A stretch of 64,000 nt of DNA, taken from positions 62,001-126,000 of the forward strand of contig NZ_MJEJ02000041.1 of the NCBI RefSeq assembly GCF_002095435.2. Direction: 5' to 3'. The stretch is from Williamsia sp. 1138. Lineage in GTDB: Bacteria; Actinomycetota; Actinomycetes; Mycobacteriales; Mycobacteriaceae. Below, one piece after another: positions 1 through 64,000 of the stretch (the stretch's first letter is position 1; each line of letters starts with the position of its first letter). The notes under the pieces are model-generated. The model did no database searches. It worked only from the letters and a program-made list of their open reading frames with translations, and had not been told where the DNA came from. The position numbers were made by a program, and so were the translations under genes.

Positions 1-67
1 AGCTGATTAGGGGCAACTGTGCGATCAGTTCGCAACGGTAGGTCGACGGTGCCCGGAAGGGGTCCAC

Positions 68-1240
68 GTGAGCGGTTCATATGCCCTGCTGGGCATGCAT
101 CAATCCGAGCTGGACGCGGTTCGCGGGCGAATCCGCGACTTCCTGGCGACCGACCGCGATCGGTTCGGCTGGCGTCCGGCCGTGGACTCCTGGTTGTCGC
201 GCTGGGATGCCGACTTCAGCCTCAGACTCGGCGAGGCCGGCCTCCTGGGACTGACCATTCCGGAGAGTTACGGCGGCCGCGGCAGCGAGCATCTACAGCG
301 CTACGTCGTCACCGAAGAGCTGCTCGCGCAGGGCGCGCCGGTGGCAGCGCACTGGGTGGCCGACCGCCAGGTGGCGCCGACACTGCTTCGTTTCGGTACC
401 GAGGAACAGAAAACCCGCATCCTTCCCCAAATCGCCAGCGGCCGTTTCTATTCGGCCATCGGTATGAGTGAACACGGTGCCGGTTCCGATCTGGCGGCGG
501 TGAAGACCAAGGCCACCAGGGCAGATGGCGGCTGGGTCATCAACGGCACGAAGGTGTGGACGAGCGGCGCTCATCATGCGGACATGGTGGTGGTGCTGGC
601 CAGGACCTCGCCCGCCGATCCCGAAGCCCGGCACAAGGGCTTCAGTCAGTTCCTGGTTCCGACCGATGCTGCGGGCGTCGGCATCAGCCCGATCGAATTG
701 CTCTCGGGTGAGCATCATTTCAACGAGGTCGCCTTCACCGACGTCTTCGTCCCCGACTCCGAGGTCCTCGGTGAGATCGGTAACGGATGGCATCAGGTGA
801 CGGCCGAACTGTCATACGAACGCAGTGGTCCAGAGCGCCTTCTTTCCACGATGCCGCTATTGCTGGCGGTCATCGGCTGGCTGAGCTCCGACGACGTCTC
901 GCCGTCCCCGTCCGTCACGGCCGCCGTCGGAGACCTGGGCGCGCGGGTGATCTCGCTGCGTCAGTTGTCCACGGCCGTGGCGCGAGCACTCGAGGCCGGC
1001 GAATCCCCGGCGAATCAGGCGGCGCTGGTGAAAGATCTCGGGACCAGGTTCGAGCAGGAATCGGTTGATCTCGTCGCGCGTTTGCTCGACGACGTCGAGG
1101 CCGAGACAGGCTGGCGACCAACCCCCGAGATCGCCGGCCTGCTGCGAGACGCCCGGCTGCATCAGGCGTTGTTCACCTTGCGCGGCGGAACCAACGAAGT
1201 GCTGCGTGGCGTTGTCGCCCGCGGCCTCGGGCTGCGTTAG
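68..1240 (+). CDS. acyl-CoA dehydrogenase (FadE-type), 390 aa
   Basis: Predicted cytoplasmic FAD-dependent acyl-CoA dehydrogenase introducing an alpha,beta double bond into an acyl-CoA. Family landmarks appear in order: helical N-domain, MSEHGAGSD at residues 133-141, INGTKVWTS at 158-166 and a C-terminal RGGTNEVLR segment from about 372. The residue before GGT, Glu in many members, is Arg, so the catalytic base may lie elsewhere or in a partner chain. The GTG start follows GGAAGGGG (55-62) with 5 nt spacing. It heads a run with the genes at 1253 and 2373. Pairing with the second dehydrogenase as a heteromer, like mycobacterial FadE pairs, is inference. Confidence 0.9.
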   Translation: MSGSYALLGMHQSELDAVRGRIRDFLATDRDRFGWRPAVDSWLSRWDADFSLRLGEAGLLGLTIPESYGGRGSEHLQRYVVTEELLAQGAPVAAHWVADRQVAPTLLRFGTEEQKTRILPQIASGRFYSAIGMSEHGAGSDLAAVKTKATRADGGWVINGTKVWTSGAHHADMVVVLARTSPADPEARHKGFSQFLVPTDAAGVGISPIELLSGEHHFNEVAFTDVFVPDSEVLGEIGNGWHQVTAELSYERSGPERLLSTMPLLLAVIGWLSSDDVSPSPSVTAAVGDLGARVISLRQLSTAVARALEAGESPANQAALVKDLGTRFEQESVDLVARLLDDVEAETGWRPTPEIAGLLRDARLHQALFTLRGGTNEVLRGVVARGLGLR

Positions 1241-1252
1241 AGGAAGTCGGGA

Positions 1253-2380
1253 ATGACCACAGTCGACCCTGGAAGGGATGCGATGGCAGCGCTCGGTGAC
1301 GCGCCGGCAGAAGGCAACGACGATCTGAGGGCACTGGTCATCGATCTGGGCACGCGGTCGCGAGATCGGCTCACCGGACAGCGCAGTCGGCCGGTCGGGC
1401 TCGACGAGGTTCTCTGGGCGAACCTCGAGGAAACAGGTCTGAGCCGGCTGACGAGCACCGCCGAGTTGGAGGCGGGGCCCGCGCAGGCGGCGGTGCTGCT
1501 GAGCGAGCTGGCCGGGTTCGCGTGTCCGGTTCCGATCGCCGAGACCGATCTGTTGGCGGCGTGGCTGTCGGCAGAGATCGGGCTGGTGGTGCCGGAATCA
1601 GGACCTCTGACAGTAGGTTTCGGCACCGCTGCCGCGGATGGCGACGTGCTGATCGCGACGGTGGAGGGCATTCCGTGGGCATCGGACTGTGCGGCAGTGC
1701 TGGTGGTGCTCGAGCGCGACGAAGGCCGACGCATCACCGTGATCGACCCGGCCGTGCATCCGGTGAGCACCACTGACAATCTGGCCGGTGAGCCGCGCGG
1801 ACGCATCGAGGTGTCGGTGCGCGACGGCGAGTGCACCGAACTGCCAGAGTCGACGTACGCCGAACTGATCCGGAGAGGGGCCTGGGCGCGATGTGTGCAA
1901 ACTCTGGGCAGTGTGCAGTCGGCGGTGGAACTCACCGTCTCCCACACCCGCGAGCGTGAACAGTTCGGCCGTAGCCTCAGCAAGTTCCAGTCGGTGCAGC
2001 ACCAACTGGCCGCGATAGCCGGCTCACTCGAGAGAGGCAGGGCGGCAGTGGCATTGGCAGTGGCCGCGGCCGACGACATGGGCTTTGGCGCAGACGAGGC
2101 GGACTTCGCGGTGGCCGTTGCGAAGGTCACGCTCGGACAATGTGTCGATGAGATCGTCGGTACCGCGCACCAATTGCACGGCGCGATCGGCGTCACTGCC
2201 GAACACTCACTCTGGTTGCACACCATGCGAGCTCGCAGCACAATCTCCGAATTCGGGGCGCCGCGCCGCTGGTCCGAACAGCTGGGTCGGCGGCTCCTTG
2301 CCGGTAATCCGTGGGACGTGCTGACGGCTTCGATTCGTCTTGACACCGAGCACGCGACGGACGGCTCGCGCCATGCCTGA
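1253..2380 (+). CDS. acyl-CoA dehydrogenase-like protein, 375 aa
   Basis: Second dehydrogenase of the run, 12 nt after the first. The C-terminal half is recognisable: REQFGRSLSKFQ around residues 223-234 and HQLHGAIGVTAEHSLW further on, typical of the family's last helical domain. The N-terminal half is divergent and lacks a clear SEPxAGSD strand, as in non-catalytic or beta subunits of heteromeric FadE enzymes. Start ATG has AGGAAG at 1241-1246. Its stop overlaps the hydratase start by 8 nt, indicating translational coupling. Likely forms a complex with the product of 68-1240 (inference). Confidence 0.85.
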   Translation: MTTVDPGRDAMAALGDAPAEGNDDLRALVIDLGTRSRDRLTGQRSRPVGLDEVLWANLEETGLSRLTSTAELEAGPAQAAVLLSELAGFACPVPIAETDLLAAWLSAEIGLVVPESGPLTVGFGTAAADGDVLIATVEGIPWASDCAAVLVVLERDEGRRITVIDPAVHPVSTTDNLAGEPRGRIEVSVRDGECTELPESTYAELIRRGAWARCVQTLGSVQSAVELTVSHTREREQFGRSLSKFQSVQHQLAAIAGSLERGRAAVALAVAAADDMGFGADEADFAVAVAKVTLGQCVDEIVGTAHQLHGAIGVTAEHSLWLHTMRARSTISEFGAPRRWSEQLGRRLLAGNPWDVLTASIRLDTEHATDGSRHA

Positions 2381-3158
2381 CCACGAGTGGGTGGTCGACG
2401 ATCACATCGGTACGTTGACGCTGGACCGGCTGAATCGGGGCAACGCTCTCACGTTCACGATGGTCGACGCGATGACCGACGTGATCCGGCGGGCCGTCGC
2501 AGACGAGTCCGTGCGCGTCATCGTCATCACCGGCCGAGGTGACCGCTCGTTCTGCTCGGGTATGGATACCCGCGAGTTCGCCGGACTCGAGCTGACGCCG
2601 CTGCAGCGCAAACGCCACCTCCACGAGCACGTGCATGAGCTGATCAGGACGATCAATGCGTGCGACAAACCGATCATCGCGGCGATCAATGGCAATGCCC
2701 AGGGTGCCGGCCTCGACCTGGCACTCGCGTGCGATATGCGAGTGATGTCGCGTGGCGCCAGGGCTTCGGAGGTGTACGTCTCTCTGGGGCTGACCTCCGG
2801 GGCCGGTGGCGCCTACTTCCTGCCGCGCCTGGTGGGTCGGGCCAAGGCGATGGAATTGTTGCTCAGCGGTGCAGCGATCGATGCCGAGGAGGCAGAGAGG
2901 ATCGGCTTGGTCAACAGTGTTGCCGACAGTGCCGATCTGCCCGCCGCTGCCCACCGGCTCGCGAGATCGATTGCCAGACACGCGCCTACAACAGTTCGGG
3001 CGATGAAGCGTTCCATCGATCAGGCTTCGCGCTCGGACCTCGATACCTCCCTGGACCTGCTGTCATCGCACTATGCCGTCCTTGCCACCACCGACGATGC
3101 CGCCGAGGCGATCGCCGCGTTGCGGGACAAGCGAACTCCGAACTACACCGGGAACTGA
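2373..3158 (+). CDS. enoyl-CoA hydratase/isomerase family protein, 261 aa
   Basis: Crotonase-fold protein expected to hydrate or isomerise the enoyl-CoA made by the two dehydrogenases upstream. Oxyanion-hole elements are visible: SFCSGMDTREF near residue 59-69 and GNAQGAGLDLALACD near 107-121. Compared with rat crotonase, the first catalytic Glu is Tyr (Y135 in ASEVYVSLG) while the second is kept (E161 in AMELLLSG), so the exact reaction may differ from simple hydration. The ATG at 2373 overlaps the preceding stop (ATGCCTGA) and is preferred over the in-frame start at 2340, which would overlap more. It ends 11 bp from a convergent gene with no visible terminator. Confidence 0.87.
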   Translation: MPDHEWVVDDHIGTLTLDRLNRGNALTFTMVDAMTDVIRRAVADESVRVIVITGRGDRSFCSGMDTREFAGLELTPLQRKRHLHEHVHELIRTINACDKPIIAAINGNAQGAGLDLALACDMRVMSRGARASEVYVSLGLTSGAGGAYFLPRLVGRAKAMELLLSGAAIDAEEAERIGLVNSVADSADLPAAAHRLARSIARHAPTTVRAMKRSIDQASRSDLDTSLDLLSSHYAVLATTDDAAEAIAALRDKRTPNYTGN

Positions 3159-3169
3159 GCGTGCGCTCG

Positions 3170-4300
3170 TCAATCCTCGTCGCCTGCCCAGACGCCGTGG
3201 ATTGAGCGTTCGTGCACCGGCAGTGTCGGTGGTGGCGATGGGGTTCGCGAAAAGCGCGGAGCCGCAGCGGGCTGGGTCACACCCTCGAACTCGATGATCG
3301 AGTCGCGGTGACGGAACTGCGGATCGTCGGGGGCTTCGGAAAAGTCGAGGACCGGGGTGACGCAGCAGTCCACGGTCGCGAAGATCTGCGCCCACTGGTC
3401 ACGTGGCTTTCGTTGAAAGCGGTTGGCGATCATTGTGCGCAACGCCGGCCAGGCATCTCGGTCGTACTGTGCCGGTGCGGCGGCCTGGTCGATGTCGAGT
3501 GTGGTCAGAAACCGGGAATAAAACTGCGGCTCAAATGCTCCCACTGCCATATATCGGCCGTCGGAGCACTCATAGGTATCCCAGAACGGGCAGCTGCCGT
3601 CAACCAGGTTGGTCCCGCGGATGTCGGACCAGTAGCCGCTCGGCCGCAGTGTCCACGCCTGCTGACTCAATATCAGAGCGCCCTCGGCCATCGACACATC
3701 GATGACTTGTCCCTGCCCGGATGTGTTGCGTTCCCACAGTGCCGACAAGATGCCGGTCACCGCGAACATGGATCCGCCCGCAAATCCGGCGACGAGGTTC
3801 AACGGCGGCGTCGGCCGGGAATCTGCCGATCCCATCGAATGCAAGATGCCGGTGGGCGCGATGAAATTGATGTCGTGCCCGGCAGCGCCGCTCCGCGGAC
3901 CGTCTTGGCCCCACCCGGTCAGGCGGGCGAAGACGAGGCGCGGATTCCGCGGGAGCAGGTCGCCGGGTCCGAGGCCCAGACGTTCGGCCACCCCGGGTCG
4001 AAATCCTTCCAACAGGACATCGGCGCGGGTGGCGAGTGCGACGACGTCGGCGATCGCGGCCGGGTTCTTGAGATCGGCGGTGATGAGCCGACGCCCGCGC
4101 AGCATGTGGAGGGGTGTGCCGCCACCATCCCCGGGACGCTGCACTCGAACCACGTCGGCACCGAGGTCCGCGAGCACCATGGCTGCGTGCCCGGTGGGAC
4201 CGATGTTCGCCAGCTCCACCACTTTCAACCCGGCCAAGGGGCCGAGTGCCCGCTCGCCGGTAGAGTCCCCCGCCGAATTGACCGGACCGCAGGGCGACAC
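3170..4300 (-). CDS. alpha-methylacyl-CoA racemase-like CoA-transferase family III protein, 376 aa
   Basis: Full-length match in pattern to the CaiB/BaiF family and especially mycobacterial MCR, which epimerises 2-methylacyl-CoA so that beta-oxidation can proceed. Seen: LAGLKVVELANIGPTGHAAM near the N-terminus, the catalytic His (H142 in AGHDINF), and AVGAFEPQFY carrying the family Glu. The position of the second catalytic residue (Asp156 of MCR, VGDFGGGSM) is Gly172 here (VAGFAGGSM), so racemase activity is uncertain. The GTG at 4300 lies 2 nt after the upstream EchA stop and is preferred over an upstream start that would overlap EchA by 85 nt. Last gene of the 8153-3170 operon. Confidence 0.85.
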   Translation of the reverse strand: MSPCGPVNSAGDSTGERALGPLAGLKVVELANIGPTGHAAMVLADLGADVVRVQRPGDGGGTPLHMLRGRRLITADLKNPAAIADVVALATRADVLLEGFRPGVAERLGLGPGDLLPRNPRLVFARLTGWGQDGPRSGAAGHDINFIAPTGILHSMGSADSRPTPPLNLVAGFAGGSMFAVTGILSALWERNTSGQGQVIDVSMAEGALILSQQAWTLRPSGYWSDIRGTNLVDGSCPFWDTYECSDGRYMAVGAFEPQFYSRFLTTLDIDQAAAPAQYDRDAWPALRTMIANRFQRKPRDQWAQIFATVDCCVTPVLDFSEAPDDPQFRHRDSIIEFEGVTQPAAAPRFSRTPSPPPTLPVHERSIHGVWAGDED

Positions 4301-4302
4301 CG

Positions 4303-5079
4303 TCAACGTGCGCTCTTGTTTTGCGCGCGACCGTGTTCGAGGACAGCTTTGGTGGTGTCGACCAGAGCGAGGGCCTGTGCGGACCACGCCTTGTTGATGT
4401 CCGCCTCACGGTCGACGGCCTGCGCGATGTGGTCTCGCGACACTGCATCGTAGAGTTGCCAGACCTCGGCGAGAGTGGCGGCATCGGTGGCGGTGAACGC
4501 CTCCGCGATGGCCAGCCCGCGTTCGCGCAGGCCGGCGGACTCCACCACCTGGTTGACCAGACCCCAGTCGAGCGCCGTCGTGGCATCGATGTACTGCCCG
4601 GTTCCGCTCATCTGCCGGGCGCGCCGGACTCCGATCGCTTCGACGAGTCTCGCGGTGAGGCCGCCGCCGGGCACGATACCGACCCGGGAGTGGGTGTCGG
4701 CGAATCGCGCGTTCTCGGACGCGATCAGGAAATCACACGCCAGCGCGAGTTCGAAACCACCGGTCACCGCCGATCCGTCGATCAGACCGATCACCGGCGT
4801 GCGGCAGTTCGACACCCGATCGATGCAATTCTCGGTCTTATCGGTCCCGGTGAATCCCCGTTCGGCCAGCTCCTTGAGGTCCATTCCTGCGCAGAACGCG
4901 CCGCCGGCGCCCGCCAGGAGGATGACCGAGGTGTCCGCGGCGGTGTCGGCCGCCGCCAAGGCGTCGATGAGCTGCCGATTCAGGGCTTGGGAGAGTGCAT
5001 TGCGGGCCTCGGGCCGGTTCAGCGTGATGAGGCGGCATGCACCGATCTGTTCGATGAGCACCAGGTCTGGGGATGTCAT
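4303..5079 (-). CDS. enoyl-CoA hydratase-like protein lacking both catalytic Glu, 258 aa
   Basis: Crotonase-fold protein with LITLNRPEARNALS (residues 17-30), AFCAGMDLKEL (61-71) and GSAVTGGFELALACD (102-116). Both Glu residues that activate water in hydratases are replaced: His130 in FADTHSRVG and Gln156 in RARQMSG. FADTH-type EchA proteins are common in mycobacteria. The fold binds acyl-CoA, but hydration is doubtful; isomerase, hydrolase or a binding role are alternatives. ATG overlaps the stop of the GntR gene upstream (ATGA at 5079-5076), so it is translationally coupled in the minus operon. Confidence 0.86.
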   Translation of the reverse strand: MTSPDLVLIEQIGACRLITLNRPEARNALSQALNRQLIDALAAADTAADTSVILLAGAGGAFCAGMDLKELAERGFTGTDKTENCIDRVSNCRTPVIGLIDGSAVTGGFELALACDFLIASENARFADTHSRVGIVPGGGLTARLVEAIGVRRARQMSGTGQYIDATTALDWGLVNQVVESAGLRERGLAIAEAFTATDAATLAEVWQLYDAVSRDHIAQAVDREADINKAWSAQALALVDTTKAVLEHGRAQNKSAR

Positions 5080-5792
5080 GACTCTCCTGTTGTGGGCGTG
5101 GATGGAATGCGGGTGGAGGAGACCGATCGGCGACGGCTCATTCCGCGGATGCGACGGCGAACGCTGCGAACCGCCGCCACAGTGTCACCGACCTCGAGCG
5201 CCTCGACGAGTTCCACGCTGTGTTTGTGTATCCACTGGTGTTCACTCTGCGAAGGACGGACGCCGTGTGTGCGCGCGAGATTGTTTCCGATGTGGATGAA
5301 CAACGAGAGCACGGGATTGCCCGACAGCCGTGCCAGCTCGGTGTGGACAGTCACCGGCTCGAACCGCAGGTCGCCGACATCGACCTCGGCCGCGAGTACC
5401 TCTCGAAGTCGGGCCAGGCCCTCGGCGTCGATGGTTGCCGAAACATGCTCGACAGCAGCAACCTCGAGAAGTTCCATAATCTGGAACAGGTCGTCAGCAG
5501 CGAATCCGTCGTATTCCAGGAACAGTGATGCCTGGTCGAGCACGGCCGACCGGTCAGGGGCCGTCACCACAAGCCCTCCACCTGGCCCTCGGCGCGGTGT
5601 GGCGACGTGGCGGCTCTCCAGGATCCGGAAGGCCTCGCGCACAACTGATCTGCCGACCTCGAATCGAGCCATGAATGCGGTCTCGGACCCGAGGGCGGTG
5701 CCCACACGCCAGCCGTCGGCTATCACCTCGTCTTCGATACGGCGGGCGATCTCGGCGGCGCGGGTGCGTGAACCGTCTGGGCCGATGGTCAT
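5076..5792 (-). CDS. GntR/FadR-family transcriptional regulator, 238 aa
   Basis: N-terminal winged helix (about residues 8-75; VGRSVVREAFRILESRHVA is the recognition region) followed by a helical FCD ligand-binding domain with EPVTVHTELARLSGNPV. FadR-like regulators bind acyl-CoA or small acids and usually repress adjacent catabolic genes. It sits inside the operon, with 4-nt ATGA overlaps to the dehydrogenase upstream (5792/5789) and to EchA downstream (5079/5076), so it is probably autoregulated together with it. The ATG at 5792 is chosen because of that overlap; the longer open frame upstream lies inside the dehydrogenase. Confidence 0.9.
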   Translation of the reverse strand: MTIGPDGSRTRAAEIARRIEDEVIADGWRVGTALGSETAFMARFEVGRSVVREAFRILESRHVATPRRGPGGGLVVTAPDRSAVLDQASLFLEYDGFAADDLFQIMELLEVAAVEHVSATIDAEGLARLREVLAAEVDVGDLRFEPVTVHTELARLSGNPVLSLFIHIGNNLARTHGVRPSQSEHQWIHKHSVELVEALEVGDTVAAVRSVRRRIRGMSRRRSVSSTRIPSTPTTGES

Positions 5793-6964
5793 ACGTGGAC
5801 GGGGTTTGGCGTCGGCTCGGCGAGACCGATCAGGCGGGCGAGGGTGCTTTTGTGAACGTCGGCATCGCCGAATACCACGGTGTCGGCGAACGCGCGCTTG
5901 AGGTATAGGTGGAGCGGATGATCCCAGGTGAAACCGATGCCACCGTGCATCTGAATCGTTTCTTCGACTACTCGCAAGGCCGTTGCACCGCAATAGGTCT
6001 GGGCGAGCGCTGCCGCGATCGTGTGGTCGGCGACCGCGTCTGCCAGGGTCGAGGCCGCATAGATCGCCGCCGCCCGAGCATGGTTGATGTCGATCCACAG
6101 GTGGGCGGCGCGGTGCCGCAGCGTCTGATAGGAACCGATCGGGCGGCCGAACTGGTGACGAACCGTGAGGTATTCGGTGGCCTGGGCCAACGCCCATTCG
6201 CAGACTCCGACCTGCTCGGACGCGAGGAGCGCCGCTCCCGTCTCCAGCGCAGTCGTCACCGCGTCGCCGGCCTCCACGCCTGTCGCGATGACCGTGCCGC
6301 TGACCTCATCGAGGCCCAGATCCCGCGTGGGCCGGGTCATGTCGACATTGGATCGCCGGGTGGCCCTGACTTTCGGTGTGTCAGCGTTGACCAGCGCCAG
6401 GACAAGTTCGTCGCCGCGTCGCGCCGGCACCACAAGGGCAAGTGCATCTGCGGTACCGATGACCTGTTTGACGGTGCCGGACAACACAACCGTATCCAAG
6501 CCGGTGTTCGTTGCCCGTACGGTCGGCTCGGCACCGTCGCCGAACGACTGGGTGGCGGGGACGGCGAGGGCGGCGATCGCACCGTCGGCGAGTCGGGCAA
6601 CCACGTCTGCGGCAGCAGACGACCCGTTGCGTGCGCAGCGCACCAGCGCGGTGGTCGCGACCACCGCACTCGACAAGTACGGCACCGGTGCCAGCGCGCG
6701 ACCGAGTTCGATCACTACCGCGGCACTTTCACGCGTTGACGCACCGGCGCCACCGAGGACTTCGGGAATGAGTAGCCCGGTGAGGCCCAGATCATGCGAG
6801 AGGGCCGACCACAGCGCGTCGTCGAAATCTGCGCCGCCGGCGACGAATTCGAGCCGGAAAGCGGGTGTATAACGGGCGTCCAACAGCGAACGTACAGTGG
6901 CCCGGACTTCCTGGGCGGTCGAGTCTTCCACCATGGGAACCGGCGGGGGAGTGGTAATCGTCAT
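5789..6964 (-). CDS. acyl-CoA dehydrogenase-like protein, 391 aa
   Basis: Dehydrogenase family protein with LIPEVLGGAGAS in the N-terminal domain, VRHQFGRPIGSYQTLRHR and QMHGGIGFTWDHPLHLYLKRA in the C-terminal domain. The middle strand motif SEPxAGSD is not evident, so it may be the partner subunit of the dehydrogenase encoded just upstream (6792-8153). Start ATG at 6964 is preceded by AGGA about 8 nt away; a longer reading to 7036 is less likely. Its 5' end is overlapped for 173 nt by the upstream reading frame, which is unusual (see findings). Confidence 0.85.
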   Translation of the reverse strand: MTITTPPPVPMVEDSTAQEVRATVRSLLDARYTPAFRLEFVAGGADFDDALWSALSHDLGLTGLLIPEVLGGAGASTRESAAVVIELGRALAPVPYLSSAVVATTALVRCARNGSSAAADVVARLADGAIAALAVPATQSFGDGAEPTVRATNTGLDTVVLSGTVKQVIGTADALALVVPARRGDELVLALVNADTPKVRATRRSNVDMTRPTRDLGLDEVSGTVIATGVEAGDAVTTALETGAALLASEQVGVCEWALAQATEYLTVRHQFGRPIGSYQTLRHRAAHLWIDINHARAAAIYAASTLADAVADHTIAAALAQTYCGATALRVVEETIQMHGGIGFTWDHPLHLYLKRAFADTVVFGDADVHKSTLARLIGLAEPTPNPVHV

Positions 6965-8153
6965 TTCGGATGTCCTGCCACGGGAGGTTCGGATCGAGCT
7001 TGAGTTCACGAGGGAGATCGAGGATTCGGTCGGCAATCTGACCGAGGAGGATCTCGGTGGTTCCCCCCTCGATGGTGTTGGCCCTTGCTCGTAGGTAATG
7101 GAAGGTCTCCGGCCGGATCGCCGCGTCGTACTCCACCGACCAATCGTCGTAGTCCAGTGCAGCGGACGGATCGAGTTGTGCGAGCAATCTGGTGATGATC
7201 TGGTTGTTGGTGGCGGCGGTGACCTTGGCTCCCGAGCCCTCCACCCCGGGCTCGCCGGAAACCATCAGTTGGCGGGTCCGCTCATTCGACAGTCGTGCAA
7301 CCTCTGCGCGGATCCATGCATCGACCACCACGCCGAACCTGTCGCCGGTTCGCAACTGCGGCCGGTCTCTCCACATCTCGGTGAGTCGACCCATGTGGCC
7401 GCCTTCTCGGCATGGCTCGCTGCCCCCGATGATGGCCCGTTCGTTCACCAGTGTTGTGCGTGCGGTGGACCATCCTGCTCCCGGCTCGCTGATCCGGTAG
7501 GTATCGGAGATCCTGACGTCGTCCAGGAAGACCTCGTTGAAGTCCGCCTGGCCGGTGGCCTGGCGAAGTGGCCGAGCGTGCACCCCGGGAGTTGTCATGT
7601 CCAGCAGAAAATAGGTCATACCGGCGTGTTTGGGCGCGGACGGATCAGTTCGGGCGAGCAGCATCGCCCACTTCGAGATGTGCGCGTAGGTGGTCCATAC
7701 CTTCTGGCCGTTGATGATCCAGTCGTCGCCGTCCGCAATGGCGCGCGTGGCCAGCCCTGCCAGGTCCGAGCCGGCCCCTGGTTCGGAGAACAGCTGACAC
7801 CACATCTCTTCCCCCGTCCACAACGGACGAAGGAGCCGCGACTTCAGTTCGGGTGCGGCATGTGCCAGCACGGTCGGTGCCGCCATCCCGAGTCCGATCG
7901 GGTTGCGCATGATGTCGGCATGCTCGGCGCCGGCGGCCTCCATGGCCTGCTCTACGTCGGCCTGCAGGCCGCGCTCCCAGCCCAATCCGCCTGAACCCAC
8001 CGGTGCGTGGACCCAGGCCAGCCCCGCGTCGAAGCGGCGCCCGAGGAACTCGATCGCTGACATCGCGGTGGGATCGTTCTTCGCGAGGAAATCGCGAAGT
8101 GTCTGTGCAATACCGTCGCGGTGCGCCGCCGGAGTCTGTTGTGTTGCTGTCAT
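6792..8153 (-). CDS. acyl-CoA dehydrogenase with Arg-rich C-terminal read-through tail, 453 aa
   Basis: First gene of the minus operon. Clear catalytic-type dehydrogenase: CQLFSEPGAGSDLAGLA (about 118-134), INGQKVWTTYAHISKWA, and IEGGTTEILLGQIA near residue 370, which keeps Glu before GGT. The usual family end (LPRELKLDPNLPWQDIRND) occurs near residue 398, but no stop follows. The frame continues 54 residues through the start of the next gene as a low-complexity tail (RIRRRRRRFRRR). A one-base indel near the 3' end would place a TGA exactly in an ATGA overlap with the next gene, matching the other junctions of this operon. Either a recent frameshift or a sequence error is suspected. Confidence 0.88.
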   Translation of the reverse strand: MTATQQTPAAHRDGIAQTLRDFLAKNDPTAMSAIEFLGRRFDAGLAWVHAPVGSGGLGWERGLQADVEQAMEAAGAEHADIMRNPIGLGMAAPTVLAHAAPELKSRLLRPLWTGEEMWCQLFSEPGAGSDLAGLATRAIADGDDWIINGQKVWTTYAHISKWAMLLARTDPSAPKHAGMTYFLLDMTTPGVHARPLRQATGQADFNEVFLDDVRISDTYRISEPGAGWSTARTTLVNERAIIGGSEPCREGGHMGRLTEMWRDRPQLRTGDRFGVVVDAWIRAEVARLSNERTRQLMVSGEPGVEGSGAKVTAATNNQIITRLLAQLDPSAALDYDDWSVEYDAAIRPETFHYLRARANTIEGGTTEILLGQIADRILDLPRELKLDPNLPWQDIRNDDYHSPAGSHGGRLDRPGSPGHCTFAVGRPLYTRFPARIRRRRRRFRRRAVVGPLA

Positions 8154-8271
8154 CGCGCCAACTCTCTGGAGTCAATTAGCTACCGAAATATACTGTATCT
8201 GCTGTTACATTCTCTGGGAAGAGGCAGAATCGGCCCAATTCCGCCGACGTTATTGCCCGATGAGGAGTGTC
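8154..8271. promoter_or_regulatory. divergent promoter region between dehydrogenase operon and LLM oxidoreductase
   Basis: The 118-bp gap between divergent starts is AT-rich around 8171-8212, where TAGCTACCGAAATATACTG and TACTGTATCTG could hold -10 elements. No strong palindrome was found. The 14-mer starting TGGAGTCAATTAGC at 8167 recurs with one change at 19253-19266 in another divergent promoter. The LLM gene has AGGAG at 8263-8267. Confidence 0.45.
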
Positions 8272-9321
8272 ATGACAACAAAGACGGAAACCACGGCATC
8301 GCTCGACGTGGCGATCGACCCGGGGATGGGCAGTGTTGGCCAGATCGCGGCCGATGTGGAGCGAAGCGGCTTCGGCGGGATGTTCCTCGGGGAAACGTGC
8401 CACGACCCCCTGCTGTTGCTGGCGGCCGCATCTCAGACGACATCGACCTTGCGTCTGGGTACCAGCATCTATGTGGCGTTCGCCCGAAGTCCCATGGTGA
8501 CGGCGATCGCCGCGAACGACGTCCAGGCCCTGTCGGCAGGCCGATTGACGCTGGGTCTGGGAAGTCAGATCAAACCGCACATCACCCGGCGATTCTCGAT
8601 GCCCTGGTCTCAGCCGGCCGCGCGGATGCGTGAATACGTGCTGGCCCTGCGGGCGATCTGGGCGAGCTGGGAGAACTCTGCCCCGCTGCGATTCGAGGGT
8701 GAGTTCTACACACACAGCTTGATGACCCCGATGTTTGATCCAGGGCCCAATCCATACGGGAATCCGCCGGTGATCGTCGCCGGGGTCGGTGAGCACATGA
8801 CCCGGGTGGCCGGGGAGGTGGCCGATGGCCTGCTGGTGCATTCCTTTGTCACCAAACGCTATCTCCAGGAGGTTCTGTTGCCCAATGTAGAAGGTGCACT
8901 CGCGGCGGCCGGCCGCTCCCGGGCACAGTTCGAGGTGATCGTCTCTCCCATGTTCGCCACCGGTTCTACCGACGAGGAGGTTGCCGAGGCGCGGGAGTTC
9001 GTCCGCGGTCAGATCGCCTTCTACGGTTCGACGCCGGCATATCGGGGTGTCCTCGATCTGCACGGCTGGGCCGGTTTGCACGAGGATCTGTACCGCTCGT
9101 CCAAGCAGGGAGACTGGGCGCAGATGCCGTTGATGGTGTCCGACGAGGTGGTCGACGAATTCGCCGTGTCGGCTCCGGTTGAGCGTGCGGCAGCCGAGGT
9201 CGACCGGCGTTGGGGTCCGGTGGCCGACCGGATCTCGGTGACGGCAGCCACCGACGCTGCGCTGTCGGCTTGGCGGGATGCACCGAAGTTCTACGGTGGT
9301 CGGTCCCAATCAGATAAATGA
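8272..9321 (+). CDS. LLM-class (F420-dependent type) flavin oxidoreductase, 349 aa
   Basis: Luciferase-like TIM-barrel oxidoreductase. Seen: DPGMGSVGQIAADVERSGF near the N-terminus, LRLGTSIYVAFARSPMVTA, and AGRLTLGLGSQIKPHITRRF, typical of the actinobacterial F420-dependent subfamily. These enzymes use reduced F420 or FMN for hydride transfer or oxygenation; the substrate is unknown. Start ATG at 8272 has AGGAG 5 nt upstream; the much longer open frame upstream overlaps the divergent gene and is rejected. Divergent from the dehydrogenase operon and followed by a nitronate-monooxygenase-like gene. Confidence 0.88.
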   Translation: MTTKTETTASLDVAIDPGMGSVGQIAADVERSGFGGMFLGETCHDPLLLLAAASQTTSTLRLGTSIYVAFARSPMVTAIAANDVQALSAGRLTLGLGSQIKPHITRRFSMPWSQPAARMREYVLALRAIWASWENSAPLRFEGEFYTHSLMTPMFDPGPNPYGNPPVIVAGVGEHMTRVAGEVADGLLVHSFVTKRYLQEVLLPNVEGALAAAGRSRAQFEVIVSPMFATGSTDEEVAEAREFVRGQIAFYGSTPAYRGVLDLHGWAGLHEDLYRSSKQGDWAQMPLMVSDEVVDEFAVSAPVERAAAEVDRRWGPVADRISVTAATDAALSAWRDAPKFYGGRSQSDK

Positions 9322-9376
9322 TTATGCGGTAATCTGTCTGCAACGTGCGCGGTGTGCGGCACCTCTTGCTGCCTGA

Positions 9377-10426
<1,050 letters not shown>

Positions 10427-10468
10427 CACCGCCAGGACGCCGGGCCCGTCGAATGGTCCCCGGATCGA

Positions 10469-10509
10469 CGAGAACGGCGATCCGCACACTGTGCGGATCG
10501 CCGTTCTCG
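10469..10509. terminator. bidirectional hairpin between convergent genes
   Basis: Perfect 20-bp stem with a single-base centre, lying between the stop at 10426 (+) and the stop at 10521 (-). Left arm begins CGAGAACGGCGATCC, right arm ends GGATCGCCGTTCTCG. No long T-tract follows, as is common in actinobacteria. Confidence 0.8.
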
Positions 10510-10520
10510 ATGCAGTGTCG

Positions 10521-11693
10521 TCAGACGCGCGGGAAGTTGAGCATCCGGCGAGCATTGGTCTCGGTGATCATCTCGACCTCGTTGTCAGGAACGTTGGCGA
10601 GTACCTCGGCCGCACGCTTGCGGCTGTTCGGCCAGTTCGAGTCCGAGTGCGGGTAGTCGATCTCCAGCATGATGCGGTCGATCCCCGCCTTGTGACGGTT
10701 CTCGACACCGAACTCATCGTCGATGAAGCAGCCCCAGAAGTGCTTGAAGTAGAGATCTGAGGGACGGGCATCGAAGTCGATCGGCTGGTAGTAGCGGTGA
10801 CGCTCCCAGACGAAATCGGCCCGTTCGAGGATGTACGGAATCCACCCGATGCCACCCTCGGCCAGCGAGAACTGCAGCTTCGGATGCCGTTGCAGCACAC
10901 CGGAGAAGATCAGATCGACCAGTGACCACATCAAGTTCGTGGAGAACACGGTGATCGCCACCGCGAAGGGTGCGTCGGGCAGCACGACCTGACCGGGTAT
11001 CGCTTTTGTTCCCGAGAACGAGAAGCCGGGAACATATGACCCGGAGCCGAAGTGCAGGGACAGCACTTGGCCGGTCTCCTCGCAGGCGTCCCACACCGGT
11101 TCCCAGTAGGTCTTGTCGTGGAACGACGGCAATCCCAGCGGAACCGGAGCATCCGGGAAGCTGATGGTACGGGAACCCATCGCGGCGGTCCGGCGGATCT
11201 CCGCGGCCGACAGTTCCGGATCCCACATCGGGATCAGCGACATCGGGATGAATCGGCTCGGGGCGGTGGCGCACCACTCGTCGATGTAGAAGTCGTTCCA
11301 GGCCTTGACGTTCAGCAGCGCAAGGTCTTTGTCCTTGGCACGTTGGAAGACGCCTCCGCCGAAGCCTGGAAGGGACGGGAAGCACAACGCCGCTTCCACA
11401 CCGTCGACGTCCATGTCCTTCACCCGGGCCTTGGGGTCATAGCAACCGGGAATCATGTCTTCGTAACGGACCGGATCGATGCCCCACTCCTCCGGCGGCT
11501 TGCCGGCCACGGCGTTGAGACCGACCGTCGGAAAGATGTCACCGTCGTAGTGCCACACGTGCTTGTTGTTCTGCTCGATGATCCGCGGGCCCCGCTCTTT
11601 GAGCTTTTCTGGAAGGCGATCCTGCCACACCATGGGGTGCTCGATGAGGTGGTCGTCGACCGAGACGATCTGGTGATAGTCCTGCAGTGGCAT
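10521..11693 (-). CDS. amidohydrolase family (PF04909-type) metal-dependent hydrolase, 390 aa
   Basis: TIM-barrel amidohydrolase-2 protein: SVDDHLIEHP at residues 11-20 replaces the usual HxH metal motif, LSLHFGSGSYVPG carries the barrel His, and EIDYPHSDSNWP near residue 340 carries the terminal Asp. This subgroup covers decarboxylases and hydrolases of cyclic acids; the substrate is not known here. ATG at 11693 has an excellent ribosome site (AAAGGAGA, about 7 nt upstream). Divergent from the 11986-13662 operon across a 292-bp promoter region. Confidence 0.87.
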   Translation of the reverse strand: MPLQDYHQIVSVDDHLIEHPMVWQDRLPEKLKERGPRIIEQNNKHVWHYDGDIFPTVGLNAVAGKPPEEWGIDPVRYEDMIPGCYDPKARVKDMDVDGVEAALCFPSLPGFGGGVFQRAKDKDLALLNVKAWNDFYIDEWCATAPSRFIPMSLIPMWDPELSAAEIRRTAAMGSRTISFPDAPVPLGLPSFHDKTYWEPVWDACEETGQVLSLHFGSGSYVPGFSFSGTKAIPGQVVLPDAPFAVAITVFSTNLMWSLVDLIFSGVLQRHPKLQFSLAEGGIGWIPYILERADFVWERHRYYQPIDFDARPSDLYFKHFWGCFIDDEFGVENRHKAGIDRIMLEIDYPHSDSNWPNSRKRAAEVLANVPDNEVEMITETNARRMLNFPRV

Positions 11694-11985
11694 TGTTGCG
11701 TCTCCTTTGACGAGGGTCGTTGGCTGCTCGTCCTGAGCGGAAGTATCTAACTGATTGGCCTATTTCGGCCGCCATTCCAGTGAACCAGATCACCTCACCA
11801 GATGCGAGGCATTGGCGCACCTTTTTTGGCAATCTTGATTGCCTTCGGGTCGTGCCGCCGGTCAGAGGTCCAGCTCAGTGCCGGCTCGGCGACGCGATGG
11901 TCCTCGATAAGGGCATTTATTAACCTGATTATCGGCGGCCGAGTAGAGTGCTGTCCAGATGCCGTTCGAGACGATGGAGGTTGCG
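11694..11985. promoter_or_regulatory. 292-bp divergent promoter region
   Basis: No gene is seen here. It contains two CTGATT (AATCAG on the other strand) elements, at 11751-11756 and 11925-11930, resembling elements in other promoters of this window, plus an AT-rich stretch ATTTATTAACCTGATTATC at 11914-11932 suitable for a promoter of the small-protein operon. GGAGG at 11976-11980 serves the ATG at 11986. Confidence 0.45.
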
Positions 11986-12267
11986 ATGGCGGAGAACGTT
12001 GGTTACGCCCCAGAGCGTGACGACAAGGACGATCACGATCTGCTCACATACAGTGAGGCGGCCGTCCGGTTGCACGAGGAGATCGAGTCCCTCAAGCAGC
12101 AGGCGCGCGACCTCATTGCCGCCGGAGAGTCAGAAGCGCTGACGAAAGCCCAAGAGCGACTCGCTGCGCTGGAAGGTGCTCGCGACCGCAACAGCCGCCA
12201 GCCCATCAACGACGAGAACTTCGAGAAGTTCTTCGGATACAAGGGTGTTGCGAGACGGAACGTCTGA
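11986..12267 (+). CDS. small conserved-type protein with predicted coiled coil, 93 aa
   Basis: Not assigned to a named family. The chain is highly charged, with a helical heptad-like central part (AAVRLHEEIESLKQQARDLI) and a C-terminal NFEKFFGYKGVARRNV segment. Start ATG at 11986 has GGAGG 5 nt upstream, better than 11959. The stop abuts the GTG of the thioesterase gene (TGAGTG), so the two are co-translated. By position it may be an accessory subunit of acyl-CoA metabolism (inference only). Confidence 0.75.
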   Translation: MAENVGYAPERDDKDDHDLLTYSEAAVRLHEEIESLKQQARDLIAAGESEALTKAQERLAALEGARDRNSRQPINDENFEKFFGYKGVARRNV

Positions 12268-12693
12268 GTGCGGCCGCCCGCAGCGCCGGTCAAGGTCTAC
12301 ACCGCTCCCCTCACTCACCGTCCTGAGCGCGACGGCACCGTCTCCGGCAGCGCACACGTTCCCTTCTACCTCGCGATGGAGTACTCCGCAGCTGCGTGGC
12401 GTTCGCTGCTCGTCGAGACGTGCGGCGATCTGCTCACCGCCGGCGACCTCGGTGTTGTGGACGTGTCCGCGCAGTTCTCTCGCGAGATGTTCGTCGGCGA
12501 GGCGTGGGCCGAGGTGAGCCTGGTCCGACTCGGTTCCAGCAGTCTGGGGTTTCGGGTCGTCATCTTCCAGGACGGCGCGGCCTGTGCGGTGATCACCAAC
12601 GTGCTCGTGCGACTTGCCCCCGGCCGCACCAGTTCATTACCTCTGACGCCCGCCCAACGTGCCACGCTGAACCGAGTTCTGATAGAGCAGTGA
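12268..12693 (+). CDS. hotdog-fold thioesterase-like protein, 141 aa
   Basis: Short protein of hotdog length with VDVSAQFSREMFVGEAWAEV and LGSSSLGFRVVIFQDGAACA, the paired beta strands usual for 4HBT/FcbC-type thioesterases. It would hydrolyse an acyl-CoA or trap CoA esters. The GTG start directly follows the stop of the small gene upstream. N-terminal HRPERDGTVSGSAHVPFYLAM gives a His/Glu-rich region where the catalytic acid usually lies; the exact residue is not certain. Confidence 0.72.
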   Translation: MRPPAAPVKVYTAPLTHRPERDGTVSGSAHVPFYLAMEYSAAAWRSLLVETCGDLLTAGDLGVVDVSAQFSREMFVGEAWAEVSLVRLGSSSLGFRVVIFQDGAACAVITNVLVRLAPGRTSSLPLTPAQRATLNRVLIEQ

Positions 12694-12756
12694 GGTAGGG
12701 CCACGCGTTGCGCGCGACGTGGCGGGAAAACGTCAACTACGAGACCAGGAGATCCG

Positions 12757-13662
12757 TTGGGTACAGAAGCCATTGGAAACAAGCGAGTTGATCTACCCGG
12801 CGCCGGACTCACGATGGCTGCCGATCGCTGGTCCGACGCCACCGGTCCAGCCAAGGGAGTCGTCGTGCTGTTGCACGGCGGCGGACAGACCCGGCATTCG
12901 TGGCGTGCGACGGGCGAGCGGTTGGGCGGGCTCGGTTGGATCGCCTTCGCCGTCGACCTTCGTGGCCACGGCGACAGCGAGTGGTCCGAGCAGGGCGAAT
13001 ATGGTCTCACCGCTCACCTCGGTGATGTGCTGACCCTGGTCGGCGAGATCCGTTGTCGCGAACCCGGACTGCCGATTGCGCTTGTCGGTGCATCCCTCGG
13101 TGGGGTGGTGTCGCTGATCGCCACCGGAGAGAACCCGGGTTTTGCGCAGGCACTGGTGCTTGTCGATGTTGTGGTGAAAGTCGAGGAGACCGGGAGCGCC
13201 CGGGTGCGCGATTTCATGATGAGTGCGCCTGACGGATTCGGGAGTCTCGAAGACGCGTCGGCCGCCATCGCGTCGTACAACCCGCATCGGCGGCGGAGCG
13301 GCAGCCTCGAGGGATTGAAGAAGAACCTGCGTCTTCGCGGCGGCCGGTGGTACTGGCACTGGGATCCACGCAGCATGGAGATCGCCTACACGCAGACCAA
13401 TCCCGAGCTCCCCAATAGCGCGGTGTCGTATGAGCGGTCCAAGAGTGCCGCGCGCGACATCACCTGCCCGGTGCTGCTCGTCCGGGGCAAGATGTCCGAC
13501 GTCGTTTCGGACGAAGGTGTGGCCGAGATGCGCGAACTCGTTCCGCAGACGCGTGTGGTGGACATCCGAGACGCCGGCCACATGGTGGCGGGGGACGACA
13601 ACGATGTATTCACCGACGGACTGGTCGAGTTCCTCGACAGCTCGATCTCCGTGTCTCGCTGA
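12757..13662 (+). CDS. alpha/beta-hydrolase, 301 aa
   Basis: Classical alpha/beta-hydrolase: oxyanion motif HGGG (40-43), nucleophile elbow GASLGG with Ser113, probable acid Asp248 (GKMSDVV) and His275 (DAGHMVAGDD). Likely an esterase, thioesterase or C-C hydrolase on a CoA pathway intermediate. Start is TTG at 12757 with AGGAG at 12747-12751. A decayed copy of the C-terminal part of such a gene lies at 51276-51356. It is convergent with the ligase relic on the minus strand. Confidence 0.88.
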   Translation: MGTEAIGNKRVDLPGAGLTMAADRWSDATGPAKGVVVLLHGGGQTRHSWRATGERLGGLGWIAFAVDLRGHGDSEWSEQGEYGLTAHLGDVLTLVGEIRCREPGLPIALVGASLGGVVSLIATGENPGFAQALVLVDVVVKVEETGSARVRDFMMSAPDGFGSLEDASAAIASYNPHRRRSGSLEGLKKNLRLRGGRWYWHWDPRSMEIAYTQTNPELPNSAVSYERSKSAARDITCPVLLVRGKMSDVVSDEGVAEMRELVPQTRVVDIRDAGHMVAGDDNDVFTDGLVEFLDSSISVSR

Positions 13663-14990
13663 CAATCGCGGGACGGGCACACCAAGTCGGTCGAAGGAGC
13701 GCCAGACCAGGGGGCGCCGGGCGAGCTCTTCGGCCTCGCCGAGACGGCGTCGCTGTACCTTGCCGACTCCCGGACCGCGGGGAAGTGCGTCCGTCTGGAT
13801 CATCCACGCCGGTCGCATGAACCTCGGCAGGTCGTCGAGAAGCTGGGACACCGCGGAGGGATCGGGATCGCCGACGACGTAGACGGCCAGCTCTGCGGTG
13901 TCCTCGGTGGTCCACGCCGAAGCTTCCTGGACGCCCTCGAGATTCGCGAACATGCTGTCGAGATACGACAGGGGTACGTACTCGCCTCTCATCCGGACCG
14001 ATTCGCCCATCCGCTCGATGAACACCAGTTCATCGCCTTCGGCCCGGCCAGGGTCACCGGTGCGGAACCATCCGTCGTCGGCGGGGGCCTGGTCCACCAC
14101 CGCCCGGCAGCGCGGTCATGCCCTCCGGAATGCTCAGCCGTTCTCCGTGACGCCGCAACCTGGTGTGGGTCAATCCACCGAACTCGGTGGAACCATAGCC
14201 CGTGACCCCGAGTGGGATACGGAAACGAGTCAGGAGTTCCTCGTTGGCGAAGAATAAGGCCCGCACCGTGTGTGCCCGTGAGGGCCGGATTCTTGAGCAG
14301 GATCTGAACCGGGGTCCGTGCAAGATCAGGACGGTCGCATGGTGTTCGGCGACCGTCGCCCAGAACCGGGATGCCGAGAAGCGCGGTGAGGTGGCAAAGT
14401 CCGACAGCCCACACAGGGCGCCCATCAGTCCGTATCCGAGTGGGTTGATGTGGAACAGCGGCAACGGCGCGTACACGACGTCGGCGGGCGACAGGCAGAA
14501 GGTGTCCGCCACATACTGGCCGATCTCGAGCAGATAGCGGTGCGATTGTGCGCACAGTTTGGGCTTTCCCGACGTACCAGAGGTGTACATCAGCGTGGCG
14601 ATGTCGAGAGGGTCGCGGTCGGTTCCCCAGTCGCCTCTCCGGTCACCGGTGCGCAGCACCCCGTCAACGGATACGGCGCCGGACAGCACGGCCGAATAGT
14701 CGATCTGGTGACCGTCGCCTGCCGCGATTGACCCGGACTCAGAGGCGACTGCAGCGGCACCCACCTCGCCGATGAGGCCGGTTATCAGATCGGCCGGATA
14801 CTCGGGGTTCATCAGAATCGTCTGCAGTCCGGAGATCTGGGCCGCGAACCAGAACACCGTGTACTGGAGGGGATTGGTGCCGACGAGTAAGAGGGTGGAT
14901 CCAGGGCTCAGGCCGACATCGGTCAGTGCTGCCGAGACCCGTTGTGCCGCATCGATCGCCACGATTGGGACCAGGTCAGGGGACCGGTAC
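13663..14990 (-). pseudogene. decayed acyl-CoA ligase (AMP-binding) gene
   Basis: Reads from 14962 downward as an AMP-forming ligase: AAQRVSAALTDVGLSPGS, P-loop LMYTSGTSGKPKLCAQSHRY, GYGSTEFGGLTHT, then RTGDPG. The homology changes frame: around 14310 it moves into a second frame (PVQILLKNPALTGTH) and back near 14270, and near 14105 it passes into a third frame carrying DDGWFRTGDPGRAEGDELVF. The 5' end lacks a proper start and joins a thiolase remnant near 14970-14990. The 3' end has no credible stop before the convergent hydrolase. At least three indels make it non-functional unless the sequence contains errors. Confidence 0.8.
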
Positions 14991-15189
14991 CGAGATCCGA
15001 TGCCACTTCCGAAGGACTGGCCGTGTCGTTGTCGTGATAGGTCGCGATGGCGTCGATCTAGTCCACCGAGATACCGGCGTCGGCGATGGCGCCCAGGGCG
15101 GCCTCGGTGGCCAATTCCAGTACGGTTCGGCCTGATCGACGGGAGAATGCGGTACGACCCACACCGGCGATGACCGAGGTGCCACTCAT
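14989..15189 (-). pseudogene. 5' remnant of an Ltp/SCP2-type thiolase gene with nonsense codon
   Basis: From ATG 15189 the frame encodes MSGTSVIAGVGRTAFSRRSG and ALGAIADAGISVD, the N-terminus of a lipid-transfer-type thiolase, then stops at TAG (15060-15058). Beyond the stop the same frame continues the family pattern (IDAIATYHDNDTAS, VASDLG) to about 14989, where family Glu would be expected in place of TAG. The rest of the thiolase is missing and the DNA runs straight into the ligase relic, so a deletion appears to have joined two former neighbours. Confidence 0.75.
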
Positions 15190-15229
15190 TGCGGCCACAT
15201 CGCGGCAGGTCTCGCCGGGATGTCGCGCA

Positions 15230-16402
15230 CTACAGGCGTTCGAAGATGGTCGCGTTGGCGGTGCCACCACCCTCACACATCGACTGCAGCCCGTATCGGC
15301 CGCCGGTGCGTTGCAGGTATGCCAGCAGAGTCGTGGCCAGCCGGGTGCCGGACGCGCCGAGCGGGTGCCCGAGTGCGATCGCGCCTCCGGCCGGATTCAG
15401 CTTGGCATCGGATGCTCCGGTCTCGATCTGCCATGCCAGCGGTACGGGTGCAAATGCCTCGTTGATCTCGAAGGCGTCGATGTCGTCGATGGTGAGCCCG
15501 GATCGTTTGAGAGCCAACGTAGTTGCCGGAATGGGTCCGGTGAGCATCTTGACCGGATCGTCCCCGGTGACCACCGCGGTGTGCACCCGTGCGAGGGGGG
15601 TGAGCCCGAGTGACGCCGCCTTCTGCGAGGTCATGACCAGCACGGCCGACGCGCCGTCGGAGATCTGCGACGCGTTACCGGCGCTGATCACGCCACCGTC
15701 GAGGAACGGGGTCTTAAGCGTTCCGAGTTTCTCGACGGTTGATCCCGGCCGGATGCCCTCGTCACGGCTGATCACGTCCTCGCCCACGGTGATCGGGACG
15801 ATCTCCGCGTCGAAGTCTCCGTTCTTTTGCGCTGCCGCCGCACGTTCGTGAGAACGAGCGGAGTACTCGTCAACCTGTTGACGGGACAGTTTCCACTCGC
15901 GGGCGATCCGCTCGGCGCCGGCGCCTTGGTTGAACGAACCGAAGAATCCGGGACCGGTGAGTTCCTCGGCGTACCGATCTACGGCCAGCCCACCGGACTT
16001 GCCGGCACCTTCGACCGCGGTGGTGGCGCCCATCGGAATCGCAGACATCATCTCCACTCCACCGGCCACGATGACATCGGCCTGACCGGAGATGACCGTT
16101 GCGGCCGCGGTCGAGATCGCTTGCTGCGACGACCCACATTGGCGATCGATCGTGAAGCCGGGAACGTGTTCGGGCCAGCCTGCCGCCAGAACGGCCATTC
16201 GTCCGACATTGCCGGACTGTTGCCCCACGCTGAGCACATTGCCCCAGTGCACGTCGTCCACCAGATCGGCCGATATCCCGGCCCGCTCGATGAGCGCGTT
16301 CAGTATCTGTGCCGACAACGCCACGGCGTGGACACTCGCCAGGCCACCATTGCGCTTGCCGATGGGAGTTCGCGCGGTCTCGACGATGACGGCATCACGC
16401 AT
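15230..16402 (-). CDS. thiolase (acetyl-CoA acyltransferase), 390 aa
   Basis: Degradative-type thiolase for the last step of beta-oxidation. All catalytic elements are present: Cys89 in IDRQCGSSQQA, His in GHPLGASG, and Cys in CEGGGTAN near the C-terminus. ATG at 16402 lies 39 bp from a perfect 31-bp palindrome that overlaps divergent -10 elements, so it is probably co-regulated with the thioesterase gene at 16582. Length is normal for the family. Confidence 0.94.
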   Translation of the reverse strand: MRDAVIVETARTPIGKRNGGLASVHAVALSAQILNALIERAGISADLVDDVHWGNVLSVGQQSGNVGRMAVLAAGWPEHVPGFTIDRQCGSSQQAISTAAATVISGQADVIVAGGVEMMSAIPMGATTAVEGAGKSGGLAVDRYAEELTGPGFFGSFNQGAGAERIAREWKLSRQQVDEYSARSHERAAAAQKNGDFDAEIVPITVGEDVISRDEGIRPGSTVEKLGTLKTPFLDGGVISAGNASQISDGASAVLVMTSQKAASLGLTPLARVHTAVVTGDDPVKMLTGPIPATTLALKRSGLTIDDIDAFEINEAFAPVPLAWQIETGASDAKLNPAGGAIALGHPLGASGTRLATTLLAYLQRTGGRYGLQSMCEGGGTANATIFERL

Positions 16403-16440
16403 GCTCGTTCCAATCTTCCGATGAGTATCTTGCTTTCGAG

Positions 16441-16471
16441 ATTATACCGCTAATTAAATTAGCGGTATAAT
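16441..16471. promoter_or_regulatory. perfect palindrome with divergent -10 boxes (operator/promoter)
   Basis: Fifteen-base arms (left ATTATACCGCTAATT, right AATTAGCGGTATAAT) flank a single A. Each arm ends in TATAAT reading outward (16466-16471 on + and 16446-16441 on -), giving two face-away -10 candidates for thiolase (-) and thioesterase (+). A dimeric repressor here would control both genes. No second copy was seen in the window. Confidence 0.75.
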
Positions 16472-16581
16472 TTTGGGAAGGCAACGGATGGTTCTTCCGT
16501 GTCGGTCAACCCCTCGTGTTCGGTGGTAGTGTTCCCGAGTCACCGAGCACGCTCAGCGACAACGATTATTGGAGCCGACGA

Positions 16582-17451
16582 ATGGCAGAGCGGGACCCAG
16601 GTGACGCCTCGGACTCGCCCGTGAGCACGGCTCGCGGAGCGGAGAACCTGGCGCTCTTGATCACACTGCTCGAGCTCGAGCCGCTCGACGTCGATCGTTT
16701 CCGCGCGGTCAACGACATGGCTCTGACCCCGGACCGACTGTTCGGAGGTCTGATCGCCGCACAGGCGCTGCAGGCCGCGCAGCGGACCGTCCCTGCGGGA
16801 TTTGCCGTGCACTCGCTGCACACCGCCTTCCTGCGGACGGGCCCCGCCGATGTCCCGCTCACGCTGGTGGTGCATCGGTCCCGCGATGGCCGCTCCGTTG
16901 CCTCGCGGACGGTCACGGTCATCCAATCCGACCAGGTGATCTGCACGCTGACAGCGTCATTCCACGTCGAAGAACCGAGCGCGGTTCACGAGGCGCTGAT
17001 GCCCATCGTCCCCGGGCCCGATGCTGACGGCTGGTCCGAGCCGCTCGACGCGGACTGGGGTCCTCAGCTGGCATTCGAGCACCGGGGACGGGTGGAGAAG
17101 GTCGACGGTGCCGTTGTCCGGCGGTACTGGACCCGTCCGGTCGGGGCGGTCCCCGATGATCCCGCGTTGCGCGCGTGCCTGTTCACCGTGTTGACGGACT
17201 TCTGGGCAATGCTGCCTGCCGTGGAATCGATCGGGCTCGACCCGACCGGCCCGACCCAGCACATCTCACTCGACCACTCGATCTGGTTTCACCGGTCCGT
17301 CCCGCTCGAAGAATGGCTCCTGGTCGAGCAGAGGTCGGTCGCCACGGTCAATTCGCGTGGGCTGGTCTTCGGTTCAGTGTTCACCGCCGACGGTGCGACG
17401 ATCGCCAGTGTCGCGCAAGAAGCGCTGATTCGTGGACCCCGCGAAGCGTGA
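16582..17451 (+). CDS. acyl-CoA thioesterase II (TesB-like), 289 aa
   Basis: Double-hotdog thioesterase hydrolysing acyl-CoA to free acid and CoA. N-half has DRLFGGLIAAQALQAAQRTV and LHTAFLRTG; C-half has ISLDHSIWFHR with the catalytic Asp and VAQEALIR with the Gln. Start ATG at 16582 has GGAG at 16571-16574; an in-frame GTG at 16516 gives a longer, unsupported N-terminus. Divergent from the thiolase across the palindrome at 16441-16471. Confidence 0.88.
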   Translation: MAERDPGDASDSPVSTARGAENLALLITLLELEPLDVDRFRAVNDMALTPDRLFGGLIAAQALQAAQRTVPAGFAVHSLHTAFLRTGPADVPLTLVVHRSRDGRSVASRTVTVIQSDQVICTLTASFHVEEPSAVHEALMPIVPGPDADGWSEPLDADWGPQLAFEHRGRVEKVDGAVVRRYWTRPVGAVPDDPALRACLFTVLTDFWAMLPAVESIGLDPTGPTQHISLDHSIWFHRSVPLEEWLLVEQRSVATVNSRGLVFGSVFTADGATIASVAQEALIRGPREA

Positions 17452-17538
17452 CTCGGCTGGCTGCTCGCAACTGATCCAAGGCAGAACACCTGCAAATAGC
17501 GAAGATTCGCGTTGACCGGAGGGCTCCGCGAGGCGGAA

Positions 17539-19095
17539 CTACTCCCGAATCGAGTAGGTGGCCCGCAACGCTTTCTTGTCGATCTTTCCGTTGCTCAAGG
17601 TGGGTAGGTCGGGAACAAAATACATCTTGCGCGGGCACTTGTAGCCGGCCAGCCGGGTCTTGACGAAAGTTCGGATCTCGGTCTCGTCGACGTGTGAGTC
17701 CGCAGCCGGCACGATCACCGCGGTCACTGCTTCTCCCCAACGCGGATCAGGCGTTCCGATCACGGCGCACTCCTCGATCCCCGGATGCGTGGCGAGTGCG
17801 TTCTCGACCTCCAGTGAATAGATATTCTCCCCGCCGGAGATCACGACATCCTTCTTGCGGTCGACCAGGAACAGCAGCCCGTCGTCGACCACGCCGATGT
17901 CGCCGGTATGGCACCAACCGTCGCGCAGGACTTCGGCCGTTCGGACACTGTCGTTCCAGTAGCCGCGGAACATGGCCTCGCAACGGACCGTGATCTCGCC
18001 GGGATGCCCAGGGTCCGCATCGTCGCCGCTGTCGGTCACGATGCGCACCCGGGTACCCGGGAACGGATAGCCCACCGAGCGCAGCCGACGCGCGTCCGCG
18101 TCCGTATCGGCGGTCCGGTGCAGCTCCGGTGGAAGCCCTGAGGTGATGACCTCGGTCTGTCCGTACAGGTTCATGAAGTTGACGTTCGGCATGGTCTCGA
18201 GGGCGGCGGCAAGCGCGGTGCTGGTGATCGGTGCAGCCGAATAGACCACCGTGCGAACAGTCTTCAACGTCGCGGCATCGTGTCGCGCAGCGGCGACGAC
18301 CTCGGCCAGCATGGTCGGCGCCAGGTGCAGGACGGTGATCTGTTCGTCGGCAGCGGTGGCCAGCACATGTGCCGGATCGAAAGCTTCATGAAGGACGGCA
18401 CCGCCACCGCGTGCGTGGATGCCCAGCGCCATCGCCATGGCTCCGACGTGGAACATCGGCATACACAACAGGATCTTGTCCGCCGATCCCGATCGCATCT
18501 CACCGTTCATGGTGAGGGCGAGGCGGTGCATCTCGTGCTGCCCGAGTATGCAGCCCTTCGGCTTTCCCGTGGTGCCACTTGTGTAGATGAGGCACGCGAT
18601 GTCGTCGGGACGCGCCTCGTAGGGTGGATCTTCGGCGAGTTCGGCCAAGAGTGCGTCGAGGTTCAGCACCCCAGGGGTCGCCGGACGATCCGGCGCACCC
18701 ATCCGGACGAACAGCTCCACCTCCGGGAGTTCCTCTCGGACGTCGGCGATCATGTCCTCGTATTCGGCACCGTAGAACAGGACCCGAGGCGCGGCGTCCG
18801 CCATGATGTTCACGATCTCGGGAGCGGCGAGCCGGAAATTGATGGTGGCCACCACGATTCCGCTCAACTGCCCTGCGGCCAGCACTCGCGCGAAATCAAG
18901 GGTGTTGCGATCGAGAACCGCGATGCGATCCTGTCGCCGGATTCCGCGGGCACTGAGCGCAGTGGCGATGGTCGCCGCATCGATACGAAGCCGGCCATGA
19001 GTGAGCACCGAGCCTGCCGATACGTACGCAGGCTGGTCGGGGAAGCGAATCGCGTTGTGGGAGATGGTCTGTCCGAGTGTCGAATCGGGTGACAT
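17539..19095 (-). CDS. AMP-dependent acyl-CoA synthetase (FadD-like), 518 aa
   Basis: ATP-dependent acyl/aryl-CoA ligase that would activate a carboxylic acid at entry to the pathway. Motifs in order: CLIYTSGTTGKPKGCILGQH (P-loop), NLYGQTEVITSG, WCHTGDIGVVDDG, DRKKDVVISGGENIYSLEVE, and C-terminal SNGKIDKKALR with the catalytic Lys. Complete length. Divergent from the isochorismatase-SDR-VOC operon; the shared promoter carries a TTGAC-N6-GTCAA element at 19188-19203. Confidence 0.93.
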   Translation of the reverse strand: MSPDSTLGQTISHNAIRFPDQPAYVSAGSVLTHGRLRIDAATIATALSARGIRRQDRIAVLDRNTLDFARVLAAGQLSGIVVATINFRLAAPEIVNIMADAAPRVLFYGAEYEDMIADVREELPEVELFVRMGAPDRPATPGVLNLDALLAELAEDPPYEARPDDIACLIYTSGTTGKPKGCILGQHEMHRLALTMNGEMRSGSADKILLCMPMFHVGAMAMALGIHARGGGAVLHEAFDPAHVLATAADEQITVLHLAPTMLAEVVAAARHDAATLKTVRTVVYSAAPITSTALAAALETMPNVNFMNLYGQTEVITSGLPPELHRTADTDADARRLRSVGYPFPGTRVRIVTDSGDDADPGHPGEITVRCEAMFRGYWNDSVRTAEVLRDGWCHTGDIGVVDDGLLFLVDRKKDVVISGGENIYSLEVENALATHPGIEECAVIGTPDPRWGEAVTAVIVPAADSHVDETEIRTFVKTRLAGYKCPRKMYFVPDLPTLSNGKIDKKALRATYSIRE

Positions 19096-19187
19096 GGTGA
19101 TCTTTCGTCAGTCCGCGACTTCAGACGCAGAAGCGATGCCGGTGTGAGACATCTGTGGAATGCCCGGACCGGCGCGGTTGTGGGAGG

Positions 19188-19203
19188 TTGACGAAACTGT
19201 CAA
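19188..19203. promoter_or_regulatory. candidate TetR operator, site 1
   Basis: TTGACGAAACTGTCAA, an inverted repeat with TTGAC/GTCAA arms, between the ligase and the isochorismatase-fold gene. It matches two other sites (22740-22755 and 25334-25349) at 11 of 16 positions in all three. The likely binder is the TetR protein at 24514-25167 (inference). Confidence 0.6.
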
Positions 19204-19312
19204 AAACCCATAGCTTAAGTTAGCGTCGGCGCCGTCTGCAGTCAATGACGCGTGGAGTCAATTGGCGCCGGCGAGTCGAACAGACGCCGGCACCGAGTGT
19301 GAGGACACAACC

Positions 19313-19948
19313 ATGGGATCGCGTACCGAGTGGGATCTGGCCGGAACCGCGGTGGTCGCCATCGAGTGTCAGAACGGCACACTAGGGGACGACGTGGCCA
19401 TACCCGCGTTGCGTGACGCCGCGGGAGATCTTGTCGATCGCATCGACGAGGTGCTGCAGGCCGCGCGGGCCCACGGCGTCCGAGTGGTGCATGCAATCTA
19501 CGAAGGAGCGCTCGGCGCAGCCAATCTCGGCACCGAGCCCCTCTGGCGACATATCGGACCGGCGTCGGCGAACTGGACTCCGGGCAGCCTTCCGACCCAG
19601 GTGCTGCCCCGCCTGCTCGACCCGGCCGACGTCGTATCGCCGCGCCACCACGGCCTGTCGCCGGTCCAGGGCACCGAGCTGCTCCCTCTGCTCAAGAACT
19701 TCGGTATTCACACGGTGGTGCTCGTGGGTGTATCGGTGAACGTTGCGGTCCTGGTCACTGCGGCCGCCGCGGCTGGTGAGGGTTTCCATGTCGTGGTGGC
19801 GCGTGATGCGGTACGTGGCGTCCCGCCCGAGTATGGCGAGATGGTCCTGGAGAACTCGATCCGCCAGGTCGCCCGGCTGGCCCGGTCCACTGATCTGGCT
19901 TCCCAGTGGCAGGCTGCTGCAGCCAACGCACAGGTCGCGGCACGCTGA
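19313..19948 (+). CDS. isochorismatase-fold protein lacking the catalytic Cys, 211 aa
   Basis: Isochorismatase/cysteine-hydrolase fold: AVVAIECQNGTLGDD at the N-terminus, RHHGLSPVQGTEL in the middle and VGVSVNVAVLVTAA at the C-terminal nucleophile loop. The canonical Asp is Glu18 and the nucleophilic Cys position is Ala145, so hydrolysis by the usual mechanism is not expected. Similar Cys-less forms occur in actinobacteria, with unknown role. ATG at 19313 has GAGGA upstream. First gene of a four-gene operon with SDR, VOC and SnoaL-like products. Confidence 0.83.
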   Translation: MGSRTEWDLAGTAVVAIECQNGTLGDDVAIPALRDAAGDLVDRIDEVLQAARAHGVRVVHAIYEGALGAANLGTEPLWRHIGPASANWTPGSLPTQVLPRLLDPADVVSPRHHGLSPVQGTELLPLLKNFGIHTVVLVGVSVNVAVLVTAAAAAGEGFHVVVARDAVRGVPPEYGEMVLENSIRQVARLARSTDLASQWQAAAANAQVAAR

Positions 19949-19993
19949 GAAAGCCGTTGACCCTCACCCCCACAATCGGAACCGAGGACATCC

Positions 19994-20851
19994 ATGACTC
20001 TTGACAAGTCCGTAGATCTGAGCGGCCGGACCGCCTTCATCACCGGCGGCAGTCGAGGTATCGGCGCGGCCATCGCGCGCGCTTTCTCCGACGCCGGCGC
20101 GACAGTGGTGTTGTTCGCGAAATCAGGTTCGGCGCATGCCACCTTGCCGGGAACGGTGTACAGCGTCGCCGAGGAGATCGAGCGGGCCGGGGGCCGCGCA
20201 TTGGCCATCCCGGGGGACCTCCGCATCGACGCGGATGTCGAATCGGCCATCGCCCGGACAGCGGAGGTCTTCGGGGGCCTCGACATCGTTGTCAACAACG
20301 CGGCCGCCTTCGACACGACCCCCACATCCAAGGTGTCGATGAAGCGCTACGACCTCCTGCAGGCCATCAATGCCCGAGGGAGCTTCGCGGTGTCCCGGGC
20401 GGCAATCCCGTACCTCACACAATCGCCGGCGGGGCACATTCTCTCTATTTCTCCGCCGCTCGACCTCGAACCGAAATGGCTTGGCGCGCACCTGGCTTAC
20501 ACGACATCGAAGTACGCCGTCAGCCTTGCGACGCTCGGGCTCGCGGCAGAACTCGCCAATTCGGGTGTCGCGGCCAACTCGCTGTGGCCGGCAACGGCTG
20601 TCGCCACCGAGGCCATCCGCTCGATCCTCGGCGAGGAAGTCGCCGAACACAAGGCCCGTTCGGTCGACATCATGGCCGATGCGGCGCTGGCCGTCGTGCG
20701 CCGGGACCCGCGGACGTGTTCGGGCAATCTCTTCACCGACGAGCAGGTACTCGCGGCCGAGGGCAAAACGGATCTGTCCGAGTACAGCGTCGGTGAGGGC
20801 GAATTGTCCCGCAGCTTCTTTGTCGCCGACTCGGCTGAGGTGAGCGCGTGA
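19994..20851 (+). CDS. short-chain dehydrogenase/reductase (HSDL2-like), 285 aa
   Basis: NAD(P)-dependent Rossmann-fold oxidoreductase: TGGSRGIG at 17-24, DIVVNNAAAFDTT near 95, Ser in HILSISPPL and YTTSKYAVSL. The long dinucleotide-loop insertion and LDLEPKWLGAHLAY segment resemble the HSDL2 subgroup, tied to fatty-acid metabolism. The stop overlaps the VOC start (GTGA), so it is co-translated. Likely oxidises a hydroxyacyl intermediate (inference). Confidence 0.88.
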   Translation: MTLDKSVDLSGRTAFITGGSRGIGAAIARAFSDAGATVVLFAKSGSAHATLPGTVYSVAEEIERAGGRALAIPGDLRIDADVESAIARTAEVFGGLDIVVNNAAAFDTTPTSKVSMKRYDLLQAINARGSFAVSRAAIPYLTQSPAGHILSISPPLDLEPKWLGAHLAYTTSKYAVSLATLGLAAELANSGVAANSLWPATAVATEAIRSILGEEVAEHKARSVDIMADAALAVVRRDPRTCSGNLFTDEQVLAAEGKTDLSEYSVGEGELSRSFFVADSAEVSA

Positions 20852-21771
20852 ACACGGTCGCGGTGGCCCGCACGGAATCACGGCGGGCCGAGCATGCCCA
20901 TTCGGTGATGCACTGCAATCTCAACAGTGCCGACGTGATCCGTTCGCAGCAGTTTTATGCGGATCTGTTCGCGGTACGCGACCGGATGCGTTCGATCAGT
21001 GAAGACACCGACGGCCGGTTCATGGGACTGTCCGAACACACCGCGAGCGAGACGGTCTTCCTGTACGACGGACGTGGACCGAGATCCGCGCCGGCCCTCG
21101 AACTGGTGCAGTGGCATGATCCCCAGCTCATCCGACGCTCCGATCTGGGTGCCGACGCACCGGGTTTCCGGGTGATCGGATACCGCGTCAACTCGTTGGC
21201 ATCCGTTCCTGGTGCCGGAGGAGGCGAATCCGTTGTCGTCCGGGGACGGGCGCGGAAGGCGATTCGAGTCACCGACCCCGATGGAGTGATCGTCGAGATC
21301 GTGGAAGTCGCAGCGGTGGAATCAGATCCGAAGACACCGATGCTGAGCCACACCCGAATGGTGGTGAGCGATCTGGAACGCTCGGTGGCCTGGTATTCGA
21401 CCATCGGATTTGTTGTTCGGCCCGACGACACCGACGTGACGCGATCGGTACCCGGTGCATCGCTGTACCTGCCGGAGGATCCGACCTTCTCCTTCGAACT
21501 CGAGTGCCCGGTCGAGCAGGTGGAGATCGAGCCGAAGGTCGCCAACACGCAGGGCCTCTACCGCGTCGCAGCTGCGGTCGAGGATGTGAAGGCCGCCTAT
21601 ACGGCGCTCGCGAAAGCTGATCCGGCCACTCCGGAGCCCGGCTTTGTCCCGATGCCCGACGTGCCGACCGGAGGCTTCACGGTTCTGTTCCTGTCCGACC
21701 CCGACGGGCTCGTCGTCGAATTGGTCGACCGGCCGCGGAACACTGTTCGACGCCCGCTGCAGCCGCTGTGA
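20848..21771 (+). CDS. two-domain VOC (glyoxalase/dioxygenase-fold) protein, 307 aa
   Basis: Vicinal-oxygen-chelate protein with two repeats. The first starts SVMHCNLNSADVIRSQQFY, the second MLSHTRMVVSDLERSVAWY; each ends with a D-P-D-G strand (VTDPDGVIVEIVEV and LSDPDGLVVELVD). Length suits a type-I extradiol-like or isomerase arrangement, with His and Glu as possible metal ligands. Substrate unknown; GTG start overlaps the SDR stop by 4 nt. Confidence 0.83.
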   Translation: MNTVAVARTESRRAEHAHSVMHCNLNSADVIRSQQFYADLFAVRDRMRSISEDTDGRFMGLSEHTASETVFLYDGRGPRSAPALELVQWHDPQLIRRSDLGADAPGFRVIGYRVNSLASVPGAGGGESVVVRGRARKAIRVTDPDGVIVEIVEVAAVESDPKTPMLSHTRMVVSDLERSVAWYSTIGFVVRPDDTDVTRSVPGASLYLPEDPTFSFELECPVEQVEIEPKVANTQGLYRVAAAVEDVKAAYTALAKADPATPEPGFVPMPDVPTGGFTVLFLSDPDGLVVELVDRPRNTVRRPLQPL

Positions 21772-21790
21772 TGAACCACCGGGCGAAGCC

Positions 21791-22243
21791 ATGATCGAGA
21801 TGTCGGTCGCCGACCGCGTTGCCCTCGACGCCTTGCTCTCGCGGTACACGGGTCTCGGCGACAGCGGCCGCGTCGAAGAGTTCGCGGCGCTGTTCACCGA
21901 GGACGGTGTACTCACTGTTGCCGGTCGTCGGTTCGTCGGCCCGGACGAGATTGTCGCCTTCGCCGAGCAGTCCGGTGCGGCGATGGCCGCCATCACGAGT
22001 TTGCTTCCCGGCTCCCATCACGTGTCGTCGCGGATGACCGAGCTCGTTTCCGACGATTCTGCGACGTCGCAGAGTCTGTTCATGTTTGTCGGAACATCCG
22101 GTCCCGATCACTGGGGTACGTATCGAGATCACCTGATTCGTATCGGTGATGGGTGGCGATTCCTCTCTCGGAGTGTACGTTTCACCGGTTTTTCGCCGAG
22201 TTCCGGCGTGCGCGGCTATGTGGAATCATTGGCGCGGTCCTGA
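21791..22243 (+). CDS. SnoaL/NTF2-like protein, 150 aa
   Basis: Small cone-fold protein: ALDALLSRYTGLGDSGRVEE, FAALFTEDGVLTVAGRRFVG, and WGTYRDHLIRIGDGWRFLSR are typical of SnoaL-4 domains, which include dehydratases, isomerases and non-catalytic partners. ATG at 21791 begins 20 nt after the VOC stop. Last gene of the operon; a terminator hairpin follows at 22307-22348. Confidence 0.8.
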   Translation: MIEMSVADRVALDALLSRYTGLGDSGRVEEFAALFTEDGVLTVAGRRFVGPDEIVAFAEQSGAAMAAITSLLPGSHHVSSRMTELVSDDSATSQSLFMFVGTSGPDHWGTYRDHLIRIGDGWRFLSRSVRFTGFSPSSGVRGYVESLARS

Positions 22244-22306
22244 ATGTATCGGCCCGGACGGCTGCTGATCTGCGTTGAGTAGATGGTGCGGTGCGGTGCG
22301 GTGCTC

Positions 22307-22348
22307 GCTCCGCCAGGGGCGTGCTGGGGAGCACACCCCTGGCGGAGC
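22307..22348. terminator. hairpin between convergent operon ends
   Basis: Nineteen-base arms (GCTCCGCCAGGGGCGTGCT against AGCACACCCCTGGCGGAGC, one G-T wobble) around GGGG. It sits between the stop at 22243 (+) and the small gene ending at 22357 (-), so it can serve both. Confidence 0.8.
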
Positions 22349-22356
22349 GTTGCACG

Positions 22357-22518
22357 TTATCGCGGACCGGGAGTCGCGTCGTCGAGCACCTCGGGATCGT
22401 CGTTGTCGTCCTCGGGTTGCGGATTCGTCGCGTCCGTCACCGTCTTCTTGTCACCGAGGCCCGCTTCTTCGAGACTTGTCTCGTCCGTGACCTGCTGACT
22501 GTTGTCCAACCCTGACAT
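22357..22518 (-). CDS. small acidic protein, 53 aa
   Basis: Short gene read directly from the minus strand: it starts MSGLDNSQQVTDETSLEEAG, continues through an Asp/Glu-rich middle (PQPEDDNDDPEVLDD) and ends ATPGPR then TAA. The ribosome site is strong (GAGAGGAG, 6 nt before the ATG), and a terminator lies just downstream, so it looks like a real monocistronic gene. No family recognised; likely disordered. Function unknown. Confidence 0.7.
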   Translation of the reverse strand: MSGLDNSQQVTDETSLEEAGLGDKKTVTDATNPQPEDDNDDPEVLDDATPGPR

Positions 22519-22858
22519 AGCCGCTCCTCTCGTGTTATGAATAGCTAACTATTTAGACTGTATCCTTTCGGGTGCGAGACTGGTGCACTTCGCGGCCACC
22601 CGATTCGGGAAGCGGAGTCGCCGATCGACTCGACGATTGCGTCAACTGACGGGTAGCCGCGAGTGCGACCTGTTGAAGTGGGAAAATGCGCGGAATATTT
22701 AACATGGCGGCGTGGCAGCCTGCGAATTGTCGACGATACTTGACGATAGCGTTGACAATCGCTTCACTGAACTCCTACCGTGTAGGTTCAGCGGGTTGAC
22801 CGGCGTGACCGCGGTCACGTACGTCGCACGATCACCTTGCGATGGAAAGGGACAACAT
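22519..22858. promoter_or_regulatory. 340-bp intergenic region with operator-like site 3
   Basis: No convincing gene. An inverted repeat AATAGCTAACTATT (22539-22552) lies in the promoter of the acidic-protein gene. At 22740-22755 TTGACGATAGCGTTGA matches the motif at 19188 and 25334. A further half-site TTGTCGACGA lies at about 22727. The downstream DUF35/Ltp operon starts at 22859 with GGAAAGGGA upstream. Confidence 0.55.
22740..22755. promoter_or_regulatory. candidate TetR operator, site 3
   Basis: TTGACGATAGCGTTGA, about 105 bp before the DUF35-like gene. It shares TTGACGANANNGTNNA with sites 19188-19203 and the reverse complement of 25334-25349. Binding by the TetR protein at 24514-25167 is inferred. 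Confidence 0.55.
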
Positions 22859-23311
22859 ATGACCGAACAAGTGCCGCTGGCCGAGGGATTGTTCACCTGG
22901 CCTGCCGACAAGCCGGCGCTACTCGCCGGAAAATCCTCGGACGGAAAGCTTGTGTTCCCCTATCGGAGTCACAAGATCGTGGGGAAAGTCCGCGAAGAGC
23001 TCGAGCAGGTCGAGCTACCTCGGCGCGGAACACTGTGGACCTTCACCACTCAGAGGTTCCGGCCGCCGCAGCCGCCGTACAACGGCAACGACGACGCCAA
23101 GACCTTCCAGCCGTTTGCTGTCGGGTACGTGGAACTCGAGGGCGCGCTGCGGGTGGAAGCCCGCCTCACCGAGGCGGACCCCGAGAAGCTCACCATCGGC
23201 CAGGAGATGGAACTCGCGATCGTGCCTTTCGGTGTCGATGCCGAAGGCCGCGAAACAATGATCTACGCGTTTGCGCCGGTCGAGAAAGGTCAGGACGATG
23301 TCGTCGAGTGA
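22859..23311 (+). CDS. DUF35/OB-fold-type acyl-CoA-associated protein without Zn ribbon Cys, 150 aa
   Basis: OB-fold partner of an Ltp-type thiolase. Visible strands: GTLWTFTTQRFRPPQPPYNG, FQPFAVGYVELEGALRVEAR, and KLTIGQEMELAIVPFGVD, the pattern of DUF35 C-terminal domains. The usual N-terminal rubredoxin-like Cys pairs are absent (KLVFPYRSHKIV instead). ATG at 22859 has a GGAAAGGGA ribosome site. Overlaps the thiolase start by 14 nt, so the two products are probably stoichiometric subunits. Confidence 0.82.
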   Translation: MTEQVPLAEGLFTWPADKPALLAGKSSDGKLVFPYRSHKIVGKVREELEQVELPRRGTLWTFTTQRFRPPQPPYNGNDDAKTFQPFAVGYVELEGALRVEARLTEADPEKLTIGQEMELAIVPFGVDAEGRETMIYAFAPVEKGQDDVVE

Positions 23312-24446
23312 CGTAGCGATCATCGGTGTCGGGTTGCACCCCTTCGGTCGGTATCCCGGAAAGTCCGCGCTCGAGATGGGTGAAGACGCTGTCTTCGACG
23401 CACTCACCGACGCGGGCATCGAGTGGTCCGACGTGCAGGAGCTGTATGCGGGCAGCATGGAGGTCAAGAATCCAGAGGCCATCGTGGGCCTTCTCGGTTT
23501 GACGGGTGTGCCGGGGCGGGCGGTCTTCACCGGTTGCGCCACCGGCGCGACGTCGCTGGCGATGGCCGCCAATTCGATCAAGCTCGGTGAGCACGACATC
23601 ACCATCGCGGTCGGTCTGGACAAGCACGAACGTGGTGCCTTCGCTGCCCATCCCTCGGTCTCGGGACTGCCGGACTGGTATGGCGAAGCCGGGCTGTTTC
23701 TCACGACCCACTTCTTCGGCATGAAGATCAACCGCTACATGCACGACTTCGGGATCACGCCCGAGACCCTTGCCAAAGTGTCCGCGAAAGCGATGCGCAA
23801 CGGCGCGGCGAACCCGTCGGCCTGGCGGCGTAAGGCTCTGTCGGAGGAAGAGATCCTCAACTCTCAGATCCTCAACTACCCGTTGACCCAATACATGTAC
23901 TGCGGGCCGGATGAGGGCGCAGCGGCCGTTGTCCTGTGCCGGGCCGACAAGGCGCACTTGTACACCGACACGCCCGTGTACCTACGGGCGAGCACACTGC
24001 GCAGCCGACGTGAAGGGGCGTTCGAACTCCTCAGTCCCTCATTGCCGTTGGAGTCCGTGCCGAGCCCTACCGTCGACGCGTCGAAGGAGGCGTACGAGAT
24101 CGCCGGGATCGCGCCGTCGGACGTCGACGTGATCCAGCTGCAGGACACCGACGCCGGTTCGGAGATCATCCATATGGCGGAGAACGGATTCTGCGCTGAC
24201 GGTGATCAGGAGAAGCTCATCGCCGCCGGGGAAACCGAGATCGCCGGGCGGCTGCCGATCAACACCGACGGCGGTTTGCTGGCCAACGGTGAACCGGTCG
24301 GCGCGTCCGGGTTGCGACAGATCTTCGAACTGGTCAATCAGTTGCGTGGGCGCGCCGGTGATCGTCAGGTCAACGACGCCAAAGTCGGTTACGCCCAGCT
24401 CTACGGCGCTCCCGGGACCGCAGCGGTCACGATCCTCTCGACCTGA
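23298..24446 (+). CDS. Ltp/SCP2-type thiolase-like protein, 382 aa
   Basis: Lipid-transfer-type thiolase homologue. The nucleophile-region Cys is present (Cys80 in FTGCATGATSLAMA), but the two His-bearing motifs are not: LQDTDAG (281-287) stands at the HDxF site and NGEPVGASG (330-338) at GHPxGASG. Such proteins paired with DUF35 partners include retro-aldolases and ketoacyl thiolases, so the reaction cannot be called. ATG at 23298 overlaps the DUF35 gene. Followed by a terminator and a TetR gene on the opposite strand. Confidence 0.87.
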   Translation: MSSSDVAIIGVGLHPFGRYPGKSALEMGEDAVFDALTDAGIEWSDVQELYAGSMEVKNPEAIVGLLGLTGVPGRAVFTGCATGATSLAMAANSIKLGEHDITIAVGLDKHERGAFAAHPSVSGLPDWYGEAGLFLTTHFFGMKINRYMHDFGITPETLAKVSAKAMRNGAANPSAWRRKALSEEEILNSQILNYPLTQYMYCGPDEGAAAVVLCRADKAHLYTDTPVYLRASTLRSRREGAFELLSPSLPLESVPSPTVDASKEAYEIAGIAPSDVDVIQLQDTDAGSEIIHMAENGFCADGDQEKLIAAGETEIAGRLPINTDGGLLANGEPVGASGLRQIFELVNQLRGRAGDRQVNDAKVGYAQLYGAPGTAAVTILST

Positions 24447-24499
24447 TCGCTCGCTCCGATCCGATCGGGAGTGAGGCGTAGGGTCCCCGTCCACGATTC

Positions 24500-24532
24500 G
24501 CTCGCCAACGGCGTCACCGGCCGTTGGCGAGC
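24500..24532. terminator. hairpin at convergent gene ends
   Basis: Perfect 12-bp arms (GCTCGCCAACGG / CCGTTGGCGAGC) with a 9-nt loop, 54 bp after the thiolase stop. The stop codon of the convergent TetR gene (24514-24516) lies in the loop. Confidence 0.75.
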
Positions 24533-25167
24533 AAGTCGTGTATCTGCTCGGCGAGCGTGGAGATCATGTCCTCGTCGTCCACCGGCAACCGCCACACGCG
24601 GCTGTAGAAGTACGACTGGTCGAGCATGGCCATCATCGTCAGGCCGAGCGCCTCGGGTGCCTCGTAGCGCCGCTCCTGTCGAGAGACCAGGTTCGTTCCC
24701 AGCAGCCAGGCCACCCGCATCTGAGTGCGCTGAGACGTGCGCCGGAACTCGTCATCGGTTGGGGCGGACTGGGTCGAGGAGAAGATGAACGCGCCGTGCC
24801 GGTCCATGAAGTCGAAGTATTGACGCACCCACGAGGCCACATCGGACAGCGCGGCCGGAGAAGGGATGTCCGACCACAGCGACACCACCGCGAGGATCTC
24901 TTTGTACGTCTCCTCGCCGATCGTGTTGAACACCTCTCGCTTATCGCGGAAGTAAGTGTAAAAGCCTGCGCGGGATATGCCGCAGGCGTCGGTGATGTTG
25001 TTTATCCGGGTGCCGGCGTAGCCACGTTCGAGGAACAGTTTGCGGGAGGCTTCGAGAATCGCCTCGCGGGTCCGTACCGCGCGTTCACCGAGAGCAGCGC
25101 CGCCCTCGGGCGTCGCCACGGTGCCCGAGGTCGCGCCGACACTATCTGGTGACTCGTGTGATGTCAT
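24514..25167 (-). CDS. TetR-family transcriptional regulator, 217 aa
   Basis: N-terminal helix-turn-helix (about residues 32-78): REAILEASRKLFLERGYAG, INNITDACGISRAGFYTYF. The C-terminal helical ligand domain includes FDFMDRHGAFIFSSTQSA. It lies between the two DUF35/Ltp operons, and three matching inverted repeats (19188, 22740, 25334) flank it. It probably represses these catabolic operons until a CoA-ester inducer binds, as KstR-like TetR proteins do (inference). Confidence 0.92.
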   Translation of the reverse strand: MTSHESPDSVGATSGTVATPEGGAALGERAVRTREAILEASRKLFLERGYAGTRINNITDACGISRAGFYTYFRDKREVFNTIGEETYKEILAVVSLWSDIPSPAALSDVASWVRQYFDFMDRHGAFIFSSTQSAPTDDEFRRTSQRTQMRVAWLLGTNLVSRQERRYEAPEALGLTMMAMLDQSYFYSRVWRLPVDDEDMISTLAEQIHDLLANGR

Positions 25168-25333
25168 ATGTGATGATCCCCGTGGGTTGTCCGGAGACGG
25201 TCTCCGGCGGTCGCTGCGCGAGATCTACAAACGGGCTCTGCCTCCTTGACGTGTGGGTCAACTATACGGCCATCACCTCCGAATGCGGCAACACAAACGC
25301 TGGAGGGGATGCTGGCGACGACCCGGAGCGCAC

Positions 25334-25349
25334 TTGACGCTGTCGTCAA
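25334..25349. promoter_or_regulatory. candidate TetR operator, site 2
   Basis: TTGACGCTGTCGTCAA lies between the TetR gene and the DUF35/Ltp2 operon, a classic place for autoregulation plus control of the neighbour. Like site 1 it is followed within 6 nt by CATAGC, which may be part of the promoter. Confidence 0.62.
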
Positions 25350-25436
25350 AACAGGCATAGCGTGATGGTTGAACCACAATCGGTGTAATCGGTTAACCCG
25401 ATGCCAGGCACCGACTTCAGATCTCCAGGAGCAGAT

Positions 25437-25886
25437 GTGACCATCCCGTATGTACGACCGGAGTTCCGGATGCTTCCGGCTCCGACACCGCAATCTCAGG
25501 ATTATTGGGCCGGGGGCCGCGATGGCGAGTTGCTCATCCACCGGTGTCACACCTGCCAGAACTTCTTCCTTCCGGGTGCGCCGGTGTGCTGGCGGTGCCG
25601 AAGCACCGACGTGGCGCCCGAACCCGTCTCAGGCTGCGGATCGGTTGCTGCTTTCACCGTGAATCGGCAAACCTGGATTCCGGCATTTCCGCCGCCGTAT
25701 ACCGTCGCGCTGATCGAACTGGCCGAACAGCCGGATACCCGGGTTGTCAGCAACATCGTGGACATCGATCCTGCTGACGTGACGATCGGTCTCGAGGTCG
25801 AGGTCTTCTTTGAAGAGTGGGAAGACGTCTGGATTCCCCTATTCCGTCCAGTGGACGTGTCCCGTCCCGCAAAGGAGTCGAACTGA
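25437..25886 (+). CDS. Zn-ribbon OB-fold (DUF35) protein, 149 aa
   Basis: DUF35 protein with the N-terminal helix, rubredoxin-like zinc ribbon (RCHTCQNFFLPGAPVCWRC, two CxxC pairs) and a C-terminal OB fold (VAAFTVNRQTWIPAFPPPYT). In steroid side-chain degradation the ChsH2 DUF35 domain supports the Ltp2 aldolase. Start GTG at 25437 has AGGAG 5 nt upstream; an ATG at 25401 lacks a good ribosome site. The stop overlaps the next start (TGATG). Confidence 0.9.
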   Translation: MTIPYVRPEFRMLPAPTPQSQDYWAGGRDGELLIHRCHTCQNFFLPGAPVCWRCRSTDVAPEPVSGCGSVAAFTVNRQTWIPAFPPPYTVALIELAEQPDTRVVSNIVDIDPADVTIGLEVEVFFEEWEDVWIPLFRPVDVSRPAKESN

Positions 25887-27079
25887 TGGGTGGCCGCGGA
25901 GGTCCTTTCGAAGGCAAGGCCCTGGTGACCGGCGCCGGCAAGTCCCAGGTGGGACGTAGACTCGGTCGAACCGGTCTCGACCTCACCGTCGAGGCTTCAC
26001 TCCGTGCGATCGCGGACGCCGGTCTCTCACCCGACGACATCGACGGAGTTGCCAGTTACCCCGGTCCGGGCATGCCTGATCCGGGTTTCTCCGGGGCGAG
26101 CGTGCACGAACTCCGCAACGCGCTGGGACTGCGGAGCAATTGGTACGTCAGCAGTTCGGAGACCGCCGGGCAGATCGGTCCGGTGATCGAGGCATGCATG
26201 GCCGTGGCGACCGGCCTGGCCGACCACGTGTTGTGCTTCCGGTCGGTGTGGGAGTCAACCGCGCAGGCATCCAAAGGTCGCGGTTCGGTACTGATGGGTA
26301 CCGGTCGCGCGAATCCCCACCACGAGTTCTTCGGTCCGTACGGCGCCATCTCTGCCGCCAACTGGTTGGCGATGCCCGCGCAGCGGTACATGCACGAGTT
26401 CGGCCTCACTCGTGAACAGCTCGGCGCGATCGCGGTCAACGCGAGAAAGAATGCTGCGCTCAACCCTGATGCGATCTATCGCGACCCGATGTCGTTGCAG
26501 GACTATCTCGATGCGCGGATGATCTCGGATCCGTTCTGTCTCTACGACTGTGACGTGCCGTGTGATGGCGCGACCGCGGTGATCATCTCACGCAGAGATG
26601 CCGCGAAAGGCCTGCCGCGACAGCCACTGACAGTCGAATCGGTGGGTACGGGGATGTTCGAACGGGCCACCTGGGACCAGCGCAAGGATCTGACCACCAT
26701 GGCGGCGCACGATGCGTCCGCAACGTTGTGGAACCGCACCGACATGACCGTCGGGGATGTGGACTTCGCGCAGCTCTACGATGGTTTCAGCTTCCTGACG
26801 GTGCAATGGCTCGAGGCACTTGGTTTCTGCGAGCGCGGCAAGGTCGGTCAGTACATCGAAGGCGGCGAGCGCATTTCGTTGCAGGGTGAACTACCGGTCA
26901 ATTCCAGCGGTGGACAGCTCTCCGGCGGACGCCTGCACGGTATGGGGTTCCTGCACGAGGCGTGCGTGCAGCTGTGGGGCGAGGGAGGTCCGCGGCAGGT
27001 CGGTGGTGACGCAGAGGTTGCCGTCGTTGCCGTGGGTGGTGGTCCGGTGGCCGGGGCGATGCTGCTCAGCACCCGCTAG
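25886..27079 (+). CDS. Ltp2-like thiolase-fold retro-aldolase candidate, 397 aa
   Basis: Thiolase-fold protein missing every thiolase catalytic residue: the Cys region reads VSSSETAG (88-95), the first His motif is YDGF (298-301) and the GHP motif is GGRLHG (347-352). This pattern resembles the Ltp2 family, whose steroid members carry out retro-aldol cleavage of a CoA side chain together with a DUF35 protein. Translational overlap with the DUF35 gene at 25437 and the nearby MaoC gene repeat the ChsH1-ChsH2-Ltp2 arrangement. Cleavage of a beta-hydroxyacyl-CoA is therefore the best prediction; substrate unknown. Confidence 0.9.
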   Translation: MGGRGGPFEGKALVTGAGKSQVGRRLGRTGLDLTVEASLRAIADAGLSPDDIDGVASYPGPGMPDPGFSGASVHELRNALGLRSNWYVSSSETAGQIGPVIEACMAVATGLADHVLCFRSVWESTAQASKGRGSVLMGTGRANPHHEFFGPYGAISAANWLAMPAQRYMHEFGLTREQLGAIAVNARKNAALNPDAIYRDPMSLQDYLDARMISDPFCLYDCDVPCDGATAVIISRRDAAKGLPRQPLTVESVGTGMFERATWDQRKDLTTMAAHDASATLWNRTDMTVGDVDFAQLYDGFSFLTVQWLEALGFCERGKVGQYIEGGERISLQGELPVNSSGGQLSGGRLHGMGFLHEACVQLWGEGGPRQVGGDAEVAVVAVGGGPVAGAMLLSTR

Positions 27080-27154
27080 TCTTCGTCCGTCATCACCCCA
27101 TGCTGTCGCGGGGTTCGAACAATCGATTCAAACACTGAGAGAAGGAAATTGCAC

Positions 27155-27610
27155 ATGGAGGTCTACCGAGGGATCGCCGATCTCGAAGCGGCAGTCGGTA
27201 AAGAACTGGGGCCGTCCGATTGGTTCCCGATCGAACAAGATCGGGTCGACGGGTTCGCCGACGTCACCGAGGACCATCAGTGGATTCACGTCGACACGGA
27301 AAAGGCCGTGAACGGACCGTTCGGGGCGACGATCGCGCACGGGTTCCTATCTTTGTCGCTCGTGCCCTATTTCGTGAGCCAGTTACGCCGCATCGAAGGC
27401 GCGAAGATGGGGGTCAACTACGGTCTCGACCGGGTGCGGTTCCCGTCGCCGGTCCGAGCGGGTAGTCGCATCCGTGCTCGTACGATTGTCAAGACCGTCG
27501 ACCGGATCGACGAAGACTCTGTCCAGTTGGTCATGCGCACCACGATCGAGGTCGAGGGTAGTGAGAAGCCGGGCTGCGTGGCGGATCTGGTGAGTCGCTA
27601 TTACTTCTGA
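27155..27610 (+). CDS. MaoC-family (R)-specific enoyl-CoA hydratase, 151 aa
   Basis: Single hotdog MaoC dehydratase: FADVTEDHQWIHVD supplies Asp40 and His45, the hydratase pair, and GPFGATIAHGFLSLSLVPYF follows. It hydrates a trans-2-enoyl-CoA to the hydroxyacyl-CoA that an aldolase could cleave. ATG at 27155 with GAAGGA upstream is preferred over TTG at 27149. Last gene of the TetR-flanked operon; a strong terminator follows. Confidence 0.92.
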   Translation: MEVYRGIADLEAAVGKELGPSDWFPIEQDRVDGFADVTEDHQWIHVDTEKAVNGPFGATIAHGFLSLSLVPYFVSQLRRIEGAKMGVNYGLDRVRFPSPVRAGSRIRARTIVKTVDRIDEDSVQLVMRTTIEVEGSEKPGCVADLVSRYYF

Positions 27611-27641
27611 CCCGCCACCGGTTCGCGCGGCCGAGACGGCA

Positions 27642-27676
27642 AAAGGCCCGCAGGTCCCAAGGACCTGCGGGCCTTT
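27642..27676. terminator. strong hairpin between convergent genes
   Basis: Perfect 16-bp stem (AAAGGCCCGCAGGTCC / GGACCTGCGGGCCTTT) with CAA loop, followed by TGTCATG. It separates the MaoC gene (+) from the thiolase gene (-). Confidence 0.88.
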
Positions 27677-27694
27677 GTCATGCCTCCTGGACGA

Positions 27695-28894
27695 TCAGAC
27701 CTCGATGACCATGGCCGCGCCCATGCCACCGCCGGCGCACATCGCGATGACACCGATGCCGCCACCGAGACGGCGAAGTTCGTAGACCATGGTGGTTGCC
27801 ATCCGCGCTCCGGTGGCCGCGATGGGATGTCCGAGGCTGATTCCCGAGCCCGACACGTTGACCCGGTCCTCGTCCAGCTCGAGCACCTTGGTGCAGGCGA
27901 TGACCTGCGCCGCGAATGCCTCGTTGATGTCGAACAGGCGAACGTCCCTGAGCGACAAGCCGGCCCGGGCCAACGCGCGTGGGATGGCGATCGTCGGTCC
28001 GATCGCCGTCCTGTTGGGTTCGACGCCCACCGCCGACCACGACCGGATCACACCGAGCGTCTCCAGACCCTCTGCCTTCGCGAGCCCGTCAGAGACGACG
28101 GTCAGCGCGGCGGCCGCGTCGTTGATACCCGACGAGTTGCCTGCCGTCACCGAGAACCCCTCGATCTCCGGATGGATGACTCGCAGACCGGACAGCACCT
28201 CGAGATTGGTGCCGCGCCTTGGGTGCTCGTCGACGGCGAAATCCACGGTCTCGCCGGCCTTGTTTGTCACGGTGATGGGGACGATCTCGGAGTCGAAACG
28301 GCCGTCGTCGATGGCCGCGATGGCGCGCTCATGTGACCGCGCCGCCCATTCGTCCTGCTGCTGTCGGGTGATGTCGTACTGAACTGCGGCATTCCAGCCA
28401 ACGGTGATCGACATGTCCATCGCCGGTGCGTCCGGCGTTCCCGGATGCGACGGCGAAAACCACGGATCAGTCCAGTCGTCGGCGTTCTTTCCGGACGTAC
28501 CCGGCGTCCGGCGGCGTCCGACGGGCGACATCGACGCGGCCTCGGTTCCTCCGGCGATCACCGCATCACCCATACCGGACATGATTGTTGCGGCGGCGGA
28601 TGCGACCGCGGTGAGGCCGGTGGCGCACTGCCGGTTCACGGCCATCCCGGGTATCGAGGTCAATCCGTTCGCGGCCGCGACGTAGCGGGCGATGTCACCG
28701 CCACCCTGGTACACCTCGCCGAGTACCAGGTCGTCGAAGACCTCCGGTGACAGGCCTGACCGCTTCACGACATTGGTGACGACGTGGCCGGCGAGTTCTT
28801 CGGCAGTGGTCTCGGTCAGCGTTCCCTTGCGGGCGGTTCCGATCGGCGTTCGGCAGGCGGCCGTTATCACCGCCCGGGGCTGTTCAGTGCCCAC
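27695..28894 (-). CDS. acetyl-CoA acetyltransferase (thiolase), 399 aa
   Basis: Classical thiolase with Cys90 (AVNRQCATGLTAV), His in GHPIAATG and Cys in CAGGGMG, so a working beta-ketoacyl-CoA thiolase. GTG start at 28894 has GAGGAGGA 4 nt upstream. A short middle insertion (PGTSGKNADDWTDPWFSP) is typical of an acetoacetyl-type subgroup. Divergent from the ligase-FadE operon. Confidence 0.94.
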   Translation of the reverse strand: MGTEQPRAVITAACRTPIGTARKGTLTETTAEELAGHVVTNVVKRSGLSPEVFDDLVLGEVYQGGGDIARYVAAANGLTSIPGMAVNRQCATGLTAVASAAATIMSGMGDAVIAGGTEAASMSPVGRRRTPGTSGKNADDWTDPWFSPSHPGTPDAPAMDMSITVGWNAAVQYDITRQQQDEWAARSHERAIAAIDDGRFDSEIVPITVTNKAGETVDFAVDEHPRRGTNLEVLSGLRVIHPEIEGFSVTAGNSSGINDAAAALTVVSDGLAKAEGLETLGVIRSWSAVGVEPNRTAIGPTIAIPRALARAGLSLRDVRLFDINEAFAAQVIACTKVLELDEDRVNVSGSGISLGHPIAATGARMATTMVYELRRLGGGIGVIAMCAGGGMGAAMVIEV

Positions 28895-29169
28895 CTGGTC
28901 CTCCTCGATGTGCGGCCGACGTCGGTCGCCGGCCGGAGTGAGATCGCCGCATGAGCCTGGGACGGCAATCAGTTATAAGATAATCCCAATTTAGCATGGG
29001 AGCCGGGCGATCCTACGCGCTCGCCGAGTCTGCCTGAATTGTCGAAACGGTATTGCCTATTCTCCAAATCATTGTACTGTATGGCCTGTATATCGGTGCC
29101 TGCCGTCGGTTGTTCCGGCCGGTCGCGTGCCCTGACGAATCTGTCTCCCTCCCCGGAAAGGACACTGCT
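28895..29169. promoter_or_regulatory. divergent promoter region, 275 bp
   Basis: The region between thiolase (-) and ligase (+) has an AT-rich element CAATCAGTTATAAGATAATC at 28966-28985, one of the recurrent AATCAG promoter elements. At 29039-29054 TTGTCGAAACGGTATT is a degenerate match to the TetR motif (9 of 11 invariant positions). No gene seen. Confidence 0.42.
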
Positions 29170-30783
29170 GTGGTCGCCGCGACATCGAGCAGAGCGCAAT
29201 ACGGATCCCTGACGGACTTCGCAGCCCGACTGCAGCCCGCAGAAACCTTTTGGGGGGTGGTCGCCGGCCGCGCCGACACAACTCCCGACGGTGTCCTGCT
29301 GATCGGCGACGACGGCACAAAGGTGACCTTTGCCGAGTACCGCGATCGGTCCGAACGGATCGCGGCGTCCCTGGCCGAACAGGGCATCACGCCCGGATCC
29401 CGCGTTGCCTGGCAGCTGCCGACGCGCATCGGCAGTGCCCTGTTGATTGCCGCGCTTGCGCGCATCGGCGCAGTTCAGGCCCCGGTGATACCGCTGTTCG
29501 GGGAACGTGAGACCGTTGCCGCGCTGAGGACTTCAAGGGTGGATTTTGTTCTGGTCCCGCAGGATTGGCCCGGTCTGGCCTACGACAGCCTCCAACAATT
29601 GCGCGAGGACCGCCAGGGGTCCCCCGAGATCATCGCCCTCCCGCGTGATCTACCCGAGTCCGGTGAGGTGCAATCGCTTGCCCCGCCCCCGGAAAGCCCG
29701 GAGGAGGTCCGATGGATTTATTTCACCTCGGGCACCAGTGGCACTCCCAAAGGAGTTCAGCACACCGACTCCTCCATCTTGGCTGCCGCGCGGGGTTTTG
29801 TCCTGAACGGCCGGCTCGGAGAGTTGCCCGACGAAGTCGGGTCGATCCCGTTCCCGATCACGCACGTCGGTGGCGTCGTCTATCTCTCGTCAATGTTGCT
29901 CTCCGGGTTCGCCTCGGTGCTGATCGAGGTCTTTCGGCCGGACACCGCCACGGAGATCTTCCGCCGTCACCGGGTCACGTTGTCCGGTGGCAGCACTGTT
30001 TTCTACACCATGCTGGTCGCTCAGCAACGAGAGGCCGAACCCGGTACCCGGGTTCTCCCCGACCTCCGGCTTCTCAAAGGCGGTGGTGCGCCATGTCCTC
30101 CGGCAGTGTTCGCCGCGGTACGCAGCGAGCTCGGTATCCCGGTTGCGCACGACTACGGGATGACGGAGTGTCCGATGATCGGCGTCGCCTCGCCCCTGGA
30201 TTCGGACGACGTCCTCGCCGAATCCGACGGCCGTCCCGTCCCGGGCGTCGAAGTGCGGATCATGGAGAACGGCGTACCCGTCTCGCCGGGAGCCGAAGGC
30301 GACGTCGAAGTCCGTGGCGTCACCGTCTGCCGTGGATACACCGATCCGGCGTTGGATGCCGACGCGTTCACCGCGGACGGCTGGTACCGGACGGGCGACC
30401 GTGGCCGAATTCGGTCCAGCGGCTGCATCGAGGTCACCGGTCGGCTCAAAGACGTCATCATCCGCAAGGGCGAGAACATCTCGCCGCTCGAGATCGAATC
30501 GCTGCTGTCTCAACACCAGGCGATCGACGAGGTCGCCGTGATCGGCCTCCCCGACATCGATCGTGGAGAACGGGTGTGCGCGGTTCTCACCGTGGCATCG
30601 GGACAGCAGGCACCGTCACTGGCCGACATCGCGGACTTCCTCTCCAAGGCGGGAATCATGAAACAGAAGATTCCCGAGCAGGTGGAGGTCGTCTCCAGCA
30701 TGCCCAGATCGGGTGTTGGCAAGCTTGCCAAACCGGCTCTCCGGCAACAACTCCTGACCAAAATGGAAACATCGACCAGCTAG
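29170..30783 (+). CDS. AMP-dependent acyl-CoA ligase (FadD-like), 537 aa
   Basis: Second intact ligase: WIYFTSGTSGTPKGVQHTD (P-loop), HDYGMTECPMIG, WYRTGDRGRIRSSG, GRLKDVIIRKGENISPLEIE, and RSGVGKLAKPALRQQ near the end with the catalytic Lys. GTG at 29170 follows GGAAAGGA by 7 nt and is preferred over the upstream open frame. It starts a four-gene operon with fused FadE (30793), hydratase (32985) and SDR (33822), which together could run most of one beta-oxidation turn. Confidence 0.92.
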   Translation: MVAATSSRAQYGSLTDFAARLQPAETFWGVVAGRADTTPDGVLLIGDDGTKVTFAEYRDRSERIAASLAEQGITPGSRVAWQLPTRIGSALLIAALARIGAVQAPVIPLFGERETVAALRTSRVDFVLVPQDWPGLAYDSLQQLREDRQGSPEIIALPRDLPESGEVQSLAPPPESPEEVRWIYFTSGTSGTPKGVQHTDSSILAAARGFVLNGRLGELPDEVGSIPFPITHVGGVVYLSSMLLSGFASVLIEVFRPDTATEIFRRHRVTLSGGSTVFYTMLVAQQREAEPGTRVLPDLRLLKGGGAPCPPAVFAAVRSELGIPVAHDYGMTECPMIGVASPLDSDDVLAESDGRPVPGVEVRIMENGVPVSPGAEGDVEVRGVTVCRGYTDPALDADAFTADGWYRTGDRGRIRSSGCIEVTGRLKDVIIRKGENISPLEIESLLSQHQAIDEVAVIGLPDIDRGERVCAVLTVASGQQAPSLADIADFLSKAGIMKQKIPEQVEVVSSMPRSGVGKLAKPALRQQLLTKMETSTS

Positions 30784-30792
30784 GAGTCCCGC

Positions 30793-32925
30793 ATGGGATT
30801 GCCCATCAGCACCGAACACATCGAACTCGCTGAATCGGTGCGCAAGGTCTTGTCCGACAGAGGTGCCATCGGCGCAGCCAGGACGACGACCGATACCGGA
30901 TGCACCACAGTGCCGTTCTGGAAAGATCTGGTCTCCCTTGGCTGGTTGGGGTTGCACATCCCGGAGCAGTACGGCGGACAGGGTTTCGGAACCGCGGAAC
31001 TCGCGGTTGTACTCGAAGAACTCGGCCGTGCCGTTGCGCCAGGCGACTTTCTCCCGACGGTGATCGCCTCCGAGCTGATCCGACTGGCGGGGTCCGAGGA
31101 CCAGCGCACCGCGCTGCTCCCAGAGCTCTCTGCCGGTGAAGTCACTGCCGCCATCGGGCTCGGTGGCGACATCACGGTTGACGCCGACGGTGCGGTCGGT
31201 GGTGCCGGCGGTGCCCTGCTCGGTGGCGGGTCGGCCGAGGTCTTTGTCCTCCGGTCCGAAGCCGACGTGGTGTTGGTCCGGCGGGGACGTGGAGTCGAGG
31301 TCGAGGTCGTGGTCGGGATGGATGGGACGCGCCCGTCGGCGCGCGTGTCGTGTTCCGCTGCAACCCCACTGGCAGTCCTGCCGGGCGCGTGTGCCACTCT
31401 CCTCGCGGTGGCACAGGCGTTTTCCGCCGCCGAGGCCGCTGGCGGCGCCCGCGCTTGTACGGAGGCCGCGGTTGCCTATGCCATGACACGGTCGCAGTTC
31501 GGTCGCACCATCGGGAGCTTCCAGGCCGTCAAGCACTTGTGCGCGAACATGTTCGTGGACACCGAGATAGCAACGGCTGCTGCCTGGGATGCGTCGCGGG
31601 CAGATCTGGACTCGGCCGAAGGCAGGTTTGCCGCCGCGGTTGCCGCAGACCAGGCCATCGGCGCCTTCGCAGTATCGGCGCAGCGCAACATCCAGGTACA
31701 CGGTGGGGTCGGTTTCACGTGGGAACACGACGCCCACCTGCTCCTTCGCCGGGCCTATGTGCTGCGAGCGGTCTTCGGTCACGATGCCGCTCGTCAGGTG
31801 GCACGGCTGGCGATCGATGGGGTACACCGCCCACCGAGTCTCGAGCTCCCGGAGGACGCCGACACATTTCGGCGCGGTGCGCGGGCGTTCCGAGATCAGT
31901 ATCTGACCACACCTGCGGGTGAGCGGGTGTCACTGCTCGCGCGATCCGGGTTTGCGTTTTCCCATTGGCCCGCGCCATATGGTCGTTCGGCGGGACCAGT
32001 CGAGCAACTCGTCATCGAGGAGGAGCTGGCCGTGATCCCGAAGCTCGATCTCGGCATCGGCAACTGGATCGTTCCGACACTGCTCCAGCAGGGAACAGAC
32101 GAGCAGATCGACCGCTGGATCTGGTCGTCACTCGACGGCGACATCAGGTGGTGTCAGTTGTTCAGCGAACCCGGCGCGGGATCGGATGCGGCGGCGATCA
32201 GTACCCGGGGAGTGCGCACAGAAGGTGGCTGGCTGGTTACCGGCCAGAAGGTCTGGACCAGCGACGCGCAGAACTGCAACCGCGGACTCGCGACCGTACG
32301 CACCAACAAGGACGCTCCGAAACATGCCGGCGTTTCGATGCTGGTCATCGACCTCGAATCCGACGGGGTCGAGATCCGGCCGCTGCGTGACATCACCGGC
32401 GATGCCACCTTCAACGAGGTCTTTCTCGACAACGTCTTCGTCCCGGATGCAGATGTCGTCGGCGCCGTCGACCAAGGGTGGAAGGTCGCCCGGGCCACGC
32501 TGGGCAACGAGCGTGTGACGATCGGTGGCGGTGTAGCAGAGTTCGTCGACCTCGATGTGGCGGTCCAGGCTGTCGCCGGCGCCGAAAAGGTAACTGACAC
32601 AGAATTGTTAAGCAGGGTCGGCCACCTGGTTGCCGAACGGCAGGCCATGCGTATGCTGTCTTTGCGTCTGGCAGCACGTGCGGTGTCCGGCGCCGGTCCG
32701 GGACCCGAAGGTAACGTGACAAAGCTGTTGGCCGGCGAACACCAGCAGCGGGTCGCTGATCTGCTTCTGCAGGTGGGCGGTGCGGAATGGGCTCTTGGAG
32801 GCACCGCGGATGTGCATGAAGGTGTGTTGTTCGTGCGCGGACTCACCATCGCCGGGGGAACGTCTGAGGTCGTCCGGAATCAGATCGCCGAGCGAGTTCT
32901 CGGTCTGCCGCGCGAAAAGATGTGA
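30793..32925 (+). CDS. double-domain acyl-CoA dehydrogenase (FadE34-like), 710 aa
   Basis: Two fused dehydrogenase units. The first (about 1-345) has IPEQYGGQGFG, RSQFGRTIGSFQAVKH and HGGVGFTWEHDAHLLLRRA, but no SEPGAGSD strand. The second (about 355-710) has CQLFSEPGAGSDAAAI, VTGQKVWTSDA and GGTSEVVRNQIAERVLGLP. Length and layout match mycobacterial FadE34/FadE6 fusions; FadE34 acts on a steroid side-chain CoA ester, where the fusion replaces an alpha-beta heteromer. The residue before GGT in the second domain is Ala. Starts 9 nt after the ligase. Confidence 0.92.
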   Translation: MGLPISTEHIELAESVRKVLSDRGAIGAARTTTDTGCTTVPFWKDLVSLGWLGLHIPEQYGGQGFGTAELAVVLEELGRAVAPGDFLPTVIASELIRLAGSEDQRTALLPELSAGEVTAAIGLGGDITVDADGAVGGAGGALLGGGSAEVFVLRSEADVVLVRRGRGVEVEVVVGMDGTRPSARVSCSAATPLAVLPGACATLLAVAQAFSAAEAAGGARACTEAAVAYAMTRSQFGRTIGSFQAVKHLCANMFVDTEIATAAAWDASRADLDSAEGRFAAAVAADQAIGAFAVSAQRNIQVHGGVGFTWEHDAHLLLRRAYVLRAVFGHDAARQVARLAIDGVHRPPSLELPEDADTFRRGARAFRDQYLTTPAGERVSLLARSGFAFSHWPAPYGRSAGPVEQLVIEEELAVIPKLDLGIGNWIVPTLLQQGTDEQIDRWIWSSLDGDIRWCQLFSEPGAGSDAAAISTRGVRTEGGWLVTGQKVWTSDAQNCNRGLATVRTNKDAPKHAGVSMLVIDLESDGVEIRPLRDITGDATFNEVFLDNVFVPDADVVGAVDQGWKVARATLGNERVTIGGGVAEFVDLDVAVQAVAGAEKVTDTELLSRVGHLVAERQAMRMLSLRLAARAVSGAGPGPEGNVTKLLAGEHQQRVADLLLQVGGAEWALGGTADVHEGVLFVRGLTIAGGTSEVVRNQIAERVLGLPREKM

Positions 32926-32984
32926 CGTCCCGGGGCGGTTTTCGCGCCGGAGAAAGAAGAGAAACCGATGATGGAGTACCGGCA

Positions 32985-33737
32985 GTGAGTGTTCTGATCG
33001 ATCAGCGTGATGCCGTCCTGGTGATCACTATCAATCGTCCCGAAGTGCGCAACGCCCTTGATGCCGAGACGATGGCCGGGATCGGCGAAGCGCTTGTCGC
33101 GGCCGAGGCCGACGATTCGGTAGGGGCCGTGGTCCTCACCGGTGCCGGTGACCGATCCTTCTGTGCGGGAATGGATCTGCGTGCGTTTGCGGCCGGCGGT
33201 CAGATGGTCGACAAGTCGCGACCGGGCCTCGAGGTCTTCACCGATCGGGTGTATCCAAAGCCGATCATCTGCGCTGCAGGGGGCGCTGCGGTCGCCGGTG
33301 GATTCGAGCTGTTGCTGGCCTGCGACCTCGCCGTGGTCGCCGATCACGCGAAGTTCGGTCTGCCCGAGGTCAAACGAGGGCTGGTGGCCGCCGGTGGCGG
33401 CACGCGCCTGCCGCGACGGATCCCGCTGGCTCTCGCCCTCGAACTCGGACTCACCGGCGAGATCGTCTCGGCGCAGCGGGTACTCGAACTCGGACTGGTC
33501 AACCGGGTGGTCCCGGGCACCGAGGTACTAGACGAGGCAATCGCCCTGGCGGCCACCATCGCCGAGAACGGACCGCTCGCACTTCGAATTACCAAGCAGC
33601 TCATGGTGACCGAGGCGGCGGGAATGTCCGCGGCACAGATCGCCGAGGCATCCGCGCCGGCCTTCATCAGTGCGGACGCCAAGGAAGGCGCAGTCGCTTT
33701 CGCCGAGAAGCGAAAGCCCCGCTGGACTGGGAAGTAG
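32985..33737 (+). CDS. enoyl-CoA hydratase, 250 aa
   Basis: Crotonase with both catalytic Glu residues in place: Glu128 in FGLPEVKRG and Glu153 in LALELGLTG. Oxyanion loops SFCAGMDLRAF and GAAVAGGFELLLACD are clear. Of the four crotonase-fold genes in this window it is the only one with a fully standard site, so true hydration of the product of the fused FadE is likely. GTG at 32985 has GGAG at 32973-32976; the earlier ATG at 32922 overlaps FadE. Confidence 0.93.
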   Translation: MSVLIDQRDAVLVITINRPEVRNALDAETMAGIGEALVAAEADDSVGAVVLTGAGDRSFCAGMDLRAFAAGGQMVDKSRPGLEVFTDRVYPKPIICAAGGAAVAGGFELLLACDLAVVADHAKFGLPEVKRGLVAAGGGTRLPRRIPLALALELGLTGEIVSAQRVLELGLVNRVVPGTEVLDEAIALAATIAENGPLALRITKQLMVTEAAGMSAAQIAEASAPAFISADAKEGAVAFAEKRKPRWTGK

Positions 33738-33772
33738 ACCGTGATTCCGTCTTTCGACGGGTGAATGCCATT

Positions 33773-33787
33773 TCAGATCATCTGATT
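33773..33787. promoter_or_regulatory. palindromic element upstream of SDR gene
   Basis: TCAGATCATCTGATT, near-perfect dyad (TCAGAT-C-ATCTGA) 35-50 bp before the ATG at 33822. The AATCAG half-site recurs in other promoters here, and FadR/GntR regulators nearby are candidate binders. Confidence 0.45.
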
Positions 33788-33821
33788 TTCAGACGTAATC
33801 GACATATCGCCGGAGGTTGAC

Positions 33822-34592
33822 ATGAAGCTTGCAGACAGCGTTGCCATTGTGACAGGAGGAGCCGGAGGCCTCGGTGAGGCCACCGTGCGGGAGCTGGCCG
33901 AAGCCGGCGCATCGGTGGTCATCGCCGACCTCGCCGACGATAAGGCGGAGAAGCTGGCCGAAGACCTTGGTCGGAAGGTCAAGTACGTACGTACCGACGT
34001 CACCTCCGAGGCGAGTGTGCTCGAGACCGTCGAAGCGGCGAAGGCGCTGGGCACCCTTCGCTACGCGGTGGTTGCACATGGCGGCTTCGGAGTGGCGGAA
34101 AAAGTTGTGCAGCGCGACGGCAGTCCCGCGCCTCTCGCGGGGTTCACCAAGACAGTCGATCTGTACCTGACCGGCACCTATAACGTCCTGCGTCTCGCGG
34201 CCGCAGCGATCGCGCAGAACGAGCCCGACGCCGACGGCCAGCGCGGCGCGATCGTCACAACAGCGAGCATTGCAGCCTTCGAAGGCCAGATCGGCCAATC
34301 AGCGTACGCCGCGTCGAAAGCCGGCGTGGTGGGTCTGACGCTGGTGGCTGCTCGCGATCTGAGCTCACTCGGAATACGGGTAGTGACCGTCGCCCCGGGC
34401 ACCATGCGAACACCGATCATGGAATCGGTGGGTGACGAGGCGCTCGCCAAGTTCGCCGCGAACATACCCAATCCGAAACGTCTCGGACTTCCCGCAGAAT
34501 ATGCCTCGCTCGTGCACCACATCCTGGAGAATCCGTACCTCAACGGGGAGACCATTCGCCTGGACGGGGCTCAGCGGTTCGGACCGCGATAG
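33822..34592 (+). CDS. SDR, 3-hydroxyacyl-CoA dehydrogenase type-2-like (HSD10-like), 256 aa
   Basis: Rossmann-fold dehydrogenase: [19 protein letters not shown] near residue 11, VVAHGGFG at the NNAG site, [23 protein letters not shown] with Ser, Tyr and Lys, and [12 protein letters not shown]. The TVAPGxxxTP segment and length fit HSD17B10-type enzymes that oxidise 3-hydroxyacyl-CoA. The NNAG motif is replaced by AHGG. Ends the ligase-FadE-Ech operon; an operator-like dyad in the 84-bp gap may give it its own promoter. Confidence 0.9.
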
Positions 34593-34621
34593 AGGCCACG
34601 GTAGACCAGTATCGGCTAGGC

Positions 34622-34668
34622 TGTACACTGTACAATCAGAATAATCATTGCGCTATATTTGTAGCGCA
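34622..34668. promoter_or_regulatory. two inverted repeats upstream of 34692 gene
   Basis: TGTACACTGTACA (34622-34634) is a 13-bp near-perfect dyad; next comes AATCAG (34634-34639) and then TGCGCTA-N6-TAGCGCA (34649-34668). The arrangement upstream of a small gene and a GntR gene suggests an autoregulated operator-promoter. Confidence 0.5.
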
Positions 34669-34691
34669 CCGAGAGCGACGTAGGGCACATC

Positions 34692-34997
34692 ATGGCGTTG
34701 AAGGCGGGAGCCCGGCTGCGGAGTCAGATCGACACCACCGAGGTCGTTGTCATCAAGCCACCTGCCGGAGACGAAGTTCTCACGTGTGGCGGCCAGCCGA
34801 TGATCGAGGTGTCGCAAACCCCGGCCGAGGGTCTGACGTCGGAAACCGGCGCCGGAACGCAGATCGGGAAGCGCTACACCTGTTCGTCGGATGCCCAACT
34901 CGAGGTCCTCGTCACCAAAGCTGGCTCGGCAGATCTGAGTCTGGGGGCGACAACGCTGGCCAGGAAAGAGGCCAAACCCCTTCCTGCCAGCGACTGA
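34692..34997 (+). CDS. small protein of unknown function, 101 aa
   Basis: No family recognised with confidence. The chain is beta-rich in look, with RSQIDTTEVVVIKPPAGDEVLTCGGQPM and GKRYTCSSDAQLEVLVTKAG; two Cys (C32, C63) occur in strand-like contexts and could bind metal or pair. Its position between the catabolic operon and a GntR regulator hints at an accessory or sensing role (inference). Confidence 0.72.
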   Translation: MALKAGARLRSQIDTTEVVVIKPPAGDEVLTCGGQPMIEVSQTPAEGLTSETGAGTQIGKRYTCSSDAQLEVLVTKAGSADLSLGATTLARKEAKPLPASD

Positions 34998-35030
34998 TTC
35001 ACACACGCGACTCGATGAAGGGGTAGCCAA

Positions 35031-35819
35031 GTGCCATCGACGAGTGGACGCAGCGCCAGGGGTGCAGGTGGCGGCTCCGTCGTCACGGTGCGGGTGCCGA
35101 AGATGGCCGAATTGGTTGTCGCGCAGCTGCGGCGTCAGATCATCCGGGGCGAACTCCAGGAGGGTGACGCTCTGCCTTCCGAGTCGGAACTGATGACGCG
35201 TTACGGGGTTTCGCGTCCGACCCTCCGAGAAGCTTTTCGGGTGCTGGAGTCCGAATCGCTGATCAGCGTCCGTCGAGGAGCCCATGGCGGCGCGCGGGTG
35301 CACACACCGAGCCGTCGGGTCGCTGCCAAGTATGCGAGTTTCATGCTCGAATACCGTGGCGTCACGCTTCGGGATGTCTATGAAGCCCGCGTTGCACTCG
35401 AAGTGCCCGGAGTGGGCGAGCTGGCTCGTACCCGCACTCGGGCTGATCTCGCGGCCCTGCTCGACAGCCTCAACCGGCATGCTGCCGCCGAGGAGGAGGA
35501 TTCGCGCCTGGCGATCATGCTGCACGGCGAATTCCACACGCTGGTCATCCAGCGCGCTGGGAACGGCACGTTGTTGCTCCTCAGTGAGATGTTGCAGGAC
35601 ATCATCGACCTGGGCAACGTGTCTCTACACGCCGACGCAGAAATCACTGAAGAACAGGCTCGTGCGGCCGCAGTGCGAACGCATCGCCGCTTGTACGACC
35701 ACATTGTGGCGCGCGATATCAGCGGGGCCGAATCCCTCTGGAGGCGGCACCTCGACGAGTCGATGGGCTACTTGCTGGGGGAGAACGCAGCCATGACAGT
35801 GTCCGATCTCTTCGACTAG
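35031..35819 (+). CDS. GntR/FadR-family regulator, 262 aa
   Basis: Winged-helix N-terminus (MAELVVAQLRRQIIRGELQE, SESELMTRYGVSRPTLREAF, SVRRGAHGGARV) and FCD-type helical C-terminus. It is a paralogue of the convergent regulator 35816-36598; both share PSExxLMxxxGVSRPTLREAF and RRGAHGGA. GTG start at 35031. Its stop is the CTAG overlapped by the stop of the other gene. Probable regulator of neighbouring acyl-CoA genes. Confidence 0.93.
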   Translation: MPSTSGRSARGAGGGSVVTVRVPKMAELVVAQLRRQIIRGELQEGDALPSESELMTRYGVSRPTLREAFRVLESESLISVRRGAHGGARVHTPSRRVAAKYASFMLEYRGVTLRDVYEARVALEVPGVGELARTRTRADLAALLDSLNRHAAAEEEDSRLAIMLHGEFHTLVIQRAGNGTLLLLSEMLQDIIDLGNVSLHADAEITEEQARAAAVRTHRRLYDHIVARDISGAESLWRRHLDESMGYLLGENAAMTVSDLFD

Positions 35820-36598
35820 GACAACACGTCCAGTACGGCCTCGGTGGGATCGGTGATCATCAGTTCACTGATTCGGTTGACGTGCTTGCGCCAGTGCGCC
35901 GTCGCTTTCTCGCTCTGCTTGTCTCGAATCAAGGCGGCGACCTTTTGGTGCGACCGGAAGGTGGTGCGAATGCCTGCGTCTACATCCGCATCATCCCGGT
36001 GTTGCCTGATGTAGCTGGTGTTGTGACTCTCAACGATCGCGAATAGCATCTCTGACAGAACTGCCATGGTCTGGTTTCCGGCCAGTTCCATCAATAATTG
36101 GGGAAACGCCAGCAGATGTTGTTCGGCGAAGGCGACCGGGTCGCTGAGAAGGCTCTGGCCTTCGGCCAGGCAGGCATCGATGCGTCGCAGGTCCGCGGCG
36201 GTTCGCTTGTTGGCGAGGATTCCGACACCGGCCGACTCCAGACGCGCTCGTGCCTCATACACATCTGCAAGGGTGGTGCCACGGTACTGCAACAGTGTGC
36301 CGGCGTACCTGGCAGCGGCTGCGGGATCGGGCACCAGCACGTACGCGCCACCGTGGGCACCCCGCCGGATACGGATGATCTGCTCTGACTCCAAGATCCG
36401 GAACGCTTCGCGCAGTGTGGGCCGGGACACCCCGAACTGTTCCATCAATGCGGTTTCGGATGGGAGACTGGCGCCTTCGGTCAGTTCGCCCGTGACGACC
36501 TGCCGACGGAGCTGGGCGGCGACCATCTCACCGGCCTTCGGGACGCGGACAGTCTGAGGCGTACCTGTCGGCCTTGCTCTCTGCGTCGCAGCCATCAA
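35816..36598 (-). CDS. GntR/FadR-family regulator, 260 aa
   Basis: Paralogue facing 35031-35819. N-terminal winged helix: GEMVAAQLRRQVVTGELTEG, SETALMEQFGVSRPTLREAF, IRRGAHGGAYV; FCD domain includes ARLESAGVGILANKRTAADL. The genes end tail to tail with a 4-bp overlap (35816-35819, CTAG read as stop on both strands). Upstream lies a 320-bp region with a CAATCA-N6-TGATTG dyad that could be its own or the hydratase operator. Confidence 0.93.
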   Translation of the reverse strand: MMAATQRARPTGTPQTVRVPKAGEMVAAQLRRQVVTGELTEGASLPSETALMEQFGVSRPTLREAFRILESEQIIRIRRGAHGGAYVLVPDPAAAARYAGTLLQYRGTTLADVYEARARLESAGVGILANKRTAADLRRIDACLAEGQSLLSDPVAFAEQHLLAFPQLLMELAGNQTMAVLSEMLFAIVESHNTSYIRQHRDDADVDAGIRTTFRSHQKVAALIRDKQSEKATAHWRKHVNRISELMITDPTEAVLDVLS

Positions 36599-36918
36599 TC
36601 CTCTTCGTTAGACGTGATTCAAGTGAACTCATAGTACCTATTCACTGCATTGTGACCGAGTGCCCCGCCGATGTGCGATGAAAGACTCGATGGCACTGAT
36701 TGCGCCGGCGGACTTCATCAGAGGTCCGACTACATCCCCGAGAGAGTGCCGGGACCGCAAATATTCGGGGCGCTACTAGTGCAATCAATTATCTGATTGG
36801 TAGGGTGGAGTGCATGCCGGCAACGGGTCGGTGGTGCTTTGCGAACTCGCCACGGCAGAGATGGGGCTTCTCCCCGGCCGTGCCGTCCAGCGAATAGTCG
36901 ATACAGAATAGAGGCCAC
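36599..36918. promoter_or_regulatory. 320-bp promoter region with dyad
   Basis: No gene is supported. CAATCA-N6-TGATTG at 36782-36799 is an inverted repeat 120 bp before the hydratase ATG, with AT-rich sequence suiting a -10. The stretch 36810-36918 may be a leader; no uORF with a good ribosome site was seen. Confidence 0.45.
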
Positions 36919-37722
36919 ATGTATTCGGACCTGGGACCAGAACTCCTGGTCGAGAGTGACGGCGGCGTACGTATGGTGACGCTCAACAGGCCTGAGGCTC
37001 TCAACTCCGCCAACAAAGCCCTGCACGGCGCGTTGATCGCGGTGTGGGGACGTATCGCCAAGGATCCCGATGCCCGTTCTGTCGTCTTGACCGGCGCTGG
37101 GCGCGCTTTCAGTGCCGGAGGCGACATGCACCATCTCCAGTCGTTGCAGACGGATCCGGTCAAACGGCGCGGGGAGATCGACGGCGCGCGCGAATTGGTG
37201 ACCGCCATGGTCGATTTCCCGCTTCCGGTGGTCGCTGCGGTCAACGGGCCCGCAGTCGGGCTGGGGTGCAACCTCGCGGTCTGCAGCGACATCGTGCTGA
37301 TCGGCAGCAGCGCATTTCTGGCCGACCCGCACGTCGGTATCGGTCTGACCGCTGCCGACGGTGGAGCGCCGACCTGGCCACTGCTGATGGGCATGTTGCG
37401 GGCGAAGGAGTATCTCTACACCAGCGCTAGGATTCCCGCCGAAACGGCGGTATCGCTGGGGCTGGCCAATCGGCTGGTCGATGACGCGGACCTGCAGACC
37501 GAGGCACTGGCTCTGGCGAAGCAGCTGGCTGCGCAGCCGCCGCAGGCGATCCAGTCGACCAAGCGTGCGCTCAACCTGCACATCAAGCGCGCAATCGCCG
37601 GAGTTCTCGACTACGCCCTCACCGAGGAGTACGTCTCCTTCGATCAGCCCGAACACCAGGCGATCGTGAACAAGTTCGTCGAACGCAGCAACAACGCGGC
37701 ACCGGCCGCAAGCCGCAGCTGA
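36919..37722 (+). CDS. enoyl-CoA hydratase/isomerase-like protein, 267 aa
   Basis: Crotonase-fold: MVTLNRPEALNSANKAL, RAFSAGGDMHHL and GPAVGLGCNLAVCSD. The first catalytic position is His138 (LADPHVGIG) rather than Glu; the second, Glu164 (AKEYLYTSA), is kept, along with an extra DGG turn (Asp147). This combination suggests isomerase or a modified hydratase. Followed by a dehydrogenase gene (37796). Confidence 0.88.
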   Translation: MYSDLGPELLVESDGGVRMVTLNRPEALNSANKALHGALIAVWGRIAKDPDARSVVLTGAGRAFSAGGDMHHLQSLQTDPVKRRGEIDGARELVTAMVDFPLPVVAAVNGPAVGLGCNLAVCSDIVLIGSSAFLADPHVGIGLTAADGGAPTWPLLMGMLRAKEYLYTSARIPAETAVSLGLANRLVDDADLQTEALALAKQLAAQPPQAIQSTKRALNLHIKRAIAGVLDYALTEEYVSFDQPEHQAIVNKFVERSNNAAPAASRS

Positions 37723-37795
37723 CTGTCGGCAGCTTCGTCTGCACCACCAGATTCACAAATGATCGACCTTGCCGTCGCCCACCAGAAGGAGCCAC

Positions 37796-38923
37796 ATGCG
37801 CGGGGTATTGACCGAGGAGCAGGAACAACTCGGCGCGGCAGTGAACGCGCTGTTCGCTGACAAGTCGCCCGAAGCGGCCGTGCGAAAGAGCATGGAGAGC
37901 GCCGAGGGTTACGACCGGGAACTGTGGGACCAGATGGCCGAGCAGATGGGGTTGTTCGGGCTGGCGATCCCCGAGCAATTCGGCGGTGACGGTTACGGCA
38001 GCGAAGAGATCGGTGTCGTGATGACCGAGATGGGGCGGGCTCTCTACTGCGGCCCGTATCTCAGCAGCGTTGTCATGTTCGCCACCGCGCTCGGCGCAGC
38101 CGGCGACAACGATGCCGCCGCCCGGTATCTTCCGGCGATCGCCTCCGGTGCCACGATCGGCACGGTCGCGCTGACCGAGGACAAAGAGAGCTGGGAACCC
38201 GAGGGCGTCACGCTCTCAGCGCGTGCCGATGGTTCCGGATACACCTTGCACGGGACCAAGACTCACGTACTCGACGGTCACATCGCCGATGTGATCCTGG
38301 TGGTCGGACGTACCGATTCCGGCATCAGTCTGTTCCTGGTCGACGCGGCGGATCCGGCGGTCACCAGAACGCCACTGCCGACGCTCGATCGCACGCGCCG
38401 GCAGGCAACGCTGACGTTCGACGGTGCCCGCGGCCGGTTGGTGGGCATCGACGGCGAGGGCTGGGCGGCGGTCGCCCGGATGCTCGATGTCGCCGCGATC
38501 GCCCTGGCGAACGAGCAGGTGGGGGGTATCGAGCGAGTGCTGGACATGTCTGTGAGGTATGCGCAAGAACGCACTCAGTTCGGGCGCCCGATCGGATCCT
38601 TTCAAGCGGTCAAACACAAGTGCGCCGACATGCTGGTCGCTCTCGAATCAGCGAAATCGACTGCGCGGCTGGCAGCTGCGGCCGACGCCGACGGTGATCC
38701 GGGGGTGTCCGCGTTGGCCGATTTGAGCAAGTCCGTGTGCTCGGAGGCCTACAGCAGATGTGCGAGTGAGACGATCCAGCTGCACGGCGGCATCGGTTTC
38801 ACCTGGGAGCATCCGGCGCACCTGTACTTCAAGAGGGCTCGAAGCAGTGAAGTGCTTTTCGGGGGACCTTCACACCATCGGCGCTTGCTGGGTGAGCGGG
38901 TCGGGTTGTTACCTGCCCGCTGA
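37796..38923 (+). CDS. acyl-CoA dehydrogenase-like protein, 375 aa
   Basis: Dehydrogenase fold with FGLAIPEQFGGDGYGSEE, RTQFGRPIGSFQAVKHKCADM and QLHGGIGFTWEHPAHLYFKRA. SEPxAGSD is not evident (VALTEDKESW instead), matching beta-type partners. ATG at 37796 has AAGGAG upstream and begins MRGVLTEEQEQLG. A terminator hairpin follows. A likely catalytic partner is one of the dehydrogenases at 39966, 41231 or 42405 (inference). Confidence 0.87.
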   Translation: MRGVLTEEQEQLGAAVNALFADKSPEAAVRKSMESAEGYDRELWDQMAEQMGLFGLAIPEQFGGDGYGSEEIGVVMTEMGRALYCGPYLSSVVMFATALGAAGDNDAAARYLPAIASGATIGTVALTEDKESWEPEGVTLSARADGSGYTLHGTKTHVLDGHIADVILVVGRTDSGISLFLVDAADPAVTRTPLPTLDRTRRQATLTFDGARGRLVGIDGEGWAAVARMLDVAAIALANEQVGGIERVLDMSVRYAQERTQFGRPIGSFQAVKHKCADMLVALESAKSTARLAAAADADGDPGVSALADLSKSVCSEAYSRCASETIQLHGGIGFTWEHPAHLYFKRARSSEVLFGGPSHHRRLLGERVGLLPAR

Positions 38924-38942
38924 GCGGGACCGAACCACGAGT

Positions 38943-38974
38943 AGGGCCGGAAGAGTGAATACCCTTCCGGCCCT
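38943..38974. terminator. hairpin between convergent genes
   Basis: Perfect 11-bp arms (AGGGCCGGAAG / CTTCCGGCCCT) with a 10-nt loop, just after the dehydrogenase stop at 38923 and before the convergent stop at 38995. Confidence 0.78.
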
Positions 38975-38994
38975 GTCGTTTGCCTCTATCGACG

Positions 38995-39954
38995 CTATGC
39001 CGTGTCGATTTCGGTGACGTGCAAGATCGGCGCGCCTGCCAGCAGGGACGATCCCAGTTGCTCCACCATGATCAGATGCGGTGTGAGCAGCGCGTCGAGG
39101 ACGGCCGCTCGTTCGACAAAACGGTGCATCGGGTGTTCGGCGGAGATCCCGACCGCCCCGCACACCTGGAGGACCGTCCGGGTGGCGATCGCCTGGGCCC
39201 GCCCCGCCAGCGCCTTGGCGACGGTGGCGGTGTCGGGATCCAGGTCGGCCCAGGCCGCGTCCAGCATGCCCTGCGCCGCAGCAATGGCGACGTGAGCCTC
39301 GGAGAGTCGGTGGCGAACGGCCTGGAAACGCGAGATCGGCTGACCGAACTGATTGCGTGAACTGGTGTGTTCGATTGCGAGTTGCAGGGCCGCGCCGCAG
39401 GCTCCGATGATCTCGGCGGCCAGTGCGCGTCGTCCCGAGGCGACCGCTCTATCCCAGTCCGCGCTCGCGTCGGCGGTGACGGTGGGGACACGGTTGCCGC
39501 GCACTCGCACCATGGTCGAGTCGGCTTCGATACTGCCGACGGGTTCGGACTCGACGTCGGCAACCGGTACCACGACGACGCCCGTGCCGTGCGTCGTGGA
39601 CACGGGCACGATCAGCTCGTCGACGTCGTCCAAGCCCGTCAGCACAACTCCGTCGATCGAGTTCTCGTCACTGGTCAGGCCGGCTGAGGGTGACGGCAAC
39701 GGATATACGACCGCGCGCATGCCCCGGGGCGCGGGCAGGACATCCGCCAGGCCGCGCACGATCACGGCGTCCAGTGATCGTGAATGTGCCAGCGCTCGTC
39801 CGTGTTCGGCGAACAGGAGTTCGGTGGCGGCAGGGTAGGTATCGATGACGTCGTCCCAGCCCAGTTCGGCCAGAGCCGCCTCGATGTCGACTCCCTCACC
39901 CTCGAACATCTCCTTGAGCGAGCCGGCAAGGAGCGTTCTGGTCTCGTTGTCCAT
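38995..39954 (-). CDS. short acyl-CoA dehydrogenase-like protein, 319 aa
   Basis: C-terminal dehydrogenase fold (RNQFGQPISRFQAVRHRLSE; QVCGAVGISAEHPMHRFVERA) with a short, atypical N-terminus (LLAGSLKEMFEGEGVDIE). At 319 residues it is shorter than catalytic members and lacks SEPGAGSD, as in beta subunits. ATG at 39954 has AAAGGA 6 nt upstream; longer readings run into the next gene. Eleven nt after the 39966-41132 dehydrogenase, its probable partner. Confidence 0.85.
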   Translation of the reverse strand: MDNETRTLLAGSLKEMFEGEGVDIEAALAELGWDDVIDTYPAATELLFAEHGRALAHSRSLDAVIVRGLADVLPAPRGMRAVVYPLPSPSAGLTSDENSIDGVVLTGLDDVDELIVPVSTTHGTGVVVVPVADVESEPVGSIEADSTMVRVRGNRVPTVTADASADWDRAVASGRRALAAEIIGACGAALQLAIEHTSSRNQFGQPISRFQAVRHRLSEAHVAIAAAQGMLDAAWADLDPDTATVAKALAGRAQAIATRTVLQVCGAVGISAEHPMHRFVERAAVLDALLTPHLIMVEQLGSSLLAGAPILHVTEIDTA

Positions 39955-39965
39955 CTGAGTTCCTT

Positions 39966-41132
39966 TCACGGCAGCTTCAGGACGCGGTCGGCGATGATTC
40001 CGCGCTGCACTTCTGCCGAACCGCCGAGGATCGTGGCGGCGCGGCTGTACCACCACTCGTCGCGCCAGGTGTCGAGATCGGGTCCGGTGCCGATGTCGAT
40101 CAGTGGTCCGAGCAGATCGCGGGCTGCGTCGTAGAGCGCCTGCTCCGCGGTACCCAGCAGGATCTTGTCGGTGCTGGCTTCGGGGCCGATCGTTTCGCCT
40201 TCGGCGAGTCGCTGCACGGTCTGGGCACTGCGGGCCCGCAAGGCGACGATGTCGAGGTAGACGTTGCCGAGTCGAACGGCAGAGCCATCGCGGCGAATTC
40301 CGCGGTCGTGCAGTTGATTCCGCAGCGTGTTCAGACGTTGCAGGAGCACGGTGGAGGTGAGCCAGGCGTACATCCCCCGCTCGAATTGCAACAAGTACAT
40401 CGCCACCGCCCAGCCCTGGTCGTGCTCGCCGATGAGCCGACTCGCCGGAACCCGGACGGAATCGAAGAAGACTTCCGCCAATTCTTCGCGACCACTCGCC
40501 AGCGCGATCGGTCGGGTCTGCAGGCCGGGGGTGTCCACGTCGATCAGCAACATACTCAGACCGCGATGCCGGCTCTCGGTGGTGCCCGTGCGCACGAGGC
40601 ACACGAGTCGGCGTGCGGTGGCGCCGTAACTGGTCCACAGCTTCTGGCCGTTGACGATGTAGTCGTCGCCCTCTCGGGTGGCCCGGCACCGCAGGGAGGC
40701 GAGGTCGCTTCCCGCCTCCGGTTCGGAGAATCCCTGTCCCCACCATTCGGTGCCGCCGAGAAAGCCCGGGAAGAGCGTACGTGCGACCTCGGGCGCGAAC
40801 CGTACCGTCGGCGGTCCGAGGGTCTCCATCACCAAATGCTGACCCGGGACTGGCAAGCCGTGCGCACTGAGTTCGTCGTAGAGGACCGCTCGATGTCGTT
40901 CGTCACCGCCGAGGCCACCGGCGGACACGGGCCAGCCGTACCTGTTCCAGCCACCGGTATAAAGCAGTTTCATGAGCTGGGCATGGTGCTGGAGCTCGGC
41001 CGGAACCGTCGGATAGTGGCGTCCACGCCACTCGTCCAGGGCGGTGTCGGATTCGAGAAATTCTCTCAGCGCCGCGCGATAGGCCGAGAGACTCTTCCGG
41101 TCGTCACCACGGGGTGCCGTTGTGCTGGTCAT
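39966..41132 (-). CDS. acyl-CoA dehydrogenase, 388 aa
   Basis: Catalytic-type dehydrogenase: WGQGFSEPEAGSDLASLRCR, VNGQKLWTSYGATARRLV and ATILGGSAEVQRGIIADRVL at the C-terminus. Leu occupies the position before GG. Followed by a short beta-like dehydrogenase gene with 11-nt spacing. GGTGAGGACAG provides the ribosome site. Divergent from 41231. Confidence 0.91.
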   Translation of the reverse strand: MTSTTAPRGDDRKSLSAYRAALREFLESDTALDEWRGRHYPTVPAELQHHAQLMKLLYTGGWNRYGWPVSAGGLGGDERHRAVLYDELSAHGLPVPGQHLVMETLGPPTVRFAPEVARTLFPGFLGGTEWWGQGFSEPEAGSDLASLRCRATREGDDYIVNGQKLWTSYGATARRLVCLVRTGTTESRHRGLSMLLIDVDTPGLQTRPIALASGREELAEVFFDSVRVPASRLIGEHDQGWAVAMYLLQFERGMYAWLTSTVLLQRLNTLRNQLHDRGIRRDGSAVRLGNVYLDIVALRARSAQTVQRLAEGETIGPEASTDKILLGTAEQALYDAARDLLGPLIDIGTGPDLDTWRDEWWYSRAATILGGSAEVQRGIIADRVLKLP

Positions 41133-41230
41133 CTGTCCTCACCTGTCGGTGTTGATGGGTCTCGGGGTAACAGGGTTAATAGTTGTATTATTGTAGTATA
41201 TTCGCAACAGCCGATCTGGAGGACCCATCG
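41133..41230. promoter_or_regulatory. divergent AT-rich promoter region
   Basis: In this 98-bp gap, GGTTAATAGTTGTATTATTG and TAGTATATTCGC (41173-41205) form the most AT-rich stretch nearby and could carry -10 elements in both directions. GGAGGA at 41218-41223 is the ribosome site of 41231. Confidence 0.4.
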
Positions 41231-42373
41231 ATGCGCCGCCACCATCTCGAAGATGAGCATGAACAGTTTCGCGCAACTGCGAGAACATTTTTCGAAAAGG
41301 AGTGCGTTCCGTACACCGAACAGTGGGAACGTGAGGGACGCGTCAGTCGCGAAGCATGGCTTCGGGCAGGCGAACAAGGATTGATCGGGTGGGAGGCACC
41401 CGAAGAGTACGGCGGCCTGGGCATCAAAGACTACCGGTACAACCAGATCCTCAGCGAGGAGATGTTCGGAACGGGCGCGGTCGGGATCGGCCTGGGCGTG
41501 CAGAACGACATCATGGCCTCCTACCTCGTCGGTCTCACCAATGACGAACAGAAAAAGCGTTGGCTCCCGAAGTACGTGTCCGGCGAATACATCACCTCGA
41601 TCGCCATGTCTGAGCCTGCCGCGGGATCCGATGTGGCGGGCATCAAGACCACGGCAAAGCGGGTCGGAGACAGCTATGTCATCAACGGTTCGAAGACGTT
41701 CATCAGCAACGGACTGTCGTCTGACCTCATCATGGTGGCCTGCAAAACCGATCCGTCAGCGGGCCGTAAAGGACTGAGCCTCATCGTTGTCGAGGCAACG
41801 AGGGAGGGCTTCTCGCGCGGGCGCAAACTCGACAAGATCGGGCAACACTCGGCGGACACCGCCGAACTGTTCTTCGACAACGTCGAGGTTCCGGTGGAGA
41901 ACCTGCTGGGCGAAGAGAACCGTGGCTTCTATCACCTGATGGGTAACCTGCCCGCCGAGCGGGTGGGCATAGCAACCTATGCCGTGCCGATGGCACGGCG
42001 AGCCTTCGATCTGACGGTCGACTACGCGGCGAACCGCAAGGCCTTCGGTACCGAGATCGGTAAGTTTCAGGTCAACCGCCACTTCCTCGCCGAGATGAAG
42101 ACCAAACTGAACGTGGCGCAGAGCTACCTCGACCAGTGTGTGATGGCGGCCAACGCCGGCGAGCTGTCCGCGGAAGAGGCCGCCGGGCTCAAGTGGTGGA
42201 GCACCGAGCTCCAGTGGGAAATCCTGGACCGCTGCCTTCAACTGCACGGTGGCTACGGGTACATCAACGAGTACGAGGTGGCGCGACTGTGGCGCGACTC
42301 GCGGGTACAGCGTCTCTACGGCGGTACCACCGAAATCATGAAAGACCTCATCGGTCGGTCGATGGGCTTCTAG
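41231..42373 (+). CDS. acyl-CoA dehydrogenase, 380 aa
   Basis: Full-length catalytic dehydrogenase similar in motif to long-chain FadE enzymes: AMSEPAAGSDVAGIKTTAKR, INGSKTFISNGLSSD, RKAFGTEIGKFQVNRHFLA, QLHGGYGYINEYEVARLWRD and LYGGTTEIMKDLIGRSMG. ATG at 41231 has GGAGGA 7 nt upstream. First gene of a four-gene run with 42405, CoA-transferase (43562) and SDR (44758). Confidence 0.93.
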   Translation: MRRHHLEDEHEQFRATARTFFEKECVPYTEQWEREGRVSREAWLRAGEQGLIGWEAPEEYGGLGIKDYRYNQILSEEMFGTGAVGIGLGVQNDIMASYLVGLTNDEQKKRWLPKYVSGEYITSIAMSEPAAGSDVAGIKTTAKRVGDSYVINGSKTFISNGLSSDLIMVACKTDPSAGRKGLSLIVVEATREGFSRGRKLDKIGQHSADTAELFFDNVEVPVENLLGEENRGFYHLMGNLPAERVGIATYAVPMARRAFDLTVDYAANRKAFGTEIGKFQVNRHFLAEMKTKLNVAQSYLDQCVMAANAGELSAEEAAGLKWWSTELQWEILDRCLQLHGGYGYINEYEVARLWRDSRVQRLYGGTTEIMKDLIGRSMGF

Positions 42374-42404
42374 GCACCGAGAGCTGAATGGACGAGGGGA
42401 AGTT

Positions 42405-43565
42405 ATGAGTTCGAAGTCGCCGCTGGGTCAAGACGGTGGAGAAGGCGAAGACTTCCGGTACGAGGTGCAGTCGTGGTTAGCGACCGCTCCGCGTCCTGAA
42501 GGTCTGCGGGCATACGGCGGCACCCCGGACGCGGCAGACGTCGCGCCGGGACGGCAGTGGCATCAGACCCTTGCTCAAGCCGGTTACGCGTGCCTGCACT
42601 GGCCGACCGAGTTCGGTGGGCGCGAGGCCACTGCGATGGAGCAGGCGATCTTTGCCGAGGAAGCGGCGAAGGCGGGTGTACCGACTCAGCTCGGAATCGT
42701 CGGGCCCAACCTGGCCGGACCGGTCATCATGCAGTTCGGCACGGCGGAACAAAAGGCGAAGTACCTGCCTCCCATCGTCTCGGGTGAGCATCTGTGGTGT
42801 CAGCTGTTCTCCGAGCCGGGTGCAGGCTCGGACCTCGCGTCGGTGCGAACACGGGTGCGCCCGGGGGACGGGGGCTGGATCGTGGAGGGCCAGAAGGTCT
42901 GGACCAGTGCCGCCAAAGCGGCGCAGTTCGGATTACTGCTCGCACGTACCGGTGACGAGCGCTACAAGGGTCTGACCGCGTTCATCGTCCCGATGGTCCT
43001 GCCCGGCATCCTGGTCCGGCCCCTCGAGCAGATGGACGGCGAGAAGAAGTTCAATGAGGTCTTCTTGTCGGACGTGCGACTGGGTCCCGAACACCTCCTG
43101 GGTCAGGTCGGCGAAGGGTGGCGGGTGGCCACCGCGACGCTCGGCCAAGAGCGACTGAGTTTGGGATCGCAGGCCGTTGGTATGTTCGCCGCGCTCGATG
43201 AACTGATCGAAGCCGCAACCGACAAGGGCCGACTCGATGACCTACTGGCGGACAAGTTCGTCCAGCTGTGGAGCCGGGTGTGGATCCTGCGGGCCACCTG
43301 GCTGCGGGCGATCTCCACCGGAGACGGGGCGAACTCACCGACGATGTCGGTCCTCAAGCTGATGGCCTCGGAGGTCCATCGCGATCTCGGAGATGTGGCC
43401 ACCGACGTACTGGGCATGGATGCGACCGTCGACCCGGAGCTGTCACCGATCGTGCACCGGATGTTGGTCGGCCGGGCACAGACCATCCTGGGTGGGACCA
43501 GCGAGATCCAGCGAAACATATTGTCGGAGCGGGTGCTCGGGCTGCCCCGAGAGCCCGCACGGTGA
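42405..43565 (+). CDS. acyl-CoA dehydrogenase, 386 aa
   Basis: Catalytic-type dehydrogenase: WCQLFSEPGAGSDLASVRTR, VEGQKVWTSAAKAAQFG, GRAQTILGGTSEIQRNILSE and RVLGLP. Position before GGT is Leu. Stop overlaps the GTG of the CoA-transferase (GTGA). Tandem with 41231; they are not closely alike and probably act on different intermediates or form a heteromer. Confidence 0.92.
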   Translation: MSSKSPLGQDGGEGEDFRYEVQSWLATAPRPEGLRAYGGTPDAADVAPGRQWHQTLAQAGYACLHWPTEFGGREATAMEQAIFAEEAAKAGVPTQLGIVGPNLAGPVIMQFGTAEQKAKYLPPIVSGEHLWCQLFSEPGAGSDLASVRTRVRPGDGGWIVEGQKVWTSAAKAAQFGLLLARTGDERYKGLTAFIVPMVLPGILVRPLEQMDGEKKFNEVFLSDVRLGPEHLLGQVGEGWRVATATLGQERLSLGSQAVGMFAALDELIEAATDKGRLDDLLADKFVQLWSRVWILRATWLRAISTGDGANSPTMSVLKLMASEVHRDLGDVATDVLGMDATVDPELSPIVHRMLVGRAQTILGGTSEIQRNILSERVLGLPREPAR

Positions 43566-44752
43566 CGCATTCGTCCGACGACCGTGTCCTCGGAACCCTC
43601 CTGCGCAGCGGGTGCACCGTCGCTGTGGGCGACGGATTCGGCACACCACAGGTGGTGTTCGAAGAACTGTCCGAGGCCGCCCGCGCAGTCGGTGGTGTTC
43701 GGCTGTTGCTGGGCTGGATGCCGGCAGAGCCCCGCGGACTCGATCTCACCGCGTTCGCCGACGTGCGCACGGTGATGCCGGGCTGGGGACTGCGCAAGGC
43801 GGTGGCCGCCGGACTCGCCCACTTTGTGCCGATTCGGTTGTCGCAGGTTCCGGCGTTGATACACAACGTAATTCGGCCCGATGTGTTGGTCGCCACCGTG
43901 GTTGCGACCGGCGGTGGGCACACGTTCGCCAATGAGATCTCGTGGCAGAAGGCTGCGGTGGACGCAGGCGCGAGAGTCGCGGCGATCACGTCGTCGGCGG
44001 CGCCGATGTGTGCTGCAGGCGCGTTGTTGCCCGCCGACCAGGTCGTCATCGTCGGGAGCACCGACCAACCGCCGGGCGATATGCCCGGCGCCCGCACCGA
44101 TCCGATCACCGAACGACTGGCCGCGAGATTACTGCCACTCATCCCGGAGGGCACTCGACTACAGGTCGGCCCGGGGTCGCTGGGGTCGCTTCTGCTCAGC
44201 ACCCTGACGGTCCCGGTGCGCATCGATTCGGGCCTGCTGCCCGATGAGGTTGTCGACCTCGACAACCGTGGCCTGTTGCTCGGCGAACCCGTGACGACCT
44301 ATCTCGCCGGAGGACCCCGACTGCGCGAGTGGGCAGAGGGCCGTCCGGTCCTGCATCCGGTCGAGTACACCCACGACGTCAGCAGACTGTCGGCCGATCC
44401 GTTTGTCGCGGTGAACACCGCCGTCGAAGTGGACGTGCACGGTCAGATCAACGTCGAAGGTACGGCGACCGCAGTGTTCGGCGGTATCGGCGGCCACGGT
44501 GACTACGCCGCAGCAGCGGCGACCACCGTTGGCGGTGTCAGCATCATCGCCGTCTCGACCACCCACAACGGCGCATCAACTCTCGTCTCGTCACTGTCGC
44601 GTCCGGTGAGCACTCCGGCACATGACGTCGGGATCGTGGTCACCGAGCGAGGTTCGGTCGACCTGCGAGGCCTGGACCGGACCGAACGAACCGCGGCCTT
44701 GGCGGATCTGTGGGGCGAGGCCGGCGTTCGCAAACAAGCAGTCGAAAGGTAG
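43562..44752 (+). CDS. acetyl-CoA hydrolase/CoA-transferase family protein, 396 aa
   Basis: CoA-transferase family I-like protein of the acetyl-CoA hydrolase/4-hydroxybutyrate CoA-transferase group: PALIHNVIRPDVLVATVV, NTAVEVDVHGQINVEGTAT, GGIGGHGDYAAAAATTVGG. The family Glu nucleophile probably lies in the VEVDVHGQINVE segment. It would move CoA between acids or hydrolyse it. Start GTG at 43562 gives a 4-nt overlap with the upstream dehydrogenase; the open frame continuing upstream is spurious. Confidence 0.83.
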   Translation: MTHSSDDRVLGTLLRSGCTVAVGDGFGTPQVVFEELSEAARAVGGVRLLLGWMPAEPRGLDLTAFADVRTVMPGWGLRKAVAAGLAHFVPIRLSQVPALIHNVIRPDVLVATVVATGGGHTFANEISWQKAAVDAGARVAAITSSAAPMCAAGALLPADQVVIVGSTDQPPGDMPGARTDPITERLAARLLPLIPEGTRLQVGPGSLGSLLLSTLTVPVRIDSGLLPDEVVDLDNRGLLLGEPVTTYLAGGPRLREWAEGRPVLHPVEYTHDVSRLSADPFVAVNTAVEVDVHGQINVEGTATAVFGGIGGHGDYAAAAATTVGGVSIIAVSTTHNGASTLVSSLSRPVSTPAHDVGIVVTERGSVDLRGLDRTERTAALADLWGEAGVRKQAVER

Positions 44753-44757
44753 AACTC

Positions 44758-45669
44758 ATGGGAGAAGTACGGCTCGACGGCAAGGTCGCCATCGTCACCG
44801 GCGGCGGACGCGGAATCGGGCGGGCGCACTGCCTCGAATTGGCCCGGCACGGTGCAACGGTTGTTGTCAACGATCCGGGTGTGTCCCGCGACGGCACCGA
44901 TTCAGGCGAGAGCCCGGCCGACCAGGTTGCTCGTGAGATCGTCGAGGCTGGCGGCAAAGCGGTTGCCAACAAAGGATCGGTCACCAGCTGGACCGACAGC
45001 GACGCTCTCATCGCCCAGGCGGTTGCCGAGTTCGGCCGCCTCGACATCGTTGTCAACAACGCCGGAATCGTTCGCGACAAGCTGATCACCCGAATGACCG
45101 AGGAAGACTGGGATGCCGTTGTCTCGGTACATCTCAAAGGTACCTTCGCAGTAACCAAACACGCCTGCGATTACTGGCGGAACGAATCGAAGGCCGGCGC
45201 AGACGTCCGAGGCAGAATCATCAACACGACCTCGGGCGCGGGGCTCAAAGGCAATGCGGGACAGGCGGCCTACAGCGCGGCCAAAGCCGCGATCGTCGGT
45301 CTCACGCTGACAACTGCACTGGAGATGGAGCGTTACAACGTCACCGCCAACGCGATTTCGCCGGTGGCCGCGACCCGGTTGTCCGCCGATGTCTTCACCG
45401 GTGAGAAGGCCAATGATCCAAGCCTGGATCCCGGACAGAGCTCGCCGGTGGTCGCGTGGCTCGCTTCCGACGAGGCCGCCTGGCTGACCGGACAGATCCT
45501 GCGGGTCGACGGAGACCTGTTGATCCGGATGATCGGCTGGAACCAGAAGCCGGAGAGGTATCGCGCCCGCGCCGGAGGCAAACTCGATAGCGGCGAATTG
45601 ACCCAGGCCGCACGCTTACTCTACGGCACGGCACCGGACGGGTTCGTCGCCCAATTGGTCACCAACTGA
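44758..45669 (+). CDS. short-chain dehydrogenase (MFE-2 dehydrogenase-like), 303 aa
   Basis: SDR with TGGGRGIGRAHCLELARHG (about 14-32), VVNDPGVSRDG, DIVVNNAGIVRDKL, NTTSGAGLKGNAGQAAYSAA and ITANAISP-like sequence. The VNDxGxxRDG insert is characteristic of the dehydrogenase unit of peroxisomal multifunctional enzyme 2, which oxidises 3-hydroxyacyl-CoA. ATG at 44758 with AAAGGT upstream. Last gene of the run; a large hairpin follows at 45686-45743. Confidence 0.9.
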   Translation: MGEVRLDGKVAIVTGGGRGIGRAHCLELARHGATVVVNDPGVSRDGTDSGESPADQVAREIVEAGGKAVANKGSVTSWTDSDALIAQAVAEFGRLDIVVNNAGIVRDKLITRMTEEDWDAVVSVHLKGTFAVTKHACDYWRNESKAGADVRGRIINTTSGAGLKGNAGQAAYSAAKAAIVGLTLTTALEMERYNVTANAISPVAATRLSADVFTGEKANDPSLDPGQSSPVVAWLASDEAAWLTGQILRVDGDLLIRMIGWNQKPERYRARAGGKLDSGELTQAARLLYGTAPDGFVAQLVTN

Positions 45670-45685
45670 CGCGAGCAATTCGCCA

Positions 45686-45743
45686 ACCGGGCCGAAGTCC
45701 CCGCTGACCGGGCCGAAACGGTCAACGGGGGTTTCGGCCCGGT
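45686..45743. terminator. large hairpin downstream of SDR
   Basis: Twenty-four-base arms (beginning ACCGGGCCGAAG and ending TTTCGGCCCGGT) with three mismatches or wobbles and a 10-nt loop. Ends the 41231-45669 run. Confidence 0.75.
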
Positions 45744-46117
45744 GGACGGCTGGGCTGCGCCGCTGGGTACGGACCGTCGCCGCGTCGTCGGTTCCCTCCC
45801 GCGCCCGTACGCCGCGAGAACAACCTCCCGGATCGCCCGCCTGCGACCCGCAGCAGCCGTCCCAAAACACGCTTCCCAATACAGGCAGAGGATTAGACGC
45901 AATCGTATAGGAAACCACGCCCGTCGAACGGTAGGGCCAGGCACTTCGCCGGCTCATGAGGTGTTCCTCAGCAATCTCGCCAGCATTTGGTTGCGGGTTG
46001 CTAAACAGTTAGATGAAACAACTGTTCGTACTTTTTCAAAACGTGAACACCGGTGTGGTTGCTGTCCTATCGTCAAGCGATACTCGACCGATTTCGATGA
46101 CAAGGATCGTCACCCTG
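45744..46117. promoter_or_regulatory. 374-bp region before the Liv transporter, with inverted repeat
   Basis: No gene is supported here. AACAGTT-N9-AACTGTT (46004-46026) is a 7-bp inverted repeat and the best operator candidate for the importer operon. Upstream sequence is GC-rich and unremarkable apart from CGCAATCGTATAGG at 45898-45911, which may hold a promoter. Confidence 0.45.
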
Positions 46118-48877
46118 ATGACGCAACACCTCGTATTTCTCTTGCTCGGTCTCGGCAATGGGGCTGTGTTCGGCGCCCTCGCCCTCGCAGTTGTGATGAC
46201 CTACCGGAGTTCAGGCGTCCTGAACTTCGCAACCGGTTCGATCGCCCTCTACACCGCGTATGCCTATGCGTACCTGCGGCAGGGTGAGCTGCTGATCCTT
46301 GTTCCGGGATTCCCCGTCACGGTCGACATCGGCGATTCGATGAGCCTGTGGCCGGCGATGGTGATCGCCCTCGCGATGGCCGCGATCCTCGGACTACTCC
46401 TGTATGTGATCGTGTTCCGGCCCCTGCGCACCGCACCGCCCGTCGCAAAGGCAGTTGCAGCGTTGGGTATTTCGCTCCTCATCAGCGGTCTGGTCGCACA
46501 GATGATCGGCACCACGCCCATCGCGGTCGACCCGATCTTCCCCACGGAGGTGTGGTCCGCAGGTGACTTCCGCGTGTCCTCTGACCGCATATACTTCGCC
46601 ATCACCGTGATCGTCGTCGCGGTGTTACTCGCCGCTGTCTTCCGGTTCACCAAGTTCGGTCTGGCGACGCGGGCCGCTGCCGAGAGCGAGCGTGGTGCCT
46701 ACCTCAGTGGTATCTCTCCGGACCGGGTGGCGATCTACAACTGGATGATCAGCTCGGCCGTTGCTGGTCTGGCTGGCATCCTCATCGCCCCCATCGTTCC
46801 GCTGGTGCCGGTGGCGTACACACTCTTCATCGTCCCCGCCTTGGCGGCGGCGATCGCGGCACGATTCCAGTTCATCGTGGTGGCAGCCGTTGCCGGACTC
46901 GTCATCGGCATGTTCCAGTCCGAAGCGCAGAACTTGGCTGCCAAGTTCGACTGGCTACCGTCGGCGGGTCTGCCGGAACTGGTACCACTGATCATCATCC
47001 TGGTGCTGCTCGTGGTCCGGGCTCAGCCTTTGCCCTCTCGTGGGGCGGTCATCGAGCGCAACCTCGGCAGGGCGCCGCGACCCGAGCACCTGGTCTGGAC
47101 CACGATCGTGTTCGGAGTCATCGCGCTGCTGGGACTTGTTCTCCTGGAAGACCGGTTTCGCACCGGACTCATCGTCAGTTTGATCATGGCGATCGTTGCG
47201 CTCTCGACCGTGGTCGTCACCGGATATGCCGGCCAGGTGTCGTTGGCGCAATTGACGATCGCCGGCGTCGCGGGCTTCACGGTAGGGCCGCTCACCTCCG
47301 ACCTCCACATACCTTTCCCGATCGCTCCTCTGCTCGCGGCGCTCATCGCTGCTGTGCTCGGTGTCATCATCGGGCTGCCGGCATTGCGAATACGAGGCCT
47401 CACCGTCGCGGTGGTCACACTCGCCATGGCCTACGCGGTGGAGGCCGTGTGGTTCCGTAACAGCGACTTCGTCGGGTCCGCGGGTCAGGCGGTGCCGGCC
47501 CCGAAGATCTTCGGGTGGGACCTGGGAATCGGTGCGGGGCTGGAGTATCCACGACTGCGGTTCGGGGTCTTGTGCCTCATCGTCCTGATTTCCGTCGGTA
47601 TCGGGGTCGCCGTCCTTCGACGTAGCAAGCTCGGGGCACAGATGCTGGCGGTGAGGGCCAACGAACGTTCGGCCGCTGCCGCGGGCGTCAACGTGACGGT
47701 CATCAAGATCGCAGCGTTCGCGATCGCCGCGTTCATTGCCGGACTCGGTGGTTCGTTACTGGCCTATCAGCAGCAATCGGTCACCTTCGACTCGTTCTCC
47801 GCGCTCAACGGCCTGATCCTCTTCGGCGCGGTGTATCTTGCGGGAGCCACATCGGTATCCGGAGGCAACCTCGCAGGTATCACCGCCGCAGGCGGATTGC
47901 TGATCATCGTGATCGACGAAGCGTTCACCGTCAGTGGCTGGTACCCGGTGGTGGCGAGTCTGCTGCTGGTACTCACCGTGATCTTCAACCCGGAGGGCGT
48001 GGTGGGGCCGGTGCACGCCCTGATAGCCAGGTGGCGGAGCCGGTCGACGGCTCCCGACGACACGGCGACGGGCGCCGCCGCCGCGATCGACGTGCAGGCG
48101 CGCGAGCGTCCGGCCGTCGATCCCGACGCTCCTCCGGTGCTCGAGCTGCGGAACGTGTCGGTGCGGTACGGCGGCGTCGTCGCGGTGGACAATGTGTCGT
48201 TCTCGGTCGGCAAGGGCACGGTTGTCGGTCTGATCGGACCCAACGGCGCGGGCAAGACCACTCTGATCGACGCGATCAGCGGATTCGCCCCACACAGCGG
48301 CGATGTGGTGCTCAACAGCAAGTCGATCGACAAGCTGGTGCCCCACAAACGGATTCGTGCCGGACTCGGCCGGACGTTCCAGGCGATCGAGCTGTACGAC
48401 GACCTGAGCGTTCTCGAAAACATCAAGGTGGGACTGACGGCTGCGAGTTCCGCCGACGGCCGCGTCTCGGAGATGAACGACGAGGCGAGAGTCGACGCTG
48501 TGTTCGCTCTGCTCGGTCTGGATCCGGTGCGGGACCGGCCGGCATCCGAGTTGTCGCAAGGCCAGCGCCAACTGGTTTCGATCGCCCGTGCACTCGTCGG
48601 CTCTCCGACCGCGTTGTTGCTCGACGAACCCGCCGGTGGCCTGGATACATCTGAGAGCCGTTGGTTGGCAGAGCAATTGCGGGCAGTTCGGGACAGCGGC
48701 GTCAGTATCCTGCTCGTCGATCACGACATGGGATTTGTGCTCGGTCTCTGTGACCGCATCCACGTACTCAACTTCGGCAAGGTGATCGTGTCCGGGACTC
48801 CGGACGAGGTGCGAAACGACCGCTCCGTGGCCGAGGCCTACCTGGGCAATGCCCACGCAGAGGAGATCACGTCATGA
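46118..48877 (+). CDS. fused LivH-LivM-LivG branched-chain-type ABC importer (permease-permease-ATPase), 919 aa
   Basis: Three transporter components in one chain: a LivH-like permease (about 1-290; VMTYRSSGVLNFATGSIALY), a LivM-like permease (about 330-610; TGYAGQVSLAQLTIAGVAGF), then a LivG-like ATPase (about 670-919) with Walker A GPNGAGKTT (707-715), signature LSQGQRQL and Walker B LLLDEPAGGLD. It would import a small amphipathic substrate with the binding protein at 49727 and the second ATPase at 48874. Liv-like systems near catabolic genes often take up aromatic or cyclic acids. The start is uncertain: ATG 46118 (AAGGA, 11 nt) or 46097. Confidence 0.88.
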   Translation: MTQHLVFLLLGLGNGAVFGALALAVVMTYRSSGVLNFATGSIALYTAYAYAYLRQGELLILVPGFPVTVDIGDSMSLWPAMVIALAMAAILGLLLYVIVFRPLRTAPPVAKAVAALGISLLISGLVAQMIGTTPIAVDPIFPTEVWSAGDFRVSSDRIYFAITVIVVAVLLAAVFRFTKFGLATRAAAESERGAYLSGISPDRVAIYNWMISSAVAGLAGILIAPIVPLVPVAYTLFIVPALAAAIAARFQFIVVAAVAGLVIGMFQSEAQNLAAKFDWLPSAGLPELVPLIIILVLLVVRAQPLPSRGAVIERNLGRAPRPEHLVWTTIVFGVIALLGLVLLEDRFRTGLIVSLIMAIVALSTVVVTGYAGQVSLAQLTIAGVAGFTVGPLTSDLHIPFPIAPLLAALIAAVLGVIIGLPALRIRGLTVAVVTLAMAYAVEAVWFRNSDFVGSAGQAVPAPKIFGWDLGIGAGLEYPRLRFGVLCLIVLISVGIGVAVLRRSKLGAQMLAVRANERSAAAAGVNVTVIKIAAFAIAAFIAGLGGSLLAYQQQSVTFDSFSALNGLILFGAVYLAGATSVSGGNLAGITAAGGLLIIVIDEAFTVSGWYPVVASLLLVLTVIFNPEGVVGPVHALIARWRSRSTAPDDTATGAAAAIDVQARERPAVDPDAPPVLELRNVSVRYGGVVAVDNVSFSVGKGTVVGLIGPNGAGKTTLIDAISGFAPHSGDVVLNSKSIDKLVPHKRIRAGLGRTFQAIELYDDLSVLENIKVGLTAASSADGRVSEMNDEARVDAVFALLGLDPVRDRPASELSQGQRQLVSIARALVGSPTALLLDEPAGGLDTSESRWLAEQLRAVRDSGVSILLVDHDMGFVLGLCDRIHVLNFGKVIVSGTPDEVRNDRSVAEAYLGNAHAEEITS

Positions 48878-49608
48878 CAGACACCACGTCGACACCGGGG
48901 TACGCCCTCGAGTGCAAGGGCCTGACCGTAGGTCACGGGTCGGTGGCAGTCCTGCGTGATTTCGATCTCGCGCTCAGGCAGGGCGAGGTGCTGGCGTTGC
49001 TCGGCCCCAACGGTGCCGGTAAGACAACTCTGCTCGCGACATTGGCGGGCCTGTTGCCACGGCTCGCGGGTGGGGTGTCGGTCGGCGGACGAGCGCTGCC
49101 CAGCGGCAGACCCGCGTCGGCGAACAAGGCAAATCTGGTGTTGGTGCCGGATGATCGTGCGCTGTTCACTACCCTGACCGTCAAAGAGAACCTGACCATC
49201 GCCAACAAGTCCGGTGGTCTCGACGTCGATGGCGCGATGGACCTGTTCCCTTCGTTGACAAAGCGTCTCAAGGTCGCGGCGGGTTCGTTGTCGGGCGGCG
49301 AACAGCAGATGCTGGCCGTGGCACGCGCACTCGTGCAGAATCCCAGGGTCCTGCTCATCGACGAGATGAGCATGGGACTGGCGCCGGTCATCGTCGAGGA
49401 CCTGTTGCCTTTGGTCCGGCGTATCGCCGACGAGACCAACGCGGTGGTGGTCCTGGTCGAACAACACGTCAGCCTCGCCCTGAGTGTTGCCGACCAGGCC
49501 ATCGTCGTGGTGCACGGCGACGTTCACCTGCGGGGTCCCGCAGGTGAACTCGCGGCCGACCCGGCGCTGCTGGAAACGGCATATCTGGGGGAGACCACCT
49601 CGGTATGA
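48874..49608 (+). CDS. LivF-like ABC transporter ATPase, 244 aa
   Basis: ATPase of the importer: Walker A GPNGAGKTTLLATLAG, LSGGEQQMLAVARALVQ signature, Walker B LLIDEMSMGLAP and switch His in VEQHVSLAL. ATG overlaps the stop of the fused component by 4 nt, so it is translated with it. It pairs with the LivG domain as the second nucleotide-binding subunit. Confidence 0.94.
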   Translation: MTDTTSTPGYALECKGLTVGHGSVAVLRDFDLALRQGEVLALLGPNGAGKTTLLATLAGLLPRLAGGVSVGGRALPSGRPASANKANLVLVPDDRALFTTLTVKENLTIANKSGGLDVDGAMDLFPSLTKRLKVAAGSLSGGEQQMLAVARALVQNPRVLLIDEMSMGLAPVIVEDLLPLVRRIADETNAVVVLVEQHVSLALSVADQAIVVVHGDVHLRGPAGELAADPALLETAYLGETTSV

Positions 49609-49726
49609 GCGCGGTTGAGCCGCAGCCCCTGTGCATCGTCCAGGCAAGCGATCAGTTCGTTTTCGCCGACCCAGTCATCACCGTACGTTCGCAGCCATCG
49701 ACTGGGTCAAACCCAAAGGAGAAGAA

Positions 49727-50992
49727 ATGAAGTTCCATGGACGCCGGCGGCAAATCGCCTCGGTCCTGTTTGCAGGAGTGTTGGTTGCGGGTCTCGCCGC
49801 GTGTGGTTCCGACGACGACGGCGGCGGAGGGGGATCATCAACAGCCGCTGACCAATCGGCGCTGGGGACTGCGAACAAGGCCACCGGGACCCCGGTGACC
49901 TTCGGCTTCATCAGTGAGGGTGCCGGGCAGACGATCAACACGACCGACGAGATTAAGGGCGCGCAGGCGGCAGCCGCCTATGCCAACGACTACCTGGGCG
50001 GCCTCGGCGGTCACCCCATCGAGGTGAAGGTCTGTGAGACCCTCGGCGTTCCGGCGACGGCAACCGATTGCGCGAACCAGATGGTCGCGGCGAAGGTCTC
50101 GGCTGTGTTGGGCGGTTCGATCGGTGTCCTCGATTCGGTGATCTCCGTTCTCGCCCCGGCGAAGATTCCGCTGATCATGCAGACCGCGCCGACGCAGGCC
50201 GGACTGACAACACCGGGTGTATTCTCCCTCTTCAACAGTCTGTCGTTGTTCGGCGGTCCGGCCGAATGGGCGAAAGAGGAAGGACTCAAGAAGGTTGATC
50301 AGGTTGTCATCGCCGTCCCGGCTGCCCAGGGTGCGGCGAAGGTCGGCGAGACGTTGTTCAGGAACGCCGGGCTCGAGGTCAACACCACGGCCGTCCCGCC
50401 GGGTACCGCTGACATGAGTCCGCAGATCGCCTCAGCAGCCGAAGCCGACCCGGATCTTTACCATATCGCCGGCAGTACCGATTTCTGCACGAGTGCGATC
50501 AAGGCGATCAAAACCGTGTCTCCTCAGGCCAAGGTCGTGATCATCGAACGCTGCATCTCACCGCAGAGCAGCTCGGCCATCCCCGGAGGTTATGACGGGG
50601 TCAAGGTCTCGGCTTCCGCCGACCTCAACCCTGATCTCGAATCGGTCAAGCTGTTCACCGCGGTTCTTGACAAATACGGTGACGGAACGAAGGTCTCGTC
50701 CATGTCCAACTACGGATACTCGCCGATGCTGGGTGCGATCAACGCGCTCAACGCTGCGAAGATCGCCGACGTGACACCTGCCGGTGTCATGGCTGCCATC
50801 AAGTCGGCACCTCCAACCGAACTGCCGAATTCCAACGGCATCATGTTCCAGTGCAACGGGAAACAGATCGCGTTTTCACCCAATACCTGCAGCGCTGACG
50901 GAATTCTGGCGACTGCGGACAAGGACGGCAACCTCAGTGGCTTCCAACGTATTCCGGCCGATCCCGCGCTCTACAAGCTCCCGGGTAGCTGA
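49727..50992 (+). CDS. Liv-type substrate-binding lipoprotein, 421 aa
   Basis: Signal peptide with basic N-region, hydrophobic core (VLFAGVLVAGLA) and lipobox ending LAAC with Cys26, followed by a Gly/Asp/Ser linker. Periplasmic-binding type I fold: GFISEGAGQT, GGSIGVLDSVISVLAPAKIP, NYGYSPMLGAINALN. It captures the substrate at the cell surface for the fused permease. ATG at 49727 has AAAGGAG at 49715-49721; the upstream open frame has no ribosome site. Confidence 0.93.
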   Translation: MKFHGRRRQIASVLFAGVLVAGLAACGSDDDGGGGGSSTAADQSALGTANKATGTPVTFGFISEGAGQTINTTDEIKGAQAAAAYANDYLGGLGGHPIEVKVCETLGVPATATDCANQMVAAKVSAVLGGSIGVLDSVISVLAPAKIPLIMQTAPTQAGLTTPGVFSLFNSLSLFGGPAEWAKEEGLKKVDQVVIAVPAAQGAAKVGETLFRNAGLEVNTTAVPPGTADMSPQIASAAEADPDLYHIAGSTDFCTSAIKAIKTVSPQAKVVIIERCISPQSSSAIPGGYDGVKVSASADLNPDLESVKLFTAVLDKYGDGTKVSSMSNYGYSPMLGAINALNAAKIADVTPAGVMAAIKSAPPTELPNSNGIMFQCNGKQIAFSPNTCSADGILATADKDGNLSGFQRIPADPALYKLPGS

Positions 50993-51010
50993 GCGGGGCG
51001 GTGAATAGCC

Positions 51011-51049
51011 ACGCCATGCGCGCCGATACAACTTCGGTGCGCATGGCGT
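51011..51049. terminator. hairpin after importer operon
   Basis: Eleven-bp arms (ACGCCATGCGC / GCGCATGGCGT) around a 17-nt loop, directly after the binding-protein stop. Confidence 0.72.
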
Positions 51050-51199
51050 CGGCTGTCAACCAAACTGAGAGCCGACGTGTCTGCGCACTTCACGAGAGCC
51101 CTTTGTAAGTGACGTGCGAGTGAAGCGAGCCTCGTCCAGGTCGGGTTGAGCAGCTTGAGCGTTCGGGTGGGCTATACCAAGAATGTACCGCTCGCGGTC

Positions 51200-51360
51200 A
51201 CAACGCTCCGGGGGAATCGTCGTCTCCTGCATCGGGGGGCCGAGGTCCGGCGTCGCGACCCAGGGTTGCAGGTGGCGGGTCGTCGATGTTCGCGAGGCGG
51301 GCCATCCGGGCGCCGGTGACGACAGTGACGTCTTCACGGCCGGTTTGGGGGATTACTCGA
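51200..51360 (+). pseudogene. relic of an alpha/beta-hydrolase C-terminus
   Basis: At 51276-51356 one frame reads RVVDVREAGHPGAGDDSDVF then TAGLGDY. This matches the intact hydrolase ending at 13662 (RVVDIRDAGHMVAGDDNDVF, TDGLVEF) at 18 of 27 positions, including the catalytic His. No start, nucleophile elbow or upstream continuity is left in any frame, so it is a decayed fragment. It lies in a 493-bp stretch (50993-51485) otherwise empty of genes. Confidence 0.7.
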
Positions 51361-51485
51361 TCATCCGGCTACTGCGGCGAAATCGTGAGATCTGTTGGCG
51401 TCCTTGCGTAAGAATCCATATCGGCGCTACGATCGGAGTTAAGAGGAGCCAGTAACTCCGTTTAAGCCTGATGGAAGGCAAGCAC

Positions 51486-52250
51486 ATGAGCGTGCAGGAT
51501 CTCAGCGGACGTCGAATCATCGTGACCGGCGGCGCGAGCGGCATGGGAGAGGGAATCGTGCGTGCTTTCCCGGCGCTGGGAGCCCGGGTGGTGTCGTTGG
51601 ACCTGGTCGAGGAATCGGGCCGGGCCATCGCGGAGGAAGCCGGCGCATCGTTCCACCAGGTCGATGTGTCGGACCAGGCGTCTGTCGATCACGCAATAGA
51701 TACAGCGGTCACAACCCTTGGTGGCCTGGATGTCCTGATCCACGCAGCCGGCATCGCGCCTTTCGCGCCGTCGGAGTCGACTCCGTTGGACCTTTGGAAC
51801 ACCGTGATGGCGATCAACGCCACCGGAACGATGTTGACCAACCAGGCTGCCTTCCGGCATCTGAAAGCCGATGGCGGCGCGATCCTGAATTTCGCGTCAG
51901 CAGCCGGATTGGACGGATTGCCACGCAAAGCCGCTTACTCGGCGAGCAAGGGTGCAGTTCTCGCCTGGACGCGTACCGTCGCGGCCGAATGGGGCCAGCA
52001 CGGCATCACCGTCAACGCGATCGCCCCGGCGATCTGGACACCCATGTACGACAAGACGCGCTCGGAGATGTCCGAGGAGCAGCTGGTCCAGCACGACGCC
52101 GTGATGGCCCAACGGATTCCAATCGGTGGGCAGCTCGGCGACATCGCCAAAGACTTCGTGCCCGTCATGGCGTTTTATTCGTCAGAAGGTGCCGGATTCG
52201 TCACCGGGCAGACGATTTCGATCGACGGCGGCACGCTGAAGGTGCGATGA
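51486..52250 (+). CDS. short-chain dehydrogenase, 254 aa
   Basis: Classical SDR: TGGASGMG at 14-21, DVLIHAAGIAPFAP at the NNAG region, LNFASAAGLDGLPRKAAYSA then SKGAVLAW (Ser, Tyr and Lys), and NAIAPAIWTPMYDK. Predicted 3-hydroxyacyl-CoA or steroid-alcohol dehydrogenase. ATG at 51486 is preferred over 51471. It starts a tightly coupled operon; its stop overlaps the TetR ATG (ATGA). Confidence 0.92.
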   Translation: MSVQDLSGRRIIVTGGASGMGEGIVRAFPALGARVVSLDLVEESGRAIAEEAGASFHQVDVSDQASVDHAIDTAVTTLGGLDVLIHAAGIAPFAPSESTPLDLWNTVMAINATGTMLTNQAAFRHLKADGGAILNFASAAGLDGLPRKAAYSASKGAVLAWTRTVAAEWGQHGITVNAIAPAIWTPMYDKTRSEMSEEQLVQHDAVMAQRIPIGGQLGDIAKDFVPVMAFYSSEGAGFVTGQTISIDGGTLKVR

Positions 52251-52813
52251 TCCGCGCTGACGCTTCAGCACGACGCCGGCCCCGCGTCGACGGACTCCGC
52301 AATCGTGAGAAATTGCTTGCGATCGGGCGAGAGCATCTGTGGAACAGGGGATACGAACTCTCGGCTGCGGCAGTCGCATCGGATGCCGGAGTGGGAATCG
52401 GGACTCTGTATCGACACTTTTCGACCCGTGACGAGCTGATCGAGGCCGTTCTCGCCGATTTTCTGACCCAGGTGGAAGCCGAGCTCGATGTGGTTGAAGA
52501 GATGGCGTCGGCAATCGATGCGATGCAGGAGTATGCACGACGGTTGTCCGGGGTGGGTGGTCGCGGTCTTGCCGATATCGTTTTGGCCGATCCCGACAGC
52601 ACTCCTGGTCTGACCCGACGTCGCGAGGAAATCCGGAGGCGAGGCCGCGCCCTCATTTCGCAGGCGCAGGTGCAAGGAACGGTACGTGCAGACTTCACCC
52701 TGGACGACCTACACGTATTCCTCTGTGCGGTAGCTGGTCTACGGGCCGACGCACGGGTGGACGACGGCTTGGTCGACCGGTTTGTCCGCGACCACCTGGA
52801 GGGACTGGCATGA
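52247..52813 (+). CDS. TetR-family regulator, 188 aa
   Basis: Helix-turn-helix near residues 15-60: NREKLLAIGREHLWNRGYEL, VASDAGVGIGTLYRHFSTRD. The C-terminal ligand domain is short. Embedded in an operon between SDR and thioesterase with 4-nt overlaps on both sides, so it is probably an autorepressor of that operon. ATG at 52247 by overlap with the SDR stop. Confidence 0.9.
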   Translation: MIRADASARRRPRVDGLRNREKLLAIGREHLWNRGYELSAAAVASDAGVGIGTLYRHFSTRDELIEAVLADFLTQVEAELDVVEEMASAIDAMQEYARRLSGVGGRGLADIVLADPDSTPGLTRRREEIRRRGRALISQAQVQGTVRADFTLDDLHVFLCAVAGLRADARVDDGLVDRFVRDHLEGLA

Positions 52814-53679
52814 TCGTCGACGATCTGGCCGAGATCCTCGATCCTGAATCCTTGGGAAAAAATGTCTTCCGCGCGCGATCGCGTCCTTCGCTGCCTGGTC
52901 GGGTATTCGGTGGCCAAATGCTCGGACAGGCGGTCATCAGCGCCGGACGAACCGTTCCGGCGCAGCAACTCCCGCATTCGTTGCACGCATACTTCGAGCG
53001 CGCCGGCGACTGGGCTCTGCCGATCGATTATTCGGTTCAGTGTGAGCGCGACGGGCGCTCGAGCTCGCGCAGACGCGTGGTCGCAACGCAGGGAGAGCAC
53101 CGACTACTGACTGCGGAGCTGTCATTCCATACCTCAACCAATGATGCGCCGGAACCGGTGCGGCAGCCGATCGACGTGGAACAGGCGTCGTGGGCCACCA
53201 CCGAGTCCGACACCGACATGGTGGAGACGATCAACACCTGGCTTGGCAAGCTCGGTCAGATGCTGCGGCTCGAGGTTCGCTTCTTTGAGGAGCCGATGCG
53301 CGCGCGCACCTTGCGGACGGGCTCGGCTCCGGCGGAGCAACGATTTCTGGTGAGGCCGCTCGACCGGCTCCCGGACGATCCATTGGTCAACGCTGCCGCG
53401 CTCGCGTACCTGTCCGACATGTTCTTGCTGGCCACTTCTCTGGGGCCGCGGGGCATGATCATGGGTGACCCCCGGGTCCGTGCCGCCAGCCTCGACCACG
53501 CCCTGTGGTTCCAAGGGGGTCCGTTGACCGGCGGGTGGCTCCTTCACGAAACGGCGTCCGTGTGGTCGTCGTCGAATCGCGCTCTTTGCCAAGGACACAT
53601 CCTTGATGTGACCGGTCGACACGTCGCCCGCACGACACAAGAAGGGCTGGTTCGAATCACCCATGACCGACCGTCGTAG
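52810..53679 (+). CDS. acyl-CoA thioesterase II (TesB-like), 289 aa
   Basis: Double-hotdog thioesterase: LPGRVFGGQMLGQAVISAGR, LHAYFERAGDW in the first half; RAASLDHALWFQGGPLTGGW carrying the catalytic Asp and a C-terminal TTQEGLVRI with the Gln. It would release CoA from dead-end acyl-CoAs. ATG overlaps the TetR stop by 4 nt and its end overlaps the LLM start by 17 nt. Second TesB-type gene of the window. Confidence 0.93.
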   Translation: MIVDDLAEILDPESLGKNVFRARSRPSLPGRVFGGQMLGQAVISAGRTVPAQQLPHSLHAYFERAGDWALPIDYSVQCERDGRSSSRRRVVATQGEHRLLTAELSFHTSTNDAPEPVRQPIDVEQASWATTESDTDMVETINTWLGKLGQMLRLEVRFFEEPMRARTLRTGSAPAEQRFLVRPLDRLPDDPLVNAAALAYLSDMFLLATSLGPRGMIMGDPRVRAASLDHALWFQGGPLTGGWLLHETASVWSSSNRALCQGHILDVTGRHVARTTQEGLVRITHDRPS

Positions 53680-54574
53680 TCCTGCGCTCCGGTTCGGCAT
53701 CTTCATGCCGCAACTGGGAGTTTCCGCCACGGAGATGATCGCCGCCGCCCGCAATGCAGAGGAGGCTGGTTTCGATTCCTTCTGGATCATGGACCACCTC
53801 TACGCTCCTGGTGCGCCGCAGTTCGACACACTCGAGAGCTGGACGCTTCTCTCCGCGATCGCAGCCTCGACGTCGACAATTCGTCTCGGGCATCTGGTGG
53901 GATGCAATCCCTTCCGCCATCCGTCGCTCCTGGCCAAGATGGCGGCCACCGTGGATCAGATCTCCGGCGGCCGCTTGGAGCTGGGTCTCGGGTGGGGTTC
54001 GGTGGACGACGAGTTCGGAATGTTCGGCTTCGACGTCGGCACCCGCCGAGAACGTGCCGAACAGCTCGGCGAGACGATCTACATCCTCCGGATGATGTTC
54101 TCGGGAGAACCGTTCGACTATGCAGGCAAACACTTTCAGTTGTCGGGCGCCTATGGTCTACCGACTCCGGTGCGAGGGACGATCCCCATCCATATCGGCG
54201 GTGCCGGTAAGCAATTGACGATGCCGCTCGTGGCGGAACACGCAGACTGGTGGAATTGCGTTGCCGCCGCACGCCCGAGATTCGACGAGCTCGCGCCGCT
54301 ACGCGGAACCGCGAAGATTTCGGTGCAGTATCCGGTCGGTGTCGTGGTCGAGGAAGAATCCCGCGCGAAGGTAGCCGAACGAGCGGCTCGCAGAATGCCC
54401 GAATCAGGTTGGGGGCCGACGCTGATCGAGACACCGGGGGAGTTGGCGGCGACGTTCACGTCAGAGGCCGAGCGGGGTGTCGAACTCGCGATCGTGCGGT
54501 TCCACGATCGCGCCGACCCGGACACCATCGCCGTGTTCGGCAGTGATGTCATTGCCGCTCTGCGTGGTTACTGA
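53663..54574 (+). CDS. LLM-class F420-dependent oxidoreductase, 303 aa
   Basis: Luciferase-like barrel: FGIFMPQLGVSATEMIAAAR, FDSFWIMDHLYAPGAPQF, GGRLELGLGWGSVDDEFGMF then GFDVG, and HIGGAGKQLTMPLVAEHADW. Motif pattern is that of actinobacterial F420-dependent enzymes; the substrate is unknown. Last gene of the SDR-TetR-TesB-LLM operon; beyond it lies the relic zone. Confidence 0.92.
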   Translation: MTDRRSPALRFGIFMPQLGVSATEMIAAARNAEEAGFDSFWIMDHLYAPGAPQFDTLESWTLLSAIAASTSTIRLGHLVGCNPFRHPSLLAKMAATVDQISGGRLELGLGWGSVDDEFGMFGFDVGTRRERAEQLGETIYILRMMFSGEPFDYAGKHFQLSGAYGLPTPVRGTIPIHIGGAGKQLTMPLVAEHADWWNCVAAARPRFDELAPLRGTAKISVQYPVGVVVEEESRAKVAERAARRMPESGWGPTLIETPGELAATFTSEAERGVELAIVRFHDRADPDTIAVFGSDVIAALRGY

Positions 54575-54602
54575 CTGATCGTCGGCATCGCGCGCGCAGC
54601 CG

Positions 54603-55200
54603 TCACGCCTCCAGATCCAGATCACGGAGAAGCGAATCCATCTGTGCTCCGCCCCTGCCGCGACACCCGCGCCGGCCACGATGTGCACGGCGTCCGCCTC
54701 GATACCGGCAACGTTCAGTTCGGCCAGCTCTGCGGGGTCGATGACCGATCCCGCGAGATCTTGTGTATTCCCGGTCGCCGCAGCACCTACCGAGGGTTGG
54801 AAAGCCTGCGGGTTGGTGCCGAGTCCGGTCGCCACGCGGCCCGGGCACAAGACAGACGCGCCCACTCCGGGGGCCACCGCCGCAGTTCGAGATTCAGGGA
54901 CTCGGTCAGCCCGACCACTGCGTGCATCGTTGCGTTGTAAGGGGCGTCGTCGGCAGCGGCATCAAACCACCGGCAGATGCGGTGTTGAGGATGTGACCGG
55001 TGCCGTGCTGGAGTAGCAGGGGCGCGAATGTTGTGACCTCGTGCACCCCGCCCATCAACTTGATGTTGCTGAGCCACTGCCATGTTTGTGGTTGTTGCTC
55101 CCACATCGGTGCCCGGGCCCGACAACCCCGGCGTTGTTGCAGACGATGTCGACATGTCGTCCTTGATCGCGGCCAGCACGAGATAGTCGGCGTCAGGATC
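54603..55200 (-). pseudogene. decayed short-chain dehydrogenase gene
   Basis: SDR signatures appear in order on the minus strand but in changing frames: VDIVCNNAGVVGPGTDVG (about 55150-55100), TFAPLLLQHGTGHILNTASA then GGLMPLPTT, APYNATMHAVVGLTESLNLE, APGVGASVLCPGRVATGLGT, ending HRMDSLLRDLDLEA and stop at 54603. At least four frameshifts and no recognisable TGxxxGxG N-terminus; not functional. Probably an ancestral neighbour of the catabolic genes. Confidence 0.78.
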
Positions 55201-55825
55201 GCTGCCACCGAGGATGGCAGTCGCCCGGGTGCTCATCGCGGACAGGGGAGGATGATCGTCCCTGTGGGCGAACGTGGCATGACCACGCATTAGATCCCTC
55301 TCATCGACATCATCAGTCAGCAAACGACCGGAGCGGTCCTCCAAATTAGCCATCATCACCTTCCCTAGCAATCCTGGCCGCACCTGCGGGCCGCGGACAT
55401 CGGTAAGAACCCAGCCGCTCGCTGCGAGTTCGTCAAATGGATACACCAACATGAAGGCCGCCCGCTGGAGGAGGTCTTCGGTGACAGTAGTGCTGTGGTG
55501 TCGCCGGCCGCCCGCAGCGCGCGCAGCCCTTCACGCTGGCAGCTGACACGGTCGAGTTGGTCGATGACACAGCTTTTGCATTGGTCTGCAACGCTTTTGC
55601 TGGTTGTAGAATTCGCTGTCTACGCCCAGTTCTGTTGTCTGTCATCGTAGATGTACAGCGGAGCCCGCGGGGTTCAGGCTTAGGTATCGCTGAAACTCCG
55701 GATGTTTGGCGGCCAGTAGCGGCTGGATTCGGTGCATTTACGATCGGCCAACTTCGCGGTCGGCCCGCGAGATGTGAACGAGCACTCGGATCAAGCGTCT
55801 AGACGATTTCCCCTAAGCTTCCCCT
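55201..55825. other. gene-poor stretch between relic and TetR gene
   Basis: Short open frames only, none with ribosome site or family motif. A minus frame at 55452-55208 (YPFDELAASGWVLTDVRG) may be an unrecognised N-terminal remnant. No repeat, tRNA or insertion-sequence end seen. It marks the boundary between the catabolic island and the mce block. Confidence 0.4.
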
Positions 55826-56446
55826 ATGACGGTGGCAAAGAGTTCCGACCCAAGGGTCTCGCGGACGCAAGCCGCAGTGCGCGATACGGCTCGGGCGCTC
55901 TTCGAAGAAGAGGGCGCGGCGGGTCTAACGCATCAGCGGGTGGCGCAACGCTCGGGCGTCGGGCGCGCCACGATCTATCGGCATTGGCCCGAAACCGTTG
56001 ACTTGCTGTCAGAGGCGCTTCAAACGGTCGACGAGCCTCTTCTGCGCCCCGGACGTGGTCCGCTACGGGCGTGGCTGCGTCGAGAGATGACACGGTTGGC
56101 AACGGATCTGGCTGAGCCGACCGGGACTCAGTTCGTTGCTGCGATTATCACCAGCGCCGATAGCGATCCGCGGATCGCGAGTATTCGCGACGACTTGATG
56201 CGGCGGACTGTACACACCCTGGCGTCGATGCTGGACCGTTTTGAACCAACAGACTCGGACGAGCCGTCGGACCCGGAGCTGTTGTTGACCCAGTTGGTCG
56301 GGCCGCTGATCGTGCAGGTGTCGATTATGCGTAATCGGGTTGATCGCCGGTTCATCGACCAAGTAATAAATTCAGCCCTCGCGGGCCGGGGTATCTCCTC
56401 ACGTGGGCAAGGTTCAGCGCGTACAGGCCCACGACCTGCACGTTGA
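55826..56446 (+). CDS. TetR-family regulator, 206 aa
   Basis: Helix-turn-helix: AVRDTARALFEEEGAAGLTH, QRVAQRSGVGRATIYRHWPE, followed by a helical domain (FVAAIITSADSDPRIASIRD). Convergent with the last Mce-associated gene, whose stop is 8 bp away, so the two ends nearly meet. It may regulate the mce operon, whose promoter lies outside the window, but nothing here proves that. Confidence 0.9.
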   Translation: MTVAKSSDPRVSRTQAAVRDTARALFEEEGAAGLTHQRVAQRSGVGRATIYRHWPETVDLLSEALQTVDEPLLRPGRGPLRAWLRREMTRLATDLAEPTGTQFVAAIITSADSDPRIASIRDDLMRRTVHTLASMLDRFEPTDSDEPSDPELLLTQLVGPLIVQVSIMRNRVDRRFIDQVINSALAGRGISSRGQGSARTGPRPAR

Positions 56447-56453
56447 GGGCTCG

Positions 56454-57494
56454 TCAGATCGGCTTGAACTCGTCGACGAGCCAGTGGCCGTCGACGTGGA
56501 CGAGATTGACTTGGACGGTGCTGGCCACCTTGGTCGGTTGCGGGTTGTCGACAGTGGTAGTGGTCTGGTTGATGAATACCAGGACTGTGGCGTTGTGTGC
56601 ATCCGCGGAGACGACACCGGCGCCGACTGCTTCGGCTTGGGTGTCGACCTTCTTTTCTTTTGCGGCGGGTATCACGACCTCTTTGGTGTATTTCGAGTAG
56701 TAGTCCAGGAAGCCGCCAGTCAGGGTTTTGGCCGCCGAATTGAGATCTGCCTCGACGCTGTCGGGTTGGTAGGACAGCAGCGCGACGGTACTTGACTGCG
56801 CTACTCTCGCCACGTCGTCGTACGCCGCCGCGGAGGCCTGGTCCTGGCGGTATTGGTCGAAATACTGCGTCGCCACCAGTGTGCCTACCGCCAGGACCGT
56901 GGCGGCCAAGACGCCGATCGACCAACCGATCGTTCGAGTCGGCGCGGCTCGGTCTGTTGTGATGACCCTTGTTCCGTGAATTATGTCGGCAAATGTTCGA
57001 CGCTTCCGATCGCGCAGGGGGTAGAACCATCCGACCAAGAGCGGGACAGTGTCGATCACGTGTGTCACCTGACGTGCCCCGGACCGGACGATACCGATCG
57101 GATCACCGGTTTCCGCGCTTTCGGTGGTGATGGACATCGCCGACTTTCCCATCGTAAGACCGGAACGCCCTTGTAGAACAACTACATTGAAAACGAGAAA
57201 ACCTACGATTGCGACGGCGGCGATCCCGCATACGATTGTTGGCCACGTCTCGACTCCAGTGGTCAGGATGATCCCCACAAGGGAAGTGATGGCGATCGCG
57301 GGTAACACCACATCGATGCCGTACGCGTAGAGTTGGCGGCTCCACGATGCGTAGGTAATCGTGTCGTTGTCCATATCGTTGTCGGGGTCACTGGTAGCGC
57401 GGTCGTCGGTGCCGGGTGACGTGCCCGGTTCATCTGGCGTGGTGATCAGCCCGTCGTCGGGAGCGTCTGTGGAGAGTTCGGTGTCGGTGGTCAT
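56454..57494 (-). CDS. RDD-domain membrane protein with Mce-associated C-terminal domain, 346 aa
   Basis: N-terminal acidic linker, an RDD-type membrane unit (ITYASWSRQLYAYGIDVVLP, helices about 57-80 and 85-108), a third helix near 195-215, then a soluble Mce-associated domain (YDDVARVAQSSTVALLSYQ to HVDGHWLVDEFKPI). Mce-associated proteins stabilise or assist Mce lipid importers. Fusion of RDD and Mas-like parts in one chain is notable. ATG overlaps the upstream stop by 4 nt. Confidence 0.85.
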   Translation of the reverse strand: MTTDTELSTDAPDDGLITTPDEPGTSPGTDDRATSDPDNDMDNDTITYASWSRQLYAYGIDVVLPAIAITSLVGIILTTGVETWPTIVCGIAAVAIVGFLVFNVVVLQGRSGLTMGKSAMSITTESAETGDPIGIVRSGARQVTHVIDTVPLLVGWFYPLRDRKRRTFADIIHGTRVITTDRAAPTRTIGWSIGVLAATVLAVGTLVATQYFDQYRQDQASAAAYDDVARVAQSSTVALLSYQPDSVEADLNSAAKTLTGGFLDYYSKYTKEVVIPAAKEKKVDTQAEAVGAGVVSADAHNATVLVFINQTTTTVDNPQPTKVASTVQVNLVHVDGHWLVDEFKPI

Positions 57495-58357
57495 GATGCG
57501 ATGTACTCCATATTCGAGACTTTCAACCAGTCGCCCTGTGGTGCGACTGTGACGCGGACCCGAAACGTTCGGGGCTCTTCCTGTGCTCCTGCTGAATTAG
57601 TGACTTTGGCGGTCGCGGCGATGACAACCTGTGCGCTGTTGTCCGGGTTGACCTTCTCCAGACCTGCGCCGCTGATCGATGCGGTGGTGGTGACCTTCGC
57701 CTGTTTCACGACGTCGACGAACGGGGCGGCTTGGGGGCTGAATTCTTCCTGCCACTTGCCGGTGGCGTTGTCTAGGATGCGCTTGATGTCGGCGTCAGCG
57801 GAGTTGAAGTTGACTGACAAGATGTTCAGAACGCCTTGCCGGGCGGCCTGGATGTATGCCGTGTGCTTCGCGGTGGTGTCGTCTGCTTGTTGATGCTTGT
57901 CGAAAAAATAGGCACTTAGGCCTATTCCGGCGACGACCAGGGCCACCAATACAACCGCAGCCAGTGGGAGCAGCAGCCGCCTCGTCTTCGTCGATGTGAC
58001 CTCGTTGTCCGATGGATCGGAGGCGTTCTGGGCCCCATCGGTGTCTAAGGCTGCGCCGGCGTCCAGGGTCTGGGCGTCATCGTCGATGGAGTCTGTCGTC
58101 TCGGATGATTCTTCCTTTTTGGTGGCGGCAGTGGTCGACGTCGACTCCAACTGTACCGAGGTGGTCGGTGCGCTGTCGGTCTTGTGTGCGGCGATCGCCG
58201 CGGCCAGCGCGGCTGAGCGTGCTTGCGCAAGTTTGAGTTCGGCCTCGGCTTCGATGGCCCGGGCCTGGGCGAGTTCGGCCTGTGCCTGTAGTCCGTGTGT
58301 GTCAGCGCTGTCTGAGGCAGTCCGGTTCAGCTCTGTGGAGTCATCATTGTCTGCCAT
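57491..58357 (-). CDS. Mce-associated membrane protein (Mas-like), 288 aa
   Basis: Long N-terminal region: Ala/Glu-rich helix (LQAQAELAQARAIEAEAELK), Ser/Thr/Asp-rich linker, one transmembrane helix (LLLPLAAVVLVALVVAGIGL), then a Mas domain (QGVLNILSVNFNSADADIKR; WLKVSNMEYIAS). Overlaps MceF by 31 nt and the RDD protein by 4 nt. Expected to sit in the cell envelope with the Mce complex. Confidence 0.88.
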   Translation of the reverse strand: MADNDDSTELNRTASDSADTHGLQAQAELAQARAIEAEAELKLAQARSAALAAAIAAHKTDSAPTTSVQLESTSTTAATKKEESSETTDSIDDDAQTLDAGAALDTDGAQNASDPSDNEVTSTKTRRLLLPLAAVVLVALVVAGIGLSAYFFDKHQQADDTTAKHTAYIQAARQGVLNILSVNFNSADADIKRILDNATGKWQEEFSPQAAPFVDVVKQAKVTTTASISGAGLEKVNPDNSAQVVIAATAKVTNSAGAQEEPRTFRVRVTVAPQGDWLKVSNMEYIAS

Positions 58358-59763
58358 GATGTTTCCTTTCGGTTAGGGTCGTCGTTTGTTGCGACGTCAG
58401 CCTGTTTGTATGACTTGCCGTCGCTGCCGACGTAACTGCCGGTGGCGGGGTCGTAGGAGGCGGTGCCGACGGCCGGTGCTCCCGCAGGCCGCCCGCCCGC
58501 GACGGTCGAGGCCAACTGGTCGTATAGGGGGTTGTCTACATAGGGCCTGGGATCACCGATCCACGGGTTTGTTCCTACCGGCTTGTAGGTTTGGTCGCTC
58601 TTGCAGATGTCCACGGTCGGGGCGCGCTTGCCAGGTTTGTCCATGCAGGGGTAGTTGCGTGCCCCGCGACTCGCGTTCTGATCGTCCTGCGGTAGTGCGC
58701 AATACAGTGATTCCGGGGTGCGGACCGGGGAATCGACTGCGGCAGCGCTGCGTCGTTCTGAGGCCGGAAGGAAACCGACGGTGCAAGGTTCTGGCAGGTT
58801 CAGGTTCAAGTTGAATGACAAGTAGCCAGCTTTGTTCCCGCTGCGGTTCGGATAGGTGATGGTATCCATCGCGGCGGCTCCGAGCGGCAGGATCACCAGT
58901 AACTGTTCCAGGCTCGCGTTGTAGGTCACCGCGACCTGTCCGAGGCTGACCAGATTGGCCAGCAGTATGGGTGCGGTCGGTTTGAGTTGCTGGAAGAGTT
59001 TGGTCGATTCGTCCAACGCGGGCTTTCCCGAGGTGATCAGGTGTCGGACGGTTGCATCGCTGCCGGCCAATTGGCCAGTGAGTGACTTGACGTTGCCCGA
59101 CCACTGTCGGATGGCAGGGTCGCTGGCTTCGATGGCACCGAGCAGCGGCGCGGCCCCGTCGATCAATCCAGTGATCGGTTGCAGATTTGTCGCGGCATCC
59201 TCGACGACCGCATGCGTGGAGTCGAGGAGTCGTTGCCAGGTCGGTCCGGCGTTGTTGAAGGCGAGGTAACTCTCGTCCACGACGGTCTGGAGTTGGTCAC
59301 GGGGCAAAGCGTCGAGGCTGGTGTTGACGGTGTCGATCAGCGGCCCGACCTCCTGTGGGACAGAGGTTCTGTCCAGGCCGATCAGGTCGCCATCACGGAG
59401 GTAGGGTTCGTTGTCGTTGCGCGGGACGAGATCGATGAATTGTTCGCCGATGGCCGATCGACTGTGCACGTCGGCGTTCAGATCGGCTGGTACCGGGGTG
59501 TCGCTGGACAGTTTCATGGTCGCCTGGACCCCGGACGGTGTGATGTCGATCTTCTCGACCTTGCCGATCTGTGTTCCGCGGTAGGTGATGTTGGCCGTCG
59601 GGTAGAGCCCGCCGGTGCTGGTGAACTCGGCACGGACCGTGTAAGTCCCCCACCCCGCAAGGGTCGGTACCTGCAGATACTTGACCGCCATTGTGACCAC
59701 GGCCACCATGGTCAGCGCGGAGAAGATCACCAGCTGGATTCGGATGAATCTCGAGAGTTGCAC
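58327..59763 (-). CDS. MCE-family protein, MceF-like, 478 aa
   Basis: Sixth Mce protein of the operon: one N-terminal transmembrane helix (about 10-28), MCE domain about 38-112 (VRAEFTSTGGLYPTANITYR; DVHSRSAIGEQFIDLVPR), a long helical barrel-like region, and a disordered C-terminal tail with Cys residues (YPCMDKPGKRAPTVDICK). Mce proteins form hexameric tunnels for lipid or steroid uptake with YrbE permeases. Stop overlaps the Mas gene. Confidence 0.9.
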   Translation of the reverse strand: MQLSRFIRIQLVIFSALTMVAVVTMAVKYLQVPTLAGWGTYTVRAEFTSTGGLYPTANITYRGTQIGKVEKIDITPSGVQATMKLSSDTPVPADLNADVHSRSAIGEQFIDLVPRNDNEPYLRDGDLIGLDRTSVPQEVGPLIDTVNTSLDALPRDQLQTVVDESYLAFNNAGPTWQRLLDSTHAVVEDAATNLQPITGLIDGAAPLLGAIEASDPAIRQWSGNVKSLTGQLAGSDATVRHLITSGKPALDESTKLFQQLKPTAPILLANLVSLGQVAVTYNASLEQLLVILPLGAAAMDTITYPNRSGNKAGYLSFNLNLNLPEPCTVGFLPASERRSAAAVDSPVRTPESLYCALPQDDQNASRGARNYPCMDKPGKRAPTVDICKSDQTYKPVGTNPWIGDPRPYVDNPLYDQLASTVAGGRPAGAPAVGTASYDPATGSYVGSDGKSYKQADVATNDDPNRKETSWQTMMTPQS

Positions 59764-59765
59764 TA

Positions 59766-60911
59766 CTACCCACCTCCGGTGACGGGGTCGGTCAATGGAT
59801 TTGGGGTTCCGAGACCGGGCTGGCGGACCTTCGTTCTACCCATCGCAGTCTCCAGCGCCGTGAGCTGGCCTTCGACCGGTGTGCCCTGCAGCATGGAGTT
59901 GTCGATCCGCCCCAGCGTCAGATCGATGATCGCCGACAGGTTCGCGTAGTCGCCGCGCACCCACTTCGACAGAGTTGTCTCCGGCCACGGCCAGGTGGCG
60001 TACAGCCCGAACGCCTTGGTGAGGTCGTCGCCGGGGGAATCAGCCAGCGCCTTCATCACCGGGCCCAGGTTGCGCAGATTGTCGATGATGTCGTTCTTGC
60101 TCGCGGTGAGGACCTCGTCGCTCACCGCCGCAAAGTCACCGACGACCTGGACAGCACCGAGAATGTTCGCGCGTTGCTTGTTGAGCACCTCAAGGGCCGG
60201 AGGGATGGCCTTGAGAGCATTGGCGAGGACGTCGGTCTGCCGATTGACGTTCTCCGACAGCCGGTTCAAGCCCTCCATCGCTGAGATGATGTCGTCTTTC
60301 TGGTTCACCAGGCGATCGGAGAAGGTATCGAGATCACCGAGCAGAGACCGCACCTGGGACTCGCGTCCGGACAGAGCGGCATTGACCTCACCGGTGATCT
60401 CTTGGATCTGGCCCAGGCCACTGCCGTTGAACACAGTTGATACGACGGCCAGAGTCTGTTCGGTGGTCGGGTAGTTCGCCGCCCGCTCCAGTGGGATCGT
60501 GTCGCCATCGACGAGCCGACCTTCAGGCCTGGCTTCGATCGGAGGAGCAAGTTCGATGTGCTGGCTGCCGAGCAAACTTGTCTGACCCACGGTGGCCGTG
60601 GAGTTTGCGGGAAGCTCGACGTCCTCGGCGAGGGAGACGGTTACCCGGGCGTGCCAGCCTTCCCGCTGGATGTCGGTGACGTTTCCGACCGTGACGTCAG
60701 CAACCCGCACTCGTGAGTTTTGTTCTATGGCAGTGACATCGGGCATTTGGATGTACACGTGATAGGCGTCGGAGCCGCCGCCGGTACCCGGCAGTGGCAC
60801 AGAGTTCAGACCCCGCCACTGTCCGCACCCGCTGAGTACGAGAACAGCGACGGTCGCAGCGGCGATTGTCATCTTCCCGCCCAAGGACAAACGCATGATG
60901 TGGCGGATCAT
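59766..60911 (-). CDS. MCE-family lipoprotein, MceE-like (LprK-like), 381 aa
   Basis: Lipoprotein signal: VAVLVLSGC with Cys29 (Cys24 if the Met at residue 6 is the start), MCE domain about 47-125 (YHVYIQMPDVTAIEQNSRVR), then helical coiled region. The fifth Mce protein in this operon type is normally a lipoprotein, which fixes the order. ATG directly follows the MceD stop (TAG). Confidence 0.92.
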   Translation of the reverse strand: MIRHIMRLSLGGKMTIAAATVAVLVLSGCGQWRGLNSVPLPGTGGGSDAYHVYIQMPDVTAIEQNSRVRVADVTVGNVTDIQREGWHARVTVSLAEDVELPANSTATVGQTSLLGSQHIELAPPIEARPEGRLVDGDTIPLERAANYPTTEQTLAVVSTVFNGSGLGQIQEITGEVNAALSGRESQVRSLLGDLDTFSDRLVNQKDDIISAMEGLNRLSENVNRQTDVLANALKAIPPALEVLNKQRANILGAVQVVGDFAAVSDEVLTASKNDIIDNLRNLGPVMKALADSPGDDLTKAFGLYATWPWPETTLSKWVRGDYANLSAIIDLTLGRIDNSMLQGTPVEGQLTALETAMGRTKVRQPGLGTPNPLTDPVTGGG

Positions 60912-62180
60912 CTAATTACCTCCCAGCAGTCCCGGTAGCCCTGCACGAGGGTCGACCGTGCGCGATCGGGTCACCGGTGCACCGATGTTCGGGTTGAGGA
61001 AAGGTTCGGAGTAGTCGACCTGCTCCTTGCGAGCCTGCACACCCTCTACGGGATTCACCCCGAAAGGCGGGTAGTTGAACTGGATGCTCTTGAGGACCGG
61101 GGCGAGATACTGGACACAGAGTTTGGCGGACTCCTCGGCACCCTTTTGGCTGGCTGCTTGGATGGCACCGCAGATGAATTGGACTGGATTCTGGAATTGG
61201 GTTACCGCGAGCGCGCCGGTGAGCGCGCCCTGGGCCGGCTGATAGATGTTGAGCGCGTTGGCGAAGGCGTTCGGCGCGACGTGGAGGAGCTGTTCGAGGG
61301 CTGGTTTGCTGTTGTTGAGGGTCGTGGTGACCTCGGTCAAGCGCTCTACCGCGTGGCTGAGTTTGTCCCGATTGTCGGCGACAAAGGTTGTGATCTCGTC
61401 GGTGACATTGTCGATGTCGGAAAGAGCGCCGCTCAGTTCGTTGTCGGTGTTGGTCAACACCTGCGTCACCGAGGCGAGCCGTCCGTTAAACTGGACGATC
61501 TGCTGATCGCTCGAAGCCAGCGCGTCGACGAAGACCTGGAGATCGCGGATCACCGCGAACAGGTCGTCGCGGCCATCGGAAAGCGTTGTCATCGCATCGG
61601 ACAGCTTGGAGACGGTGTCGTTGATCTGCTGGCCCCGCCCGTCGAGATTGTTCGCCGCGGAATCGATGAATCCTCCGAGCGGGCCGCTGGGCTCGGATGT
61701 GGTGGGGGCCAACGACGACGCGAGACGTTCGAGTTGGGCCCGGAAATCGTCCCACTCGACCGGAACTGCGGTCCGGTCCAGGCCGATCCTGGCGCCGTCC
61801 ACCATCGTTGGTCCGCTGCCGTATGCAGGAGTCAGCTGGATGGCACGCGAGGACACCAGGCTCGGCGAGAGGATGACCGCTTTGGCATCAGCCGGTACTT
61901 TGACCGACGAGTCATAGTGGAAGGTGATCTTGACCTTGTCGCCCTGGGGAACGATCGTGTCGATCGCACCCACCTTGATTCCGAGTACGTAGACGTCGTC
62001 GCCCTCGTAGATCCCCGATGCGGTGGGGAACTCCGCTGTGACGGACGTTCGTCCGACCGACTCGTAAAGATGCCAGCCGCCGGCAACGGCAGCGCCGACG
62101 ACGAGCACTGCCACCGTCACCACCGCCACGCTCGCAACGGTGCCCAGGCGACCCCACGCCGCTGATAGTCTGCGCTTCAT
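60912..62180 (-). CDS. MCE-family protein, MceD-like, 422 aa
   Basis: N-terminal helix (VAVVTVAVLVVGAAVAGGWH), MCE domain about 45-125 (TAEFPTASGIYEGDDVYVLG), long helical region with repeated LxDxxxxL-type heptads and a C-terminal Pro-rich tail (APVTRSRTVDPRAG). ATG shares a base with the MceC stop (TGATG). Part of the tunnel subunits. Confidence 0.92.
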   Translation of the reverse strand: MKRRLSAAWGRLGTVASVAVVTVAVLVVGAAVAGGWHLYESVGRTSVTAEFPTASGIYEGDDVYVLGIKVGAIDTIVPQGDKVKITFHYDSSVKVPADAKAVILSPSLVSSRAIQLTPAYGSGPTMVDGARIGLDRTAVPVEWDDFRAQLERLASSLAPTTSEPSGPLGGFIDSAANNLDGRGQQINDTVSKLSDAMTTLSDGRDDLFAVIRDLQVFVDALASSDQQIVQFNGRLASVTQVLTNTDNELSGALSDIDNVTDEITTFVADNRDKLSHAVERLTEVTTTLNNSKPALEQLLHVAPNAFANALNIYQPAQGALTGALAVTQFQNPVQFICGAIQAASQKGAEESAKLCVQYLAPVLKSIQFNYPPFGVNPVEGVQARKEQVDYSEPFLNPNIGAPVTRSRTVDPRAGLPGLLGGN

Positions 62181-63349
62181 CAGTTCCCTCCCGTGCTGGG
62201 TGTCGCCGGGATGGTCGGGAAAGGCGGCGCCGGTGAACTGGGTACCGGGGTACGCGCGCCACCGCGATCGCTGGGCGGAATGGTGCCGGCAGGTGCGTTG
62301 TTCCCGCCAGGGACCGGGAAGTAGTTCGATCCGAGCACGCCCGGATTGACTCCTTGCTGCGAAAAGGCGGCATCGATAAACGGCTGCAGGAACTGTCCGG
62401 GCAGCAAGTTCGGGATGTATGCCTTGAAGAACGGGCCCGACGCCACAGACTCTCCGAGTGAGGTCGCGTACTGGCTCAAGGGCAACAGTGCGTCGGCCAG
62501 ATCCTGCCGTCGCCGGCTGAGCATGTCGACCAATGTGTTGACCTTGTCCAGGGTCGGAGCGAGCGTGGCCTGATTCTCGTCGATCAGACCTCGCAGCTCG
62601 GTCGCGACCGAAGACAGGTTGGTCAGCAGGAGGTCGATGGCTTGGCGTTTGTTGTCCAGGGCGCCGAAGAGGGTGTTCCCGTCCAGGATCAATTGATTGA
62701 TCTGCGTCGATCGCTTCGACAGTATGTCGGTGACGCCCGATGCGTTCGACAAGAGGTTTCTGAGCAGGTCGTCACGATTGTTGATCGATGACGACAGCCG
62801 AGAAACACCCTGTAGCGCGACATCGAGATTCGGCGCTGTCTTGTCCAGCGTTTGGCTCATCACATCGAGCGATTTGGTCAACGAACCGGTGTCGATCCCA
62901 CTGATGGTCGTGGTCAACTCGCCGAGGATATCGGTCAGGATGTACGGCGTCGTGGTGTGATCGAGGTCGATGATTGCATCGGCTCCGAGCTGTTCGCCGC
63001 CACGCGGCTCGATACTGAGCGCTTTGCTACCGAGCACGGTACTGGTGACAATCGAGGCCTCGGTCTGGGTGCCCAGCTCCACGCCGTTCGCCGAGAACCG
63101 CACGAGGACTTTGTCTCCGGCCAGTTCCATCCCTTCGACGTTGCCGACTTTGACGCCGGCCACCTCGACCGTCGCGCCGGATCGCAAGCCGGCCGCATCG
63201 CCGAAGTAAGCGCTGTATTCCCGGTTGTCGCCCAGGAGCGGGACTTTGTCGTAGTTTTGTGCGCTGATGACAACTGCGACGATGAGCACCAAGCCGATGA
63301 TGCCGATGCGCAGTGTGTTCGGTGATCGCAGCGATTGTCCGATACTCAT
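62180..63349 (-). CDS. MCE-family protein, MceC-like, 389 aa
   Basis: N-terminal helix (LRIGIIGLVLIVAVVISAQN), MCE domain about 36-115 (EYSAYFGDAAGLRSGATVEV, VTSTVLGSKALSIEPRGG), helical region and Pro-rich C-terminus. ATG at 63349 overlaps the MceB stop by 4 nt (ATGA), which rules out the longer upstream reading. Confidence 0.92.
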   Translation of the reverse strand: MSIGQSLRSPNTLRIGIIGLVLIVAVVISAQNYDKVPLLGDNREYSAYFGDAAGLRSGATVEVAGVKVGNVEGMELAGDKVLVRFSANGVELGTQTEASIVTSTVLGSKALSIEPRGGEQLGADAIIDLDHTTTPYILTDILGELTTTISGIDTGSLTKSLDVMSQTLDKTAPNLDVALQGVSRLSSSINNRDDLLRNLLSNASGVTDILSKRSTQINQLILDGNTLFGALDNKRQAIDLLLTNLSSVATELRGLIDENQATLAPTLDKVNTLVDMLSRRRQDLADALLPLSQYATSLGESVASGPFFKAYIPNLLPGQFLQPFIDAAFSQQGVNPGVLGSNYFPVPGGNNAPAGTIPPSDRGGARTPVPSSPAPPFPTIPATPSTGGN

Positions 63350-64000
63350 TCTGGTGTGCACCTCCCCGCTTGCTGGCCCGCCAAGTCGATGTAGACGGGA
63401 TCTCCGTTGGGGCCGTTGACCTTCAAGGTGACATCGCACAAGTAGAAGCTGAAGAAATCGCCGTAGAGGCCCAATCGCGACAGCCGTCGGTAGTCGCCGG
63501 GCAAACGGCCGAGTAGACCTTCGAACCACTCGCCGTCGTTGTTGATGTTGGTACTGAGCCGGTTTAGTTGGTTGACGTCGTCGGCGATTGCCGGCCGGGT
63601 GGCACCGAGGAGGTCGGCGACCGTTTTCGATGCCCCTGAGACGTGTTCGAGGGCAGCGGCGACCGGATCGGCGCGCTCGGCGATTCCCGAGACCAGCTGT
63701 TGCAGGTTGTCGATCATTGAGTCGAACTGACCGTGGTTACGGTTCACTGTGGTGAGGGTGGTGTTGAGGTTGGTGAGGACCGCGCCGATCAGTTGGTCGC
63801 GGTCGGCCAGCGAATTGGTGAGCTCGCCGATTTGAGAGAGAACGTTTGCCACGGTGCCGCCTTGGCCTTGGAACACCGCGATTAGCTCGCCGCTGAGCCG
63901 GTTGACGCTGTCGGGGTCCAGAGCTTTGAACAATGGCCGAAAGCCCCCCATCAGGGCGTCGAGATCCAGTGCGGGGTCTGTCCTTTGAACGGGGATCACC
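63346..64000 (-). CDS. MCE-family protein, MceB-like, C-terminal part (cut by window edge)
   Basis: Partial gene: the frame is open to the window edge, and the visible part starts inside the protein, after the MCE domain (ALDPDSVNRLSGELIAVFQG). It continues with helical segments and ends FYLCDVTLKVNGPNGDPVYI then DLAGQQAGRCTPE. The C-terminal Cys pair is typical of MceB. MceA and the YrbE permeases should lie beyond 64000. Confidence 0.9.
   Translation of the reverse strand, partial: VIPVQRTDPALDLDALMGGFRPLFKALDPDSVNRLSGELIAVFQGQGGTVANVLSQIGELTNSLADRDQLIGAVLTNLNTTLTTVNRNHGQFDSMIDNLQQLVSGIAERADPVAAALEHVSGASKTVADLLGATRPAIADDVNQLNRLSTNINNDGEWFEGLLGRLPGDYRRLSRLGLYGDFFSFYLCDVTLKVNGPNGDPVYIDLAGQQAGRCTPE

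Follow-up and report, generated by a model that had tools for sequence, protein, structure and literature searches.

Conserved palindromes as candidate operators of a TetR-type regulator in Williamsia and related actinobacteria

In the window, i.e., the whole 64-kb stretch of Williamsia DNA analysed, several operons lie around a TetR-type gene, TetR-A (24514..25167, minus strand, 217 aa), and the question is whether one regulator controls them. The initial annotation had pointed to inverted repeats of 16 bp at 19188, 22740 and 25334. All three are present and agree at 11 of 16 positions, and with up to two mismatches their joint pattern occurs 27 times in the window, against a mean of 11.3 in 100 shuffled sequences, none of which reached 27. 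On the basis of sequence comparison, the palindromes are read here as operators of TetR-A, an autoregulated repressor that would keep RNA polymerase from several operons belonging to a CoA-dependent pathway, with a probability of roughly 0.88.

The three repeats and two further sites fit TTGACG-N4-CGTCAA with zero to two mismatches each. Operator 1 (19188..19203, plus strand, TTGACGAAACTGTCAA) lies between the divergent genes of FadD-A (17539..19095, minus strand) and an isochorismatase-like protein (from 19313, plus strand). Upstream of DUF35-1/Ltp-1 are operator 2a (22630..22645, plus strand, TCGACGATTGCGTCAA) and operator 2b (22740..22755, plus strand, TTGACGATAGCGTTGA), the latter with two mismatches and the weakest of the five. 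Operator 3a (25246..25261, minus strand), which reads TTGACCCACACGTCAA on the TetR strand, is located 79 bp ahead of the TetR start, and operator 3b (25334..25349, plus strand, TTGACGCTGTCGTCAA, no mismatch) precedes DUF35-2/Ltp-2/MaoC. With at most one mismatch, the motif is found in the window only at 19188, 22630, 25246 and 25334, whereas 100 dinucleotide shuffles held 0.25 copies on average and never more than 2. The exact form TTGAC-N6-GTCAA occurs three times (shuffle mean 0.04, maximum 1). When gaps of 0 to 7 bp between the hexamers were compared, places with zero or one mismatch appeared at gap 4 only; at up to two mismatches, gap 1 gave 11 places, equal to the 11 at gap 4.

All five sites are intergenic, in a window that is 13.6% intergenic, according to our own codon-usage caller, from which the gene starts were also taken and which split or missed some genes (Ltp-2 in G005). 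Six other places with two mismatches (44250, 46890, 47676, 49738, 57783 and 63572) all lie within called genes. By mismatch number alone 22740 is no better than these, and it was kept as an operator because it is intergenic and conserved. Indeed, operators 1, 2a, 2b and 3a are conserved in place in the Williamsia genomes G005, G006 and G007, whose TetR proteins are 87%, 97% and 100% identical to the window protein; operator 3b is in place with one mismatch in G006 and G007 and two in G005. A weaker match at 29039, also proposed initially, is rejected as an operator on account of its non-palindromic sequence, its alteration in G005 and the motif count upstream of FadD-y orthologues (0/15 regions). 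The regulon around TetR stands with another extent than first described: the window holds five sites and a sixth lies outside it, with 22630 and 25246 gained and 29039 dropped.

The sixth site, C1:48264 in contig coordinates, lies 13.7 kb before the window and ahead of the amidohydrolase AmidoH-1 (gene at C1:48332), a divergent neighbour of TetR-A in many other genera. A genome-wide scan had been suggested as a check, and in 6.08 Mb the initial pattern has six exact matches, compared with four when the pattern is reversed as a control. Among the six are four operators, including the new C1:48264; the remaining two matches are C1:146034 and C45:196691. The raw counts of the motif, however, are not above the control, either for TTGACN6GTCAA (177 vs 203) and TTGACGN4CGTCAA (35 vs 39) with up to one mismatch or for exact TTGACRN4YGTCAA (3 vs 6). 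The latter is present in 54 of 101 genomes, and among the 56 genomes in which the search for TetR-A gave no strong match, 25 still hold at least one exact copy; single matches are therefore uninformative. In G093, seven of nine exact matches are on the contig bearing its three TetR-A copies, two of which have no exact site directly upstream. Near plasmid relatives were looked for and none was found.

The tie between the motif and the TetR-A subfamily is seen in the comparison of loci. A set of 69 loci was used, i.e., 79 minus ten (L138-L147) whose matches were short, at 29-48% identity; a TetR gene was called in 65 of them, and two (L135, L137) match TetR-A only partly. The loci are related (29/69 Mycobacteriaceae), and L069, L070 and L131 are the same records as G006, G007 and G026 and thus not independent. 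Their 15 genus groups were assigned by hand, two being known only to family or order. Among all perfect 5-mer dyads with spacers of 0-12 bp counted upstream of TetR-A, TTGAC-N6-GTCAA ranks first. Its exact form is present in 44 of 69 loci and 11 of 15 genus groups (14 of 15 with one mismatch), while 13 loci have no site at up to one mismatch. At four control offsets, the same dyad was found in 0, 2, 2 and 4 loci among 63-68. Of the 44 loci having an exact site, 37 have a second site no more than 150 bp away. DNA looping between paired sites was considered and is not proposed because their spacings (56-69, 88-89, 101 and 110-113 bp, with odd cases of 23, 122 and 143 bp) share no helical phase.

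In other genomes, too, the palindrome stands before orthologues of a number of these target genes, and the idea of a TetR-run regulon in the initial annotation is strongly supported. With the two Williamsia loci excluded and up to 500 bp inspected before genes with an upstream gap of 40 bp or more, the motif was found upstream of AmidoH-1 (43/52), TetR-A (41/65), the enoyl-CoA hydratase ECH2 (15/18), Isochor (6/8), DUF35-4 (4/9) and DUF35-2 (3/9, all three in Frankia), and upstream of 23 of 404 genes without a label. None was found before MaoC (0/27), FadD-x (0/25), thiolase2 (0/24) or AmidoH-2 (0/16), and the DUF35-1/Ltp-1 sites have no counterpart in TetR-A loci outside Williamsia (DUF35-1 0/7, Ltp-1 0/21).

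TetR-A itself has an N-terminal TetR_N helix-turn-helix (residues 37-81; PF00440, E 1e-13) and, in a predicted model with eight helices and a mean pLDDT of 80.9, an all-helical C-terminal domain. The best PDB matches of the model are TetR-type regulators, with TM values of 0.38-0.58 among the 50 matches listed. Its scores are below the NCBIfam cut-offs for MftR (33.7 vs 224.9 bits, TIGR03968) and RutR (22.4 vs 368 bits, TIGR03613). In an alignment of the window protein with 33 of the 65 called TetR-A sequences, chosen for spread, the recognition region is nearly invariant across the 34 sequences. The palindrome is very probably the binding site of this protein. It is very unlikely that the paralogue TetR-B, encoded before the window (C1:54713-55345), occupies the sites, whether alone or in cross-talk with TetR-A. 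The two proteins are similar (34% identity), and the TetR-B operon has a related near-palindrome, TTGACG-N4-CGCCAA at C1:53651, conserved in G005, G006 and G007, but the nearly invariant recognition region of TetR-A differs from that of TetR-B. Moreover, the exact motif adjoins TetR-A in other genera, where no TetR-B is labelled within about 10 kb either way.

Promoter-like elements overlap two of the six Williamsia sites. A putative -10 element, TAGCTT (19211..19216, plus strand), lies 17 bp downstream of the left half of operator 1, a candidate -35 box of the isochorismatase operon, and TAGCGT (25358..25363, plus strand) lies 18 bp downstream of the left half of operator 3b, a candidate -35 box of the DUF35-2 operon. 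The hexamer CATAGC had been reported after 19188 and 22740; it does follow 19188 (at 19209), is absent after 22740 and occurs instead after 25334 (at 25356). In both places it is probably part of the -10 element. No TANNNT was found at spacings of 16-19 bp for 22630, 22740, 25246 or C1:48264, no -10 was seen on the FadD-A side of operator 1, and a generic sigma-70 scan of 19000-28000 gave nothing above chance. Could the motif be just a strong sigma-70 promoter element with a TTGACR -35 box and no specific regulator? TANNNT follows TTGACR at 17 bp on 23 and at 18 bp on 10 of 153 sides (33/153 together). The sides facing TetR-A speak against this, with 0/41 at these spacings, and position 6, left free in the search, is a purine in 95% of the distinct sites. 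A -35 box, furthermore, has no need of an inverted partner, yet the dyad with the 6-bp gap tops all those enumerated, which makes a mere promoter element extremely improbable. Two results count against the operator reading itself: no ECH2 side has TANNNT at 17-18 bp (0/15), and TANNNT has another peak at spacing 11 (14 sides).

The sign of the regulation has also to be considered. TetR-A is very unlikely to be an activator or dual regulator of its target operons, although it has a weak match to FasR, a TetR-family activator according to NCBIfam, at 31.6 bits, far below the cut-off of 330. Four of the six Williamsia sites, as listed above, show no -10 overlap at the usual spacing, a point in favour of an activator; against it, many target promoters have a -35 box that falls on an operator half. 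An operator placed over the -35 box is in a position typical of repression.

If TetR-A is a repressor, its dimer would bind TTGACR-N4-YGTCAA directly and cover both the -35 box, formed by the TTGACR half, and the spacer between -35 and -10, so that RNA polymerase would be shut out. Binding beside its own promoter would limit TetR-A synthesis. Release would probably come from a pathway intermediate, either CoA-linked or an acid, and would switch on together the isochorismatase-SDR-VOC-SnoaL, DUF35-1/Ltp-1 and DUF35-2/Ltp-2/MaoC operons and the amidohydrolase at C1:48332. One inducer for the whole block, as initially suggested, may fairly be inferred.

By Pfam and gene calls, the isochorismatase operon (19313..22243, plus strand) encodes an isochorismatase-like protein (19313-19948), an SDR (19994-20851), a VOC (20848-21771) and a SnoaL-like protein (21791-22243). 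The DUF35-1/Ltp-1 operon (22859..24446, plus strand) consists of DUF35-1 (OB_ChsH2_C, 22859-23311) and the thiolase-like Ltp-1 (23298-24446), and the DUF35-2 operon (25437..27610, plus strand) of DUF35-2 (25437-25886), Ltp-2 (25886-27079) and a MaoC hydratase (27155-27610). Control of the divergent acyl-CoA synthetase FadD-A (Pfam AMP-binding, 4.8e-70) by operator 1 is possible. Hints at the substrate come from structural relatives. Among PDB entries, the amidohydrolase encoded in the window (10521-11693) best matches DitZ and next PtmU3, AmidoH-1 is closest to the metal-dependent hydrolase 4dzi and then PtmU3, and a Rieske gene product is closest to KshA. Together with the function of PtmU3, these relatives offer a lead towards polycyclic acids; among the papers listed in a literature search for DitZ and PtmU3, none was pertinent.

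More tentatively, and at somewhat less than even odds, a single subfamily of orthologous TetR proteins that share the operator code TTGACR-N4-YGTCAA (often paired) may rule a CoA-dependent catabolic pathway, so far undescribed, in Actinobacteria ranging from Mycobacteriaceae to Frankia, Pseudonocardia and Nocardioides. The core of the pathway would be the amidohydrolase, the DUF35/Ltp modules and the enoyl-CoA hydratase, and its substrate maybe a polycyclic terpenoid or steroid-like acid. The proposed regulon supplies a TetR subfamily found in 15 actinobacterial genus groups with a defined operator code and a list of core targets, and orphan enzymes (amidohydrolase, DUF35/Ltp pairs, isochorismatase-like protein, enoyl-CoA hydratase) are grouped as likely belonging to one pathway. 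Bench work on a single protein and its motif would thus aid annotation across many genomes, and the repressor could act as a sensor for finding the pathway substrate.

In the open-licence literature, searches by motif and by gene content found no description of this operator or regulon among the matches listed. The regulon is of a known kind. If the RutR operator of Escherichia coli is taken as TTGACCANNTGGTCAA, it has the same TTGAC/GTCAA half-sites and the same 6-bp gap as the TetR-A motif. It would differ in having C at position 6, where A or G is found here, and RutR controls pyrimidine genes instead of CoA-type catabolic genes. The published RutR operator is a palindrome of about 16 bp (PMC10891134). 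The DarR operator, ATACT-N4-AGTAT, is not matched by the motif.

DUF35 and thiolase-like (Ltp) pairs and a MaoC among the regulated genes are shared with the ChsH2/Ltp2 and Sal/Shy side-chain modules (PMC12329534, PMC11321319); the likeness is one of gene families (Pfam), and an aldolase role is putative. BkaR (Rv2506/MSMEG_4718) is likewise an adjacent autoregulatory TetR with two palindrome copies (16-bp core) in a divergent promoter region. It differs in its branched-chain keto-acid genes and its operator, GTTA-N-T-N4-A-N-TAAC, which the sites here do not fit (PMC3920632). The KstR2 regulon of mycobacteria and rhodococci shares an autoregulated TetR-type repressor, palindromic operators in a small number of neighbouring intergenic regions between divergent genes and a CoA-dependent catabolic cluster conserved among actinomycetes. 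It is set apart by its operator sequence, AnCAAGnnCTTGnT, compared with TTGACR-N4-YGTCAA here (PMC3068626).

The initial annotation proposed a regulon from three similar 16-bp sequences, each ahead of one of three operons surrounding a TetR gene (TetR-A, 24514-25167, minus strand); all three are found where stated and share 11 of 16 positions. The underlying palindrome, TTGACG-N4-CGTCAA, has five sites in the window, spread over three intergenic regions: one mismatch each at 19188, 22630 and 25246, two at 22740 and none at 25334. The first lies between the FadD-A gene (17539-19095, minus strand) and the isochorismatase operon (from 19313), the next two precede the DUF35-1/Ltp-1 pair (22859-24446), and the last two separate TetR-A from the DUF35-2/Ltp-2/MaoC operon (25437-27610). 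No copy with 0-1 mismatch occurs elsewhere in the window, and 100 dinucleotide shuffles of it gave a mean of 0.25 and a maximum of 2 such sites. Six further window places have two mismatches, the same number as 22740, all within called genes; the five sites are all intergenic, with 13.6% of the window being intergenic by the gene calls of this analysis. Two details were not confirmed. The hexamer CATAGC, claimed after 19188 and 22740, follows 19188 and 25334 and is absent after 22740, and the supposed weak match at 29039 fails, as the exact motif precedes 0/15 FadD-y orthologues.

Genome-wide, the raw counts of three forms of the palindrome are no higher than those of the reversed-pattern control. 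In the 6.08-Mb genome, with the window as part of contig C1, exact TTGACRN4YGTCAA occurs three times, every time in this cluster (control: 6). With up to one mismatch, 35 places were found for TTGACGN4CGTCAA (control: 39) and 177 for TTGACN6GTCAA (control: 203). The pattern first proposed has six exact places against four for its control: C1:48264, C1:146034, C45:196691 and C1:81188, 84740 and 87334, which are window 19188, 22740 and 25334. Exact TTGAC-N6-GTCAA occurs seven times, with four places in a 40-kb stretch of C1 and three elsewhere (two in called genes, one outside). The case therefore depends on site placement. Among the TetR-A genomes of the genus, exact TTGACRN4YGTCAA was counted three times here and two, three and four times in G005, G006 and G007 (TetR-A 87, 97 and 100% identical); 9/12 of these matches are within this cluster. 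Five same-genus genomes without TetR-A (best protein hits 1.6e-12 to 1.8e-10) hold 0, 0, 1, 0 and 0. In a wider set, at least one match is present in 54/101 genomes and single matches are common; of 56 genomes in which the TetR-A search gave no strong hit, 25 still have one.

A sixth site was located at C1:48264, 13.7 kb before the window and 53 bp upstream of the Amidohydro_2 gene AmidoH-1 (C1:48332-49564), and is kept in G005, G006 and G007. In G026, from another genus of the same family, orthologues of TetR-A (50% identical) and AmidoH-1 (77%) are divergently transcribed neighbours, and their gap contains two such palindromes, with 2 and 1 mismatches. A site located by the window motif alone thus led to the direct neighbour of TetR-A elsewhere.

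Named genomes were also scanned with a TetR-A alignment, giving 79 loci, of which 69 were counted; the closest relatives are from Williamsia limnetica (100%) and W. muralis (96%). All perfect 5-mer dyads with spacers of 0-12 were counted over ~400 bp upstream of every TetR gene; TTGAC-N6-GTCAA ranked first (44/69 loci), followed by CTTGA-N8-TCAAG (26 loci), the same palindrome in a shifted register. It was again first by genus group (11/15), and four control offsets gave 2, 0, 2 and 4 of 63-68 loci. Allowing up to one mismatch, a site lies upstream of TetR in 56/69 loci and 14/15 genus groups, and none in the other 13/69 loci. Exact TTGACRN4YGTCAA is intergenic at 77/80 places in these loci. 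When the pentamers alone are fixed, 44 distinct intergenic sites give the consensus TTGACRNWWNYGTCAA, with A or G at position 6 in 95% and mostly A/T at positions 8-9. In 37/44 exact-site loci another copy, with at most 2 pentamer mismatches, lies within 150 bp, with ~0.15 expected per locus; the pairs 22630/22740 and 25246/25334 fit this style. Four Frankia loci (L087, L093, L094, L097) form a TetR-A subgroup with different neighbours and a variant upstream site, CTGACG-N4-CGTCA[CG], a possible divergence of the operator code.

Across the 67 loci from outside Williamsia, the exact motif precedes AmidoH-1 (43/52), TetR-A (41/65), ECH2, the orthologue of window 36919-37722 (15/18), isochorismatase (6/8), DUF35-4 (4/9), DUF35-2 (3/9), TesB (1/2) and unlabelled genes (23/404). 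The isochorismatase and DUF35-2 counts thus match 19188 and 25334 in other genera, the latter in Frankia only; 22630 and 22740 have no counterpart in these loci. Nor was the motif found there upstream of MaoC (0/27), FadD-x (0/25), thiolase2 (0/24), Ltp-1 (0/21), AmidoH-2 (0/16), FadD-y (0/15), KshA (0/10), Ltp-2 (0/8), DUF35-1 (0/7), SDRd (0/7), FadD-A (0/4), VOC (0/1) or Ltp-4 (0/1). In G093, 7/9 exact matches are on the contig bearing its three TetR-A copies, and five of these seven precede DUF35-2, DUF35-4/ECH2 or TetR-A, with two of the three copies lacking an exact match directly upstream. Comparison across genera supports well the candidate regulon around TetR-A, which is widely conserved.

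The sites may overlap promoters. Reading outward from both sides of 77 intergenic sites (153 usable sides), a TANNNT hexamer is found at spacing 17 on 23 sides and at 18 on 10, against 0-3 at other spacings from 6 to 43, except 14 at spacing 11; the shortest spacings fall within the palindrome and are not a fair comparison. Spacings of 17-18 occur towards AmidoH-1 (16/43), DUF35-4 (4/4), DUF35-2 (3/3), isochorismatase (2/7), FadD-A (1/3), TesB (1/1) and unlabelled genes (6/24), and not towards ECH2 (0/15) or TetR-A (0/41). In the window this arrangement appears as TTGACG-N17-TAGCTT at 19188 and as TTGACG-N18-TAGCGT at 25334; it is absent at 22630, 22740, 25246 and C1:48264, and a generic sigma-70 scan of the region found nothing above chance. 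When bound to the palindrome, a TetR-A dimer would mask the -35 box and the spacer, a classical steric repression, with probable autoregulation and release by an inducer.

TetR-A contains a TetR_N domain, and its NCBIfam scores all stay far below the cut-offs (best 46.8 of 150 bits). Residues 58-76 within its helix-turn-helix are near-invariant across 34 aligned sequences, TetR-A and 33 relatives 42-98% identical to it. The AlphaFold model (pLDDT 80.9) resembles TetR-type structures, among them Rv0078 and EthR2, at ~20% identity and TM ~0.5, so no characterised orthologue was found. Before the window, a related near-palindrome, TTGACGTCCGCGCCAA (C1:53651-53666), with counterparts in G005, G006 and G007, lies ahead of the operon of a KshA-like protein, the paralogue TetR-B and a Fer2 reductase, and is perhaps a TetR-B operator with a shifted half-site.

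The units encode FadD, SDR, VOC, SnoaL-like, DUF35/Ltp and MaoC proteins, with the KshA-like Rieske enzyme and Fer2 reductase near by, before the window; this content is consistent with a CoA-dependent pathway that degrades a side chain or a ring acid. Several neighbouring genes deserve mention. The AMP-binding enzyme at 14054-14962 has 302 aa here and in G007. Its G005 and G006 counterparts have 487-489 aa, and more genes, including an Ltp-like one, lie between them and the thiolase, which suggests that the window lineage has undergone a deletion. The Amidohydro_2 protein at 10521-11693 is 99.7% identical to that of G005, with nearest matched neighbours at 74-85%, and is either unusually conserved or recently exchanged. 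The 710-aa product of 30793-32925 shows the N-terminal, middle and C-terminal domains of acyl-CoA dehydrogenases, with two stretches of the C-terminal domain, and is probably a fused double acyl-CoA dehydrogenase. Two neighbouring convergent GntR/FCD regulator genes (35088-36526) are also found in G005, G006 and G007.

As for known systems, the RutR operator presumably has the same half-sites as the TetR-A motif, but TetR-A is far from RutR in sequence. In G026, the intergenic sequence TTGACCATTTGGTCAA (C29:16179-16194) matches the presumed RutR operator; these half-sites may be used there by a different regulator. Among the matches listed in open-licence literature, no description of this motif or regulon was found. 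The KstR2 (PMC3068626) and BkaR (PMC3920632) regulons work similarly but differ from that of TetR-A in both operator and genes.
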